Part shown: piece after piece, positions 1-64,000 of the stretch
How positions within the stretch are numbered: position 1 is the stretch's first letter
Layout: every line of letters starts with the position of its first letter
Origin: Pseudomonas sp.
Lineage (GTDB): Bacteria; Pseudomonadota; Gammaproteobacteria; Pseudomonadales; Pseudomonadaceae
Assembly: GCF_030684895.1 (NCBI RefSeq)
Contig: NZ_JAUXXP010000039.1
Location: forward strand, 21,947 to 85,946
Length of the DNA: 64,000 bases
Reading direction: 5' to 3'
Notes under the pieces: generated by a model
Databases searched by the model: none
What the model saw: only the letters and a program-made list of their open reading frames with translations
What the model was told of the DNA's origin: nothing
Translations under genes and position numbers: made by a program

Positions 1-1159
1 CACGCTGCTGGTTGAGTCGGTTGCTGAGGGCAAGGCCTTGGCCGCCCTGTCGCCGCGCGCCAACCGCGCGCTGATCGAGTCGGACGGCAAGCTGCAGCGT
101 TTCCTGGTCGACAACCCGCACCCGGAAATTTCCTGGAGCTCGCTGTGGGGCAAGGTCTGGTACGAGAACTATGACGCGCCTGGCCACGTCTGGCAGTCGA
201 CCTCCGCCAGCACCGACAACGAACCCAAGCTGAGCCTCGCGCCGCTGGCCTTCGGTACGCTGAAAGCCGCGTTCTACGCCATGCTTCTGGCGGCGCCGCT
301 GGCCATTGCTGCCGCGCTCTACACCGCCTACTTCATGGCCCCGGCGCTGCGCCGCAAGGTCAAGCCGGTGATCGAGCTGATGGAAGCGCTGCCGACGGTG
401 ATCCTCGGCTTCTTCGCCGGCCTGTTCCTCGCGCCCTATGTGGAAGGCCATCTGCCGGGGATTTTCAGCCTGCTGATCTTTACCCCGATCGGCATTCTGC
501 TGGCTGGTTACCTGTGGAGCCGCCTGCCGGAGTCGATTCGCCTGAGTGTGCCGGACGGCTGGGAGTCGGCGATGCTGATCCCGGTGATCCTGCTGGTGGG
601 CTATGTGTCGCTGGCCATGAGCGGCCATGTGGAGAACTGGCTGTTCGACGGCAACATGCGCATGTGGCTGAGCAATGACTTGGGCATTCCGTTCGACCAG
701 CGCAACGCCCTGGTCGTCGGCCTGGCCATGGGCTTTGCGGTGATCCCGACTATCTACTCGATTGCCGAAGACGCCGTGTTCAGCGTGCCGAAGAGCCTGA
801 CGTTCGGTTCTCTGGCTCTCGGTGCCACGCCGTGGCAGACCCTGACCCGCGTGGTGATTCTCACCGCCAGCCCAGGCATCTTCTCGGCGGTGATGATCGG
901 CATGGGTCGCGCCGTTGGCGAAACCATGATCGTGCTGATGGCCACCGGCAACACCGCGATCATGGACATGAACATCTTCGAGGGTCTGCGCACCCTGGCC
1001 GCCAACGTGGCGGTGGAAATGCCCGAATCGGAAGTCGGTGGTACTCACTACCGCGTGCTGTTCCTCTCGGCGCTGGTGCTGCTTGGCTTCACCTTTGTCA
1101 TGAACACCCTGGCGGAGCTGGTGCGCCAGCGTCTGCGCGTCAAGTACGCCTCGCTCTAA
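1..1159 (+). CDS. pstC: Phosphate ABC transporter permease PstC (5' truncated by window edge)
   Basis: Open frame continues to the left edge (frame 2). Permease motif ...PKSLTFGSLALGATPWQTLTRVVILTASPGIFSAVMIGMGRAVGETMIVLMATGN; followed by pstA, pstB and phoU. Confidence 0.93.
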   Translation, partial: TLLVESVAEGKALAALSPRANRALIESDGKLQRFLVDNPHPEISWSSLWGKVWYENYDAPGHVWQSTSASTDNEPKLSLAPLAFGTLKAAFYAMLLAAPLAIAAALYTAYFMAPALRRKVKPVIELMEALPTVILGFFAGLFLAPYVEGHLPGIFSLLIFTPIGILLAGYLWSRLPESIRLSVPDGWESAMLIPVILLVGYVSLAMSGHVENWLFDGNMRMWLSNDLGIPFDQRNALVVGLAMGFAVIPTIYSIAEDAVFSVPKSLTFGSLALGATPWQTLTRVVILTASPGIFSAVMIGMGRAVGETMIVLMATGNTAIMDMNIFEGLRTLAANVAVEMPESEVGGTHYRVLFLSALVLLGFTFVMNTLAELVRQRLRVKYASL

Positions 1160-1174
1160 GGATTGGGAAGGTAT

Positions 1175-2851
1175 ATGTCCGTGAAACAGAACAACCTGAA
1201 AACCTGGTTCAAGAGCGGTACGCCGTGGATCTGGATGAATGCCGGCGCGGTGTCCATCGCCGTGATCATGACTCTCGGTCTGATGATGGTGATCGCCGTG
1301 CGCGGCCTCGGTCACTTCTGGCCGGCGGATTTCGTTTAGGCTCACTACCAGATCCCTGGCCAGGAAGCCAAAGTAATGGCTGGCGAGATCACCCAGATCG
1401 AAGAAGTGCCGCGCGCCCGTCTGGCTGCTTCCGGCTTGCCGGTGCAGGCTGAAGGCGGCGAGTTTATGACCCGCGAGCTATTCAAAGTGGGTAACCGCGA
1501 TGTGTATGGCGCGGACTTCACCTGGGTGGTCGGCGAATGGCTGAGCAACCTGCGCACCCCGGAAAACCTCACGGCGCTGGAGCGCCGCGAGTGGGGCAAC
1601 TTCTACGGCTACCTGGTCAACGTCAAGGAGGCCGGTGAACTGGTCGCCGAAGGCGATGCCAGCTGGCCGGTGCTGCAGGAGCGCATCGAGCGCGTCGAGC
1701 AGCTGCACAAGAACCTGGTGCGCCTGGAGAAGAAAGACATCGGGCGGATCAACGCGGGCCTGGAGCGCATCCGTCTGCAAACCCGCAAGCTGGAGCTGCA
1801 GGGCAAGCTGGATGAAGTCGCCCAGGCTGAGCTGGACGCAGAACGCGCGCAGTGGGATGCCGAGTACAAGGTGCTGGAAACCAAGCTGATCGCCCTCAAT
1901 CAAGCGTTCAATCGCGACAGCGTCACGCTCAAGACGGTTGATGGCCGTGAAGTGACCATCAGCCTGGGCAAAGTGGTGCGAGCCTTCCAGCCCAATGCCA
2001 TGGGCACGGCTGACAAGCTCGGCTTCTACTTTGCCAAGCTGTGGGAATTTGTCAGCGACGACCCACGTGAGGCCAACACCGAAGGCGGCATCTTCCCAGC
2101 GATTTTCGGCACGGTGATGATGACCCTGATCATGGCCGTGATTGTTACCCCGTTCGGCGTGGTGGCGGCCATTTACCTGCGTGAATACGCCAAGCAGGGC
2201 CCGTTGACCCGGGTAATCCGCATCGCGGTAAACAACCTGGCGGGTGTGCCGGCCATCGTTTACGGCGTGTTCGGCCTGGGCTTCTTCGTCTACGTGCTGG
2301 GTGGCTCGCTCGACCGCATGTTCTTCCCGGAAGCCGCACCGGCACCGACCTTCGGTACGCCGGGCCTGCTCTGGGCCTCGCTGACCCTGGCGATCCTCAC
2401 CCTGCCGGTGGTGATCGTGGCCACCGAAGAAGGTTTGGCGCGGATTCCGCGGGCGGTGCGTGAGGGCTCTCTGGCCCTCGGTGCGACCAAGGTGGAAACC
2501 CTTTGGCGCGTGGTGCTGCCCATGGCCAGCCCGGCGATGATGACCGGCCTGATTCTCGCCGTGGCCCGCGCCGCTGGCGAAGTGGCGCCGCTGATGCTGG
2601 TGGGCGTGGTCAAGCTGGCGCCGAGCCTGCCGGTGGATGGCAACTACCCGTACCTGCACCTCGATCAGAAGATCATGCACCTGGGCTTCCACATCTACGA
2701 CGTCGGCTTCCAGAGCCCCAACGTCGAAGCCGCGCGGCCGCTGGTGTACGCCACCGCGTTGCTGCTGGTGCTGGTCATCGTGGTGCTGAACATGGCGGCG
2801 GTGTATATCCGCAACCACCTGCGCGAGAAGTACAAGGCGCTGGATCACTAA
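1175..2851 (+). pseudogene. pstA: Phosphate ABC transporter permease PstA, interrupted by in-frame TAG at 1337-1339
   Basis: Frame from ATG 1175 reads MSVKQNNLKTWFKSGTPWIWMNAGAVSIAVIMTLGLMMVIAVRGLGHFWPADFV*AHYQIPGQEAKVMAGEITQIEE. Same frame then open to 2851 (ORF 1376..2851, 491 aa) with PstA permease motifs. Confidence 0.85.
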
Positions 2852-2914
2852 TCATCGCGCCGCGGCCTGCTGGCCGCGGCGGCTTAACGCATTTGTTAGC
2901 GTAGGGAGCATCCC

Positions 2915-3748
2915 ATGCAGCACGAAACACATACACACGGTATCGACATGGCGGCCCTCGGCCGCGACCGCCAGGGCCTGAACATGGCCAACGAGCGCGT
3001 GGCCATCGACGTACCGGGTCTGAACCTCTACTACGGCGACAAGCAGGCGCTGTTCGACGTCAAGATGAGCATTCCCAACCAGCGCGTGACGGCCTTTATC
3101 GGCCCGTCCGGTTGCGGTAAATCGACCCTGCTGCGCACCTTCAACCGGATGAATGATCTGGTCGACGGTTGCCGCGTGGAAGGCGAAATCAACCTCGACG
3201 GCAAGAACATCTACCGCAAGGGCGAAGATGTCGCCGAGCTGCGTCGTCGCGTCGGCATGGTGTTCCAGAAGCCTAACCCGTTCCCCAAGAGCATCTACGA
3301 GAACGTGGTGTACGGCCTGCGCATCCAGGGCATCAACCAGAAGCGCGTGCTCGATGAAGCCGTGGAATGGGCACTGAAAAGCGCGGCGCTGTGGGATGAA
3401 GTGAAGGATCGTCTGCACGAGTCGGCGCTCGGCCTGTCCGGTGGTCAGCAGCAGCGCCTGGTGATCGCCCGTACCGTGGCGGTCCAGCCGGAAGTGCTGC
3501 TGCTCGACGAACCCTGCTCGGCCCTCGACCCGATTTCCACGCTGAAAGTCGAAGAGCTGATCTACGAACTGAAATCCAAGTACACCATCGTTATCGTGAC
3601 CCACAACATGCAGCAGGCGGCGCGGGTCTCGGATTACACGGCGTTTATGTACATGGGCAAACTGATCGAGTTCGGTGATACCGATACGCTGTTCACCAAC
3701 CCGGCGAAGAAACAGACAGAGGACTACATCACCGGTCGTTACGGCTGA
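2915..3748 (+). CDS. pstB: Phosphate ABC transporter ATP-binding protein PstB
   Basis: 277 aa; Walker [10 protein letters not shown], signature LSGGQQQR, Walker B LLLDEP; gene order pstC-pstA-pstB-phoU. Confidence 0.97.
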
Positions 3749-3801
3749 TGGCAAGCCCATCCTAAGCAGAGACGTTATTCGGTTCATTCAAGGGTTTGCA
3801 C

Positions 3802-4533
3802 ATGATCAACAAAGAAAACCTTACCCAGCACATCTCCCAGCAGTTCAACGTCGAGCTGGAGGAGGTGCGTAGCCACCTGCTGGCGATGGGCGGCCTGGTC
3901 GAGAAGCAGGTCAATGACGCGGTCACCGCGCTGATCGATGCCGACTCCGGTCTGGCTCAGCAAGTGCGCGAGATCGATGACCAGATCAACCAGATGGAAC
4001 GCAATATCGACGAGGAGTGCGTGCGCATTCTCGCCCGTCGTCAGCCGGCCGCGTCCGACCTGCGGTTGATCATCAGCATCTCCAAGTCGGTTATCGATCT
4101 CGAGCGCATCGGCGACGAAGCGACCAAGATCGCCAAGCGCGCGATCCTGTTGTGCGAAGAAGGCGAAGCACCGCGCGGTTATGTGGAAGTGCGGCATATC
4201 GGCGATCAGGTGCGCCGGATGGTGCAGGAAGCGCTGGACGCGTTCGCCCGTTTCGACGCCGACCTGGCGCTGTCAGTGGCGCAGTACGACAAGACCGTCG
4301 ACCGCGAATACAAGACCGCACTGCGTGAGCTGGTGACCTTTATGATGGAAGACCCGCGCTCGATTTCGCGCGTGCTCAACATCATCTGGGCTCTGCGTTC
4401 ACTGGAGCGCATCGGCGACCACGCACGCAATATCGCCGAACTGGTGATCTACCTGGTCCGCGGCACCGACGTCAAACACATCGGTCTGACTCGTATGCAG
4501 GAAGAAGTGCAGGGCACCAAAAAAGGCCACTGA
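3802..4533 (+). CDS. phoU: Phosphate signalling complex protein PhoU
   Basis: MINKENLTQHISQQFNVELEEVRSHLLAMGG...; PhoU helical repeats; downstream of pstB. Confidence 0.96.
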   Translation: MINKENLTQHISQQFNVELEEVRSHLLAMGGLVEKQVNDAVTALIDADSGLAQQVREIDDQINQMERNIDEECVRILARRQPAASDLRLIISISKSVIDLERIGDEATKIAKRAILLCEEGEAPRGYVEVRHIGDQVRRMVQEALDAFARFDADLALSVAQYDKTVDREYKTALRELVTFMMEDPRSISRVLNIIWALRSLERIGDHARNIAELVIYLVRGTDVKHIGLTRMQEEVQGTKKGH

Positions 4534-4678
4534 GTCGGCTGTTGTGGGCGGCGTTGACGCGCTGCCCGTGCGGGCCTACATGGCCAAGATGCACCTGATC
4601 GCGACATATGGTGCATTTCGGTTGGCCTTTGGCCAGTAGCCGTGACTATGCTTAAGGCCATCAGAACAGGAGTGGCCG

Positions 4679-5590
4679 ATGAGCAAAGTCAGCGTGCTGG
4701 TAGTGGACGACGCAACCTTTATCCGCGATTTGGTGAAGAAGGGTTTACGCGACCACTTTCCAGGCATCCAGATTGAGGAAGCCGTCAACGGGCGCAAAGC
4801 TCTGCAGATGCTGACGCGCCAGCCGGTTGACCTGATTCTCTGTGACTGGGAAATGCCGGAAATGTCTGGCCTGGAACTGCTCACCTGGTGCCGCGAACAA
4901 GAAGCCCTGAAGATCGTCCCGTTTATCATGGTCACCAGCCGCGGTGACAAAGAGAACGTGGTGCAGGCGATTCAGGCCGGCGTTTCCGACTTTATCGGCA
5001 AACCCTTTTCCAACGAACAGCTGATCACCAAGGTGAAAAAGGCCCTCAGCCGTGCCGGCAAATTGCAGGCGCTGATGTCCAGCGCGCCGCCGAAAATGCT
5101 CAGCAGCGGCTCTTTTGCCAACGACTCGCTGTCCGCCCTGACGGGCGGCAAAGCCGATGTAGTCAAACCCGCAGCAGGGCCAGCGGTGCAAGCTGCCGCG
5201 GCCTTTGCCGGCAAACCTGCTGCCAAAGCAGCGGCTGCCAGCGCGCCCAGCGGGCGTGGTCAGGGCCAGTTGCGCTTGCCCGGTGGCGCCAGCATGTCTT
5301 GCGTGATCAAGGCCCTGAGCCTCAAGGAAGCGCTGCTGGTGGTCAAACGCACCGAGGAGCTGCCGCAGGTGCTGGAAAGCGCGGTGCTTGATCTGGAGCA
5401 GGGCGAGGCGGCAGAAACGGCGCGACTCAATGGCTATCTGCATGCCGTCGCGGCCTTTGAGCCAAAACCGGACAGCGAGTGGCTGCAACTGACCTTCAGA
5501 TTCGTCGACCGCGACCCGCAGAAGCTCGACTACATCTCCCGGCTGATCGCTCGAGGCACCGCGCAGAAGCACTTCAGCCCGGGTGCTTAG
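4679..5590 (+). CDS. Response regulator (CheY-like receiver plus C-terminal domain)
   Basis: 303 aa; receiver motifs VLVVDDATFIRD, LILCDWEMPEMSG, PFIMVTSRGDKE, GKPF. Confidence 0.85.
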   Translation: MSKVSVLVVDDATFIRDLVKKGLRDHFPGIQIEEAVNGRKALQMLTRQPVDLILCDWEMPEMSGLELLTWCREQEALKIVPFIMVTSRGDKENVVQAIQAGVSDFIGKPFSNEQLITKVKKALSRAGKLQALMSSAPPKMLSSGSFANDSLSALTGGKADVVKPAAGPAVQAAAAFAGKPAAKAAAASAPSGRGQGQLRLPGGASMSCVIKALSLKEALLVVKRTEELPQVLESAVLDLEQGEAAETARLNGYLHAVAAFEPKPDSEWLQLTFRFVDRDPQKLDYISRLIARGTAQKHFSPGA

Positions 5591-5809
5591 GTTGGGCTGC
5601 GCTGTACACCGGCAACCTACCTGCGATCTCCCCGTTATCTGTTGCACGCAAGCCTTAGCCCGGATGCCATCCGGGGAAAGCCTGGCGAGCCATGCCGACC
5701 GATGGCGGTGAGCCGGTTCACAGCCTGACCCTTAGTGCCTCGCACGGCGGCGGTAGCGCTGCTAATCTCAAGGGTCCGGACACAGACAAATCATAAGATC
5801 CGAGTCGTT

Positions 5810-6706
5810 ATGCTAGGGCGTTTGATACTTCTCTGCAGTTTGTTGACCCTTGCCGGCCAGGCAGTGGCGTTGACTATTTATAAGTACACCGATGCCAACG
5901 GCGTGGTCACCTATACCGACCAGGCCGCGCCCGGTGCGCAGGTGTTCGTGTTTCGCGACCGCATGGTTGAGCGCCTGGACAACCAGGTAAAGCTGGAAAC
6001 CAAGAAACACGAAGCGGGTGAAACCCTGTTGGTACGCAACGACCTGTACGCACCGGTGCAGATCGAACTGCGTCTGGAAGCCACTGACAACGTCACCGGC
6101 GTGCCGAACAAGCCGATCAGCTGGGTGTTGCCGCCGCGCAGCAATATTCGCCTGGCCACCCTGGCTCCGCGCGATGCCAGCAAACCCATGCGTTACACCC
6201 CCAAGCTGCGTTACGCCATGGGCGATCCGCGCCTGCTACCGACGCAGAAGAGCTACCCGTTGCCGTGGCGCGGTGGCCCGTTCCGTCTGACCCAGGGCGC
6301 CAATGGCCAGTACAGCCACTTCACGCCGAAAGGCCGCTACGCCATGGATATCGCCATGCCCGAAGGCACGCCGATTGTTGCGGCGCGCGGCGGCATTGTG
6401 GTGAAAACCGAAAATCAGCAGGGCGGTCGTGGCAACAACCCGTCCGGCAACTACGTACGTATCCTCCATGACGACGGCACCATGGGCGTTTATCTGCACC
6501 TGATGAAGGGCTCTGTGGCGGTCAGCGAAGGCAGCCGCGTGCACGCCGGCAGCATACTCGCGCGCTCCGGCAATACCGGCAACAGCACCGGCCCGCACCT
6601 GCATTTCGTGGTGCAGCGCAATGTCGGCCTGGCGCTGGAATCGATCCCCTTCAACTTCGCCCAGCCGGTCGACAGTCTGCCTAACTTCGCGGTGGGTGGG
6701 GAGTAA
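5810..6706 (+). CDS. Periplasmic M23 family peptidase with N-terminal DUF4124-like region
   Basis: LTIYKYTDANGVVTYTDQ N-terminus; M23 motifs GRYAMDIAMPEGTPIVAARGG and TGNSTGPHLHFVV. Confidence 0.88.
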   Translation: MLGRLILLCSLLTLAGQAVALTIYKYTDANGVVTYTDQAAPGAQVFVFRDRMVERLDNQVKLETKKHEAGETLLVRNDLYAPVQIELRLEATDNVTGVPNKPISWVLPPRSNIRLATLAPRDASKPMRYTPKLRYAMGDPRLLPTQKSYPLPWRGGPFRLTQGANGQYSHFTPKGRYAMDIAMPEGTPIVAARGGIVVKTENQQGGRGNNPSGNYVRILHDDGTMGVYLHLMKGSVAVSEGSRVHAGSILARSGNTGNSTGPHLHFVVQRNVGLALESIPFNFAQPVDSLPNFAVGGE

Positions 6707-6732
6707 CCCATCCTACAAGGCGGCGAGGATGC

Positions 6733-8073
6733 TCAATCGAGCTTTAGCACCTTGGCCAGCACGATCTTCGGGCCTTTCATCTTCTTGACGATGATGCGTA
6801 GGCCGTCGACTTCCAGCACTTCCTCTTCCTCGGGCATGCGCTTGAGGGTTTCGTAGATCAGCCCGGCGAGGGTTTCCGCTTCGACGTGATCGAGGTCGAC
6901 GCCGAGCAGGCGCTCGACTTTGGCCAGTGGCGTGTCGCCGCGTACCAGCAGCTTGCCCGGCTGATAGGCGAGGATGCCGCGTTCGGCCTTGCGGTGTTCG
7001 TCCTGAATATCGCCGACCAGGGCCTCGAGCACGTCTTCCATGGTCAGGTAGCCAATTACCTTGCCGTCGGCTTCCTCGACCAGGGCGAAGTGCGAGCCGC
7101 CCTGGCGGAACTGTTCCAGCAGGTTGGACAGCGGCATATGCCGGCCAACCCGCTCGATGGGGTGCATCAGCTCGGCCAGCTTCAACGCCGAGGGCAACAT
7201 CTCCAGCAGCGACAGGTGCAACAGCAGATCCTTGATATGCAATACGCCGACATACTCGCCGCTGGTCTCGTCGTAGATCGGGTAGCGGCTGTACTTGTGC
7301 CGGCGAAATACGCTGAATACTTCATCCAAGGCAGCCGTCAGTGGTAGGTAGACCAAGTCCTCGCGGGAGTTGGCCCAGTCCACCACTTCCAGTTCGCCCA
7401 GCTCCACGGCCGAGGCCAGTACGCGCATGTCCTGGTCGCTGGGGTTGCTGGCGCGGCTGGAGTGCAGGATCAGCTTGAGTTCGTCGCGGCTGTAGTGGTG
7501 CTCATGGTGCGGCCCCGGCTCGCCCTGGCCGGCCACGCGCAGAATGGCGTTGGCACTGGCGTTGAGCAGGAAAATCGCCGGGTACATGGCCCAGTAGAAC
7601 AGGTACAACGGCACGGCCGTCCACAGCGAGAGCAGCTCGGGTTTGCGGATGGCCCATGATTTTGGTGCCAGCTCGCCGATCACGATATGCAGATAGGAAA
7701 TGATCGCGAAGGCGCTAAAGAAGGCGATGCCATGCACCAGCTTCGGTGACTCAATGCCGATGGCGGCGAGCAGCGGTTCGAGCAGGTGGGCAAAGGCGGG
7801 TTCGCCGACCCAGCCGAGGCCGAGGGAGGCCAGGGTGATGCCCAATTGGCAGGCCGACAGGTAGGCGTCCATCTGGTTGTGTACGGTGCGCAGGATATGC
7901 CCGCGCCAGCCGTGGGCTTCTGCCAAGGCATCGACCTTGGTGGCACGTAAGCGAACAATGGCGAACTCGGCGGCGACGAAGAAGCCGTTGAGCAGCACCA
8001 GAAACAGGGCGAAGAGGACGAGGCCGAAATCGGCGAAATAGTTGCTGGCGACGTAACTCGTGGAGGGGTCCAT
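6733..8073 (-). CDS. Hemolysin family (HlyC/CorC, CNNM) membrane protein with CBS domains
   Basis: 446 aa; four-helix N-terminus FVAAEFAIVRLRATKVD; CBS region and CorC_HlyC C-terminal domain. Confidence 0.88.
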   Translation of the reverse strand: MDPSTSYVASNYFADFGLVLFALFLVLLNGFFVAAEFAIVRLRATKVDALAEAHGWRGHILRTVHNQMDAYLSACQLGITLASLGLGWVGEPAFAHLLEPLLAAIGIESPKLVHGIAFFSAFAIISYLHIVIGELAPKSWAIRKPELLSLWTAVPLYLFYWAMYPAIFLLNASANAILRVAGQGEPGPHHEHHYSRDELKLILHSSRASNPSDQDMRVLASAVELGELEVVDWANSREDLVYLPLTAALDEVFSVFRRHKYSRYPIYDETSGEYVGVLHIKDLLLHLSLLEMLPSALKLAELMHPIERVGRHMPLSNLLEQFRQGGSHFALVEEADGKVIGYLTMEDVLEALVGDIQDEHRKAERGILAYQPGKLLVRGDTPLAKVERLLGVDLDHVEAETLAGLIYETLKRMPEEEEVLEVDGLRIIVKKMKGPKIVLAKVLKLD

Positions 8074-8142
8074 AGAAGGTTCGGGTAGTGAATGACCGCT
8101 AAAGGGTGGGGGCTGGCTGCCGGCTTTGCAAGTACGCTGCGG

Positions 8143-9468
8143 TTACTGGCCGCGCCGCACCACTTGCAGCATGGGGAAGTGGCAGGTGAAGGTGCTGCCC
8201 TTGCCCAGACGGCTGGCGATATCCAGCCGCGCGCGGTGGCGCAGCAGCACATGCTTGGCGATGGCCAGGCCCAGACCGGTGCCGCCGGTGTTGCTGGCGC
8301 GGCTGGAGTCGACCCGGTAGAAACGCTCGGTCAGGCGTGGCAGATGTTTGGCCTCAATACCCAGGCCGCTGTCCTGCACGCTGAGGTGCGCACCCTGTTC
8401 ATCGCCCCACCAGCGCACATGAATCTCGCCTTCGTCCGGGGTGTATTTCACCGCATTGAACACCAGGTTGGAAAAGGCGCTACGCAGTTCCGTCTCGCTG
8501 CCCTTGAGCTTGATATGCGGATCGGCTTCCAGGCTGATGCGGTGATGACGCTCGCCGGACAGCGCCTGGGCATCGTTCTTGATACTCAGCAGCAGCAGAT
8601 CAACGGCCACCGGTTGGTTGTCCGAGGGGTAGTCGGTGGCTTCCAGCTTGGCTAACAAGAGCAGGTCATTGAGCAGGTTCTGCATCCGCCCGCCTTGCTG
8701 CTGCATCTGCTGCAGCGCCCTCAGCCAGCGCGGATTAACGTCCTCGACGTTATCTAACAGGGTTTCCAGGTAGCCGGCGATCACCGTCAGTGGCGTGCGC
8801 AGCTCGTGGGAGACGTTGGCGACGAAGTCCTTACGCATCTGCTCCAGCTGATACAGGCGGGTGATGTCGCGCACCAGCATCAGGTGCTCACGATTGCCGT
8901 ACTGGGTGATATGGAATTGCAGGCGCAAACGGTCGCTGACCGGCGACGGCAGCTCCAGCGGCTCGTTGTAATTGTGGTTCTCGAAATACTCGATAAAGCG
9001 CGGGTCGCGCACCAGGTTGGTGATCTGTTGGCCGCTGTCCTGTGGGGTTTTCAGGCCCAGGAGTTTTTCGGCGGCGATGTTCCACCATTCCAGGTTGCCG
9101 TCGCGGTCGAGCATGATCACCGCATCTTTCAGCGCGGCGGTCGACTCCTGTACGCGGTCGATCACTGCCTGCAGGCGGCCACGGACTTTCTGGTCGCGGC
9201 GCTGCAGGTGATAGATGCTGTCGAACACTTCGCCCCACAGGCCGTAGCCATCGGGCGGTGCTTCATCACCCTGGCGGGTGCGCAGCCATTTGTGCAAACG
9301 CAACAGTTGTTGCAGGTGCCAGCCGAGGTAGCCGGCCAGGCCGAGTAGCAGGGTCCAGGCGTATTCGCCAGTGATCAGCCCGAGCAGCAGGCAGACACCG
9401 ACCAGCAGCAACAAGCGACGTATCAGGGGGCCGCGCCAGTCTTGATTCAATTCAAACTCATCCGCCAA
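8143..9468 (-). CDS. phoR: Phosphate regulon sensor histidine kinase PhoR
   Basis: 441 aa; PAS region, H-box FVANVSHELRTPLTVIAGYLETL, ATPase motifs; next to phoB. Confidence 0.94.
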   Translation of the reverse strand: MADEFELNQDWRGPLIRRLLLLVGVCLLLGLITGEYAWTLLLGLAGYLGWHLQQLLRLHKWLRTRQGDEAPPDGYGLWGEVFDSIYHLQRRDQKVRGRLQAVIDRVQESTAALKDAVIMLDRDGNLEWWNIAAEKLLGLKTPQDSGQQITNLVRDPRFIEYFENHNYNEPLELPSPVSDRLRLQFHITQYGNREHLMLVRDITRLYQLEQMRKDFVANVSHELRTPLTVIAGYLETLLDNVEDVNPRWLRALQQMQQQGGRMQNLLNDLLLLAKLEATDYPSDNQPVAVDLLLLSIKNDAQALSGERHHRISLEADPHIKLKGSETELRSAFSNLVFNAVKYTPDEGEIHVRWWGDEQGAHLSVQDSGLGIEAKHLPRLTERFYRVDSSRASNTGGTGLGLAIAKHVLLRHRARLDIASRLGKGSTFTCHFPMLQVVRRGQ

Positions 9469-9499
9469 TCAATCCATGGTTGCCAGGTCGTGCAGTGGC

Positions 9500-10189
9500 T
9501 CAGCTCTTGGTGGAGAAACGGTAACCCGTGCCACGTACAGTCTGCACCAGGTTTTCGTAAACCTCGCCAAGCGCTTTGCGCAGGCGGCGGATATGCACGT
9601 CGACGGTACGCTCCTCGACATACACGTTGCCACCCCAGACCTGATCGAGCAGCTGACCACGGGTGTAGGCGCGCTCCTGGTGGGTCATAAAGAACTGCAG
9701 CAGGCGGTATTCGGTGGGGCCCATTTCGGCCGGTTTGCCGTCGATGGTCACGCGGTGGCTGACCGGGTCGAGTAGCAGGCCACCGACTTCGATCGGCCCC
9801 TCGCTGTCGGTCGGGCCGGCACGGCGCAGCACGGCCTTGAGGCGGGCGACCAGTTCACGCGGGGAGAACGGCTTGGTGATGTAGTCGTCGGCGCCGACTT
9901 CCAGGCCCTGGATCTTGTTGTCCTCTTCGCCCTTGGCGGTGAGCATGATGATCGGAATATCGCCGGTCAGCTCATCGCGCTTGAGGCGCCGCGCCAGTTC
10001 GATGCCGCTGGTGCCGGGGAGCATCCAGTCGAGCAGGATCAGATCGGGTTTGCGGTCGACGATGATGGCGTGCGCCTGCTGGGTGTTCTCCGCTTCCAGG
10101 CACTCGTAGCCGGCCATTTCCAGGGCTACGGCGATCATTTCACGGATCGGTGCTTCGTCATCGACGATCAGGATGTTCTTGCCAACCAT
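9500..10189 (-). CDS. phoB: Phosphate regulon response regulator PhoB
   Basis: 229 aa OmpR-type regulator; [45 protein letters not shown]...; next to phoR. Confidence 0.96.
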
Positions 10190-10242
10190 GGGTCAAGCCT
10201 CGGGTCATCTCGCTGTAATGGGCTGCATTAGATAACGGAATT

Positions 10243-10260
10243 ATTGCAGCGATATGACAG
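10243..10260 (-). promoter_or_regulatory. Candidate Pho box upstream of phoBR
   Basis: Minus strand CTGTCATATCGCTGCAAT: heptamers CTGTCAT and CTGCAAT separated by 4 nt, 54 nt upstream of the phoB start. Confidence 0.65.
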
Positions 10261-10280
10261 GCGCGCGGCAAAGCTTCTTT

Positions 10281-11189
10281 CTAGCTGCGCAAGGCGTAGT
10301 CCAGTACCAGACCGATAAAGATCGCCAAGCCTGCCCAATGGTTGTGCAGAAAGGCATTGAAACAGGCCATCGGCTTGCGGTTGCGGGTCTTGTGAAACTC
10401 CCAGGCAAAGCAGCCGGCGGCCACCAGCAGGCCGAGGTGGAAGTACAGGCCCAGCTCGAAGCGCGCCGCCGCCAGCATCAGGCAGAGCAGCGCCAGCCCC
10501 TGGAGGATGACGATAATCAGGCGGTCGGCATCGCCAAACAGAATGGCAGTAGAGCGCACGCCGATCTTCAGGTCGTCTTCGCGGTCGGCCATGGCGTAGT
10601 AGGTGTCGTAGGCCACTGTCCAGAGCAGGTTAGCGATATACAGCAGCCAGGCTTCCGGCGGCAGATTGCCGGTTTCGGCGGTAAACGCCATCGGCATGCC
10701 CCAGGAAAACGCCGCACCGAGCACCACCTGTGGGTAGAAGGTGTAGCGCTTCATAAAGGGGTAACAGGCGGCCAGAGCCAGGCCGCCGAACGACAGCCAG
10801 ATGGTGGTGGCGTTGGTAAACAGCACCAGCACAAAGCTGGCCGCCACCAGCACGGCGAACAGGATCAACGCCTCGCGCGGTTGGATCTTGCCGCTGGCCA
10901 GCGGCCGCGCCTTGGTGCGGCTGACATGGCCGTCGAAGTTGCGGTCGGCATAATCGTTGATCACGCAGCCGGCGGCGCGCATCAGCAATACGCCGACTAC
11001 GAAGATAAACAGGTTTTTCGCGCTCGGCACGCCCTCGGCCGCCACCCACAAGGCCCACAGCGTTGGCCACAGCAGCAGGTAGATGCCGATGGGCTTGTCC
11101 AGGCGCATCAGCTGGATAAAGTCCCAGGCGCGCGGGTGCAGGCGGTTGAGTGAATGCAGCAGGCGGGTATACATCGAGCGCGTCTCCAT
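10281..11189 (-). CDS. ubiA: 4-hydroxybenzoate octaprenyltransferase UbiA
   Basis: 302 aa; [22 protein letters not shown] and [19 protein letters not shown] prenyltransferase motifs. Confidence 0.95.
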
Positions 11190-11216
11190 GCGAGGTGCGG
11201 CTGATTATACGGAGGG

Positions 11217-11290
11217 CGTAGGGTGGATCACGCTTTATCGATCCACCAGGGTGGCTGCAAGGTGGATGTAAAAACGACATCCACCCTACG
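11217..11290. repeat. Imperfect inverted-repeat intergenic element
   Basis: Perfect 12-bp outer arms CGTAGGGTGGAT / ATCCACCCTACG with internal GGTGGATGT...ACATCCACC; between ubiC and ubiA. Confidence 0.7.
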
Positions 11291-11840
11291 GCGTGTCGAG
11301 CTCGGCGGCCTGCCAGAATTCGGGGAGGAACACCTCGGCCACCAGCACCCCCAGTGCACCACGGCTAAAGCACGAGCGGCGTGCCCACAGGCGCTCGCTG
11401 CAGGCGTCTGCTGGCAGCCACTGCGCCGGGTAGCGGCATACCTGCAGTTCGCCACGGTCAAAGGCGCGGTCACTGAACAGCAACTCACCCAGCGAGCGGC
11501 TGCCGAGTTGCTCCAGCGCCAGGCCGGAGCCTTCCAGGGCGCTGCGCGCCGCCACGCTGCGGGCGAATACCCAGGGCTGGCCGTGACCGCGTAGGTACAC
11601 CTCGCGCACCCAGCCCTGGCTGCCGCTGACTACGCCCAGCGCGTTGCACTCATCGCTGCGCAGGCGCTGCCAGCCTTCATGCAGCGGGGTGACGCTGAAG
11701 CCATCGGCTGACAGCGCGGTCAGACGCCGCGTCAGCGAATCCTCATTGAATAGCCAATCGCGCACCGCAGCAGTGGGCGCAGGGTGCAGTTGGTTGGCGG
11801 TCAGCCAGCGCGGCGGATGAGCGAGAGCGGCGTGGGGCAC
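11286..11840 (-). CDS. ubiC: Chorismate--pyruvate lyase UbiC
   Basis: 184 aa; W...REVYLRG...PWVFARSV...G.RSLGELLF motifs; next to ubiA. Confidence 0.9.
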   Translation of the reverse strand: MPHAALAHPPRWLTANQLHPAPTAAVRDWLFNEDSLTRRLTALSADGFSVTPLHEGWQRLRSDECNALGVVSGSQGWVREVYLRGHGQPWVFARSVAARSALEGSGLALEQLGSRSLGELLFSDRAFDRGELQVCRYPAQWLPADACSERLWARRSCFSRGALGVLVAEVFLPEFWQAAELDTP

Positions 11841-12055
11841 GGGCAGGTTTCACCGTAGGCAGAGGCGCGCGAGTCTAACATGGGCCTTGGGCCCGGACAG
11901 GTAGCAGCAGGCGCGGCGATTGGCCGCTACGCCGGGCAGAACCCGACTTTGGTTGGCCTCTATGGCGCGCTATTCATCGCCCGGCGGCTTGGCGCCCCTG
12001 CACATATGCGGTAGTTTCCCCGGCGCAATAGCCGTGTGATCCGCCTGAGGTAGTT

Positions 12056-12223
12056 ATGAAGAAGTGGCAATGTGTAGTCTGTGGACTGATTTACGACGAG
12101 AGCCAAGGCTGGCCTGATGAGGGCATCGCCGCCGGTACGCTCTGGCAGGATGTCCCGGAAGACTGGCTGTGCCCCGACTGTGGCGTGGGCAAGCTTGATT
12201 TTGAAATGATCGAAATCGGTTGA
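12056..12223 (+). CDS. rubA: Rubredoxin
   Basis: 55 aa [55 protein letters not shown]; two CxxC motifs. Confidence 0.95.
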   Translation: MKKWQCVVCGLIYDESQGWPDEGIAAGTLWQDVPEDWLCPDCGVGKLDFEMIEIG

Positions 12224-12240
12224 GTCCAGGCTGTGACAAG

Positions 12241-12264
12241 CGGCGACCCAAGGGTCGCCGTTTT
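12241..12264 (+). terminator. Rho-independent terminator after the first rubredoxin
   Basis: CGGCGACCC-AA-GGGTCGCCG followed by TTTT. Confidence 0.7.
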
Positions 12265-12322
12265 GTTTAGCGAGTGCGCATACTGAATACCCCGAATGAG
12301 CTGAATAAGCGCCGAGGTGTTT

Positions 12323-12490
12323 ATGCGCAAGTGGCAGTGTGTGGTGTGCGGTTTTATCTATGACGAAGCCCTCGGCCTGCCCGATGAAGGCATCGCCCCT
12401 GGCACGGCCTGGGAAGATATTCCCGCCGATTGGCTGTGCCCCGATTGCGGCGTCGGCAAGATGGATTTCGAGATGATCGAGATCGCCTGA
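12323..12490 (+). CDS. rubA: Rubredoxin (second copy)
   Basis: 55 aa [55 protein letters not shown]. Confidence 0.95.
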
Positions 12491-12553
12491 GCCGCGTCAG
12501 CCCTGAAATCTATTACGGCCGCCGCAGTGCGCGGCCTGTGTGAGGAATGCAGC

Positions 12554-13702
12554 ATGAGCGCACCTGTCGTCATCGTCGGCACCGGCCTGGCCGGCTACAA
12601 CCTGGCCCGTGAGTTTCGCAAGCTGGACAGCGAAACCCCGCTGCTACTGATCACCGCCGACGACGGTCGCTCGTACTCCAAACCCATGCTGTCCACCGGC
12701 TTTGCCAAGAACAAGGACGCCGATGGCCTGAGCATGGCCGAGCCGGGCGCCATGGCCGAGCAGCTCAAGGCGGAAGTACGCACCCACACCCGCATCAGCG
12801 GCATCGATGCGGGCCACAAGCAGCTGTGGATCGGTGAAGAGGCCGTGCCCTATCGCGACCTGGTGCTGGGCTGGGGCGCCGAGGTGATTCGTGTGCCGGT
12901 CGAAGGTGATGCCGATGATGCGATCTTCTCGATCAACGACCTGGAAGATTACGCGCGCTTTCGCACGGCGGCGGCCGGCAAGCAGCGCGTCCTGCTGTTG
13001 GGCGCCGGGCTGATCGGTTGTGAGTTTGCCAACGACCTGAGCCTGGGTGGCTATCAGGTCGAGCTGGTCGCACCCTGCGAACAGGTGATGCCAGGCTTGC
13101 TGCATCCGGCTGCCGCCGCTGCAGTTCAAGCTGGTCTGGAAGGGTTGGGCGCGCGCTTTCACCTCGGCCCGGTGCTGGCCAGCCTGAATCACCAAGGCGA
13201 TGTGTTGGAAGCGCACTTGTCCGACGGCACGCTGATCGAGTGTGACTTGGTGCTGTCTGCCGTAGGGCTGCGTCCGCGTATCGAGCTGGCGGCTGCGGCC
13301 GGGCTGGCGGTCAACCGTGGGGTGGTGGTCGACCGCCAGCTGCGCACCTCCCACGCCAATATCTACGCCCTGGGTGACTGCGCCGAGGTTGACGGGATCA
13401 ACCTGCTCTACGTCATGCCGCTGATGACCAGCGCGCGTGCCCTGGCGCAAACCCTGGCCGGCACCCCGACGGCGGTGAGCTACGGGCCGATGCCGGTCAC
13501 GGTAAAAACCCCGGTCTGCCCGCTGGTGGTTTCGCCGCCACCACGCGGCCTGCAAGGCGAGTGGAGCGTGGAGGGCAGCGGCGCCGATATCAAGGCGCTG
13601 TGCCATGACAGCAGTGGCGCGCTGCTCGGTTATGCGCTGACCGGTACGGCCGTGCAGGATAAATTGGCCCTGAATAAGCTGCTGCCTGCGCTTTTGGCCT
13701 GA
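12554..13702 (+). CDS. rubB: Rubredoxin--NAD(+) reductase
   Basis: FAD motif [24 protein letters not shown] motif [29 protein letters not shown]; follows two rubredoxins. Confidence 0.92.
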
Positions 13703-13888
13703 ATGGCGGGCGTTCTGTCGGATATGCCACAAAATTGCCTGGTTTAACTGTCGGACAAGACTGGCGCAGGGCCCAATGGCATGCCATCCTCCCTCAGTCT
13801 GCCGCAGCCTAGAGCTGTTGCGGCGCCTTGGTATCTGCTCGCGCAGAGCAGCCCGGACACAACAACAAAAAACCGTAAAGAGGCATTT

Positions 13889-14161
13889 ATGCGTAAACCG
13901 GAACTCGCCGCCGCTATCGCCGATAAGGCGGATCTGACTAAAGATCAGGCAAACCGTGTACTTAACGCGGTACTCGAAGAAATCACCAACGCACTGAACC
14001 GCAAGGACAGCGTCACCCTGGTGGGCTTCGGTACTTTCGTGCAACGCCATCGCGGTGCTCGCACCGGTAAAAACCCGCAAACCGGCGAGCCGGTAAAGAT
14101 CAAGGCCAGCAACACCGTCGCCTTCAAACCGGGCAAGTCCCTGAAAGATGCTGTAAATTAA
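13889..14161 (+). CDS. hupA: HU-family DNA-binding protein
   Basis: 90 aa MRKPELAAAIADKADLTKDQANRVLNAVLEEIT...GFGTFVQRHRGARTGKNPQTGEPVKIKASNTVAFKPGKSLKDAVN. Confidence 0.95.
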   Translation: MRKPELAAAIADKADLTKDQANRVLNAVLEEITNALNRKDSVTLVGFGTFVQRHRGARTGKNPQTGEPVKIKASNTVAFKPGKSLKDAVN

Positions 14162-14168
14162 ACACAGA

Positions 14169-14374
14169 GCGTTTCATTTTCTGTGGATAAGTTCTGCAAA
14201 GCCCCGTAATTCGGGGCTTTGCGCTATCCGAGGTAAGTGAAATTATCGAAACGGTGTTTCATTAAATACTCAAAAGAAAAAGTGATCGCATTGAAGCAGT
14301 AGCGTTTCATTATTGACGCCCATTTAGCCTGTCTATAGGCTTCCGTGCTCGTGAAAAAAGCGCGGTGTTTCATT
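14169..14374 (+). repeat. Four copies of GTTTCATT in two alternating flavours at the left end of the island
   Basis: GTTTCATT at 14171, 14256, 14304 and 14367. Copies 1 and 3 share AGCGTTTCATT; copies 2 and 4 share CGGTGTTTCATT. Copy 2 lies in an inverted repeat GAAAC-GGT-GTTTC (14248-14260). Confidence 0.75.
14196..14222 (+). terminator. Stem-loop terminator downstream of HU gene
   Basis: GCAAAGCCCCGTAATTCGGGGCTTTGC. Confidence 0.65.
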
Positions 14375-15591
14375 TGAAGAATTCAGTCTTTTCGCTCACT
14401 ACCGTCGTCTTCGATAAATTGGGCGGTATAAAACTAAAGCTAGTAACTGAAAGTAGTCAGGTTGATATATTTGCCGGCGCGTATGCTTTGCAACGATTCG
14501 ACAATGGTTCGAAGCCAAATACCATACGAGTTGATCAGAGCTCAATTCTGATCCTGTATCGGTTCTGTGAAATTCAAAAAATAGATTTGATTGAGCGCAT
14601 CGCAAATCTTAATCCGCTTACTATCGGTGAAATTGAGTCTTTCTCATCGTATTGCGGCTTTGCTCAACAGAGCGGCGAGCAGGTTAATCCGAATTGGTAT
14701 GGTGCCCGCATGCGAGGTGCTAAAAAATTTATAGATTACCTGTGGCTGTTCTATGAGGGACGGTGCGCTCGAAACTTAGAGCAACTCAAAATTGCTAAGC
14801 GTTCGTATGAGAGGATGACTGCCGGCTTCAAGTTGTATATGAAAGCCCCTTACAGGGGCGATAAAAAAGACAGGGTCGGCCTTACTCCTGCACTTCAGGC
14901 TAAATTCATTGCAATTATTGACCCTGATGAGAGCAATAATTTAAATCCTTGGAAGATTTATAAGGTGCGATGGAGAAATTATATTCTCCTGCTTCTATTG
15001 ATGTTGGGCGGAAATCGTAAAGGTGAGACGTTGTTGTTGAAGCTGAACAATTTCCAGCTTACAGGAATGCGAAAGTATTACGACATCGTCAAGAACAAAG
15101 ATGTGATTGATTATCCTCGCGCTGAGTCCCCCTCAGTTAAAACACTCGGCCGGCAGGTGGTGTTGCATGATCAACTGGCCGCATTAGTTGAACACTACAT
15201 TGTGAATGTCAGAAAAGAATTCATCGGCTGGCAGTCAACAAGCTATGTCTTCCTGTCTTACCGGGATGGGCGTCCTCTTTCAGTGCAGACTCCTAATTCA
15301 ATCCTGAATGAACTTATAAAACAATATCCAGAATTTGTGGGTCTTCTCAGCCCCCATCGCCTTCGCAATACGTTTCATGATCTTTTGAATCAGGCACTGG
15401 ATAGAAAATTTAAGGGTGAAAGTGGTTTAAGTCGTAAGGTTTTAAAAGCACCTATTCAGGAGGCGGCAGGCGGTTGGGCTAAGAATAGTAATATGCCTGA
15501 GCATTATGCTAAAGGATCGATACAAGCCAAAGTAGCTGAGTTACAAGCCCTACTCCAGCAAGAAGCCCTTAAGCCACAACTGGTTGATTAA
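14365..15591 (+). CDS. ginA: Tyrosine recombinase GinA-like (GInt operon gene 1)
   Basis: 408 aa; C-terminal tyrosine recombinase signature: R (LGGNRKGETLLLKL), HRLRNTFHD, GGWAKNS, EHYAKGS. First of four contiguous genes. Confidence 0.85.
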   Translation: MFHLKNSVFSLTTVVFDKLGGIKLKLVTESSQVDIFAGAYALQRFDNGSKPNTIRVDQSSILILYRFCEIQKIDLIERIANLNPLTIGEIESFSSYCGFAQQSGEQVNPNWYGARMRGAKKFIDYLWLFYEGRCARNLEQLKIAKRSYERMTAGFKLYMKAPYRGDKKDRVGLTPALQAKFIAIIDPDESNNLNPWKIYKVRWRNYILLLLLMLGGNRKGETLLLKLNNFQLTGMRKYYDIVKNKDVIDYPRAESPSVKTLGRQVVLHDQLAALVEHYIVNVRKEFIGWQSTSYVFLSYRDGRPLSVQTPNSILNELIKQYPEFVGLLSPHRLRNTFHDLLNQALDRKFKGESGLSRKVLKAPIQEAAGGWAKNSNMPEHYAKGSIQAKVAELQALLQQEALKPQLVD

Positions 15592-17196
15592 ATGAAAGAA
15601 CTCCATAGTCAGAGGGTGTTGTCCGGCAACGATGAACTTTCAGATTTTTTGCCGGGAGGCACTTTTGTAAAAAGTCGATTGGGCTATGACATCGAATTAT
15701 TTGATGAGTATGGTGGCTTTCGGTCTGCAATAAAACTGCCGGATGATACGGGTGAGTTTGTTTATCTTACATCACAGTATCTTAATCTGTTGGATTTTGA
15801 GTTAAGTGAGATTGCGAGGAGTTATCTAAGATATATCTTGGAGAGATATCATGCTTCAACTGTTAGAATTAAATATAAGTTTCTTGATTTGTTTGCCCGT
15901 GAGATGTCCAAAGGAGTTCATATCAACGACTTCTTGGAAAATATTTCTGTGCTTGAAAATAAAGAAAAGGCAGCATATATCTCTGCTTGTAAGGAATTTT
16001 TGAAGTTTCTATTGCTTTGCGGCTATGAAGATCTTTCACTTGAAGTGTATGAGGATTTCCATAAACTTCGAAATTATTCAGGTAAAGAAAATGCCTATTT
16101 AGCTCTATTTGTAATGGATGATGCCAGAGGGCCATTTACTAGAGAGGAAGTTTCCGTACTGTCAGGTCAGGTTAATAACCAGGCACTTCCGTTGGAATTT
16201 CGCTTGGTGTTAGATCTGTGTTTGTGTTTTGGGTTGAGACCAATACAAATTTCTTTATTGAAAAGAAAAGATTTTATTAAAGATAGTAGGAGCGGATTGT
16301 ATTATCTTAACGTGCCGCGCGTGAAGCAAGATTCGCGCAATCGGCGAGTTCAATTCAGCTCTCGAATACTCACGGAAAGAACTGCAAGTCTTATTCAGTC
16401 TTACATAGATTCTGCAAAAAATCCCGATGGTATTGATCCTGCAGAGCTACCACTTTTTATTAACTCAAAATCGATAAATTTAGAACGAGACGGAAATACC
16501 TTAGGAAGTCACTACTGGGAAGATGCAGAGCGGTTGTCAAGTGACTATTTCTCAGATGAGTCAAAGCGGGCCATACTCTACCAAAAGTCGAGTGGCAAAA
16601 TTAATTATATCCTTTGGGGAAATGAACATAGGCTGCCATTTTCCCCTCGTACCGGAAAGAAATTCAGTTTGTGTGCATATAGATTTCGTTACACGGTTGG
16701 CACGCAAGCAGTAATGTCCGGTTGTTCGCCAGAAGAGCTTGCCGATTTACTCGATCACAATGATACGAATAGCATTAAACACTACTTCAGATTCACTCAT
16801 GAAATGTGGGAGATTCTAGAAAATGCTACGTTGAGTCGCATTGAACAGAAGCAATTCACAGCTGCTTGGATGAGAGAAGGTGACCTTGTAAATAATATAT
16901 ATAGTCACGTATGTGAACCAAGAAATTTCAATGTCATAGGAAAGTGTGCGTCTCAATCTATATGCTTCGAGGAGCCGGCGGTATCTTGCTATTCGTGTGA
17001 CAGATTTTGTCCTAATAAAGATGTTGTAGCACATGAAAGTGCTTTGGAGGGTTTGGTAGAGCGAAAAGATCGCTTGCTAACCGTCAGCACCGCTAATGTA
17101 GTTTCAGTTATAGACCAGGCCATAGCTGGTTGCCGTGCTGCAATCGCCTACTCTGAAGGGCAGGACGTGGTTCTAATTAATGTGAAGGAAGTCTGA
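15592..17196 (+). CDS. ginB: Tyrosine recombinase GinB-like (GInt operon gene 2)
   Basis: 534 aa; LCFGLRPIQISLL (R1), YRFRYTVGTQ (xRxxR box), LLDHNDTNSIKHYFRF (H and Y); C-terminal Cys cluster CASQSICFEEPAVSCYSCDRFC. Starts directly after the ginA stop. Confidence 0.85.
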   Translation: MKELHSQRVLSGNDELSDFLPGGTFVKSRLGYDIELFDEYGGFRSAIKLPDDTGEFVYLTSQYLNLLDFELSEIARSYLRYILERYHASTVRIKYKFLDLFAREMSKGVHINDFLENISVLENKEKAAYISACKEFLKFLLLCGYEDLSLEVYEDFHKLRNYSGKENAYLALFVMDDARGPFTREEVSVLSGQVNNQALPLEFRLVLDLCLCFGLRPIQISLLKRKDFIKDSRSGLYYLNVPRVKQDSRNRRVQFSSRILTERTASLIQSYIDSAKNPDGIDPAELPLFINSKSINLERDGNTLGSHYWEDAERLSSDYFSDESKRAILYQKSSGKINYILWGNEHRLPFSPRTGKKFSLCAYRFRYTVGTQAVMSGCSPEELADLLDHNDTNSIKHYFRFTHEMWEILENATLSRIEQKQFTAAWMREGDLVNNIYSHVCEPRNFNVIGKCASQSICFEEPAVSCYSCDRFCPNKDVVAHESALEGLVERKDRLLTVSTANVVSVIDQAIAGCRAAIAYSEGQDVVLINVKEV

Positions 17197-19854
17197 GTGC
17201 AAAATATAATGGCACAGGATATTTTGCATGAGGAGCTTCGGATTAAGCTAAACCGCCTTGCCAGCAAAGCCGAGGAGAGATTCTCAAAACTCAGTTGTTT
17301 CAATGGGTCAAAGTGGGAGGATCTCTCCTGGTTATATAACGGAAGGCATAATGTTTATTTGCTGGCTCGCGGAGAAACTAATGCAGAGTTAATGCTACTT
17401 AATAAGGTCTTCTTGGTAAGTTATCTCTGGGACAGAAGGGCGGACCACAAGGTGGTATCAGCTGGTCGCGTTATGGACTTATCGGCTGCGGTAAAGTATA
17501 TGGCTGCTCAGGGTGTTGTTAACCTTAGAGGGCTTGATCAATCTTCCTACATGACAACGTTTAAATATATTCAAACACGCTATAAATCACCTGCTAGTGC
17601 ATGTAGATCGCTAAATTATTTTATCAGATTCATCTTTAATTCTTCCTTGACCGTTAGCAATTTTGACCTCATCGGTACGCAGGATCTTCAAGAGAAAGAT
17701 AAGTATGGCCGTGTTGCCCTTGGAGATAAACTGCCGCTTCCAGAATTGGTCAAAGCAATCATAGCGTTGAAGTGGGCAGTGCAAGACCAGTGGGATGGCA
17801 GCTTTCGTGCTCAGATGGATATGTTGTCGGTTCTGACTCAGGCATTTCAATATGGATTAGGCCTAAGAATCGGGGAGGTTCTGCGGTTACCTAAGAACTG
17901 CTTAGTTACAATAAACAGTGAGTTATATTGTCGAGTATGGACAGAAAAAGGTGCGGAGCCAATCGCCAGGTATGTCCCTACTATCTGGAGAGCCGCCCTC
18001 TGTGAAGCGGTTCTCCGAATTGATGCCATCTGCGAACCCTACAGAAAAAGGGCTTTGAGCATTGAAGATGGTTCCTATGCCGAGACTCTCGATTATCGCT
18101 TTCAGGGAAGAACAGAAGCAATTGATCGGCATATTGAGTCTACCCTAAACTGTCTATCTAAGAAAATAGAGTCTAATGTTTCAGCGTCTGAAAGACAGTT
18201 GCGCCTCCTGAAGTATCTGCCGGATGAAGAACTTGTTGAGCTCAAGAATTTGCGTGAGTACTTACCATTTGCCTCGAATTCGCACGACTCTACTTCACTC
18301 CTTAAATTCTACAAAAAAAACGGATTTAAGATAACTTCAAAATCACTCGGAAAGGTAAAGTGCGTTTATTATGTACGAGGATCTGATGTTAAGCAGCGAC
18401 TTGCTCAATTGATAGAGTTTCGCCGCAATATTGTTTTATATTCTGAGTTTTTTGAGGTGCTCCATAAACGACCACCTGCAGGAAGTCGGTCTAAGGATGT
18501 ACACGCTCTAAAAGATAGGTTGCAGTCGCAAAGCCTGGCTTCTTTGGAAGCCTTTGTCTTGACGGGGGAGTCGTGTCTTTATGGTGCGAGGATAGTATAT
18601 CTTAGTCGTGACGATGCAGTTGCCGCAATAAGAAATATTGTCAGTGGTGGGTATGATTATCGCGCTTACATTCCGATATTAGATGCTGAGGAACTTTATC
18701 CAGAGCTGTTCAACCAGAAGACCATGACCTACATTGCTAATGCAAATGCGGCTGGGTTCTACTCGTTTCTTAGAGTCTCGGAAGAACGAATCAATTTTTA
18801 TAGGCCAGTCGCGAAAAGCAATAGAGTTAAGCATTCTGCCGTATCTGGGTTCTTGGTTGAACAGGCCAGCATTAAAAGTGCCGTTGTAGATGCTTTTGTA
18901 TCAGTTAATACAAAAGTTAAGTCAGAACTAATCCAGGGAATTAAAGAGGAACTTCTAGCGGATGGAGTAGAGATTGGTTCGGCTACATTTGGGATAAATC
19001 AAAAAGTCTCTGATTATTTATTTGTTGTCCCAAGCAATCTTGGCGGTGTGTATAACGAACACATTCCATCTATCCTTGGCTATTTTTCTGTTCTATATGC
19101 GATAAAACCAGCTAAGCAGGGGCAGTCAGCGTTTGTCCGTTACGGTGTTGTAGCCAATGAAGAGATTGTAAGTACGTTTCAGACCCACAAGGGACGACAT
19201 TGGCAAACTAATTCACTTTTTCGGGCGGGCTTGGCTGCAAGTATTGTGAATAAGTGGATGGGAAGATCTGATAGTCAAGGTGATCATTACGATCATCAGA
19301 CTGCTAAAGAACGTGCTGAGAAAGTCGGTGAGCTTATGCTCTCTGAGCAGTCCCGCTTTATTGGTGATCTGGCGAATAAGGTCAAGGCTTGGACTGACAA
19401 TGATATTCCGACCCAGAATGTGCAGACCTTTTTGACTGATATGCTGCAAACCGTACATTACGGTCCGCTTGGGCATTGTTTTCGTGATATTAATTTGAAG
19501 CCCTGCGAATTTCATCTGAAGTGTCTGACCGGCAATTCAGGAAAAGGCTGTAGAGAGTTCGTTGTAGATCTTTTAGATCCAGTTCAAATAAAGCAAGTCG
19601 AGTCAGAGCGTAATAGATCAGAAATTGAGTTGGCGCGGCTTTTTGAAGCCTTGAATAGACCCGGTATCCCGGTAGAGTCTGTTGAAATGCATATCGAACA
19701 TCAAATGGCGATTTTTAGAAATGCTTCTTATATTTTAGATAATTCTGAGGTGGTGCTTAACGAAATTCAAGTTGAAAAGAGTAAGGACTATCAGCCATTT
19801 AGGACCAATGGCTCTGTTCCAAGCGACTGTGTATTCCAATGTGGAGTAGCTTGA
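17197..19854 (+). CDS. ginC: Large tyrosine recombinase GinC-like (GInt operon gene 3)
   Basis: 885 aa; FQYGLGLRIGEVLRLP (R1), RHWQTNSLFRAGLA, NKWMGRSDSQGDHYDH; Cys-rich tail CFRDINLKPCEFHLKCLTGNSGKGC. GTG start directly after the ginB stop. Confidence 0.85.
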   Translation: MQNIMAQDILHEELRIKLNRLASKAEERFSKLSCFNGSKWEDLSWLYNGRHNVYLLARGETNAELMLLNKVFLVSYLWDRRADHKVVSAGRVMDLSAAVKYMAAQGVVNLRGLDQSSYMTTFKYIQTRYKSPASACRSLNYFIRFIFNSSLTVSNFDLIGTQDLQEKDKYGRVALGDKLPLPELVKAIIALKWAVQDQWDGSFRAQMDMLSVLTQAFQYGLGLRIGEVLRLPKNCLVTINSELYCRVWTEKGAEPIARYVPTIWRAALCEAVLRIDAICEPYRKRALSIEDGSYAETLDYRFQGRTEAIDRHIESTLNCLSKKIESNVSASERQLRLLKYLPDEELVELKNLREYLPFASNSHDSTSLLKFYKKNGFKITSKSLGKVKCVYYVRGSDVKQRLAQLIEFRRNIVLYSEFFEVLHKRPPAGSRSKDVHALKDRLQSQSLASLEAFVLTGESCLYGARIVYLSRDDAVAAIRNIVSGGYDYRAYIPILDAEELYPELFNQKTMTYIANANAAGFYSFLRVSEERINFYRPVAKSNRVKHSAVSGFLVEQASIKSAVVDAFVSVNTKVKSELIQGIKEELLADGVEIGSATFGINQKVSDYLFVVPSNLGGVYNEHIPSILGYFSVLYAIKPAKQGQSAFVRYGVVANEEIVSTFQTHKGRHWQTNSLFRAGLAASIVNKWMGRSDSQGDHYDHQTAKERAEKVGELMLSEQSRFIGDLANKVKAWTDNDIPTQNVQTFLTDMLQTVHYGPLGHCFRDINLKPCEFHLKCLTGNSGKGCREFVVDLLDPVQIKQVESERNRSEIELARLFEALNRPGIPVESVEMHIEHQMAIFRNASYILDNSEVVLNEIQVEKSKDYQPFRTNGSVPSDCVFQCGVA

Positions 19855-20312
19855 TTGTGACTACGTCTACTGAGCAATGGGGTAAAGCTTTTTCGGTATT
19901 GCAACAATTTGAAAGACAGCTGATAGATCCTTCAAACTTTGGGTGGAAGTATATTACCGATAAGTCTGGTGTATCTAAGCCGACCCTTTGGCGAAACAAG
20001 GAATTTGAAAAAGAGTTTCAACGTATTAAGGAAGTTGTCAAAAGTTATGCTCGTGGTGAGAAACAGTTCGATCAAGAGGTTTCACTGAAAGCGGCCAGAG
20101 ATCGTGATCGAGATCACCAGATCGAGGTGCTCAAGGCACAGGTCCAGGAGTTGACGAAGCAATTAAATAGGGAGCGCGAAAGACTCATATACGCCTCTAT
20201 GATTGCTCGCCGTAAGAATATCGATCCTGCGGAATTCTTAGATGAGAGCCCAGTGTTTCGTAAGCCTGCCAAAGGCGGCTCGGTGGTCAAGCTGCCATCA
20301 AAGGGGCACTAG
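19839..20312 (+). CDS. ginD: GinD-like small HTH/coiled-coil protein (GInt operon gene 4)
   Basis: 157 aa overlapping the end of ginC; HTH-like ITDKSGVSKPTLWRNKEFEKEF then coiled-coil IEVLKAQVQELTKQLNRERERL. Confidence 0.75.
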   Translation: MWSSLIVTTSTEQWGKAFSVLQQFERQLIDPSNFGWKYITDKSGVSKPTLWRNKEFEKEFQRIKEVVKSYARGEKQFDQEVSLKAARDRDRDHQIEVLKAQVQELTKQLNRERERLIYASMIARRKNIDPAEFLDESPVFRKPAKGGSVVKLPSKGH

Positions 20313-20324
20313 CCAAGTCGGGTG

Positions 20325-20610
20325 CCATCATCTGGCTTTGTACTGGCATTTAAGGCCAAATAGCTCTTGCTGTACTTTTGCTCCGCGGCCAGCCCCTCAA
20401 TGCCACCCTGTCCTCGAAACCGATGGGGTTGAGCTTCTCATCTCGGTCGATGCGGCGCATAACTAACTACTTGGCGTTGGCGGAGAGATAGAGTTCCGGC
20501 ACCGCAATTCCCGCCGCCCTTGCCGCGGACATACAACGGTACTCGTTTACCGCCAACCTCGATAACTCCTCCTGGCCGCCCTTGATGATCAGGCCAGAGG
20601 TTTTCGAGGC
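20325..20610 (-). pseudogene. Degraded HipA-like kinase fragment
   Basis: Minus strand LIIKGGQEELSRLAVNEYRCMSAARAAGIAVPELYLSANAK-stop-LVMRRIDRDEKLNPIGFEDRVALRG then frameshift to GLAAEQKYSKSYLALNASTKPD; truncated at both ends. Confidence 0.65.
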
Positions 20611-20611
20611 G

Positions 20612-20703
20612 AGACCTGGCACATAGCAGGCTGCCAACCACATAAGTAACCCGAAAATACTGGCCACAATCGGCGGAGGTATCCTGTTTTCCAGTGTTCG
20701 CAT
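20612..20703 (-). pseudogene. 5' fragment of an isoprenylcysteine methyltransferase-like membrane protein fused to the HipA remnant
   Basis: MRTLENRIPPPIVASIFGLLMWLAACYVPGLA resembles an ICMT N-terminus, then runs directly into HipA-like sequence. Confidence 0.45.
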
Positions 20704-20750
20704 AAAAGTGCTCGATAACGCAGCCACAGCGTTTGCGCCAGTCGCTATGT

Positions 20751-21395
20751 TTAGCGTACTTTTTGCAGTTCGCTCTGCACTAGTTCTAGCAGCGGCTCCG
20801 GGCCGAACTTCGTCAGCAGCGTGCCGTTGACGAAGAAAGTTGGCGTGCCTTGAATCCCCACTTTCTTAACGTCCGCTGCGTCTTTAGCCAGGATGTCGTC
20901 GATAGCCGGCGAGTTCATCGTGGCGCGGGCCTTCTCGACATCCAGGCCAACTGCTGCTGCGGCTTCCCAGGCCTTCTGCGCTTTCGCGTCGTCATGCCAC
21001 AGCGGCTGGGCCTCCAGCACGGCTGCTAGCACAGGCTCGTAAAGCCCCTGCATTCGCGCCGTCTCCAGCAGGCGCACGGCCTCTTCTGAACCTTTGTGGA
21101 ACAACACATAGCGCACGACCAGACGCACGTCCTGTGGGTACTGCGCCATGATTTGCTTTACGTAGGGGAAGAACGCCCGGCAGCTTTCGCACGATGGGTC
21201 GAAGAACTCGACGATGGTGACCGGCGCCTTGATTGGCCCAAGGGTTGGCGAGTGGAAACGTACCAACGAACTGCTCGCCTGGGTGACTGCTTGAGTCTCC
21301 TGAGGTGCTGAAAAACGCTGATAGAGCACTGCCGCAGCGATAAAGCCGGCAATGGTTACAGCGCTGATGGTCAGTACGATGGCACGTCTATTCAT
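20751..21395 (-). CDS. DsbA-family thioredoxin-fold protein
   Basis: 214 aa; APVTIVEFFDPSCESCRAFFPYV (CxxC) and GIQGTPTFFVNGTLL. Confidence 0.88.
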   Translation of the reverse strand: MNRRAIVLTISAVTIAGFIAAAVLYQRFSAPQETQAVTQASSSLVRFHSPTLGPIKAPVTIVEFFDPSCESCRAFFPYVKQIMAQYPQDVRLVVRYVLFHKGSEEAVRLLETARMQGLYEPVLAAVLEAQPLWHDDAKAQKAWEAAAAVGLDVEKARATMNSPAIDDILAKDAADVKKVGIQGTPTFFVNGTLLTKFGPEPLLELVQSELQKVR

Positions 21396-21829
21396 ACAAG
21401 GGTTCTCCGGCGAATCAGGGCAAGAAGCAAGACGATGGCGGTGAAAGCCGCCAGGGAAAGCAGCGGCAGCGGCACGCTACCAAAGATCAGCATATCGGCC
21501 CCGGAACAGGAGGTTCCGGCGCTACACGGCTTGAGGTTTTCTGGAAGTATGCCCATGAACAGCAGGGAGTGATACAGGGCGATTGCCCAACCGATAACGG
21601 CCAGGGGCAAGGCGTAAAGCCAAACGGCGAAGTCCGCGCGATAACAGGCGACCGTCAGCATTACCCCCAAAGGAAACATGAAGATGCGCTGGAACCAGCA
21701 CAGCACGCATGGGGTTTTGCCCATGACTTCACCGATAAACAAGGCGGCTAGGGTTGCGGCCACAGCCAGCAACCACACAGAGAGCAGCAAACCCCAGGGG
21801 TTAGCGGAGGGGTGACTCTGGCTTCTCAT
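21392..21829 (-). CDS. Disulfide bond formation protein DsbB family
   Basis: 145 aa; GKTPCVLCWFQRIFMFPLG (CxxC) and four TM segments; overlaps the dsbA-like start by 4 nt. Confidence 0.88.
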   Translation of the reverse strand: MRSQSHPSANPWGLLLSVWLLAVAATLAALFIGEVMGKTPCVLCWFQRIFMFPLGVMLTVACYRADFAVWLYALPLAVIGWAIALYHSLLFMGILPENLKPCSAGTSCSGADMLIFGSVPLPLLSLAAFTAIVLLLALIRRRTLV

Positions 21830-22090
21830 CGTTATTTACTCGCCATTTTCCTTAAATAGGGATGGCACGTTAGCGGGCCCGCAGCAGCTGTCGATTGGCT
21901 TTGTGTTACAGCATGCGTCCTGCACAGGAACCGGTCGATTCGCTTGGCGTTGCAACCAGCAGGCACAGCAACTATCGAGCTGGGCGGTTCATCTTGATGA
22001 CGAAGCTCCCATTAAGGCTGGGGCTGGCAACTACAACGTGAATCGCGCCGGGGGTTTGTAAATACTTTCCGCGCTCTTCTAAGGCGATGG

Positions 22091-22561
22091 TCAATGACGG
22101 TGGCTTTTCCCAACATGGGTGTGCCCGTCATCCGGAAGCGCATTGACTCCGCCAGTGGTGTTCAGGCGCTGGAGGATTCCGCACTCGTCTACGCCCCGCT
22201 CAGAAGCGCAGCGGTGGCGCAACTCAACCAGCTGTTTTTGCAGCGCCAACAGGCTGGTCACGCGTGCTTGCACATGCTCAATGTGCTCATCCACTAAGCT
22301 ATTTACACCCTCACAGTTTTCCTCTGGCCGATCCATCAGCGCCAGCAAACTTCTGATCTCGTCCAGGGTCATGTCCAGCGTTCGGCAGTTGCGAATGAAC
22401 GTAAGCCGCTCAAGGTGCTCACTGCTGTACAGGCGGTAGTTACCCTCGCTGCGAGCCGGAGCCGGCAACAGCCCCTCGCGCTCGTAATAGCGAACCGTTT
22501 CAACCTGGCAATCGGCAAGCTTGGCCAGCTCTCCAATTTTCATGAAATACCTCTTCGACAA
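22091..22561 (-). CDS. cadR: MerR-family Cd(II)/Pb(II)-responsive regulator CadR
   Basis: 156 aa; MKIGELAKLADCQVETVRYYEREGLLPAPARSEGNYRLY; conserved Cys; C-terminal HTHVGKSHRH; divergent from cadA. Confidence 0.92.
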   Translation of the reverse strand: MSKRYFMKIGELAKLADCQVETVRYYEREGLLPAPARSEGNYRLYSSEHLERLTFIRNCRTLDMTLDEIRSLLALMDRPEENCEGVNSLVDEHIEHVQARVTSLLALQKQLVELRHRCASERGVDECGILQRLNTTGGVNALPDDGHTHVGKSHRH

Positions 22562-22565
22562 ACGC

Positions 22566-22596
22566 TTGACCCTGTAGTGGCTTCAGGGTGTTCACT
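22566..22596 (+). promoter_or_regulatory. CadR-type operator/promoter of cadA
   Basis: -35 TTGACC (22566-22571), dyad ACCCTGTAGTGGCTTCAGGGT (22569-22589), 19-bp spacer, -10-like TTCACT (22591-22596): MerR-family promoter architecture. Confidence 0.8.
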
Positions 22597-22625
22597 CTGC
22601 ATAACTGATCAATGAGGATACCCCC

Positions 22626-25061
22626 ATGGCTGGCTGCTGCAGTGATGAACACAAACCTGAAGCGGTTTCAAATGATGTCTGCTGTGACCCCAATGAGGCA
22701 ATTAAGTGCTCCTCCGCTACAGCCTCAACGGTAAATGCCGTAGCTGGCTCCAGGCTCAGCAGCTTTCGCATTGCGCAAATGGACTGCCCTACCGAACAGT
22801 CGCTGATTCAGGACAAGCTGAGCAAGCTCGCAGGCGTAGATAAGCTCGACTTCAACCTGATCAAACGGATTCTTGGGGTATGGCACAACTTGCCGTCGAC
22901 CGCCCCCATCGAGGAGGCGATCTTGTCCCTGGGAATGCAGGCAGAACCGCTCTCTGCTGAAGGGCAAGCCCGCATCAAAATTGAACAGATGGACTGCCCA
23001 ACGGAAGAAAAGCTGATCCGCGACAAGCTCTCCTCAGTGCCCGGCATCAGCGCGCTGGAGTTCAACCTGCTGCAACGCGTACTGACGTTTAGCCACACAG
23101 CAGAAGCATTGCCAGCAGCACTGGCCGCGATTCGCGACCTTGGTTTCACGCCAGTGGTTGAGGATTCAGCAACAGCAAATGAAGAAGCGCAAGGAACCCC
23201 GCGCAAGAAAGCCTGGTGGCCCTTGGCGCTCTCGGGCGTGGCCGCCGTATCGGCGGAAGTGATCCACTTTGCCGAGCTTGCGCCAGATTGGGCTGTGGCT
23301 GGCGTGGCGCTGCTCGCCATTCTGCTGTGCGGCCTAACGACCTATAAAAAGGGCTGGATCGCGCTGAAGAACCGCAACCTGAACATCAATGCGCTGATGA
23401 GTATCGCGGTGACCGGTGCGGTGCTGATTGGGCAATGGCCAGAAGCGGCCATGGTCATGTTCCTCTTTTCTGTAGCAGAACTGATCGAAGCGAAGTCATT
23501 GGATCGGGCTCGCAATGCCATCCGCGGCCTGATGGATCTGACGCCGGAGCGCGCCACGGTGCAGCAGATCGATGGCACATGGCTTGAAGTTGACGTTAAA
23601 ACTATCGCCGTAGGCGCATTGGTCAGGGTAAGACCGGGCGAACGAATCGGTCTCGACGGCGAGGTTACGTCCGGCAACTCCACCATCAACCAAGCGCCCA
23701 TCACGGGGGAAAGCCTGCCCGTAGAGAAAACCATTGGCGACCCGGTTTTTGCAGGAACCATCAACGAAGCCGGCTCCCTGGAATACCGCGTCCTAGCCGC
23801 CGCTGCCAACACCACGCTGGCACGTATCATTCACGCGGTCGAAGAGGCGCAGGGTTCACGTGCGCCGACCCAGCGCTTTGTCGATCAATTCGCCAAGGTA
23901 TACACCCCTGTCGTATTCCTATTCGCCCTAGCTATCGCCATTGTGCCGCCACTCTTCATGGCCGAGCCCTGGTACGACTGGATCTACCGTGCTTTGGTGC
24001 TGCTGGTGGTCGCCTGCCCTTGCGCCTTGGTCATATCGACGCCCGTCACCATTGTCAGTGGCCTGGCAGCGGCGGCGCGTAAAGGCATTCTGGTCAAAGG
24101 CGGCGTCTATCTGGAAATCGGTGGCAAGCTTGGCTTCCTGGCACTCGACAAAACCGGAACCATTACTCATGGCAAGCCGGTACAGACCGATTACATGCCG
24201 TTGGTTGAACAGGATTCAGAACTCTACCGTACTCATGCTGCCAGCCTCGCCAGTCGCTCTGACCACCCGGTTTCGCAGGCAATAGCCAAGCATGCCACTG
24301 AGAATGGCCTGACGTTTGCTGCCGTTGAGGGATTCGAAGCCCTGCCGGGTCGAGGTGTTCGAGGCACCATCGAAGGCATAGATTTCCACCTGGGTAACCA
24401 CCGCCTGGTGGAAGAGCTTGGCCTCTGCTCACCCGAGCTGGAAGCGACGCTGGAGCGTCTCGAACGCCAAGGTAAAACAGTGGTGGTGCTGTGCAATCCG
24501 CAGCGTGCCATTGCCCTGTTCGCCGTTGCCGATACCGTCAAGGACTCCAGCCGCCAGGCAATTGAGGAGCTTCACGCGCTTGGCGTGAAGACCACAATGC
24601 TGACCGGCGATAACCCGCACACCGCAGATGCGATTGCACAGCAGGTAGGCATCGACGAGGCACGCGGCAACCTTCTGCCAGTCGACAAATTGCAGGCCAT
24701 TGAAGCATTGCAGGCGCGCGGCTACGTTGTAGGGATGGTCGGCGATGGCATCAACGATGCGCCGGCGCTGGCGAAGTCTGAAATCGGTTTCGCCATGGCC
24801 GCCGCCGGCACGGACACGGCCATCGAAACTGCGGATGTGGCCTTGATGGATGACGACCTGCGCAAGATCCCGGCCTTCATCCGCCTGTCTCAACAGACCG
24901 CCGTCATCCTCAAGCAGAACATCGTGCTGGCGTTAGGGATCAAGGCCCTGTTTCTCGCCATTACCTTAACGGGGCAGGCGACGATGTGGATGGCCGTCTT
25001 TGCCGACATGGGTGTCAGTCTGCTGGTGGTGTTCAACGGCCTGCGCCTGCTTAAAAAGTAG
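22626..25061 (+). CDS. cadA: Cd/Zn/Pb-translocating P1B-type ATPase CadA
   Basis: 811 aa; two N-terminal MDCPTE HMA motifs, CPC (ACPCALVIS), [19 protein letters not shown]. Confidence 0.95.
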   Translation: MAGCCSDEHKPEAVSNDVCCDPNEAIKCSSATASTVNAVAGSRLSSFRIAQMDCPTEQSLIQDKLSKLAGVDKLDFNLIKRILGVWHNLPSTAPIEEAILSLGMQAEPLSAEGQARIKIEQMDCPTEEKLIRDKLSSVPGISALEFNLLQRVLTFSHTAEALPAALAAIRDLGFTPVVEDSATANEEAQGTPRKKAWWPLALSGVAAVSAEVIHFAELAPDWAVAGVALLAILLCGLTTYKKGWIALKNRNLNINALMSIAVTGAVLIGQWPEAAMVMFLFSVAELIEAKSLDRARNAIRGLMDLTPERATVQQIDGTWLEVDVKTIAVGALVRVRPGERIGLDGEVTSGNSTINQAPITGESLPVEKTIGDPVFAGTINEAGSLEYRVLAAAANTTLARIIHAVEEAQGSRAPTQRFVDQFAKVYTPVVFLFALAIAIVPPLFMAEPWYDWIYRALVLLVVACPCALVISTPVTIVSGLAAAARKGILVKGGVYLEIGGKLGFLALDKTGTITHGKPVQTDYMPLVEQDSELYRTHAASLASRSDHPVSQAIAKHATENGLTFAAVEGFEALPGRGVRGTIEGIDFHLGNHRLVEELGLCSPELEATLERLERQGKTVVVLCNPQRAIALFAVADTVKDSSRQAIEELHALGVKTTMLTGDNPHTADAIAQQVGIDEARGNLLPVDKLQAIEALQARGYVVGMVGDGINDAPALAKSEIGFAMAAAGTDTAIETADVALMDDDLRKIPAFIRLSQQTAVILKQNIVLALGIKALFLAITLTGQATMWMAVFADMGVSLLVVFNGLRLLKK

Positions 25062-25077
25062 GGTTGGAGGATTGAAG

Positions 25078-25425
25078 ATGAAAGCAGCATTGCAACTCGC
25101 AATTGAACAAGCCTTTCAGCAGGCCCGGCAGGCCATGCAGGAACAGCGCAGTACAGATGCCTTTCAATGGCTGGAGCGCGCGCACATCCTGACTCAGCGC
25201 CAACCTTTGCTGCATGCCAGGTCACACTGGCTGATGCTCACGCTCGGCTGGCAAATTGGCGATTATCGCGAGGTGGCGGGGCAAATACCGCGCATTGTCG
25301 CGGCCCTGCTGTTTTCCAGAATTTGGGTGCCCATCGGCAATACCGGCCGCTCGAGGATCAGTGCTTTCGCGCCCATGCCCATCTCTCAGGAGTTGCAGCG
25401 ACTTCTCCAAGGAGGAGAACAATGA
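25078..25425 (+). CDS. DUF3703-family protein
   Basis: 115 aa; MKAALQLAIEQAFQQARQAMQEQRSTDAFQWLERAHILTQR; between cadA and lspA. Confidence 0.7.
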   Translation: MKAALQLAIEQAFQQARQAMQEQRSTDAFQWLERAHILTQRQPLLHARSHWLMLTLGWQIGDYREVAGQIPRIVAALLFSRIWVPIGNTGRSRISAFAPMPISQELQRLLQGGEQ

Positions 25426-25934
25426 AGTCACTTCCTGGAGTGACACACTTTATCGCTCCCTGGCGTTGGTGGACGCTAGCGCTGGCCATTGCCTCGGCCG
25501 ACCAAGCGCTCAAGAGCGCAATTGCGGGGGCGCTACCGGTCGGCAGCGTCATTCCGCTGGCCCCGTTCTTCAATCTGGTTCATTTCTGGAATACCGGTGC
25601 AGCGTTCAGCTTCCTGGCTGACGCGGGTGGTTGGCAGCGTTACTTTTTCAGCGTCATCGCCTTGGTCGTTTCGGTGGTGCTGGCTCTGATATTGCGTAAA
25701 CCCAGAGCCAACAGCGAAGCCCTAGGCTATAGCCTCATCTTAGGCGGTGCCGTTGGCAATCTGATTGATCGAGCCTCGCAAGGCCATGTGATCGACTACC
25801 TGGATTTTTACTGGCAGTCCTGGCATTGGCCTGCGTTTAACCTGGCGGATATCGGTATCGTCGGTGGTGCGACCATGTTGATCCTGAGCAGCTTACTGAA
25901 CCCGAATGAGGAAACCGGCCGAGCCAGAGAATGA
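25422..25934 (+). CDS. lspA: Signal peptidase II (LspA) paralogue
   Basis: FWNTGAAFSFLAD, GGAVGNLIDR, HVIDYLDFYW, FNLADIGI motifs; ATGA overlap with DUF3703 gene. Confidence 0.92.
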   Translation: MKSLPGVTHFIAPWRWWTLALAIASADQALKSAIAGALPVGSVIPLAPFFNLVHFWNTGAAFSFLADAGGWQRYFFSVIALVVSVVLALILRKPRANSEALGYSLILGGAVGNLIDRASQGHVIDYLDFYWQSWHWPAFNLADIGIVGGATMLILSSLLNPNEETGRARE

Positions 25935-26677
25935 AAGACTTGCCCTCAACAGGCGCGGTGCGCTGGGCAGGCCATGCCTGGGTGGGGCCCGGCATCGGCA
26001 TCTTTCATGGCCGTGCCGGCCACCAGGATTGGCACCACCATCAGGCACATCAGATCTCAGCGGGTCTCGATTCACCTGTATTGGTTGAAACGCCGCTGGG
26101 CATTCAAACAGGATCGGCCGTCTTCATCCCGGCCGGCTTGCCGCATCGGCTCAGCGCCAACCGAGTGCTATCGATCTATCTGGATGCAGTGTCCGATGAG
26201 GCGCGTGCTTTGTGTGGCAGCGAAACAGCGCGGGTGATTGAGATCGCGCCGGGGGATATCACGCCGATTATCGAGGCGCTACGTGAGCCAGGGCACACTG
26301 CACTTCAGGTAAGAGCGGGGGTGCGCCAATCACTGCAACTTTCCGATCCGCCGCCTTCAGATCCTCGTTTGACCACTGTGGTTGAGGCGCTGCGTAGTGG
26401 CCAAATGGGACGCGACGAAATGGCCGCGTTGGTGCATTTATCCCCCTCACGGTTTTCCCACTGGTTTGTAGAGCAAACCGGCCTGCCGCTGCGCAGCTAT
26501 GCGAAATGGTTGCGTCTCACGCAGGCCCTGCAATATGTGGCCAAAGGTGTACGACTAACCGAAGCAGCTCATGCAGCGGGCTTTTCTGACTCGGCGCATT
26601 TCTCCCGGACATTCCGGACGCTGCTGGGCATCGATCCTTCTTCCGCACTGGCTGAGGTCGATCTTCAGGAGTCATAG
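25931..26677 (+). CDS. AraC-family transcriptional regulator
   Basis: 248 aa; cupin-like N-terminus; C-terminal HTH LSPSRFSHWFVEQTGLPLRSYAKWLRL / AAHAAGFSDSAHFSRTFRTLLGIDPS. Confidence 0.88.
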   Translation: MKDLPSTGAVRWAGHAWVGPGIGIFHGRAGHQDWHHHQAHQISAGLDSPVLVETPLGIQTGSAVFIPAGLPHRLSANRVLSIYLDAVSDEARALCGSETARVIEIAPGDITPIIEALREPGHTALQVRAGVRQSLQLSDPPPSDPRLTTVVEALRSGQMGRDEMAALVHLSPSRFSHWFVEQTGLPLRSYAKWLRLTQALQYVAKGVRLTEAAHAAGFSDSAHFSRTFRTLLGIDPSSALAEVDLQES

Positions 26678-26745
26678 CTCTTTCGTTCAAGCCGAAAGCG
26701 GGTCTCCCCACATACAGTCATGGCTCCCTACCCAGGAGCTGAGCG

Positions 26746-27615
26746 ATGCCTATTTTCCTGCGATTCCCCCTACGCTGGCTGAGCTATCCACTTGTGTTTG
26801 GTGGCTGTGCCGCCTTCATGCTCTGGGCGCTGTACGCGGGAGTGCCGTATTGGCCCACCACACCGGTAGTCGCCGCGGTGGGTCTGTTAAGCGTCGCGGG
26901 GTTAGAGCGCATCCAGCCTTTTCGCGAAGCCTGGCTTGAGGATCATCAAGACACCGCGACCGACCTACTGCACATGCTGGTGAATCTCTCCGTCATCCAG
27001 TTCACCGCTGAAATCCTGGCCAGGCTGGGCGATGCAGTGCCAGCTACGGTTCGTCTCTTCCCAGTCGAGAGCCCACTTTGGCTGCAACTGCTGCTGGTCG
27101 CCGCCGTGCTCGATCTGAGCCTGTATGCCATGCATCGTATCAGCCACCATGTACCCTGGCTGTGGCGTTTTCACATGATTCATCACAGCGCCGAGCGGCT
27201 GTACTGGATCAACGGGGAGCGCCGACACCCCTTGCACGCCGCACTCATGGCCGGTCCGGGGCTGGTGATTCTGCTCGCATCAGGTGCTCCATCCGCAGTG
27301 GTTGCTACCTGGTTTGGCATTTTGACCGTGCACTTGGCGTTCCAGCATGCAAACCTGGACTACCGACTGGGATGGCTGCGCCACATCATCGGGGTTGCTG
27401 AAATTCATCGCTGGCATCACAAGCGCGACTTTGCGGATGCCCAGGTTAACTTCGGAGAGTTTCTGATGGTGTGGGATCGACTGTTTGGCACGTTCTACGA
27501 CAGCGCAGGGAAGCTGGGAGAGGCAGAGGTTGGATTGCATGAAAAGGACTATCCCAAAGACTACCTTGGACAGTTGACCGAACCCTTTGGGCGAGACCTT
27601 ACAAGCCAAGGCTAA
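26746..27615 (+). CDS. Sterol desaturase / fatty acid hydroxylase family membrane protein
   Basis: 289 aa; His motifs HRISHHVPWLWRFHMIHHSAE and EIHRWHHKRD. Confidence 0.88.
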   Translation: MPIFLRFPLRWLSYPLVFGGCAAFMLWALYAGVPYWPTTPVVAAVGLLSVAGLERIQPFREAWLEDHQDTATDLLHMLVNLSVIQFTAEILARLGDAVPATVRLFPVESPLWLQLLLVAAVLDLSLYAMHRISHHVPWLWRFHMIHHSAERLYWINGERRHPLHAALMAGPGLVILLASGAPSAVVATWFGILTVHLAFQHANLDYRLGWLRHIIGVAEIHRWHHKRDFADAQVNFGEFLMVWDRLFGTFYDSAGKLGEAEVGLHEKDYPKDYLGQLTEPFGRDLTSQG

Positions 27616-28082
27616 CGGATTCTCTTGCGAAGGGCTGCCGCTAGGTGCAACACGATGCCCCTAGTGAGTGGCTCTGGCTAGCTGATGAAAGCGCGCGCCC
27701 GTTGAGCCGATGCCACCCAACGTAAGCTCGCTCGCCCGCAACCAATGTGAGCCCAAGGCTATGCCAGTCGCAGTTAATCTGAGCTGGAGATCGCATCGAT
27801 TGCGAGCTCGGCCGAACTCAAACGCGAGCTGATTCAACTACTGGTTCATGGCTCGAAACCATCAGCAGAGTGGTGCACAACCACTGGAATGGGCGACTCA
27901 TATCCTCTGGAGCAAGTGGCCCATTTCACTGCAATACATAGCGTTGCAGTGAGCTGATCGCCTCTCTAGCGAATGACCTGGGCCAACCCAAGCTGGGCGC
28001 TCTCACGGCCTATACGCCGTTTTTGTTGAAAACCTGCACTTAAATGTCGCTTTAAGACAACTTTTATTGCCGCCTTGTGAAG

Positions 28083-28102
28083 ATTACAGAATTGTAATTT
28101 TC
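28083..28102 (+). promoter_or_regulatory. Putative CzcR/CopR-like box upstream of oprD copy 1
   Basis: ATTACAGAATTGTAATTTTC: ATTACA-N4-TGTAAT dyad plus TTTC tail. Confidence 0.6.
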
Positions 28103-28240
28103 CAATCATCTTCAAGTTATCTTCAGCTTGCAAGGATAGGGCTCAGCTCCCCAAAGGCGCAGAGCGCTTGAGGGTGCAATACCTATAAGAACGCCATGGC
28201 GAAAACTAGACTAATAACTGCCAATATAAAGGAGCAATAA

Positions 28241-29566
28241 ATGCTTAATAAAACCAAACTATCCCTTGCAGTATTTTCGGCGATTGTCAGTGCAGCTCCG
28301 CTCATGGCGGCCGCAGAAGAGCAAGCCGAAGGTTTTGTAGAAGGTAGCAGTTTCAATATTCTCAACCGTAACTTCTACATGAACCGTGACTTTCGTAAAG
28401 GTCAGTCGAGCAACACTGACAATGGTTATACTGAAGCTTGGGCACACGGCATCATTGGCCAGTTCGAGTCGGGCTTTACCCAAGGCACCGTAGGCTTTGG
28501 TATTGATGCCTTCGCCATGCTCGGCCTTAAACTGGATACCGGGGATGGTCGATATGGCCCAGGTGGTACTGTTAATCTGCTGCCGGTAAATAGTGATGGT
28601 GAAGCTGAAGATAACTACTCCAAAGTGGGTGGTGCAGTAAAAGCCCGGCTATTCGACACCGTTGTCAAAGTGGGTGATGTGTTCCCCATGACTCCGGTGG
28701 TTCACTACGGTGACTCCCGCCTGCTACCGGAAAGCTTTCGCGGCGTTACGGTTGAGAACACCAGCTTTGATGGTTTGACCCTTCAGGGTGGCCGCCTGCA
28801 TGCCATGAGCCAGCCGCAGGTCAGCACCATGCGTGATGAATTCGCAACCTTCTATGCGGGCTCTGTCGCGTCGCCATGGGTTGCCTATTTCGGCGGTGAC
28901 TATTCGCTAAATGACAACCTGAGCTTTAGTCTCTATAGCAGCCAACTCAAGGATGCTTGGAAGCAGCACTATGCCGGTACGTCCTTCACCTACCCGCTGA
29001 CCGACAGTGTTTCCTTGTTCGGTGGTTTGAACTACTACAAAGCTGTCGATGACGGCCAGCAGCTGCTGGGTGAGTTCGATAACGACATTTACAGCGGCAA
29101 AGTGGGTGTGCAGTTCGGTGCACACAGCGTTGCCCTGTCGCACCAGCGCAACAACGGCGACGATGATTTCGACTACCTGCGCCAGTCTGATTCCATCTTC
29201 CTCGACAACTCTATTCAGTACAGCGACTTCAACTCGCCGAAAGAGAAGTCCTGGATGCTGCGCTACGACCTAGATATGGCCAGCTATGGCGTTCCTGGAC
29301 TGACCTTCATGACGCGCTATGCGCTGGGTACAGATGCGGACTACTCCGACGCCAACAATGTGTATATGCGTCGTGATGCCGATGGTAATCCGCTGACCGA
29401 CCAGAAGCGCTGGGAGCGCAACATCGAAGCCAAGTACGTCGTACAAGCTGGCTCGCTGAAAGATATGTCCTTCCGCGTTCGCCAGATGACTACCCGCGCA
29501 ACGGATTACGAGTCGGATCTGGACGAGGTTCGTCTGATCGTCGAGTACCCACTGAGCGTGCTCTAA
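28241..29566 (+). CDS. OprD-family outer membrane porin (copy 1)
   Basis: 441 aa; signal peptide, EGFVEGSSFNILNRNFYMNRDFRKGQSS..., C-terminal DLDEVRLIVEYPLSVL. Confidence 0.92.
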   Translation: MLNKTKLSLAVFSAIVSAAPLMAAAEEQAEGFVEGSSFNILNRNFYMNRDFRKGQSSNTDNGYTEAWAHGIIGQFESGFTQGTVGFGIDAFAMLGLKLDTGDGRYGPGGTVNLLPVNSDGEAEDNYSKVGGAVKARLFDTVVKVGDVFPMTPVVHYGDSRLLPESFRGVTVENTSFDGLTLQGGRLHAMSQPQVSTMRDEFATFYAGSVASPWVAYFGGDYSLNDNLSFSLYSSQLKDAWKQHYAGTSFTYPLTDSVSLFGGLNYYKAVDDGQQLLGEFDNDIYSGKVGVQFGAHSVALSHQRNNGDDDFDYLRQSDSIFLDNSIQYSDFNSPKEKSWMLRYDLDMASYGVPGLTFMTRYALGTDADYSDANNVYMRRDADGNPLTDQKRWERNIEAKYVVQAGSLKDMSFRVRQMTTRATDYESDLDEVRLIVEYPLSVL

Positions 29567-29633
29567 AAATGGATGGGCGGGCGGGCTCTAAAAGCCCTGC
29601 CCGCTCATGCATAACAAGATAGATAGTTATTAG

Positions 29634-29649
29634 ATTTCAAGAATGTAAT
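29634..29649 (+). promoter_or_regulatory. Putative CzcR/CopR-like box upstream of PtrA-like gene 1
   Basis: ATTTCAAGAATGTAAT, degenerate match to ATTACNNANNTGTAAT. Confidence 0.4.
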
Positions 29650-29758
29650 GTTGAGCTCACGCTGCTGTTAGCTTCACCCCCGTAAAATTCACTCGAACTT
29701 GCAGAACTTGTCCATGAACCTCGACAAGCTACTAATTGAATTTTACGAGGCCTGCCTT

Positions 29759-29992
29759 ATGAAGATGTTGAAAGCTCTAGTTATTGGATCGGTACTTCTT
29801 GTCGGCTCCACACAGACTTATGCAGAAGATGGCTATGATCGCTCAATGAAAGCTCAGGAAAAATTTCGAGCAGATCAAAAACGAATTCACGGAACTGAGC
29901 CTTCTGCCAAACCGGCGGACGAACTAAAGGTTAAGACCAGCAACCAAAATCGGGCCAATACCGATATTAAAAAAGAAACCAACGCTGACTAA
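29759..29992 (+). CDS. PtrA-like small secreted protein (copy 1)
   Basis: 77 aa; MKMLKALVIGSVLLVGSTQTYAEDGYDRSMKAQEKFRADQKRIHG; signal peptide then AEdGyDRs core shared with copies 2 and 3. Confidence 0.65.
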   Translation: MKMLKALVIGSVLLVGSTQTYAEDGYDRSMKAQEKFRADQKRIHGTEPSAKPADELKVKTSNQNRANTDIKKETNAD

Positions 29993-30058
29993 CCGCCCAC
30001 TTCCGAACGATGTTCACCTCTAGAAGCTCCCGAGCTCCTTTGGAAAGAGGTGTACCCT

Positions 30059-30085
30059 AAGCGCCCTTCGGGGCGCTTTTTTTAT
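30059..30085 (+). terminator. Rho-independent terminator
   Basis: AAGCGCCCTTCGGGGCGCTTTTTTT. Confidence 0.8.
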
Positions 30086-30450
30086 TTAATCTTTAATAAA
30101 AAAGACTCACTGGGAGTTTAAACCTCCAAGCTAGAAAACTAACTCTACTCTTCCGCAAGTCATTCATGTCTGCAACAAGCCATCGCTGTCAGCGTGTAGC
30201 AAGAAGGGCAAAATGATACCGGTGCAGGCCTTTAGATTGATCTGCCTGATATCTGCAAAGGCACTGGCTATCACCCCGATGCTAGAACACGGTGTCATTT
30301 GAATACCGCGCCCTTGCACCGTCAGCAGATACCTACTCAATAGCTAGACGCCGTGCCCATCTCAATTTTTCATGATTCAGGCCATCCAAGAGTATCGCCG
30401 CGCTCTCCGCTACCTCATGTAAGCTGAAGTTTTTACTCCTTGAGGATGCT

Positions 30451-31419
30451 ATGAGTAGGGATGCGCTTGAACAAAACCAGATACCGATCTATTTCGTTGC
30501 GGTCATTGCAGCGGCAATCGGTGGGTTAATAGCTCCTGCAGCTACGCAGAGCCTGAACGCATTAGTGACCCCGACTATCGCCGTGCTGATGTACGCGATG
30601 TTCCTGCAAATCCCCTTTCTTGATTTCCGCGAGAGTCTTAGCAACAAACGCTTCATGTCTGCCTTGCTGATCGCCAATTTTGTACTGATTCCACTGTTGG
30701 TGTGGGCACTAACCAGAGGGCTCGCAGAACACCCGGCAGTACTAATCGGCGCTCTTCTGGTTTTGCTCACTCCCTGTATCGACTACGTGGTGGTATTTAC
30801 GCACATAGGCAGAGGCGACTCGCGTGCGATTCTTGCAGCAACCCCCATCCTCTTGCTGTTGCAACTTGTGCTGTTGCCTGTGTATTTGGCTTTTATGCTA
30901 GGGGAGCAATCCCAAGTCGTTATCTCGATAGCGCCTTTCGCTGAAGCCTTTCTCGCACTGATTGTCGTGCCTTTATTGCTCGCGGTGGCTACAGCAGCCT
31001 TGGCTAAGCGCTCGCGGATCGTAGGTCGCTGGAACACCGTATGGGCATGGATGCCAGTCCCTGCGATGGCGGCAGTTCTCATTGCGGTGGTTGGGTCGCA
31101 AATCTCGCCAGTGGTACGTGATATCGACCAGCTTTTACCGGTGATCCCGGTGTATATCGGTTTCATGCTTTTGGCCCCCGTAGTGGGCGCACTCGCTTCA
31201 AAAGCTTATAAACTGCCCGCCTCGACGGCGAGAGCGGTTACTTTCAGTACCGCCACACGTAACTCGTTGGTGGTTCTTCCGCTGGCCCTGGCATTACCTG
31301 AAGAAATACGAGGGCTTGCAGCCGCAGCGGTCATCACCCAGACACTGGTTGAGTTGGTGGGTGAACTTGTCTACATCCGGGCAGTGCCGATTCTCATCTG
31401 GCGTAAAAAAAGCCGCTGA
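30451..31419 (+). CDS. Arsenic resistance protein / bile acid:Na+ symporter superfamily permease
   Basis: 322 aa, about 10 TM segments; LLTPCIDYVVVFTHIGRGDSRAILAATPILLLLQ resembles ACR3-like permeases. Confidence 0.75.
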   Translation: MSRDALEQNQIPIYFVAVIAAAIGGLIAPAATQSLNALVTPTIAVLMYAMFLQIPFLDFRESLSNKRFMSALLIANFVLIPLLVWALTRGLAEHPAVLIGALLVLLTPCIDYVVVFTHIGRGDSRAILAATPILLLLQLVLLPVYLAFMLGEQSQVVISIAPFAEAFLALIVVPLLLAVATAALAKRSRIVGRWNTVWAWMPVPAMAAVLIAVVGSQISPVVRDIDQLLPVIPVYIGFMLLAPVVGALASKAYKLPASTARAVTFSTATRNSLVVLPLALALPEEIRGLAAAAVITQTLVELVGELVYIRAVPILIWRKKSR

Positions 31420-31470
31420 GGACGTCACGGCACAGTCACCGCCCACATTGAGCGGTATTTACGGTAAGCA

Positions 31471-31499
31471 AAAAGCCCCGCTCAAGAGCGGGGCTTTTC
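31471..31499. terminator. Bidirectional terminator between convergent permease and czcA
   Basis: AAAAAGCCCCGCTCAAGAGCGGGGCTTTT. Confidence 0.8.
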
Positions 31500-31525
31500 A
31501 GTTGCAAACGAATAGCGCTGTGAAC

Positions 31526-35001
<3,476 letters not shown>

Positions 35002-35015
35002 AGCTCGACTCCGAA

Positions 35016-36605
35016 TTAGTGGTCATGGCTCGCGCCGGCTTTGCCAAGCTCAGCTTTGATCAGGAAGCTGTTCTTCAGCGCGTATCGATCGCCCGCCTTC
35101 AGACCCGAGATAACCTCGACGAAGTGGCCGTCGGATTTGCCCAGCTCAAGAGGCCGAGCTTCTAGCTGGTTATCGAAGCGGCCGAACACTACCTGCCAAT
35201 CGCGAACGGTCTGGATCGCTTCGACCGCTACTGCAACGGGAACGTCGTTCTCCTGGGCAATCACCTCGACCGTCACTGGCAAACCAGGCCGCCATATCCG
35301 ATCTGGGTTGGCTAGCACGATGCGAGCAGTCGCCGAGCGGGTTTGCGCCCCAACCAGAGCGCTGACATAGGAAATGGAGCCCTTAGCCGTGGCGGCGAAT
35401 GCGCTGGAGCTCACGACAACGTTTTGCCCTTCGGCGATTACGCCCAAGTCTTTCGCCGCGACGGTTGAGTCCACCCATACGGTCGACAAATCCGAGACGG
35501 TAAAGACTGCGGAGTCCTCTTTGAGTACTTCACCAACAGAGATGCTTTTGCTGGTTATCACGCCATCGATAGGGGCACGAATCTCGAATTCGGTGAGATT
35601 CTGGCCTTTGGCCGGGGCACCGCCCAGCGAAGCGATTTGTTGCTGGACGCGCTGCACTGCGATAGCAGCTTCCTGCATGGCAACTTGCGCCTGCAGGAAG
35701 TCCTGCTCGGCGGAAATCTTCTCTTCCCACAATTGCTTTTCACGTGCATAGGTCGTGCGGGCAAGCGCAGAGCGTTGCTGGGCGGCCATTAGCTCGCCAC
35801 GCAGTTCGGCCAGCGCCTGGCTGGAGATTTTGGCCAATACCTGACCCTTGCTGACCGTATCGCCAGCACTAACCGCCACCGAGTCGACGCGCCCGGCAAG
35901 TTGCGGGGTCACCTGAACCGTGCGGTCACCGTTGTAACGAACCTCGCCGAGCACTTGCAGCGTGGAGGCGATTTTCGCTGGACCAGCAGTGGCGAGCGTG
36001 ACGCCACCCTGCTCAAGCTGCGCATCCGTCATCGTCACGCGGCCCTCAACCTGCTCGTAACCGAACGAATAGCTCTTGCCACTGTGCTTGGCGCTGATGG
36101 AAACCTGGAATGAATGCGGCTCTACAACCGCGGCATCGCCACGTAGGTAGTCATTCTCTTTGCTGAAATTGATGATTTGCGCAGGTTGGCCAAGACGCAA
36201 CAAGGTCACCTGTACCGTGCTTTCAGTAGGATTTAAAAGCTTACCGTCCAGGTAGGTATAGAGCCTGAACTGAGGCTCTACGCCCTCCTCAAAAATCGTC
36301 ACTTCAAGTGCATAATCACCCTCGGTGAAAAGCTTGCCGCCATGCTCGCCCTTGGTGGGTTCTACAGTTTCATGGTGCTCTTTATCTGCATGCTCATCGG
36401 CCTCTTCATGCTCGTCGGCCGAAGCCTCCCCGTGGTGCTCGGGATCTGCGTGAGCCGATACATCCTCATGACTCTCATCATGGCCATGGCCTTCCTCCCC
36501 GGACTTACCAGGGCTACCACTTAGAATCAGACCCGCCACGGCTAAACCGATGACGACAACAGCCACAATCATCAGCCACTGCTTTCTGGGAGTTGTTGAT
36601 GCCAT
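35016..36605 (-). CDS. czcB: RND periplasmic adaptor CzcB with His-rich N-terminal region
   Basis: MASTTPRKQWLMIV...; GHGHDESHEDVSAHADPEHHGEASADEHEEADEHADKEHHE; membrane fusion protein motifs; RBS GGAG. Confidence 0.92.
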   Translation of the reverse strand: MASTTPRKQWLMIVAVVVIGLAVAGLILSGSPGKSGEEGHGHDESHEDVSAHADPEHHGEASADEHEEADEHADKEHHETVEPTKGEHGGKLFTEGDYALEVTIFEEGVEPQFRLYTYLDGKLLNPTESTVQVTLLRLGQPAQIINFSKENDYLRGDAAVVEPHSFQVSISAKHSGKSYSFGYEQVEGRVTMTDAQLEQGGVTLATAGPAKIASTLQVLGEVRYNGDRTVQVTPQLAGRVDSVAVSAGDTVSKGQVLAKISSQALAELRGELMAAQQRSALARTTYAREKQLWEEKISAEQDFLQAQVAMQEAAIAVQRVQQQIASLGGAPAKGQNLTEFEIRAPIDGVITSKSISVGEVLKEDSAVFTVSDLSTVWVDSTVAAKDLGVIAEGQNVVVSSSAFAATAKGSISYVSALVGAQTRSATARIVLANPDRIWRPGLPVTVEVIAQENDVPVAVAVEAIQTVRDWQVVFGRFDNQLEARPLELGKSDGHFVEVISGLKAGDRYALKNSFLIKAELGKAGASHDH

Positions 36606-36757
36606 TGGTAACTCCAAATTATCAAAAGTATTGAATTTGACTCATGCCCAGGCGGCGACTAAACGCGCTCAATAAACATGCAGCCGCCAGGAAAGCAGGC
36701 GAGGCTTCATGTCGCATGACGCGACCATCTAAGGCGTTATGTAGGTGTGAGAGATGC

Positions 36758-38041
36758 TTATTTTTTGAATTCGATGTTGAGTTGGGAGCCGTAAATCTTC
36801 TCCAAGCTCACCCAGGCCGAAATAGCTTCATCCAGGGTATTCAGGTATTGGGAGCGCATGCTTACGAGGGTGCGCTGAGCATCGAGTACATCGATAAAGG
36901 CAAACTTGCCCATCTCGAATCCACGTACTGCGCCCTCTACTGCTTGCTGCGCGGTCGGCAGCAGTGTGCCGCTGATCGAGTCGACTTCACTTCTAGCGCT
37001 TTCCCACTGCTCAAATGCCTGCTGGGCTTCCGCGCGCAGGCGGAGCTCTGCGGCATTGCGCAAATCCCGCGCTTGGTCAGCTCCTTGAGCAGCGGCCAGC
37101 ACATTGCCTTGGTTGCGGTTGAACAACGGAATAGGCATCGACAAGCCGAGCAAATTGACGCGCTCGCCAAGCCCTTCGTCGTACTGGCTGCCAACGCTGA
37201 CGGTGAGGTCTGGAATGCGCTGCGACTTTTCGAGTTCCAAGGAAGACTCGGCACGCTGGATTTGCGTGTTGGCCAGCCGTAGGTCCGCTGTATCTGTTAT
37301 GCGTGCAAGCATCTCAGCCTGCGACGGCAGGTACGGCAGGCGCTCAAGATCACCCTCGACATGCGCGAAGTTCGGTGTCTTGGCACCCGTTATGAGCGCC
37401 AGTTGCTTGTAGGCATTGCTTTGATTGAGGCGTGCGCGATTCAGCTCCAGTTGAATTTCCGAAAGCTGCACCTGAGCACGCGAAATTTCGATTGGCGAAG
37501 CCTTGCCGGCCTTTACGCGCCCTTCGACCACCTGAAGTCCGCGACGGGCAAGGTCTAACGACTGTGTGGAAAGCTGCAGTCCTTCCTGGGCACGCAGAGC
37601 TGAGTAAAAGGCCTGGATGACCTCAGCGCGCAAGATGTTTTTCTTACGCTCCAGATCAATCGCCACCGCGTCCTGATCACGCTCAGACACATCAATACGC
37701 GCGCTACGCTTGCCGCCCAGCTCAATTGGCTGAGATACCTGAATGCTGGTAACGCGCGACTCACTGCGCGTGTCCTCAACGCTCCAGGACAACTCAGGAT
37801 TCGGGATCAGCCCAGCTTGAGTACGAGCACCTTCGGCAATACCTGTATTCCATTGTGCTGCAGCGAACTCCTGGTTCTCAGTGAGCGCTTGCGCAAACGC
37901 CTCATCAATCGTTATTGACTGCCTTGTTGATTCGGCAGCAGTTGTTGGAACTGGAGCAATTAACAATGCAGCCAGTAGCCCTGAAAATACACAGAATTTA
38001 CCTATTCCAACTCCATGTCCGGCCATTGTTTTTACATGCAC
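36758..38041 (-). CDS. czcC: RND outer membrane factor CzcC
   Basis: 427 aa TolC-like; upstream of czcB. Confidence 0.9.
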   Translation of the reverse strand: MHVKTMAGHGVGIGKFCVFSGLLAALLIAPVPTTAAESTRQSITIDEAFAQALTENQEFAAAQWNTGIAEGARTQAGLIPNPELSWSVEDTRSESRVTSIQVSQPIELGGKRSARIDVSERDQDAVAIDLERKKNILRAEVIQAFYSALRAQEGLQLSTQSLDLARRGLQVVEGRVKAGKASPIEISRAQVQLSEIQLELNRARLNQSNAYKQLALITGAKTPNFAHVEGDLERLPYLPSQAEMLARITDTADLRLANTQIQRAESSLELEKSQRIPDLTVSVGSQYDEGLGERVNLLGLSMPIPLFNRNQGNVLAAAQGADQARDLRNAAELRLRAEAQQAFEQWESARSEVDSISGTLLPTAQQAVEGAVRGFEMGKFAFIDVLDAQRTLVSMRSQYLNTLDEAISAWVSLEKIYGSQLNIEFKK

Positions 38042-38196
38042 TTAAAGTCCTCCACAGAACTAGCTCTGCTGGAATATAATGAAGGCCTTTATATTTATTA
38101 ATCCCGAGGGATATCGAGGATTATCGCTTGGGAAAATAAGTAGAAAGCCAATTCCCGGCAGAATGTAGTGCTCCATGCCTATCAGCAAGGTGACTG

Positions 38197-38216
38197 GAAA
38201 ATTACAAATACGTTAT
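38197..38216 (-). promoter_or_regulatory. Putative CzcR/CopR-like box upstream of czcC, in the czcC/czcR divergent region
   Basis: Minus strand ATAACGTATTTGTAATTTTC; same TGTAATTTTC core as at 28083. Confidence 0.55.
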
Positions 38217-38596
38217 CCAGCACTTTTCCAAGTAGGCCTGTATTAGTATTGGCAGCGCTCAAGAGAGCAGGCAATTTAGCGCCCAGCAACAACTAGAAAC
38301 AAACACCGTTAAATAGCGGTTGCCTCGCGGGTAGCGCCCCCGGGCAGCCCTGCCAGTAAATAGTTGGGTGTTTTGGATAAGGACTAGTACTGCGACATGT
38401 TGTCGCTTAACCCCTTTTAGCCATGCGAAATAGGCATTACAGCTTGACCCTAAAGCCGCTTCAGGCTTTAGCCTTGGAGCAACCTGAAAAGCCGTAGGTC
38501 ATATCCGTGACCGCCGATGAAAGAATTAAAACCACTCCGCAGCCATAACAAAAAAATATCTAAAAATACTGGCCGCATATTTTAAGGTGAATTTTT

Positions 38597-39271
38597 ATGC
38601 GAATCCTTATTGTCGAGGACGAGCCCAAGACTGCCGAATACTTACACCAAGGTTTAAGCGAAAGTGGCTATGTAGTTGATAAGGCCGCCACTGGCGTGGA
38701 CGGTCTCCACCTTGTTAGGCAGCACACTTACGACTTGGTAGTGCTTGATGTAAACCTGCCTGGAATTGATGGTTGGGGCGTGCTTGAGCATATACGCAGT
38801 AACAGCAGTACTCGCGTGATAATGCTGACTGCACGCGGGCGCTTAGTGGATAAAATTAAAGGCCTGGATTTGGGGGCGGATGATTATTTAGTCAAACCGT
38901 TCGAGTTCCCTGAGTTACTTGCGCGAATTCGTACGTTGCTACGGCGAAGCGAGCAAATTCCAGTACCGGAAGTGCTGCGGGTAGCCGACCTTGAGCTTGA
39001 TCCGGCGAGGCACCGCGCGTTCCGTGGTGAGCAGCGCATCGACCTGACCACTAAAGAGTTTGCGTTGCTGCACCTACTGATGCGCCGCTCTGGGGAAGTG
39101 CTATCGCGCACCCAGATCATTTCGCTGGTCTGGGATATGAATTTTGACTGCGACACCAACGTCGTCGAAGTCTCCATCCGCAGACTACGCGCCAAAATTG
39201 ATGACCCGTTCGATAACAAGCTGATTCACACCCTCAGGGGTGTCGGGTACGTGCTTGAGGAACGTGCATGA
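38597..39271 (+). CDS. czcR: Heavy-metal response regulator CzcR/CopR type
   Basis: 224 aa; [39 protein letters not shown]...[43 protein letters not shown]; divergent from czcCBA. Confidence 0.85.
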
Positions 39272-40671
39272 AGCCGACCAGTCTATCCATGCGCCTTGGC
39301 CTGTCGGTCAGCGTGATGGGGGCGGCACTGGTTGTTCTGCTAGCAGCACTCGCCTACTTCGCGCTTACCCATGAGCTGGACTCGTTGGCCAAGCAGAGTC
39401 TTGACGGCAAACTTGAGCAGATTCAGCACAATCTCGCCGAAGACATGAGCGCACATGCAATTGCCCAGCAACCTCACGAGCTGCTGGATCTGGTCATGGG
39501 GCATGACAATCTGCACCTGACGATCTACGGGAAAAAGTCAGGCACCAAATTACTCCTGAATCTGGGTGAGAAATCCAGGGAGCCCATTCTTGCCAACATA
39601 CCAGCAGGCGATACCCCTATTTACCAAAGCTGGTCGGATGCTGAGGGAAACAACTTCCTGACCGCATCCAAGGTGATGCTGCTCAACGACGGCGACCACG
39701 TCAGGGTCTTACTCTCAATTGATCGATCTGCCGACGAAGCACTGCTCAGTGCCTACCTCAAGTCAACGTTGATCGCGCTCCCTCTTCTTCTGGCGCTAAT
39801 TGGCATGGGCGCATGGTGGATTGTACAACGGGGCCTTTCTCCGCTCCGGCAATTTCGCCAGGTTGCATCGCTGATATCCACGCAGGATCTGACCCATCGG
39901 ATTTCCGTCGACAAACTTCCACAAGAACTCAGCGCGCTGGCCCACGGCATCAACTTCATGCTGCATCGTCTTGATGGTGGCGTTCAGCAGCTATCGCAGT
40001 TCTCTGATGACCTGGCCCATGAGTTGCGCTCACCTATCACCAACCTGATGGGTAAAGCGCAGGTAACGCTCTCAAGAGAGCGTCCACCTGAGGAGTACAA
40101 AGCCGTACTGGAATGCTGCACAGAAGAGCTGGAGCGCGTCACCCGAATCGTGTCCGACATGCTGTTTCTCGCTCAAGTCAGCCACCCCGCATCCCTGGTT
40201 CCCTTCGAGAAGATTGCACTGGAGGACGAGGCAAGACGCGTTGTGGATCTGTTCAGCATCTCCGCTGAAGAGAAACAGATCAGCCTGAGCATTTCCGGGG
40301 CCGGCCGAACCTTCGGTGATCGGCTGATGGTACAGCGCGCCATTTCAAACCTCTTGTCCAATGCGATTCGGCACAGCCCCATTGGCGCAAACATCTCGCT
40401 GCTGATCGAGAAGCACAGCGAAACCGTGTCGTTCTCGGTGGGAAACCCGGGGATTGGCATCCCCGCACAGCACATCCCTCATTTGTTCGAACGCTTCTAC
40501 CGCGTCGATACCAGCCGCTCTCGTGCCGAAGGTGGGACAGGGCTGGGCCTGGCAATTGTTCGCTCGATCATGAGCCTGCATCAGGGCACGGTCGAGGTCA
40601 GTAGCCTGCCAGGCAGCTTCACCGTATTCCGTTTGATCTTCCCCAAAGTCCGCAATGGTTCCTCGACCTAG
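39268..40671 (+). CDS. czcS: Heavy-metal sensor histidine kinase CzcS/CopS type
   Basis: 467 aa; [30 protein letters not shown]-box; overlaps czcR. Confidence 0.87.
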
Positions 40672-40799
40672 ACCTGCAGGCGTACAGGCATAACGACCAG
40701 CCGAAGATTGGCCGCAGAGGAACCCGCCCCTATTCGGAGAGCACGGCATACAGCGACGGCTCCCCGATATGCCACCCCCCTGAACATGGATAAACAACA

Positions 40800-42059
40800 A
40801 TGAAGAAGACCCTCTTGGCAGTCGCGGTGAGTACTGGGGTACTCAGTCTTAGCCAGCCAGCCGCAGCTGAGTTTTTCGCAGACAGCAAAGCCGGGCTGGA
40901 AGCGCGTAACTTCTATTTCAATCGCGACTTCCGCCAAGACTCAGCCAGCCAATCAAAGCAGGAAGAATGGGCCCAGGGCTTCCTGCTGCGCTACGAATCC
41001 GGGTTCACCGAAGGGACAGTCGGCGTGGGCATCGACGCCATTGGCATGCTTGGCCTCAAGCTGGACTCTAGCGCCGACCGCTCAGGCTCGGGCCTGCTCA
41101 AGCGCGATAAAGAAGCACCTCGTGCCGCGCAGGATGAATATGGTGAGATGGGCTTAACCGCGAAGCTGCGCGCCTCAAACAGCGTGCTGAAACTGGGCAC
41201 GCTGCAACCCAGACTGCCAACCGTCCAAGCAAACGATTCGCGCCTGCTGCCACAGACCTTTCAAGGCGGGCACCTGAATTCGCTGGAGATTGACGGGCTT
41301 ACCTTCGATGCAGGCCAGCTCAAGCAAGTAAGTCAGCGCGACTCATCCGATAGCGAAGACCTCAGCATTGCCAGCGGCGCAGCCCGCGCTATCAGCGGCG
41401 GCGGAACCCAGACGAGCGATGAATTCAACTTCGCCGGGGCGACCTACAAATGGAACAGCAACCTGGCTACCGGCTACAACTACGGCAATCTGGATGACTT
41501 CTATAAGCAGCATATTTTCACGGTCCTGCACACCTTGCCGTTGGGTGATAAACAGTCGCTGAAAACTGATCTGCGCTACGCCCGCTCTACCGACGAAGGT
41601 AACAGCAACGTCGACAACAAGGCATTCGGAGCAATGTTTACCTACGCCTTTGGTGGCCACGCCCTCGGCGTTGGCTACCAGAGCATGAGCGGAGACACCG
41701 GTTACGCCTACATCAACGGCACCGATCCGTTCCTGGTCAACTATGTACAGATCGGCGACTTCGCTAACAAAGACGAAACCTCATGGCAGGCCCGCTATGA
41801 CTTCAACTTTGCCAGCGTTGGCATCCCTGGCTTGACGTTCATGACCCGTTACCTGACTGGTGACAATATTGATCTAGGCGCAGGCAAAGCCGATGGTAAG
41901 GAGTGGGAGCGCAACACTGACATCGCCTATGTCTTCCAGGACGGCGTACTGAAAAACCTGGGCGTGAAATGGCGCAACGCCACACTACGTTCAACCAACT
42001 TCGGCAACGACGTTGATGAGAACCGCCTGATCGTCAGCTACACACTTCCACTGTTGTAA
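40800..42059 (+). CDS. OprD-family outer membrane porin (copy 2, divergent)
   Basis: 419 aa; signal peptide, FFADSKAGLEARNFYFNRDFRQ..., C-terminal DENRLIVSYTLPLL. Confidence 0.9.
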   Translation: MKKTLLAVAVSTGVLSLSQPAAAEFFADSKAGLEARNFYFNRDFRQDSASQSKQEEWAQGFLLRYESGFTEGTVGVGIDAIGMLGLKLDSSADRSGSGLLKRDKEAPRAAQDEYGEMGLTAKLRASNSVLKLGTLQPRLPTVQANDSRLLPQTFQGGHLNSLEIDGLTFDAGQLKQVSQRDSSDSEDLSIASGAARAISGGGTQTSDEFNFAGATYKWNSNLATGYNYGNLDDFYKQHIFTVLHTLPLGDKQSLKTDLRYARSTDEGNSNVDNKAFGAMFTYAFGGHALGVGYQSMSGDTGYAYINGTDPFLVNYVQIGDFANKDETSWQARYDFNFASVGIPGLTFMTRYLTGDNIDLGAGKADGKEWERNTDIAYVFQDGVLKNLGVKWRNATLRSTNFGNDVDENRLIVSYTLPLL

Positions 42060-42185
42060 TCACGTTCATTGAGGAGACGCAGGACGCGCTTGGATCAAGG
42101 AAGATCCAACATCGCGAGCCTCACCCACACTGTGCTGCACTGCAGAGCTTGATATGCAAGTGTTAGTTAACTGAAAGAAAAACGC

Positions 42186-42216
42186 TTGACCTTGCCGCCG
42201 TGGAAAGGTTGAAGAT
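42186..42216 (+). promoter_or_regulatory. Orphan CueR/MerR-type promoter upstream of the cus-like operon
   Basis: TTGACC -35, dyad ACCTTGCC-GCCGT-GGAAAGGT (42189-42209), 19-bp spacer to GAAGAT; no merR-type gene adjacent. Confidence 0.55.
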
Positions 42217-42395
42217 ATGTCCAAGCCCAAGCAGAACCCGCCCGCCCGATGCTGGCTGGCACTACCAGTGCTCTAAATCGCCACAGTGACCAGACAATCC
42301 AGTTTATTGATCAAGTGTTCCATGGCACGTTTTATCGCTGTGTTGAGCAAAAGAGCTCTGCTAATGTTTATTCAGACACGCTAACGGCAACCGCT

Positions 42396-42734
42396 ATGTA
42401 TCGGTTTTTCTCGGTCCTGGTTTTGGTACTCAGCCTGATGCTGCCAGCTTTTGGCAGCATGCCGGCAGCTGAACCTTGCCCGATGCAAAGTGCCATGGCC
42501 GATATGGATCATGCCGGCAGTGAGGCTCCTTGCTGTGAGGACATGAGCGACACATCCAGCTCAGGCAGCAAATCCCCCTGCAAATCCGGTCAAGAATGCA
42601 ATACCAGCGTTTTTCTCCAGTCTATGGCGATTAAACCCTTCGCTCCGTTGCGTGCCCTCCCGGAAACAGCGCTGATACAGCCGCTCGCTAAACGAGAACC
42701 TGCCAGTCTTTGGCGTCCCCCGCGCGTCTCCTGA
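42396..42734 (+). CDS. Small secreted Cys/Met/His-containing protein preceding a cusCBA-like operon
   Basis: 112 aa from ATG 42396 (longer ORF possible from 42249); signal peptide then CPMQSAMADMDHAGSEAPCCEDMSDTSSSGSKSPCKSGQEC. Confidence 0.55.
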   Translation: MYRFFSVLVLVLSLMLPAFGSMPAAEPCPMQSAMADMDHAGSEAPCCEDMSDTSSSGSKSPCKSGQECNTSVFLQSMAIKPFAPLRALPETALIQPLAKREPASLWRPPRVS

Positions 42735-42824
42735 TGCTCTGATCTGAAATGCGCTCCGCTAAGGGAGCGTTCTGTTGTCGCCTGCATTTAGGCGGCATCG
42801 ATCAATGTCATTGGAGACGAAAGC

Positions 42825-44087
42825 ATGTCTGCTTTCCATATCGCACGCCTTGGTTGCTCAGGCGTGCTGGCTGTTGTGCTGTGGATGAGTTCATTTCTCA
42901 ACGCGCAGGCTGAGCCGCTTACGTTTGCTCGCGCGCAAACCCTTGCCGAACGTATGGCCCCTGAGAATATTGCCCGGCAGGCTCAAGTCGAGTCGGCACA
43001 ACAGGCTGTGCTGCCGTCGGATGCTCTACCTGATCCCAAGTTGATCCTGGGCGTGGATAACCTGCCTATTGAAGGCCCGGATCGCTACTCACTTAATCGC
43101 GACTTTATGACCATGCGCCGCATTGGCCTGATGCAGGAAGTGCCTAACAGCCATAAGCGCCAGGCTCGCCGGCAACTGGCTGAAGCCACGGTTACTCGTG
43201 CCGAAGCAGAGCAACGCGCGATGGTCTTGGAGACCAAGCGGCAGACGGCGCTGAGCTGGCTCGATGTCTATTACGCAGAGCGTCGCGTTGAGCTTTTCTC
43301 TGAGTTGGATGAACAGATCACCCTGCTGCGCTCAGCTATACAGGCATTGATCGCTGGCAACTCCGCGCGATCCAGCGAGCTTCTTCAGGCCGATCAGGAA
43401 GCACTAACGCTTGAGGACCGGCGTGATGAGTTGGATCGTGATGTTGCGATTGCACGCGCCACGTTACGCCGCTGGGTAGGCGATGATGCGAGTCAGCCAC
43501 TGGCCGGGACTCCACCTGCGCTTAGCTTGGAAGTACCGCACCTGCAGCATCGCCTGGGGGAACATCCAGATCTGCGGGCTGCGGCCGCCCGTGTAGGCGA
43601 AGCTAATGCTGAACTGGCCGAGGCAGTTTCCGAGAAGAAACCCGACTGGGGTGTGGAGTTCGCCTACAACAACCGTGATAACCAGTTCGGCGACATGGTG
43701 ATGGTGCAGTTCACCTTTGACCTGCCCATGTTCGTCGGCACCCGTCAGGGACCCAAGATCAACGCCAAGCAACACAGCGTGGCCCAGGTGGAGGCCGAAC
43801 AGGAAGTGCTGCTGCGCACTCACCAAGCCGAACTGGAAAGTGGCCTCGCCGAGTTGGCGCAGCTGCGCAAGATGTTGATCCGTACCGAACAACACCTTAT
43901 CCCTTTGTCGAGCAAGCGCGTGGATCTGGAGCTTGCTGCCTACAAAGCGGGCAACAGTCAATTGGCGGCTGTGATCAATGCCCGTCGTGACCTGATCGAG
44001 GCGCAACTGCGGAAAATCGACCAACAGCGCCAGCTCAGCCAGCTCTCCGCCAGTCTGTATTACGCCTATGTGGAGGGCCTGAAATGA
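42825..44087 (+). CDS. TolC-family outer membrane factor (CusC-like)
   Basis: 420 aa TolC-family helical protein; overlaps downstream adaptor gene. Confidence 0.85.
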   Translation: MSAFHIARLGCSGVLAVVLWMSSFLNAQAEPLTFARAQTLAERMAPENIARQAQVESAQQAVLPSDALPDPKLILGVDNLPIEGPDRYSLNRDFMTMRRIGLMQEVPNSHKRQARRQLAEATVTRAEAEQRAMVLETKRQTALSWLDVYYAERRVELFSELDEQITLLRSAIQALIAGNSARSSELLQADQEALTLEDRRDELDRDVAIARATLRRWVGDDASQPLAGTPPALSLEVPHLQHRLGEHPDLRAAAARVGEANAELAEAVSEKKPDWGVEFAYNNRDNQFGDMVMVQFTFDLPMFVGTRQGPKINAKQHSVAQVEAEQEVLLRTHQAELESGLAELAQLRKMLIRTEQHLIPLSSKRVDLELAAYKAGNSQLAAVINARRDLIEAQLRKIDQQRQLSQLSASLYYAYVEGLK

Positions 44088-45544
44088 AAGCGCTCACTCT
44101 GAGGTATTGCCTATTGGGCCTAGCCATCGCGGCGGTTGGAACCGCTGGCGGTTTCTGGCTGGGCAAACAAAGCTCATCCCATGATCAGCTGCCAGCAGCA
44201 ACATCGGAAGATCGCCAGGTGCTCTACTGGTACGACCCGATGGTGCCGACTCAGCGTTTCGAGCAGCCAGGCAAGTCTCCCTTCATGGACATGGAACTGG
44301 TGCCGAAGTATGCCGGCACTGAGCAGGATACGACCGCTCTCAGCGTGCCAGCGCAAGCAATTCAGAACCTGGGTATGCGAACTTCGGCGGTTGTACGGGC
44401 AGTACTACCGTCCGGTATCGATGCGGTAGGTTCACTGGCCTACAACCAGCGCGAAGTCGCTACGTTGCAGGCGCGCTCTGCCGGCTTTGTCGAGCGGGTA
44501 TATGGCCGTGCCCCCGGAGATGTACTGCCTGCAGGAACGCCGTTGGCTGACCTGCTGATACCCGAGTGGTCTGCTGCCCAGCTTGAGTTCATCGCGGTAT
44601 TGCAGAGCGGTGATGCTCGGCTGGTCGACGCCGCGCGTGAACGCCTGCGCCTGCTGGGGATGCCCAAAGGGTTGATCGATCAGGTGCAACGTACCCGTAA
44701 ACCGAAGGCATTGCAGACTGTGGTCACCCCTATTGGCGGTGAGTTGCTGTCCCTGGAGGTACGCGCTGGCATGGCGGTTTCGGCAGGCCAAGACCTGGCT
44801 CGCCTCAATGGGTTGTCGAGCATCTGGCTCGATGCGGCCATCCCTGAGTCACAGGCCGCAGCGGTTGAGCTTGGCGCGCAGATCAGTGCAAGCCTAACGG
44901 CTTTTCCAGGCCAAACGCTCAAAGGCCGAGTGATTGCCCTATTGCCGAGTGCCGACGTGCAGACTCGCACGCTGACGGTACGCAGTGAACTGCCCAATCC
45001 AGAGGGCAAGTTGCGCCCCGGTATGTTTGCATCGGTGCGGCTCAATAGCGCAGACGAGCAGCCGGTGCTGCTTATTCCAAGCGAGGCGGTGATTCGCACC
45101 GGTAAACGCGCCCTGGTCATGCTGGCTGAAGGCGAAGGACGTTACCGCCCCTATGAGATTCAGGTCGGGCGGGAGGCCGATGGCCGCTTCGAAGTGCTTG
45201 CGGGCCTCTCTGAGGGGCAGGCGGTGGTTACTTCAGGGCAGTTCCTGATTGATTCGGAAGCCAGTTTACAGGGCGTGATGGCACAGGTAGGCGACCCTGT
45301 GCCCGTGCAGGCCCCACTGCATGAGGCCCAGGGTGTGATCCGCGAACTTGATGATCAAACGGTCACGCTTGAGCACGGCCCTTTCGAGAGCCTCGGTATG
45401 CCAGGCATGACCATGGTTTTTGATTTGGCCAAGCCAGAAGTCGCGGTTGGATTGAAGATAGGCGACTCCGTACGCATTGGTGTACGACAAAGCGATGCCG
45501 GATTATTCGTTGAGCAGCTCAATAAACAAGGAGCGAGCCAATGA
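44084..45544 (+). CDS. RND periplasmic adaptor CusB-like with C-terminal CusF-like domain
   Basis: 486 aa; [31 protein letters not shown] heavy-metal-binding motif; C-terminal [32 protein letters not shown] resembles CusF. Confidence 0.88.
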
Positions 45545-48500
45545 TCGCGCGCTTGATCCATTGGTCAATTGGCAACCGCATTCTGGTCTTGTTGGCGACC
45601 CTGTTTATCACTGCCTGGGGCATCTGGTCTTTACGTAGCACGCCACTAGATGCCTTACCGGACCTCTCCGACACTCAGGTGATCATCCGCACCAGCTTCC
45701 CAGGCCAGGCCCCTCAGATCATCGAGAACCAGGTGACCTACCCGCTGGCTAGCACCATGCTTTCTGTGCCTGGTGCGAAGACCGTACGTGGTTACTCGTT
45801 CTTCGGCGACTCGTTTGTCTACGTGTTATTCGAGGACGGTACCGATCTCTACTGGGCACGTTCCCGCGTGCTGGAGTACCTCAACCAGGCGCAGGATCGT
45901 CTGCCGGATGGGGTCACCACCACCCTTGGCCCCGACGCTACTGGCGTGGGCTGGATCTACCAATATGCCTTGGTGGATCGCAGCGGCAAACATGACCTCG
46001 CGCAGTTGCGCTCAATCCAGGACTGGTTTCTTAAGTACGAGCTGAAAAGCCTACCTAACGTGGCGGAGGTCGCCACGTTAGGCGGCATGGTCAAGCAGTA
46101 TCAGGTCGTGCTCGATCCGCAGAAGATGGTTGCCTACGGTGTGACGCAGCGGGAGATTGAGGAGGCGTTACAGGGGGCGAACCAGGAAGCCGGGGGTGCC
46201 GTCCTTGAGTTAGCCGAGCGTGAATACATGGTGCGTGCCTCAGGCTATCTGGAAAGCCTGGAGGACTTCCGCAATGTGCCGTTGCGCACCTCACAGACCG
46301 GCATACCAATTTTGCTTGGCCAGGTAGCCAGCATTCAACTCGGCCCGGAGATGCGCCGTGGCATAGCCGAGCTAGATGGTGAAGGCGAAGTGGTCGGTGG
46401 TGTGGTGATCATGCGCTCGGACAAAAACGCTCGCGAAGTGATCAGCGCAGTCAAAGAGAAGCTGGACAGCTTGCGCGCAAGCCTACCTGCGGGCGTCGAG
46501 TTGGTGACGACCTATGACCGCTCCCAGTTAATTGACCGGGCCATAGATAACCTCAGCTTCAAGCTGCTGGAAGAGTTTGTCGTCGTCGCCCTGGTCTGTC
46601 TGATCTTTCTCTGGCACCTGCGCTCCTCGCTGGTGGCGATCATTACCCTGCCGCTCGGCATCCTTATGGCGTTTATCGTCATGCGTCATCAAGGCATCAA
46701 TGCCAACATCATGTCCCTAGGCGGTATCGCCATCGCCATTGGTGCCATGGTCGATGCGGCCGTGGTGATGATTGAGAACGCCCACAAGCACATCGAAACG
46801 TGGCAAGAGCAGCATCCGAACGAGCGCCTACAAGGCGATACGCATTGGCAGGTGATCGGCAAGGCGGCTGCCGAGGTTGGCCCTGCGCTGTTCTTCAGCT
46901 TGCTGATCATTACCCTGTCGTTTCTCCCGGTGTTTACCCTCGAAGCCCAGGAGGGCCGGCTGTTTGGTCCGCTGGCATTTACCAAAACCTATGCCATGGC
47001 TGCTGCTGCCGGGCTGTCAGTCACTCTGGTACCGGTGCTAATGGGCTACTGGATACGCGGACATATACCCAATGAGCAGAAAAACCCCCTGAACCGTTGG
47101 CTGATCGCGGCCTATCGGCCTGTACTTGAAGCGGTGCTGGCATGGCCGAAGACCACTTTGGCATTGGCATTACTGGTCTTCGTCTCCAGTCTCTGGCCGC
47201 TAAGTCGGCTTGGCGGTGAGTTTCTGCCAGCGATGGACGAAGGCGACCTGCTCTACATGCCCTCGGCATTGCCCGGCCTTCCAGCAAGTAAAGCAACTGA
47301 GCTGCTGCAACAGACTAACCGCATGATTCTCAGTGTGCCGGAAGTGGCGCAGGTGTTCGGCAAAGCAGGCCGAGCAGAGACCGCCACTGACCCCGCGCCA
47401 CTGGAGATGTTCGAGACTACGGTGCAGTTCAAACCACGCGATCAGTGGCGCGATGGCATGACAGCGGAGAAGCTGATCGATGAGCTTGATCAAGCGGTAA
47501 AAGTCCCCGGGCTTTCGAACATCTGGGTACCACCGATCCGCAACCGCATCGACATGCTCGCCACCGGTATAAAGAGTCCTATCGGGGTGAAGGTTGCCGG
47601 CACTTCGTTGGTCGATATTGAGCGCATCACCCGTGAGATCGAAGGGGTGGCCAAACAGGTGCCGGGGGTGAGTTCGGCGCTGGCTGAACGACTGACTGGC
47701 GGGCGTTACGTGGATATAAAAATCAATCGCCTGGCCGCAGCGCGTTATGGCCTCAACGTCGATGAAATCCAGGCGGTGGTGTCAGGTGCTATTGGTGGCA
47801 GCAACATCGGTGAAACCGTAGAAGGGTTGGCGCGCTATCCGATCAATCTGCGTTATCCCCGCGAGTGGAGAGACAGCCCCGAGGCGTTGCAACGGCTGCC
47901 CATCCTTACGGCGGCAGGCCAGCAGATCACGCTCGGTTCTGTGGCCGACATAAGCCTGAGCGAAGGACCACCGATGCTGCGCAGCGAAAACGGACGTCTT
48001 TCCGGCTGGGTCTATGTCGATGTCCGTGACCGTGACCTAGCGTCGACCGTACGTGAGCTCCAGCAGCGGGTGTCGGAGTCTGTGCAGCCAGATGCGGGCA
48101 TGACCATTTCCTACTCGGGGCAGTTCGAGTTTTTGGAACGCGCCAATGCACGCCTAACCTGGGTGGTTCCGGCGACACTGCTGATTATCTTCGTGCTGCT
48201 CTATCTGACCTTCAATCGTTTGGCCGAGGCCTTGCTGATCATGGCCACCTTACCGTTCGCCCTGACAGGCGGTGTCTGGCTGCTCTACTGGCTGGGTTTC
48301 AACCTTTCGGTGGCCACTGGCGTCGGCTTTATTGCGCTGGCAGGGGTGTCGGCAGAGTTCGGGGTGATCATGCTGATCTATCTGCAGAACGCCTGGCATT
48401 CCCGAGTTGAAGCGGGGCGCACAGATAGTCCTGCTTTGCTTGAGTCCATTCGAGAGGGTGCGGTGTTACGCGTACGACCGAAGGTGATGACGGTAGCGGT

Positions 48501-48669
48501 GATTATTGCCGGCCTATTGCCCATCCTCTGGGGCGAGGGGGCGGGATCCGAAGTAATGAAGCGGATCGCCGCCCCAATGGTAGGCGGGATGATCACCGCA
48601 CCGTTGTTGTCGATGCTGGTGTTGCCGGCGGCCTACTGGTTGATGCGGCGTAAAGGGGGAGGAGCATGA
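45541..48669 (+). CDS. Heavy-metal efflux RND transporter CusA-like
   Basis: 1042 aa; [21 protein letters not shown]; overlaps the adaptor gene. Confidence 0.93.
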
Positions 48670-48768
48670 TGTAGCAGGTCTGGGGATGACTCGGGGTAAC
48701 TGGAGAGGAAGTCTGAGTTGCCCCTGTCATTTAATATTTTTGAGCTACTAAAAGCCCCCAATACTGCA

Positions 48769-48788
48769 ATTACGAAGATGTAATTTTC
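48769..48788 (+). promoter_or_regulatory. Putative CzcR/CopR-like box upstream of PtrA-like gene 2
   Basis: ATTACGAAGATGTAATTTTC; close match to the box at 28083. Confidence 0.6.
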
Positions 48789-48853
48789 GCTTCACTTTGA
48801 TGACAGGTGCATGCGTTTATATTTTCACTACAACCTAAGTAGAGGAATTAAAC

Positions 48854-49186
48854 GTGAACATTCTTAAAGCTGTCTTAGCGGTATCTATTCTTTCTGCATC
48901 GTCCTTGGTTATGGCCGAAGGCGGCGGTGACCGCGTCTATGGTCGAATGATTCAGGATAATGAAAGAGCGATGCAGGAATACGCTGCTGCTCGTGGCAAG
49001 ACTCCGCCAGAGGTGACTCACTATCGCTACGGCATGAAGCTGGACATCGCGAAGGTTGTACATACGAGCCCTACAGGCTCTGGTTGTGAGGTAATGCCGG
49101 CTCAGATGACCTATGAGGACTCCAGCGGCGATTTGCAGACTGTTGAATATCGGGCAATGGGTACAGCCTGCTGGAATCAAAACTGA
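48854..49186 (+). CDS. PtrA-like N-terminal plus DUF2790-like secreted protein (copy 2)
   Basis: 110 aa; AEGGGDRVYGRMIQDNERAMQEYAAARG then HYRYGMKLDIAKVVH...C.VMPAQMTYEDSSGDLQTVEYRAMGTAC. Confidence 0.75.
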   Translation: MNILKAVLAVSILSASSLVMAEGGGDRVYGRMIQDNERAMQEYAAARGKTPPEVTHYRYGMKLDIAKVVHTSPTGSGCEVMPAQMTYEDSSGDLQTVEYRAMGTACWNQN

Positions 49187-49359
49187 GCTACATAGGAGCT
49201 TACAGGTCACTGACTTAAAAGTAATTTTCAAGTCACCCTGACGTTATTTGGCGTGTGGAAGTATGGCGTGAGCGCGCACGGGCGATGCCTGGCGCGCTAC
49301 GGCAACTACTACAAGAAATCTCACCGAGATAAAACTGCCAGATAATTCAGGAGTGTCAC

Positions 49360-50682
49360 ATGAATAACCCCCTTTTTTGCTTATCGCTGATAGCTCTGAG
49401 TATCGGCACCGGACAGGCTGCAATTACCGCCGAAGAAAAGGCCGAAGGCTTCGTCGAGGGCAGCAGCCTCACTATTCTGAATCGCAACCTCTATTTCAAT
49501 CGCGACTTTCGTAAGGGGCAGTCGAGCGGCACAGGTAATGGTTACTCGGAAGAGTGGGCACATGGAATCATCGGGCAGTTTGAGTCTGGATTCACCGAGG
49601 GTACCGTTGGCTTTGGTATCGACGCGTTTGCGATGCTGGGCCTGAAACTCGACTCTGGTGATGGGCGATCCGGCGCAGGTGGCTCCGTTGATGTGATGCC
49701 TTACAACAGTGCAGGGCAACCCGAGGATGACTACTCCAAGGTGGGAGGTGCGGTTAAAGCCAGGTTCATGGATACAGTTATCAAAGCTGGCGATGTTTTC
49801 CCTGTCAGCCCCGTCGTTCAATATGGCGACTCGCGACTCCTGCCCGAAAGCTTCCGCGGTATCACCGTGGCCAACAACAGTATTGAAGGCTTGGCCCTGC
49901 AAGGTGGCCGCCTGCATTCAATGAGCGAGCCCAACTCAAGCAGCATGCGCGATGGCTTCGCAACGTTCTATGCGGGCTCCGTCGACGCCCCCTGGATTGC
50001 CTATTTTGGTGGTGATTACTCGGTCAACGACAACGTCGGCATCAGCCTCTATACCAGCCGTCTCAAAGATGCTTGGAACCAGTACTACACTGGTACCACG
50101 TTGAGCTATCCGCTCTCCGACGATGTTGCCTTGATCGGTGGACTTAATTACTACAAAGCTGTCGATGAGGGAAAACAGCATCTGGGCAGCTTCGATAACA
50201 ACATCTGGAGCGGTAAGGCTGGAGTGCAATTTGGTGCCCATACCGTCATGGTTGGCATTCAGCGCAATAACGGCGATGACGATTTCGATTACCTGCGTCA
50301 ATCCGACTCGATCTACCTGGATAATTCCATCCAGTACAGCGACTTCAACTCGCCCAAGGAAAAGTCCTGGCAGGTGCGCTATGACTTGGACATGGAGCCT
50401 TTTGGTGTGCCCGGCCTGAGCTTCATGACCCGCTACGCGCAGGGCTGGGATGCTGACTACACCAACGCCAACGAGGTTTACATGCGGCGCGACGATGATG
50501 GTGATCCGCTGACCGATCAGAAACGGTGGGAGCGCGACATCGAAGCCAAGTACGTCGTGCAAGCCGGATCACTGAAAGACATGTCCTTCCGCATTCGCCA
50601 GGCAACGACCCGAGCAACCGAATTTGAGTCAGATTTGGATGAGGTTCGTCTCATCGTCGAGTACCCACTCGAAGTGCTTTAA
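49360..50682 (+). CDS. OprD-family outer membrane porin (copy 3, close paralogue of copy 1)
   Basis: 440 aa; EGFVEGSSLTILNRNLYFNRDFRKGQSSGTGNGYSEEWAHGIIGQFESGFTEGTVGFGIDAFAMLGLKLDSGDGR, nearly colinear with copy 1. Confidence 0.92.
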   Translation: MNNPLFCLSLIALSIGTGQAAITAEEKAEGFVEGSSLTILNRNLYFNRDFRKGQSSGTGNGYSEEWAHGIIGQFESGFTEGTVGFGIDAFAMLGLKLDSGDGRSGAGGSVDVMPYNSAGQPEDDYSKVGGAVKARFMDTVIKAGDVFPVSPVVQYGDSRLLPESFRGITVANNSIEGLALQGGRLHSMSEPNSSSMRDGFATFYAGSVDAPWIAYFGGDYSVNDNVGISLYTSRLKDAWNQYYTGTTLSYPLSDDVALIGGLNYYKAVDEGKQHLGSFDNNIWSGKAGVQFGAHTVMVGIQRNNGDDDFDYLRQSDSIYLDNSIQYSDFNSPKEKSWQVRYDLDMEPFGVPGLSFMTRYAQGWDADYTNANEVYMRRDDDGDPLTDQKRWERDIEAKYVVQAGSLKDMSFRIRQATTRATEFESDLDEVRLIVEYPLEVL

Positions 50683-50749
50683 AGCGTCATCGGCGAGTGC
50701 CCTGCGGTGCTGTCCCCTGTAGTGCTCCTTTGGTTTGGAGACAGCCTTC

Positions 50750-50771
50750 GGCACCCTCGGGTGCCTTTTTG
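50750..50771 (+). terminator. Rho-independent terminator after oprD copy 3
   Basis: GGCACCCTCGGGTGCCTTTTTG. Confidence 0.8.
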
Positions 50772-50914
50772 CATATGGATCTATGCGGCCAGTTGTGTTG
50801 CTAGTCGTAAAGGGCTGTATTGAGGGGGAAAGAGGGCGCAGGAGTGAGAAATCGTGATCCCGAGCACTCACCATTTAAATGGAAAGTCTGAGTGCTCGGT
50901 TCTAGCTGGGAATA

Positions 50915-51370
50915 TTACTGCGCGGGGTAGTCGGCAATAACTTGGTCAGTACCCGCCGTGGTCAACCCGATAACCTGATAGGCATGCTGCGTACCACCAA
51001 CTTCCATACCAGGTGAGCCTGCCGGCATGCCGGGAACGGCGATACCAGCCAGATCATCACGTTTGGAGAGTTCGATGATTTGCGCTGCTGGTACGTGACC
51101 TTCGACGAATTTGCCGTCGATCACGGCGGTGTGGCAGGACGCCAGTCGTGGTGCAACACCGAGTCGTTGCTTCACCGAGGTCATATCGCGCTCGACATGG
51201 TCGATGACGTTGAAGCCGTTCGCTTCCAAGTGCGAGATCCACTTCTTGCAGCAACCACAATTTGCATCACGGTGCACGTCGATTGTCAGGGCATCAGCTG
51301 ATTGAACTGCAGAGCTCATAAACAAGGCGGCCAGCATCGCCGCCCGTGCTCCTTTACATTTAGCTGTCAT
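50915..51370 (-). CDS. copG: DUF411 copper-binding protein (CopG-like)
   Basis: MTAKCKGARAAMLAALFMSSAVQSADALTIDVHRDANCGCCKKWISHLEANGF; CxCC motif; end of a cop operon. Confidence 0.8.
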   Translation of the reverse strand: MTAKCKGARAAMLAALFMSSAVQSADALTIDVHRDANCGCCKKWISHLEANGFNVIDHVERDMTSVKQRLGVAPRLASCHTAVIDGKFVEGHVPAAQIIELSKRDDLAGIAVPGMPAGSPGMEVGGTQHAYQVIGLTTAGTDQVIADYPAQ

Positions 51371-52223
51371 GAAGGTGCTCTTTGCCATCGGCATGAGTGT
51401 GAGTGTTGGGCGCGGCGGCCGGGGTCTGCTCCTTTTGAGCTGGCTCTGTTTCGTGGTGACCAGCGCCACCTTCCGCCGTTTGGCCATCCGTCGCATGGTG
51501 GTCTGCGCCGCTGCCTGATGGGGTCATATCTGCTGCGTGATGATCTGCACTGCTCGACGAATCACCGTGATGATCGGCACCTGCGTTCGCCTTTGAACTA
51601 TCCGAAGCATGATGATCTGTCGCTGCCTCAGGCTCGGCGTGGTGATCCGCCTTGGCGCTTCCATGTTGACCTTCGTGGTTATGCATTTGGGTCTCACCGC
51701 CGCCATGATCGTGACCGCCGCTCGATGCAACTAGGGCTTGATACTGCCCGGCATCCATTTTCGGCAGTTGATCTAGGAGCGCGACCATGCCCCAGATGTA
51801 CTGATCACCCATGCTTTTGCCCCATGCCGGCATGCCTGTGGCCTTGATACCGTGCTTGATCACCCAAAATGCAGCAGCTGGATTGCCATCGATACCAACT
51901 TTGGTCAGGTTCGGCGGAGCGGGATACAGCGATTGGCTAAGTTCTGTTTCAGCAACACCCGGTGCCAAATGACATCCGATGCACATAGAGTTGTAGTTAC
52001 CAGCCCCGGCTTTGATAAGCGCGTCATCATTGAGGTTGGGTACTTCTATATCTTTGGAGCGCACTTCGATAGAGCGATCTCTGGCCATTGTCAGGAAAGC
52101 ATATACTGCCGGGAAGTGAGGGTCATCGGCACCCACGTTGACCAAGCCCAAGTAGGCACCGCCAACTAATGCAGCGCTTCCGACGACACCCGCCGCCACT
52201 AAGGTTTTAATTGTTCTTTTCAT
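51360..52223 (-). CDS. c-type cytochrome with long His-rich (ADHH) C-terminal extension
   Basis: 287 aa; CIGCH heme motif; C-terminal KADHHAEPEAATDHHASDSSKANAGADHHGDSSSSADHHAADMTPSGSGADHHATDG... Confidence 0.82.
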   Translation of the reverse strand: MKRTIKTLVAAGVVGSAALVGGAYLGLVNVGADDPHFPAVYAFLTMARDRSIEVRSKDIEVPNLNDDALIKAGAGNYNSMCIGCHLAPGVAETELSQSLYPAPPNLTKVGIDGNPAAAFWVIKHGIKATGMPAWGKSMGDQYIWGMVALLDQLPKMDAGQYQALVASSGGHDHGGGETQMHNHEGQHGSAKADHHAEPEAATDHHASDSSKANAGADHHGDSSSSADHHAADMTPSGSGADHHATDGQTAEGGAGHHETEPAQKEQTPAAAPNTHTHADGKEHLHDS

Positions 52224-52232
52224 GTCAGGCTC

Positions 52233-53273
52233 TCAAAACCACATCCGAATACCGGCAACTAAGCGTGCCTCCTCAACATCCTCACCCTCATCTCGCACCA
52301 GGTCGGCCGTGTTGCCGAAGGAGCGACTCCAGGAAACGCCGATGTAGGGTGCGAACTGGCGAATGATCTCGTAACGCAGCCGTAGACCGACCTCGGCATT
52401 GGCCAGGCCGGAGCCGATACCTCGTTCGGGATCGTTCTTGCCGTAGAAATTCACTTCAGCGGTCGGCTGAAGGATTAGGCGATTGGTCAGCAGGATGTCG
52501 TACTCGCCCTCTAAGCGCGCAGCCGTCTGGCCGTTCTCGCCGACAAAGGCAGTGGCCTCCGCCTCGAAGGCATACAGCGCCATACCCTGGATGCCGAATG
52601 CGGCCCAAGTCTGTGGCGACTCTGGCTTGAAGTCTTGGCGAACACCCGCGACCACATCCCACCAAGGACCAATCGAGCGCCCGTACAAGGCCTGCAATTC
52701 AGCATCCTCAGTGACGCCATTGGTGCGTTCACCTTCGGAGCGAAGCCAGAGACGATTGATGTCTCCTCCAATCCAGCCGGACGCATCCCAAGCCAAGGTG
52801 CTGCCTTCATCGGCATCCTGGTATTCGAGTTGGTCGAGCAGGAAGAAGCTGTTGATGGCGCTGTCGTGAACCTTGTGGCCTGGCAACGGCGGGAACGCTG
52901 CTTCACGATCCGCATCTGTCAGCACCGGGATTGGCGTGCGACTGGTGGCTCTCGGCGCTTCAGCGGAACCATGGTTCATCTTTGAATGATCCATACCCCC
53001 CATCTGCCCCTGCATAGCGCCGTGACCCATCTTGCTGTGGTCCATAGTCGGAGCCTTTTCTTGGCTCTGGCTATGGCCCATCTGGCTATGATCCATGCCC
53101 TTCATCGGCTCTTTGGCAGAACCGTGGTTCATCTTGCTATGGTCCATCGGCATGGAACCGTGGCCCATTGCCGAATGATCCATTTCTTCCGCAGCGATGG
53201 TGAGTCCGCTGCCAAGCATGCTCAGCGACACTGCCAGTGCTGTTAGGGACGGACGTAAAAACCTAGTGGTCAT
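52233..53273 (-). CDS. copB: Copper resistance protein CopB
   Basis: MDHSKMxHG repeats then CopB beta-barrel [38 protein letters not shown]...[26 protein letters not shown]. Confidence 0.93.
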
Positions 53274-53562
53274 GGTTCGAACCTGCTTCGGCTTCGTTGC
53301 CGCCATGCTTATCCATCATGCTTTCGTGGTCCATGCCGCCATGGTTCATGTCCCCGTGATCCATCTGCTGACTAGCAGACTTTTCCTTCGCTTGTGCGGC
53401 CTTCGTGTCAGGTACCGATTTGGGAGCCTGTGTCTCAGTAGCATGTTGTTTGTGCTCACTGTGATCTTCACCGGCCAACAACACCGGAGCATGCAGGACA
53501 GCCAAAAGGCTCAACACAGTAACGCTGCCGGCCAGGGCCTTTCGCTTCATAAAAGTGCTCAT
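53263..53562 (-). CDS. Small secreted Met/His-rich protein in the cop operon
   Basis: 99 aa; signal peptide; [22 protein letters not shown]; overlaps the start of copB. Confidence 0.7.
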
Positions 53563-53574
53563 CAGATATCTCCT

Positions 53575-55392
53575 TTACTCATCCACACGAACTTCACGGA
53601 ACATGCCCATTTCCATGTGGAGTAGTAGGTGGCAGTGGTAGGCCCAGCGACCCAATGCATCGGCAGTCACTCGATAGCTGCGTTTGGAACCTGGTGGCAT
53701 GTCGATGGTGTGTTTGCGAACCATGAAGTTGCCGTTCGCATCCTCCAGATCACTCCACATGCCGTGAAGATGGATGGGATGAGTCATCATGGTGTCGTTG
53801 ACCAGCGTGATGCGGACACGCTCGCCGTACTTGAGACGCAGAGGCTCGGCATCAGAGAACTTGATGCCGTCGAAGGACCAGGAAAACTTTTCCATATGCC
53901 CGGTGAGGTGTAGCTCGATGGTTCGGCTGGGTTCGCGGCCATCCGGATCAGGGAAGGTGCTTTTCAAGTCGGAATAGGTCAGTACACGACGACCATTAGC
54001 GCGCAGGCCGATACCTGGATCGTCCAGTTTATGGGTCGGGGTCATGGTTTGCATGTCGACCAGGGGATTATTGGTTTCAGAGGCCGGATGCGATTGCATC
54101 GCTGCGTCCATACCTGCCATACCCGAATGGTCCATGCCGGCCATTTTGCTGTGGTCCATACCGGCCATATCACCTTGCATTCCGCCAGCGTCCATCCCGG
54201 CCATCTTGCTGTGATCCATGCCGCTCATGCCGCCTTGCATGCTGCCATGGTCCATGCCCGCCATGCTGCCGTGATCCATACCCATGTCGCCCATGGCGAT
54301 CAGGGGGCGAGGATCGGTTTCGGGTACTGGAGCGCTCAACCCTTCACGTGTAGCCAGAGTGCCGCGGGCATAGCCGGTACGATCCATGGACTGTGCAAAA
54401 ATCGTGTAAGCCTCTTGGTCAGCGAGCTCGACAATCACGTCATAAGTCTCGGCCACGGCGATACGGAGCTCATCAACGCTGACTGGCTTGACGTGCAGAC
54501 CATCGGCCGCAACCACCGTCATCTTCAGGCCTGGAATACGTACGTCGAAGTAGGTCATGGCCGAGCCGTTGATGAAGCGCAAACGGAGTTTTTCACCCGG
54601 TTTGAAGATACCTGTCCAGTTCCCATTAGGTGCCTGGCCATTCATCAGGTAGGTGTAGGTATAGGCGCTGACGTCAGCAAGATCGGTGGGGCTCATCTTC
54701 ATCTCGGCCCACATCTTGCGGTCAGCAACTGCTGCCGACCAACCTTGCTCGCTCACGTCATTGATGAAGTCGCCAACGGTGCGCTTGTGCTGGTTGTAGT
54801 AGTCCGACTGCTTTTTAAGCTTGGCCAATAACCGTGTTGGGTCTTCATCAGTCCAGTCAGTCAGCATCACCACGTAGTCACGGTCATAGCTAAACGGCTC
54901 AGGCTCCTTGGCATCGATGACCAGGGCACCGTAAACGCCAATCTGCTCCTGCAACCCAGAGTGGCTGTGGTACCAGTAAGTACCATTTTGATTGACCTTG
55001 AACTTGTACTCGTACATGCCATCGGGCGCGATGCCGTGGAAGCTCAAGCCAGGCACACCATCCATGTTCGCGGGCAAAATGATGCCGTGCCAGTGAATCG
55101 AGGTGTCTTCGGCCAAGCGGTTTTTCACACGCAGTGTGACGGTATCGCCTTCCCGCCAGCGCAAAATTGGCCCTGGAATGGACCCATTAATAGCCATCGC
55201 GGTCCGGGCTGCTCCGGTAATATTCACTGGCGTTTCACCAATGAATAAGTCGAAATCTGTACCCGTTAATACGTTGGGCTGTCCGGGACTGGTCACCGCC
55301 CAAACGGGTGTGCGCCACAAGCCAAGGCCTCCGAGAATGCCGGTAGCGGCCAGGCCTTTAACGAAGGTTCGTCTTGAGGTTTTGCAGTGCAT
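53575..55392 (-). CDS. copA: Copper resistance multicopper oxidase CopA
   Basis: 605 aa; Tat signal RRTFVKGLAATG; HWHG, HSHSG, HPIHLHGMW, YHCHLLLHMEMGM copper sites; MDHGSMAGMDHSKM repeats. Confidence 0.95.
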   Translation of the reverse strand: MHCKTSRRTFVKGLAATGILGGLGLWRTPVWAVTSPGQPNVLTGTDFDLFIGETPVNITGAARTAMAINGSIPGPILRWREGDTVTLRVKNRLAEDTSIHWHGIILPANMDGVPGLSFHGIAPDGMYEYKFKVNQNGTYWYHSHSGLQEQIGVYGALVIDAKEPEPFSYDRDYVVMLTDWTDEDPTRLLAKLKKQSDYYNQHKRTVGDFINDVSEQGWSAAVADRKMWAEMKMSPTDLADVSAYTYTYLMNGQAPNGNWTGIFKPGEKLRLRFINGSAMTYFDVRIPGLKMTVVAADGLHVKPVSVDELRIAVAETYDVIVELADQEAYTIFAQSMDRTGYARGTLATREGLSAPVPETDPRPLIAMGDMGMDHGSMAGMDHGSMQGGMSGMDHSKMAGMDAGGMQGDMAGMDHSKMAGMDHSGMAGMDAAMQSHPASETNNPLVDMQTMTPTHKLDDPGIGLRANGRRVLTYSDLKSTFPDPDGREPSRTIELHLTGHMEKFSWSFDGIKFSDAEPLRLKYGERVRITLVNDTMMTHPIHLHGMWSDLEDANGNFMVRKHTIDMPPGSKRSYRVTADALGRWAYHCHLLLHMEMGMFREVRVDE

Positions 55393-55561
55393 GCCGTTAT
55401 GTCCAATCAGTCAGAGGAGCCAGGGCGGAACAACCATGACATTTGGTTATTTCCAGCTTCATCCTGGGAGGTTTTCCCTATCAGCCTTGCCCACTGTCGT
55501 GATTTTTCAAATCGTTCCGACAGCGAGCTTGAGAAATTGCCATATCTCAACCGGCTAAGTG

Positions 55562-55581
55562 ATTACATTTCTGTCAGGTTG
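55562..55581 (-). promoter_or_regulatory. Putative CopR-like box upstream of copA
   Basis: Plus strand ATTACATTTCTGTCAGGTTG (minus strand CAACCTGACAGAAATGTAAT); 19/20 identical to 55917-55936. Confidence 0.65.
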
Positions 55582-55588
55582 ACCGCGA

Positions 55589-55795
55589 CTAGCAGTTGGC
55601 GTGATCGGCTGTTTTGCTTTTATTACCTGCAACCGGCGACTCTTTATTCTGTTGCTGGGCCAGTTGATAGGCTTCCATCGATACCTTGCTAGCCTGTTCC
55701 ATGCGAGCAAAAGTACGGTCAGCACCGCCTTCGGCCATCGCCAAAGAAGAAGCGGTAAGCGCGATAACCACGAACAGGGTTTTGATTGAGTTCAT
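55589..55795 (-). CDS. PtrA-like small secreted protein (copy 3)
   Basis: 68 aa; MNSIKTLFVVIALTASSLAMAEGGADRTFARMEQASKVSMEAYQLAQQ; same AEGGxDR core as copy 2. Confidence 0.65.
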   Translation of the reverse strand: MNSIKTLFVVIALTASSLAMAEGGADRTFARMEQASKVSMEAYQLAQQQNKESPVAGNKSKTADHANC

Positions 55796-55916
55796 CTGGA
55801 CGTTCCTCGATTCAGTTCAGTTAGCCAAGTGACCCTGAGTGGGTCGTCATCAGGCATTGAGCTTCAGGCTCGAAGTAACCTTAACCAGGGTGCCCTGTCA
55901 TAAACCTGAGCTGAAC

Positions 55917-55936
55917 ATTACAGTTCTGTCAGGTTG
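55917..55936. promoter_or_regulatory. Putative CopR-like box between PtrA-like gene 3 and bufA
   Basis: ATTACAGTTCTGTCAGGTTG; 19/20 identical to the box upstream of copA; lies between divergent genes. Confidence 0.6.
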
Positions 55937-56107
55937 CTACTTCTTTCTTGTGGAGACTCTGCAGGGCTCTGTAGTGTCTGTTTATGCCCGCTACTGAACC
56001 TGTGCGGATTCGTTGCTGGCATGCCTGGCAGCGATGCCTAAGCTTCTTCGGGTCAGTGGCACTAAATAGTCCTGACCTCCACATAACGTTCAAGAGAGAT
56101 TGCCACT

Positions 56108-56368
56108 ATGTCGACCAAAAATACTGTTGCTACTGGTGCTGCATTGGCACTCGTTGCCGCCAGCCTATTTGCTACCCTGCCTGCGCAAGCGGCTCAGGAT
56201 GCAAAAACTGCTGAAGTAAAATGCTTTGGTGTGAATGGCTGCAAAGGCCAAAACGATTGCATGACTGCAAAGAACGCCTGCAAAGGCCAGGGGGAATGTA
56301 AGGGTCAGGGGTTCAACTTGATGACCCAAGAAAAATGCGATGAGGCCGGCGGTAAAACCAGCGAGTAA
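56108..56368 (+). CDS. Bufferin-type (BufA2-like) Cys-containing RiPP metallophore precursor
   Basis: 86 aa; signal peptide; KCFGVNGCKGQNDCMTAKNACKGQGECKGQGFNLMTQEKCDEAGG; followed by DUF692 and DUF2063 genes. Confidence 0.82.
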   Translation: MSTKNTVATGAALALVAASLFATLPAQAAQDAKTAEVKCFGVNGCKGQNDCMTAKNACKGQGECKGQGFNLMTQEKCDEAGGKTSE

Positions 56369-56375
56369 GCCCATC

Positions 56376-56400
56376 CAAGGGAGTGCAAGTCGCTCCCTTG
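56376..56400 (+). other. Stem-loop between bufA-like and bufB-like genes
   Basis: CAAGGGAG-TGCAAGTCG-CTCCCTTG, 8-bp perfect arms. Confidence 0.55.
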
Positions 56401-56413
56401 ACCCGGAGTCCTA

Positions 56414-57256
56414 ATGAGTAAAAGCGATTCACTGGGTTTTGGCCTCGGCTTGCGTAGCGAGTACTACCAGCAGATTCTGGAGCAACGCCCCGCAGTCGAC
56501 TGGTTCGAGATCATCTCAGAGAACTACATGGTCGGAGGGGGAAAAGCCCTCTACTTCCTCGATGCGATCAAAGAGCAATATCCGCTGGTCATGCACGGGG
56601 TTTCCCTGTCGATTGGCGGTTCTCATGAGATCGACGCTGATTACTTGCGCCAATTGAAAAATCTAGCCGACCGAGTTCAGCCCCGCTGGGTCGCTGACCA
56701 TCTGTGTTGGAGCCGAGGTAGTGCTCACCAGCTGCATGATCTACTTCCACTGCCATTCACCCAGAAGAGCCTGCTGCATGTGGCATCAAGGGTTCGGCTG
56801 GTTCAGGATGTGTTGCAGCGGCCCTTGGTGCTTGAGAACGTATCGGCCTACGTGCAGTGGAAAACGTCCTGCATGAGCGAGTCTCAGTTTCTGGCCGAAC
56901 TGAGCAGCCTTACCGGCTGCGAGCTACTGCTCGATGTAAACAACGTCTACGTCAGTTCGAAAAACCAAGGGTTCGACCCTTGGCAGTTCATCATGGAGTT
57001 GCCCCAAGATCGGATTCGCCAGATCCACCTGGCCGGCCATAGCGACTACGGCCACTACCTCATTGATACCCATGATCAGCCGATTGCCGATCCGGTTTGG
57101 GCTCTGTACAGCAAAACGTTGAGCTATCTGGGTGCTACTGCCACCTTAATTGAGCGAGATGATCATTTTCCGCCCTTTGACGAGCTATTAGCGGAGCTGT
57201 CCAAGGCGCGCTCTATCTCCGCCAATGCTCTAAGGGCTGCCGCACCATGCGCCTGA
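56414..57256 (+). CDS. DUF692 / MNIO-family oxidase (BufB-like)
   Basis: 280 aa; GLGLRSEYYQQILEQRPAVDWFEIISENYM, VMHGVSLSIGG, LLLDVNNVYVSS, IHLAGHSDYGHYLIDTHD. Confidence 0.9.
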   Translation: MSKSDSLGFGLGLRSEYYQQILEQRPAVDWFEIISENYMVGGGKALYFLDAIKEQYPLVMHGVSLSIGGSHEIDADYLRQLKNLADRVQPRWVADHLCWSRGSAHQLHDLLPLPFTQKSLLHVASRVRLVQDVLQRPLVLENVSAYVQWKTSCMSESQFLAELSSLTGCELLLDVNNVYVSSKNQGFDPWQFIMELPQDRIRQIHLAGHSDYGHYLIDTHDQPIADPVWALYSKTLSYLGATATLIERDDHFPPFDELLAELSKARSISANALRAAAPCA

Positions 57257-58026
57257 GTGCTCAGCAGGAAGCGCTGGAGCGTTACCTGGCCACAGGCGAT
57301 AGCGTTATCCCACCTGAGCTGATGGAGCAGATTCAAGGTAGCAATACGCTGCCTGCCGCAGATGGCCTGATGATTTACCACAACGCTTATCGCGCCAGGC
57401 TTCTTTCCGTCTTGAGGGAAGACTTCCCAGCGTTGCATCGCTGGATGGGTGATGAGTCATTTGCACAGTTGGCCTTGGCTTATATCAGCGCGTGGCCACC
57501 TAGACATTTCAGTTTGCGCTGGCTGGGTGAGAGGCTGCCGGAGTTCATCCGCGGCTATATTGCCGAGCCGCAACGTTCCCCGATGATAGAACTCGCCACA
57601 CTTGAATGGGCCTTTACCCTGGCCTTCGACGCACCTGATACAGAGCCACTGTCGCTGGATGTGATGAGTCGTTTTTCAGCTGATGACTGGGTCAATCTGC
57701 GGGTATACCTCACACCCTCGGTTCGTTGGTTGCAGCTACAGCACAACACCGTGGGTATTTGGGTGGCTGCCAAGGCCGAGGCCGATATTCCTGATGTCGT
57801 TGCGCTGTCCACTCCCCTGGATTGCTTGGTTTGGCGACATGAGTTGGTCTGTCAGTACCGTACTCTTGAGTCGGGTGAAGCTTCGGCTTTGCGGTTACTT
57901 AGCGATGGAGGCTCGTTTGCTTCAATGTGCGAAAACCTCGTGGGTCAACACGGCGAACAGGCACCTCTGCGAGCGGCTACCTGGCTGAAGCAGTGGATCG
58001 GTGAGGGACTGCTTCAGCGTCGATAA
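57247..58026 (+). CDS. DUF2063 domain protein (BufC-like MNIO partner)
   Basis: 259 aa; LSAQQEALERYLATGD...GLMIYHNAYRARLLSVLREDFPALHRWMGDESF; overlaps bufB. Confidence 0.87.
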   Translation: MRLSAQQEALERYLATGDSVIPPELMEQIQGSNTLPAADGLMIYHNAYRARLLSVLREDFPALHRWMGDESFAQLALAYISAWPPRHFSLRWLGERLPEFIRGYIAEPQRSPMIELATLEWAFTLAFDAPDTEPLSLDVMSRFSADDWVNLRVYLTPSVRWLQLQHNTVGIWVAAKAEADIPDVVALSTPLDCLVWRHELVCQYRTLESGEASALRLLSDGGSFASMCENLVGQHGEQAPLRAATWLKQWIGEGLLQRR

Positions 58027-58071
58027 ATAGTGCCGTGGATGTGCAGGGCGTGGTGCCATTGGCTGAGAGTT

Positions 58072-58097
58072 CCTCTTCCGCCAGCTGACGGAAGAGG
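58072..58097. terminator. Bidirectional terminator between bufC and the convergent anchor protein gene
   Basis: CCTCTTCCG-CCAGCTGA-CGGAAGAGG followed by CAAAAA. Confidence 0.65.
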
Positions 58098-58105
58098 CAA
58101 AAACC

Positions 58106-58768
58106 TTAAATCACGCGTTTGACGCTCAGGTACTCGCCCTTGGTCTTCAGCGTGATGGTCACGTCGCTGTTGCTGCGGTTGCGCCAGAACCAGCCGTGCG
58201 TGCCGTCGAAGATGGCGGTGAATTCACCCTTGTCGCCCTTGATCTGCTTACCCTTGCTGTAGCTGTGGTAATAGCCCTTGGGGCCGTTGTAGGGTTCGCC
58301 GTGGGTGTCGTGGTTGACCGGGATACCATTGGTTGTCCACTCGTAGCTGACAGTGGCCTTATCCAGCATCTCCAGCTTGATTTCACTGGCCTCGCCCGGC
58401 TTCAGGGTGACGGTCACTTCATCCGACTTCAGGGCTGGCTGCGGCTCAGTTACTGCTTCGGCCACAGGTGCTGTCGCCACTTGCTCTTGAGCTACCGGCT
58501 GAACAGGCACGGAGGCTTGAGCGACGGGAGCCGCGGCTGGCTGAACCGCTGCATCCGCTACCGCTTCTGCGGCCAGGGTTATCTTCATTTCGCCCATCTG
58601 GGTCAGGCCCAGTACGCGGCCAGCACCCGTTGGGTCGATGGCGTACTCCGAAGGCATCACTACGGTGACCAGCAAAGCAGCGGCAACGCCCACGGCAATC
58701 ACAGTGGAGCGCAGCAGTTGGCGGCTGGTCGGCAATTCGCTTTGAGTTGGAAGCTTGGTATTGAACAT
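58106..58768 (-). CDS. Transmembrane anchor-type protein
   Basis: 220 aa; single N-terminal TM (LLRSTVIAVGVAAALLVTVVMPSEY), Ala/Val/Pro-rich linker, beta-rich C-terminus; paired with HupE-like gene. Confidence 0.65.
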   Translation of the reverse strand: MFNTKLPTQSELPTSRQLLRSTVIAVGVAAALLVTVVMPSEYAIDPTGAGRVLGLTQMGEMKITLAAEAVADAAVQPAAAPVAQASVPVQPVAQEQVATAPVAEAVTEPQPALKSDEVTVTLKPGEASEIKLEMLDKATVSYEWTTNGIPVNHDTHGEPYNGPKGYYHSYSKGKQIKGDKGEFTAIFDGTHGWFWRNRSNSDVTITLKTKGEYLSVKRVI

Positions 58769-58780
58769 GCTGAGAATTCC

Positions 58781-59518
58781 TTACTGAGAGACGATCAGGC
58801 CGGTGAGCTGGTAACCCATCAAGAGGAAACCGGCGCTCATCATGGCGACGTTTGCGGTGTAGGCATGACGCCAGAAGCTGGCGGTGCGTCGCCAGTAGCC
58901 CATGACAATCAGGATGGCGCTCAAGGCCAGGAGCTGGCCGATCTCGACGCCGACGTTGAAGGCGATCAGGTTGGTGATCAGGCCGTCTGCCGAGATCTCG
59001 TACTCCTGAATCTTGGTCGCCAGACCAAAGCCATGCAGCAAGCCGAAAATCAGCGTGGCCGCTTTGGTGTTCGGCTGGTGGCCGAACCAGCGCTGGAATG
59101 CGCCCAAGTTATCGAGCGCCTTGTACACCACCGAGAAACCAATGATGGCGTCGATCACATAGGAGCTGATGTTGATTTCCGCCAGTACGCCCAACAACAG
59201 CGTCACGGTGTGACCCACGGCGAACAGCGTGACATAGAGCCCCACGTCCTTCAGGCGGTAGAGAAAGAAGATCACCCCGAAGAGGAACAGCAGATGGTCG
59301 TAGCCGGTGATCATGTGCTTAGCGCCCATATAGATGAACGGCAGCACCATCACCCCGGAGCTTTCCTGGATAAAGCCCTTGTCGCCCTCGGCGACAGCAT
59401 GGGCCAGTGCGTCAGGCATGCCGAGAAACAGCAATGCCGTGAACAGCAGCAACAGTAGTAACGAGCGATTCGGGTGCACGACAGATGCGTCCATTGCGCC
59501 CATAGATAGCGAATGCAT
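58781..59518 (-). CDS. HupE/UreJ-family membrane protein
   Basis: 245 aa; FIYMGAKHMITGYDHLLFLFGVIFFL, FAVGHTVTLLLG, GLLHGFGLA motifs. Confidence 0.85.
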   Translation of the reverse strand: MHSLSMGAMDASVVHPNRSLLLLLLFTALLFLGMPDALAHAVAEGDKGFIQESSGVMVLPFIYMGAKHMITGYDHLLFLFGVIFFLYRLKDVGLYVTLFAVGHTVTLLLGVLAEINISSYVIDAIIGFSVVYKALDNLGAFQRWFGHQPNTKAATLIFGLLHGFGLATKIQEYEISADGLITNLIAFNVGVEIGQLLALSAILIVMGYWRRTASFWRHAYTANVAMMSAGFLLMGYQLTGLIVSQ

Positions 59519-59565
59519 GGTTGAGTCCTAAATTAAAGGGGGCTTGGGCCGCACAGCGGCCTGTG

Positions 59566-59925
59566 TCAGATCACGAACGTGGCGCGCGGTGGCCGCTCGA
59601 TCAGGAAGATCGGGCTTGGAGGAATGGAGTAACGAGGGGCTGGTATCGGCTGCGCACGTTCTGGCAGCGTGCTGATGCTTAGCCGCGCGGTCAGGTGCGG
59701 TGTTTCATGCAAATGGTCGGCGGTCAGCGGCGAGTGGCAGTGATCCCCGTACGCAGCACAGGCCAGCGTCTCATCACCATGCGCATGCGAATGAGCACCG
59801 TCATTGCCACCCAAGGCAGGCTGGCTCGATCCCATAAACAGCGCAGAGGTATGCCCGGCCCAAGCCAGCAATATGGCGAGAGCAAGGGCAAAAATCACCT
59901 TGGTGCTGATGGGATTGCTGAGCAT
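59566..59925 (-). CDS. Hypothetical His-containing membrane/secreted protein
   Basis: 119 aa; N-terminal hydrophobic segment; GAHSHAHGDETLACAAYGDHCHSPLTADHLHETPH. Confidence 0.5.
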   Translation of the reverse strand: MLSNPISTKVIFALALAILLAWAGHTSALFMGSSQPALGGNDGAHSHAHGDETLACAAYGDHCHSPLTADHLHETPHLTARLSISTLPERAQPIPAPRYSIPPSPIFLIERPPRATFVI

Positions 59926-59985
59926 GTTGTGGTTCTTTCGATGCCTAAGCGGGTGGCTTTTCTGGAGGGTTGGTCGGTTTGACCA

Positions 59986-60004
59986 TATCCCCCCCAGGGG
60001 GATA
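59986..60004. promoter_or_regulatory. CsoR/RcnR-type G/C-tract operator
   Basis: TATCCCCC-CCA-GGGGGATA, 8-bp perfect arms, 39 nt upstream of the regulator start. Confidence 0.75.
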
Positions 60005-60043
60005 GCATGCGAGCGTAATTCATCGACGCACGAGACTCAAGGC

Positions 60044-60331
60044 ATGAGCGATCACGAACACGGCCACCAGCACCAAAGTCATGGCGACATCATCAAAAGG
60101 TTGAAGCGTGCGGAGGGCCACCTGCGCAGCATCGTCACCATGATTGAAGACAGCCGGGCCTGCGTCGACATTGCTCAGCAGCTACATGCCGTGGAAAAAG
60201 CCGTCTGCCAGGCCAAGCGTGTGCTTATCCAAGACCATATCGACCACTGTCTGGAACATACAGTCGAAGCACTTGCGGTAGGCGAGCGCGCTTCACTCGA
60301 AGACTTCAAGCAAATCACCAAGTACCTCTAG
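60044..60331 (+). CDS. CsoR/RcnR-family metal-responsive repressor
   Basis: 95 aa; HGDIIKRLKRAEGHLRSIVTMIEDSRACVDIAQQLHAVEKAVCQAKRVLIQDHIDHCL. Confidence 0.88.
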   Translation: MSDHEHGHQHQSHGDIIKRLKRAEGHLRSIVTMIEDSRACVDIAQQLHAVEKAVCQAKRVLIQDHIDHCLEHTVEALAVGERASLEDFKQITKYL

Positions 60332-60340
60332 GCCCCTCCC

Positions 60341-61468
60341 ATGTCGAGTTTCGCCGAATTGCTGCAAAAGGGGGCCTCGCAGGCCTGGCTGTACTTCCCC
60401 AGCGCCATTCTGCTGGGTGCCTTGCACGGCCTGGAGCCTGGGCACTCGAAGACCATGATGGCGGCGTTTATCGTGGCCATTCGTGGCACGGTGAAGCAGG
60501 CCGTTCTGCTGGGGCTTGCGGCAACGCTTTCGCACACGGCCGTGGTCTGGCTGGTGGCCATGGCCGGCATGTACCTGGGGCAGAACCTGAATGCCGAAAC
60601 CACCGAGCCGTATTTCCAGCTCGCCTCGGCCGCCATCATTATCACCATCGCCCTGTGGATGCTTTGGCGCACCTGGCGTGGCGAGCAGATGTGGCGCTTA
60701 GAGGAAGGTGACGATCATCAATACGACCATCACCACCACGATGAAACGCACAGCATCGATACCGGGCACGGGCGTATCGAACTGTCGATCTTCGAAGAAG
60801 GCGTTCCTCCGCGCTGGCGACTGAAGACTTTGAGTGGCCATACCTGGCAGGCTATTGAAGTAAGCCTGCTTGCGACCCGGCCCGATGGACGAACCGAGCA
60901 ATTCTGGTTCGTAGACCGAGGTGACCACCTGGAGTCACTGGTCGAGATCCCTGAGCCCCATGACTTCACTGTACGCTTGAGCCTGGGTCATGCCGGTCAT
61001 TCTCACGACTATGACCTGGAGTTCCGCGAACACAGCCACGGTCATGAGCATGCCGAGCTGGAGAAACTGGAGCTGTCGCTGGAGGGCTATCAGGATGCCC
61101 ATGAACGGGCGCACGCCAATGACATCCGCAAGCGCTTCAGCAACCGCAATGTGACCACTGGCCAGATCATCATGTTCGGCCTAACGGGCGGGCTGATTCC
61201 CTGCCCGGCAGCGATCACCGTGCTGCTGCTCTGCCTACAAGTGAAGGAAGTCGCGCTGGGAGCCGTGCTGGTGTTGTGCTTCAGCATTGGTCTGGCCATC
61301 ACTTTGGTCACAGTTGGCGCTGCCGCCGCTATCGGCGCTCGCCAGGCATCCAATCGTTGGCCCTGGCTGGGTGCTGTGGCGCGTCGCGCCCCTTACCTAT
61401 CCAGCGTACTGATCATTGGTGTGGGGATTTACGTCGGCTTCCACGGCTGGGTCGGCCTGAACACCTAG
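60341..61468 (+). CDS. Nickel/cobalt efflux protein RcnA family
   Basis: 375 aa; LHGLEPGHSKTMMAAFIVA, His-rich loop DDHQYDHHHHDETH, GLTGGLIPCPAAITVLLLC. Confidence 0.9.
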   Translation: MSSFAELLQKGASQAWLYFPSAILLGALHGLEPGHSKTMMAAFIVAIRGTVKQAVLLGLAATLSHTAVVWLVAMAGMYLGQNLNAETTEPYFQLASAAIIITIALWMLWRTWRGEQMWRLEEGDDHQYDHHHHDETHSIDTGHGRIELSIFEEGVPPRWRLKTLSGHTWQAIEVSLLATRPDGRTEQFWFVDRGDHLESLVEIPEPHDFTVRLSLGHAGHSHDYDLEFREHSHGHEHAELEKLELSLEGYQDAHERAHANDIRKRFSNRNVTTGQIIMFGLTGGLIPCPAAITVLLLCLQVKEVALGAVLVLCFSIGLAITLVTVGAAAAIGARQASNRWPWLGAVARRAPYLSSVLIIGVGIYVGFHGWVGLNT

Positions 61469-61471
61469 CCG

Positions 61472-61912
61472 ATGTGGGAGTTATCCGGTTATTTCGGCCT
61501 ATTCCTCGCCGCCTTTGGTGCCGCCACGCTGCTGCCCATGCAGTCGGAAGCGGTACTGGTCGGGTTGCTGCTGACTGACCGCTATGCGGCCTGGTCGCTG
61601 CTGGCGGTGGCCACCACGGGTAATGTGCTGGGCTCGGTGCTGAACTGGCTGCTGGGTCGCTCTATCGAGCACTACCGGCACAAGCGCTGGTTTCCCGTCA
61701 GCGAAGGAAAACTGGAAAAGGCCCAGCAGGCTTATCACCGCTTCGGTCGCTGGTCGCTGCTGCTCAGTTGGATGCCGATCATTGGTGATCCGCTTACCGT
61801 GGTAGCCGGTGTTATGCGCGAACCGTTCTGGAGCTTTCTGTTGATCGTGACGCTGGCCAAGGCCACTCGCTATCTGGTGCTAGCTGCCTTGACGCTTGGG
61901 TGGCTCGGGTGA
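61472..61912 (+). CDS. YqaA-family inner membrane protein
   Basis: 146 aa; AAFGAATLLPMQSEAVLVGLL, GNVLGSVLNWLLGR, PIIGDPLTVVAGVMR. Confidence 0.82.
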   Translation: MWELSGYFGLFLAAFGAATLLPMQSEAVLVGLLLTDRYAAWSLLAVATTGNVLGSVLNWLLGRSIEHYRHKRWFPVSEGKLEKAQQAYHRFGRWSLLLSWMPIIGDPLTVVAGVMREPFWSFLLIVTLAKATRYLVLAALTLGWLG

Positions 61913-62625
61913 GCCTGCATACGCGCGACAACAACCTGGATCTGATCAAGTGGCTGGCGATGCTGACCATGCTGCTGGATCACCTGCGCTACATCTGGCC
62001 TGACACCGAATGGCTGTTCATCGTCGGGCGCTTAGCCTTTCCACTGTTCTGCCTGGGTATCGCCGCCAATGTCGCACGCTCGCACCCCGGCGAGTTGTAT
62101 ACCGATAACAACGTTCGCTACCTGGGCTGGATGACTGCGTTTGCAGTGATCTCGGAGTTGCCCTATCGCCTGCTTTCTAGCGACAGCAGCACGCTCAACG
62201 TGATGCCCTCACTGCTGCTGGGCCTGCTTATCGCCTGGGGCGCGCATCATCGTGGGCGCGACGGTTTTGTTCTGGCTCTGACTGGCGCGGCTGTGGCTGT
62301 GCTGATTCAGGAGCGCCTGATGTACGGCGTTTTCGGAACGCTGCTGCCGGCGGCATTGCTGCTGGCTATTCAATGGCCTGGTCTTGTGTGGCTATTGCCC
62401 GCCGCACTTTGCGTAATGGCCAACAGTCGCAACCGCTGGCTCGCGGAGTGGGAGTTGCAGCCCTTTACCCTGCTGATAGTAGCCGTCGCCTTCGCCGCTC
62501 CACTGCTTGGGCTATGGCTGCTGCGCCGACCGGGCCATTTCAAAATCTGGCCGGTCAAGCGCTGGGGCTATTGGTTCTACCCTGGGCATCTGGCTGCACT
62601 GCACCTGATTCGCTCGCTCGGCTAG
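61909..62625 (+). CDS. TraX-family membrane protein
   Basis: GTG start 61909 overlapping yqaA; NLDLIKWLAMLTMLLDHLRYIWP, RLAFPLFCLGIAANVAR, KRWGYWFYPGHLAALHLIR. Confidence 0.82.
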   Translation: MSLHTRDNNLDLIKWLAMLTMLLDHLRYIWPDTEWLFIVGRLAFPLFCLGIAANVARSHPGELYTDNNVRYLGWMTAFAVISELPYRLLSSDSSTLNVMPSLLLGLLIAWGAHHRGRDGFVLALTGAAVAVLIQERLMYGVFGTLLPAALLLAIQWPGLVWLLPAALCVMANSRNRWLAEWELQPFTLLIVAVAFAAPLLGLWLLRRPGHFKIWPVKRWGYWFYPGHLAALHLIRSLG

Positions 62626-62731
62626 ATAGGGCTTCCCTCTTCGCAGCCTTCTTGCTCAATGCAGGCTTTTTGCCATACCTTGCAAGCGTGACTTGAGTCA
62701 CACACAACAAGAAGCTGAAAAGGAGTTCCTC

Positions 62732-62866
62732 ATGAAGAAGTTTTCTGCTGTCCTGATTGCTGCTGTTCTCGCTTTAACCTCCGTGGCAGCCCTTGCCCAC
62801 AGCGGCGGTACGGATTCCAAAGGCTGTCACCGCAACCACAAAACGGGCGATTACCACTGCCATTAA
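62732..62866 (+). CDS. Small secreted YHYH/YHCH-type protein
   Basis: 44 aa MKKFSAVLIAAVLALTSVAALAHSGGTDSKGCHRNHKTGDYHCH; RBS AGGAG; below the length cutoff of the supplied ORF track. Confidence 0.75.
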   Translation: MKKFSAVLIAAVLALTSVAALAHSGGTDSKGCHRNHKTGDYHCH

Positions 62867-62953
62867 GCATTTGCCAGTAGCGGCTGGCCGCCTTTCATCT
62901 GTGGCGGCCAGTTAACTTCCTTATTCGTCAGTCATAGCTTCTGATCCCTGGGA

Positions 62954-64000
62954 TTAACGACTATTCACCAGGCGCGGTTTGTTCGATGTCGTACTGCTAA
63001 TCGGCGTCTCGGTACGAGTTTCGACGGTCATGGGGGCCCGGAATTGCTTGAGCCGGAGTGCATTCCCGAGCACGAAGACACTGGAGAAGGCCATCGCTGC
63101 AGCAGCGAAGATCGGTGAAAGCAGCGTGCCGTTCACCGGGTAGAGCGCGCCCGCTGCGACCGGAATCAGCACGGCGTTGTATGCGAAGGCCCAGAACAGG
63201 TTCTGCTTGATGTTGCGGATCGTTGCCTGGCTGATCGCGATGGCGTTCGGCACGCCACGCAGGTCGCCCGACATCAGTACTACGTCAGCGGCCTCGATCG
63301 CCACATCGGTTCCCGGTCCGATCGCTAGCCCAACGTCCGCTTCTGCGAGTGCCGGTGCGTCGTTGATACCGTCGCCCACGAAGGCGACACGCGCGCCATT
63401 GATCCGGAACTTCTTCAGTGCTGCGACCTTGCCGTCGGGCAAGACCTCGGCAGCGACTTCATCGATGCCGAGCTGCTTGGCAATCGCCGCGGCTGTAGCT
63501 GCGTTGTCACCGGTGATCATTGCGACTTTGAGCCCGAGCGCGTGCAGCGCCTTGATCGCCGCGGGCGTCGTTTCCTTGATCGGGTCGGCGACTGCGATAA
63601 CCGCCGCCAAGCGGCCGTCGATCGCGGCATAGAGCGGACTCTTGCCTTGCTCGCCAAGACGCTTGGCAGTTGGCAGGAAGCTCGATACATCAAGACCGAG
63701 CTGCGTCATGAACCGGTCCGCGCCGACAGCGACGGTCCGACCAGCGACCTTGGCCGACACGCCGAAGCCCGGTGTTGCATCGAAGTCATCGACGGGTGCG
63801 AGCGTGATGTCCCGCTGTTTTGCGGCTGCGACGATCGCTTCTGCGATTGGGTGCTCGGAGCGGGTTTCGACCGCAGCAACGAGAGCCAAGACCTCATTGT
63901 ATTCGAAGCCCTCGGCGGGGACGAGGTCGGTCAGTTCGGGGCGTCCTTTGGTCAGTGTGCCGGTCTTGTCGAGTGCGACCACGCTCACATCGCGCAGCGA
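62954..64000 (-). CDS. Cu(+)-type P1B ATPase, C-terminal portion (5' part beyond right edge)
   Basis: [51 protein letters not shown]-terminal [20 protein letters not shown]; frame open to the window edge. Confidence 0.9.

Follow-up and report, generated by a model that had tools for sequence, protein, structure and literature searches.

Results

Layout of the locus

Directly after an HU gene, the stretch of Pseudomonas DNA studied here (64 kb, hereafter the window) carries four tightly packed genes, whose ORFs, according to the ORF list, all lie on the plus strand and either abut or share a 16-bp overlap (Table 1). The number, sizes and position of these genes were correctly given in the preliminary description of this DNA, as was the observation that the operon is more AT-rich than its surroundings: its GC content is 42.6%, compared to 62.2% for the left flank and 56.5% for the part of the cargo that lies within the window.

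Table 1. Positions in the window of the HU target gene, the left end of the element, the gin operon and the cargo
Feature	Position	Strand	Basis or remark
HU gene (hupA-type, 90 aa), target gene	13889..14161	+	Pfam Bac_DNA_binding, E 1.5e-33
6-bp overlap at attL, GAAAGA, host-derived; putative crossover	14143..14148	+	attL/attR/attB vs unoccupied sites on IncP-2-type plasmids and chromosomes
Left end of the element, TGCTGTAAATTAAACACAGAGC	14149..14170	+	Identical in copies from different hosts
Four GTTTCATT repeats (at 14171, 14256, 14304, 14367)	14171..14374	+	Candidate recombinase-arm or regulator sites
Stem-loop GCAAAGCCCCG-TAATT-CGGGGCTTTGC just after HU	14196..14222	+	Kept in all aligned relatives
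ginA, tyrosine recombinase, 408 aa	14365..15591	+	Pfam PF00589 Phage_integrase; R218 K259 H331 R334 W371 Y381
ginB, tyrosine recombinase, 534 aa	15592..17196	+	NCBIfam NF041502, E 1.4e-50; R216 K245 R366 H389 Y398
ginC, tyrosine recombinase with split catalytic domain, 885 aa	17197..19854	+	R224 K251 H664 R667 R690 Y698
ginD, putative HTH plus coiled coil, TnpC-like auxiliary, 157 aa	19839..20312	+	Operon position 4
Cargo, left 44 kb of about 63 kb	20313..64000		Continues on contig C55

Element-specific sequence begins at position 14149, and the last codons of the HU gene (GAT GCT GTA AAT TAA) are in fact supplied by the element, while empty relatives read GACGCGGTCAACTGA instead. Four of the five GTTTCATT copies found in the window fall within 204 bp at this end, and they are largely conserved in the aligned relatives, the first copy being degenerate in GD04019. 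Because the fourth repeat is overlapped by the GTG start of ginA, the true start of this gene may lie slightly downstream. As for the stem-loop, it could possibly act as a replacement terminator for the HU gene; it was not flagged by the terminator scan, and a promoter scan of the left end found none.

As the contig ends where the window does, the island, which is about 70 kb long, has its right end on another contig of the same genome, C55, after a gap of approximately 310 bp as judged from P. peli and MAG C1. In P. peli (G272), both ends lie on one contig, and in MAG C1 (G083) the whole element is a single contig of 70,207 bp, whose two ends coincide with the att cores, where it shares sequence with each of the flanking contigs (141 bp at the left). 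We rejected these contig ends as proof of a circular form, as the start, CTGAAAG, lies one base beyond where a circle junction would place it, and because this is a metagenome assembly (k141), in which the presence of the same element in several hosts would explain the breaks equally well. In five relatives (G014, G012, G008, G013 and G001), hupA is followed by an ordinary intergenic region and then by a gene whose product begins with MKFRFLLWML; on C55, this same gene is followed by recG. The refuting case named in the preliminary description, relatives with the gin genes as ancestral core genes at this locus, was looked for and not found, the genes being absent after hupA in these five. Empty HU sites could be identified, as could matching att sequences and, at the right end, the side that belongs to the hupA-recG locus.

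Three tyrosine recombinases and a small fourth protein

Recombinase signatures had initially been attributed to all three large proteins. This was borne out by Pfam for GinA, which scores above the Phage_integrase cut-off (E 1.7e-6) and keeps its six catalytic residues in 21 of 21 aligned sequences, and by the NCBIfam integrase match for GinB, which is sub-threshold in Pfam Phage_integrase (E 3.5e-4) and in which the His of the HxxR box is not conserved. For GinC, no Pfam match was obtained at a threshold of 0.001 (best 0.025), and the attribution stands on its set of catalytic residues. All six of them (Table 1) are present without exception in the 21 aligned sequences, and likewise in all 23 of a second set that partly overlaps the first. 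In every sequence checked, the R, K, HxxR and Y of GinC are split by an insertion of 190-410 aa; K and H are 189-413 residues apart, compared to 72-84 in GinA. A profile search of solved structures returned XerA as a weak match (E 0.0077), spread over three collinear segments, with both catalytic boxes covered. The structural model of GinC is poor (mean pLDDT 63.5), and the matches of its predicted fold to Cre, XerD and lambda Int, with a best E of 4e-3, are used here as supporting evidence only. GinC has been described as lacking the first catalytic Arg (PMC5385486) and the RHRY motif (PMC10214605); contrary to the former description, the first Arg is present here, and the conservation of these residues corrects the view of GinC as a protein without catalytic residues.

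GinC and GinD matched no Pfam or NCBIfam family at the usual thresholds, and searches in PADLOC and PHROGs returned no useful match for either. We also noticed conserved Cys clusters at the C-termini of GinB (C452, C458, C466, C469) and GinC (C761, C770, C776, C785), which are possibly metal-binding.

Attachment sites and exchange of six base pairs

The right end on C55 reads GGGTTATT-GAAAGA-CGCGGTCAACTGAG, following the pattern GGTTATT, six base pairs, HU remnant, and the element is bordered by imperfect direct repeats (TGAAAGATGCTGTAAATTAA and TGAAAGACGCGGTCAACTGA) that agree at 15 of 20 bases. On the YC-AE1 megaplasmid, for which empty sister plasmids with the same flanks provide the attB GCGCT-CAAGGA-CGCGATCAACTGA, attL (GCGCT-CAAGGA-TGCCGTCAATTAG) keeps the CAAGGA of the target, and attR (GGTTATT-GAAAGA-CGCGATCAACTGA) shows a foreign GAAAGA. 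The same placing is seen on three chromosomes: in G077, where attB and attL both have GAAAGA and attR has CAAGGA (empty site from G012, hupA segment 98% identical); in P. peli, with GAAAGA in attB and attL and TAAAGA in attR (empty site from G014, 94%); and in GD04019, with GCGCGA in attB and attL and GAAAGA in attR (empty site from G041, about 85%). Hence all four informative cases have the six bases of attB at attL and other bases at attR. This is a small number, and base identity around the site is limited to the plasmid pair. Based on these four cases, the crossover would lie in the 6-bp overlap of the GAAAGA type, and the six bases at attR are read as carried along from the donor site. 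The attR of the G077 chromosome carries CAAGGA, which are the six bases of the HU site of IncP-2-type plasmids. An early reading that placed the overlap at TGCTGT/CGCGGT was dropped, as the bases found exchanged in G077 and on the plasmid point to GAAAGA/CAAGGA. This placing of the six bases is the strand-biased rule given for SE and Tn554 in a paper (PMC10214605) that lists the movement of GInts as not tested and does not know of a strand bias in it.

A response regulator at the right end

At 170-200 bp inside every intact right end lies a minus-strand gene for an atypical response regulator, a receiver plus winged-helix protein (Pfam E 1.8e-10 and 3.1e-10). When these sequences were read by eye, the acidic pair usual at the start of the receiver appeared as HE or HD, and the phospho-acceptor Asp was also missing from the GD04019 copy. 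Homologues with an E of 1e-39 or better were found in 7 of 400 genomes, namely six with this gin operon and a partial genome, G089, that has the right end only. Because of its placing at intact ends, its near confinement to genomes with the element, and a GC content close to that of the operon in the last 1 kb (43.7%), this response regulator looks like a part of the element and not of its cargo. No such gene is annotated in the GInt of pTROUS1. The copy in P. indica (L164), where the gin operon is intact and the right end is missing together with the response regulator, is a decayed element.

Cargo

The cargo (55-56.5% GC) encodes DsbA/DsbB-like proteins, a CadR/PbrR-type regulator, a Cd/Zn/Pb P-type ATPase, two CzcA/CusA-type RND systems, a CopRS-type two-component system, a CopA-type multicopper oxidase, a bufferin maturase, Ni/Co efflux and part of a Cu P-type ATPase. 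The segment corresponding to window positions 25379-42266 is missing in P. peli, hence the cargo varies between copies. Among the cargo genes tested, no transfer gene was recognised except for a TraX-like one. Two further features of this region deserve mention: the bufferin maturase (MNIO family) is followed by a DUF2063 gene (56414-58026), likely forming a copper-binding peptide cluster, and two OprD porin genes (28310-29567 and 49427-50683), about 76% identical and in direct orientation, could possibly seed internal recombination.

One could argue that a transposon-like metal island merely adjoins unrelated phage-type integrases, given that the cargo has a GC content of its own (55-56%) and shows internal gains and losses between relatives. 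We regard this as highly improbable, since in at least eight relatives the operon, the cargo and the right end all lie within a single pair of att repeats, and the YC-AE1 plasmid has the same two ends around a different cargo. The assignment of the multi-metal resistance set to the GInt, made in the preliminary description, is thus retained.

Distribution and spread

The close homologues found, in eleven relatives, all occupy precisely the same position in an HU gene. They come from P. peli, P. marincola, P. indica, P. alcaligenes, GD04019, MAGs C1 and C24, HGW-13 and G077, and from two plasmids, namely the conjugative megaplasmid of P. putida YC-AE1 and pPSA00476_5 of P. aeruginosa, which has a remnant broken by IS1411. 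GinC matches, mostly from distant GInts, were obtained in 57 of the 400 genomes sampled from the genus; the A-B-C order is kept at the distant loci examined, and the four-gene order in nearly all the distant homologues, which argues against a resemblance limited to unrelated integrases with no conserved synteny. In HGW-13 (L163), a 150-bp MITE-like sequence with GGCCGTTGAAAAAC/TTTTTCAACGGCC inverted ends lies directly at the right junction (attR).

The gin operons of our genome and MAG C1 are 99.2% identical and their left flanks 80.5%; those of P. alcaligenes and GD04019 are 100% identical with flanks at 89.5%; and the G077 chromosome and the YC-AE1 megaplasmid share 99.6% identity over 3.5 kb. 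Because operons that are 99-100% identical reside in hosts with 80-90% identical flanks, these comparisons indicate that the element family moved recently between hosts, and we infer that the element is mobile. The same contrast makes it rather unlikely that the island is an old GInt remnant, with its operon intact and fixed at hupA. Such a reading would draw on close relatives (P. peli, MAG C24 and HGW-13) whose copies, at the same site, could be inherited, and on the losses seen in P. indica and pPSA00476_5; the present copy, however, retains intact versions of all four genes and of both ends.

In the set of sister megaplasmids (113 records), 83 have the HU site intact and in one piece. About 28 plasmids with a broken HU region were considered as further GInt cases and set aside, as those listed break at query position 155 or 171, in the HU terminator, and the att point lies near position 100 in this comparison. 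These IncP-2-type records (L179 1860-2080, H164-H178) carry other insertions, which make the HU terminator a second hotspot, placed immediately past the GInt site.

Discussion

Taken together, our results suggest how this element might move. GinA, GinB and GinC, with GinD, would join the two ends into a circle, copying the six bases that lie to the left of the element, so that the predicted junction (attL x attR) would read GGTTATT-GAAAGA-TGCTGTAAATTAAAC, and the circle would then insert at another HU gene through a strand-biased reaction. Excision as a circle, with all four genes required, is one of the traits by which GInts are defined. Assembly or control would probably be aided by the GTTTCATT repeats, together with the response regulator at the right end, and transfer between cells would probably depend on plasmids, with conjugative IncP-2-type megaplasmids as one carrier. 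It is conceivable, although we would put it at somewhat less than even odds, that these elements form a five-gene branch in which GinA, GinB and GinC are all catalytically competent, the regulator controls the ends, movement is strand-biased as in SE and Tn554, and attR records the previous address of the element. With matched empty and filled sites at hand, existing sequence is enough to read in which direction the six bases are exchanged, and our analysis shows a carrier that brings such islands onto conjugative plasmids common in P. aeruginosa.

Because their order, size and catalytic pattern match those of GInts, the best overall explanation, to which we assign a probability of about 0.93, is that these genes are the recombination operon of a GInt that targets the 3' ends of HU genes, which places the element in a known but poorly understood class. 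Homology was assessed against proxies at recognised GInt sites, the published cut-off being a BlastP E<0.1. GinA, GinB and GinC matched the GInt at an ettA/gdhA site (L102), which we take, from the KT2440 gene order, to be the PP_0674 prototype site, with E values of 5e-15, 1e-16 and 1e-7, respectively, and the ssb-site GInt of pTROUS1 with 8e-23, 1e-21 and 2e-10; they also match the GInt of pTmex-577K. The ginABCD arrangement recognised in the preliminary description is thus upheld, with three consecutive proteins homologous, by proxy, to GinA, GinB and GinC in the same order, and a GinD that resembles the position-4 ORFs of other GInts weakly (E 5.7e-6 at best). GinD has been reported to resemble TnpC (PMC5385486).

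Among the other known systems, RIT elements have three recombinases of 315-410 aa and 34-bp terminal inverted repeats (PMC10214605), whereas the recombinases here have 408, 534 and 885 aa and the two ends of the element differ from each other. Tn554, as described in the same paper, is similar in having two recombinases with a TnpC-like helper and a 6-bp footprint, and is set apart by that description, with three genes and no third recombinase. SE elements (PMC10214605) also have a four-gene operon and a 6-bp overlap, and in them, as in our four informative cases, the six bases of the target end up in attL and the carried ones in attR. That the element is of the SE type and not a GInt is nevertheless very improbable: GinA-D gave no match better than E 1.3 to the SE proteins of pAQU1 (IntA, Tfp, IntB and Srap), the SE sizes are different (545, 614, 671 and 161 aa), the catalytically incomplete protein stands second in SE, and the homology to GInt proteins is clear.

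Compared to the GInts of Bardaji et al. 2017 (PMC5385486), the element described here agrees in the order and proportions of its operon (four adjacent co-oriented genes, three related to tyrosine recombinases and the fourth small), in its tripartite layout (42.6% GC in the operon, 55-56.5% in the cargo and 43.7% at the 3' end), in its insertion at one site with imperfect direct repeats (10-17 nt in the published elements), in its 6-nt overlap, and in its size, which is inside the published range, to about 70-76 kb. It differs in that its AT-rich 3' part is about 1 kb long instead of 0.2-0.4 kb, and carries a conserved response-regulator gene where that paper found no common 3' feature. Its target is also different, as the main text of that work names an ABC transporter gene, ssb and a ribonucleotide reductase gene, and the 3' ends of HU genes are here newly named as a GInt target.

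Follow-up and report, generated by a model that had tools for sequence, protein, structure and literature searches.

The four GTTTCATT repeats between the HU gene and ginA are probably the left-hand half of an array of sites, divided between the two ends of an island inserted in hupA, by which the island's Gin machinery recognises its ends; the copies away from the crossover would be accessory. We give this reading a probability of about 0.7. The initial annotation had proposed recombinase-binding sites at an island end, and comparative analysis of empty loci, other left ends, the core word at the right end and other GInt families supports this proposal indirectly but strongly.

The repeats lie inside a GInt inserted at the end of hupA

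The window, meaning the whole stretch of 64,000 nucleotides analysed here, carries the following features around the left end of the island.

13889..14161, + strand: hupA-type HU gene, the insertion target, from its open reading frame and alignment with empty loci; its last codons are the left attachment site
14142..14161, + strand: attL core TGAAAGATGCTGTAAATTAA; attR on contig C55, TGAAAGACGCGGTCAACTGA, repeats it imperfectly in direct orientation
14171-14178, + strand: copy 1 (L1) of GTTTCATT, 10 bp past the hupA stop and about 20 bp inside the exchange region
14196..14222, + strand: hairpin GCAAAGCCCCG/CGGGGCTTTGC, an inverted repeat conserved in relatives, candidate hupA terminator supplied by the island
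14256-14263, + strand: copy 2 (L2) of GTTTCATT, with an inverted GAAAC at 14248-14252
14304-14311, + strand: copy 3 (L3) of GTTTCATT, with TTGACG starting 1 bp downstream; exact in 10/10 left ends
14313..14339, + strand: weak promoter-like pair, TTGACG at 14313-14318 and TATAGG at 14334-14339, 15-nt spacer, read directly from the sequence
14367-14374, + strand: copy 4 (L4) of GTTTCATT, overlapping the ginA GTG start
14365..15591, + strand: ginA, tyrosine recombinase (Phage_integrase, E 1.7e-6)
15592..17196, + strand: ginB, tyrosine recombinase with an integrase match, similar to GinB of GInts with ettA, ssb and HDAC targets
17197..19854, + strand: ginC, without a Pfam match, similar to GinC of other GInts
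19839..20312, + strand: putative ginD, assigned by position and size only

Using hupA and its downstream DNA as the query against 200 Pseudomonas genomes, we found that the match ran through the whole hupA-ginA intergenic region at loci in three genomes (G134, G042, G064). Many loci matched only up to the hupA stop, and those designated L008, L009 and L011-L030 continued with other DNA. When these empty hupA loci were searched for the repeats, the cluster was absent, so the proposal of sites at an island end stood, and the view that the repeats are part of the hupA chromosome was ruled out. The host DNA that follows hupA in the empty genome of L009 was found on contig C55 of our own genome from about 19799, preceded by TTATTGAAAGACGCGGTCAACTGAG, and attR, TGAAAGACGCGGTCAACTGA, lies on the same contig at about 19800. 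Most attL sites contain GATGC, whereas attR and the empty sites seen contain GACGC, which would place the exchange inside TGAAAGAYGCNGT. Since attL lies within the last bases of hupA, all four repeats are inside the island, and since the window stops at the end of contig C62, the right island end lies outside it, on C55 of the same genome.

The island has the make-up of a GInt: ginABCD stand as four abutting reading frames at the 5' end, with GinD placed by position only; the insertion is site-specific, with imperfect direct repeats and an empty site in relatives; the cargo is variable; and the short 3' end is AT-rich, with a right-end GC of 0.36-0.46. For the putative ginD, neither Pfam nor the GInt comparison detected similarity to other proteins or GInts. 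When a plasmid collection was searched, the sole match was an HU gene.

GInt cargo comprises resistance, metal-tolerance and toxin-biosynthesis genes. The cargo at 20751-64000 is mostly metal-related, with a P-type ATPase, a lipoprotein signal peptidase, RND efflux pumps and a multicopper oxidase, and further includes three OprD porins, an MbnB-family gene and a NicO transporter. GInts also seem to mend their targets, to judge from 14196-14222, from L070, L075 and L079 and from the left ends of ssb GInts: an element-supplied hairpin lies 3' of hupA and of ssb, and ettA appears to receive a new start codon and N-terminus from the element. At three further loci (L004, L006, L010), remnants after hupA lack ginA but keep the hairpin and copy 1, the latter degenerate in L010, and look as if they were decayed or deleted islands.

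The four copies are conserved at hupA-GInt left ends

The four repeats described in the initial annotation were exact, with start-to-start distances of 85, 48 and 63; the dyad GAAAC-GGT-GTTTC around copy 2 was present at 14248-14260, and the overlap of copy 4 with the ginA GTG agreed with the open reading frame at 14365-15591. The only other GTTTCATT of the window, at 31829(-), lies within an AcrB-type efflux gene. In dinucleotide shuffles of the 213-bp non-coding stretch, 0.3-0.4% had any 8-mer reaching four copies, and for the 238-bp end region about 0.6% attained four copies.

We aligned the DNA 5' of ginA in hupA-GInts from GTDB genomes, including P. peli, P. marincola and P. indica. The results showed that the repeats are conserved, as expected of sites at GInt left ends: nine distinct hupA-GInt left ends whose ginA identity was 86% or more kept all four copies without change, and across eight distinct hupA-GInts copies 1-3 were invariant in 24/24 columns versus 106/179 of the other non-coding columns (Fisher about 1e-5). 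In the more distant G381 (ginA 75%, non-coding identity 0.61), copies 2 and 3 were exact, copy 4 had one mismatch and copy 1 had two. The three-copy pattern matched 6 of 400 Pseudomonas genomes, all six matches being hupA-GInt left ends, and the reversed pattern gave no match in the same 400 genomes.

The two alternating flavours of the repeats fared differently. In the window they are exact, with AGC 5' of copies 1 and 3 and CGGT 5' of copies 2 and 4 (an exact 12-mer repeat), and the GT 5' of copies 2 and 4 is conserved, as is the GAAAC/GTTTC dyad at copy 2 in most relatives; the AGC is not, most relatives showing AGT, ATT or ATC where the window has AGC 5' of copy 1. Two conserved flavours were thus ruled out for copies 1 and 3 by the alignment. 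The idea that two flavours reflect two recombinases found no support, because AGC is not conserved and the GT at copy 4 belongs to the start codon.

Directly 3' of copy 1 lies a perfect DnaA box, TTATCCACA (14182-14190, - strand), the only one of the window, which is retained in 9/10 hupA-GInt left ends. Direct repeats beside a DnaA box could have a dual use as an iteron-like origin of the circular intermediate, and replicative excision was considered in the GInt paper (PMC5385486). We regard this as very improbable: the spacing of 85, 48 and 63 is irregular where an iteron-type origin has regular tandem repeats, the motif stands at both ends, the examined window proteins included no recognisable Rep gene, and a DnaA box was not noticed in the ettA family.

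The core word recurs at hupA-GInt right ends

The paper that defined GInts in 2017 identified no common 3'-end feature for self-recognition, and described the att repeats as only 10-11 nt (PMC5385486). When the right island end was searched for the repeats, as the initial annotation had suggested, the GTTTCA core was there in three copies; in our own genome two face inward and one outward. Across nine right-end sequences, reading inward from the crossover, GTTTCAAAA lies at about 20 bp and GTTTCAATT 80 bp on, and in most of them an inverted copy follows about 62 bp past GTTTCAATT. The right end of G381 has two copies that are exactly GTTTCATT, and its inverted copy is near the first. In four distinct right ends the count of GTTTCA was three each per 250 bp, where the cargo would predict 0.1. 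Clusters of at least three GTTTCA per 250 bp occurred only at both island ends in G259 (60 kb), G381 (50 kb) and G070 (70 kb), and in our own genome one GTTTCA cluster lies in the window and a second on C55 at 19638-19785. As with arm-like sites, the repeats stand at both ends with position and orientation conserved relative to the crossover. Symmetric core arms around the hupA crossover were sought, and no consistent solution was found.

A gene for an OmpR-type regulator, made up of a receiver and a winged helix, reads inward at the right end in 7/7 hupA-GInt genomes searched, and elsewhere the regulator gave only distant matches at E below 1e-15. Three of these genes are located as follows.

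L081, 1739-2485: OmpR-type regulator gene, hupA-GInt right end
L087, 1724-2443: OmpR-type regulator gene, hupA-GInt right end
own contig C55, 18846-19592: OmpR-type regulator gene, hupA-GInt right end

The right-end copies lie upstream of this gene and could therefore be operators, and at the left L3 and L4 sit on the ginA promoter and start. The repeats might then bind a regulator, for instance the OmpR-type protein or GinD, which would act on ginABCD through the left sites and on the regulator gene through those at the right, the repeats having no use in recombination. We consider this unlikely, though it is the most serious of the alternatives: beside the right ends of ettA, ssb, HDAC-like and ttcA GInts the gene was absent, yet the array is present at those of ettA and ssb; moreover, L1 and R1 adjoin the crossover, a position needless for an operator.

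Other GInt families carry arrays of different motifs

The ABC-transporter gene ettA is the target of Pht-PAI and of the P. stutzeri DSM 4166 GInt, whose integration and excision have been demonstrated (PMC5385486). The ettA family inserts at the start of this gene and has GTTAGGTTTTG beside the -35 and GTTATGTTTTA right before ginA; its site word is GTTANGTTTTG where the hupA family has GTTTCATT. The left-derived motif GTTANGTTTTR, with one mismatch allowed, occurred three times in each right end of G257 and G145, at 35-37(+), 137(+) and 172(-), against a background of 0-2 matches in 31 kb of island, and the right-end order R1+, R2+, R3- is common to the ettA and hupA families. G257 has GTTAGGTTTTG at its two ends (p 0.01) and, in inverted form, also CTTAGAAAAGTTA (0/300 shuffles). 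An additional promoter-like segment with a motif-like copy lies between L3 and L4 in the ettA GInt L209 (G290).

TGTAAAG is the motif of the ssb lineage to which G032 and G317 belong; G032 has it five times at the left (p about 0.02), and in shuffle statistics of G317 alone it was not significant. For HDAC-like, ssb G172 and ttcA GInts, exact-word statistics on single left ends or on both ends combined were individually not significant, and as sequence comparisons these families are only supportive. The ttcA GInt of G063 has its own ttcA-like gene next to attR, about 175-1070 bp inside the right end, which perhaps replaces the interrupted ttcA.

The ssb GInts comprise at least three Gin lineages, each with a different motif. 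GinA of ssb G172 is 38-39% identical to that of HDAC-like-target GInts versus 23-32% to other ssb lineages, and the pattern GTTTACC...GTGTAAACA is common to ssb G172 and HDAC-like-target GInts. The motif thus tracks the Gin lineage and not the target gene, which argues against a property of the target and against sites that a host protein (for example IHF, Fis or HU) would bind. Many tyrosine recombinases get help from such proteins, and the region is AT-rich; yet within one genus different GInts use different motifs, and we hold host-protein sites to be improbable.

The left motif locates right ends

For the ettA islands G371 and G215 and the ssb islands G032 and G317, whose right ends were not known beforehand, we looked for clusters of the left motif alone in the 100 kb downstream. 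The right end was located in 4/4 of these further islands; cluster thresholds were set per family, so this is a prediction test and not a calibrated search. G371, G215 and G032 had one qualifying cluster each, and G317 had two clusters of two, the correct one being that with both copies in the same orientation. Beyond the clusters we found the att core and host DNA, with GACGTACTGAGCCATGG, GTTATTGAGCCATGG, ACCATTCTAGGG plus a hairpin and CCCGTTCTGA plus a hairpin; the core of G032 is the least clear among the four. The array thus offers a practical rule for locating GInt right ends.

Chance recurrence of a short AT-rich word would be conceivable for words of only 8 bp, four copies being reached in a small fraction of the 238-bp shuffles. 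It is contradicted by the shuffles of the 213-bp stretch, the pattern search in 400 genomes, the invariant columns, the confinement of clusters to island ends and the right-end prediction, and we give it practically no weight.

Proposed function of the array

In the recognition-site reading, one or more of GinA-D would bind the motif. L1 and R1, which point in opposite directions at a distance of about 20 bp from the crossover, may serve the catalytic complex, and L2-L4 with R2-R3 would be accessory, arm-like sites that unite the correct two ends in synapsis. More tentatively, the bound recombinase might also repress ginABCD, since L3 directly adjoins the promoter region of ginA and L4 overlaps the start of this gene. 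A sigma-70 consensus scan found no ginA promoter, and L3 and L4 flank the weak promoter-like pair. The autoregulation of ginA suggested in the initial annotation is geometrically plausible, with copy 3 beside TTGACG, copy 4 on the start and similar placement in the ettA family.

A wider possibility, which we rate below even odds, is that a two-ended address code is general among GInts, consisting of about 4 + 3 copies of a lineage-specific motif that co-evolves with GinA-D independently of the target. Such a code would keep GInts in one cell off each other's ends and would link the occupancy of the ends with gin expression and, for the hupA lineage, perhaps with DnaA as well; if true, GInt right ends could be found from sequence alone. 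Candidate recognition sites are now available at both ends for three or more Gin lineages, among them relatives of the lineage that has a working minimal element (pGInt0), and end recognition by a three-recombinase machine is directly testable.

Comparison with known systems

In the GInt literature searched, mostly outside subscription journals, no description of such sites was found. In phage and ICE systems (lambda Int, Tn916), the arm-type sites are contacted by a distinct N-terminal domain of the single integrase, and IHF/Xis are needed as well. Like the GInt array, these sites consist of several short repeats inside the ends and outside the crossover core; unlike such systems, with their one integrase, a GInt requires four Gin proteins. 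In the TnpI internal resolution site of Tn4430 the accessory repeats resemble the core-proximal recombinase motif, as in the GInt array, but that site is in one place and the GInt set is split between two ends.

RIT elements have three adjacent tyrosine recombinases, a make-up shared with GInts, and differ from them in being without cargo; they have only a 28-29 bp inverted repeat, and their authors did not find convincing core and arm sites (PMC3414803). SE elements and GInts are alike in having tyrosine recombinases, a recombinase-fold protein and an auxiliary protein; further points of likeness are the 6-bp exchange and the inverted motifs at the ends, C/C' in SE elements. For SE elements one motif of 13-19 bp per end is described and no iterated array, and the gene sets cluster separately (PMC10214605). 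Close counterparts are also the ettA-family GInts, which like this island have ginABCD at the left end, site-specific insertion and imperfect direct repeats; the Pseudomonas relatives of this family read here have the same site layout as the hupA-GInt, with GTTANGTTTTR in place of GTTTCATT.
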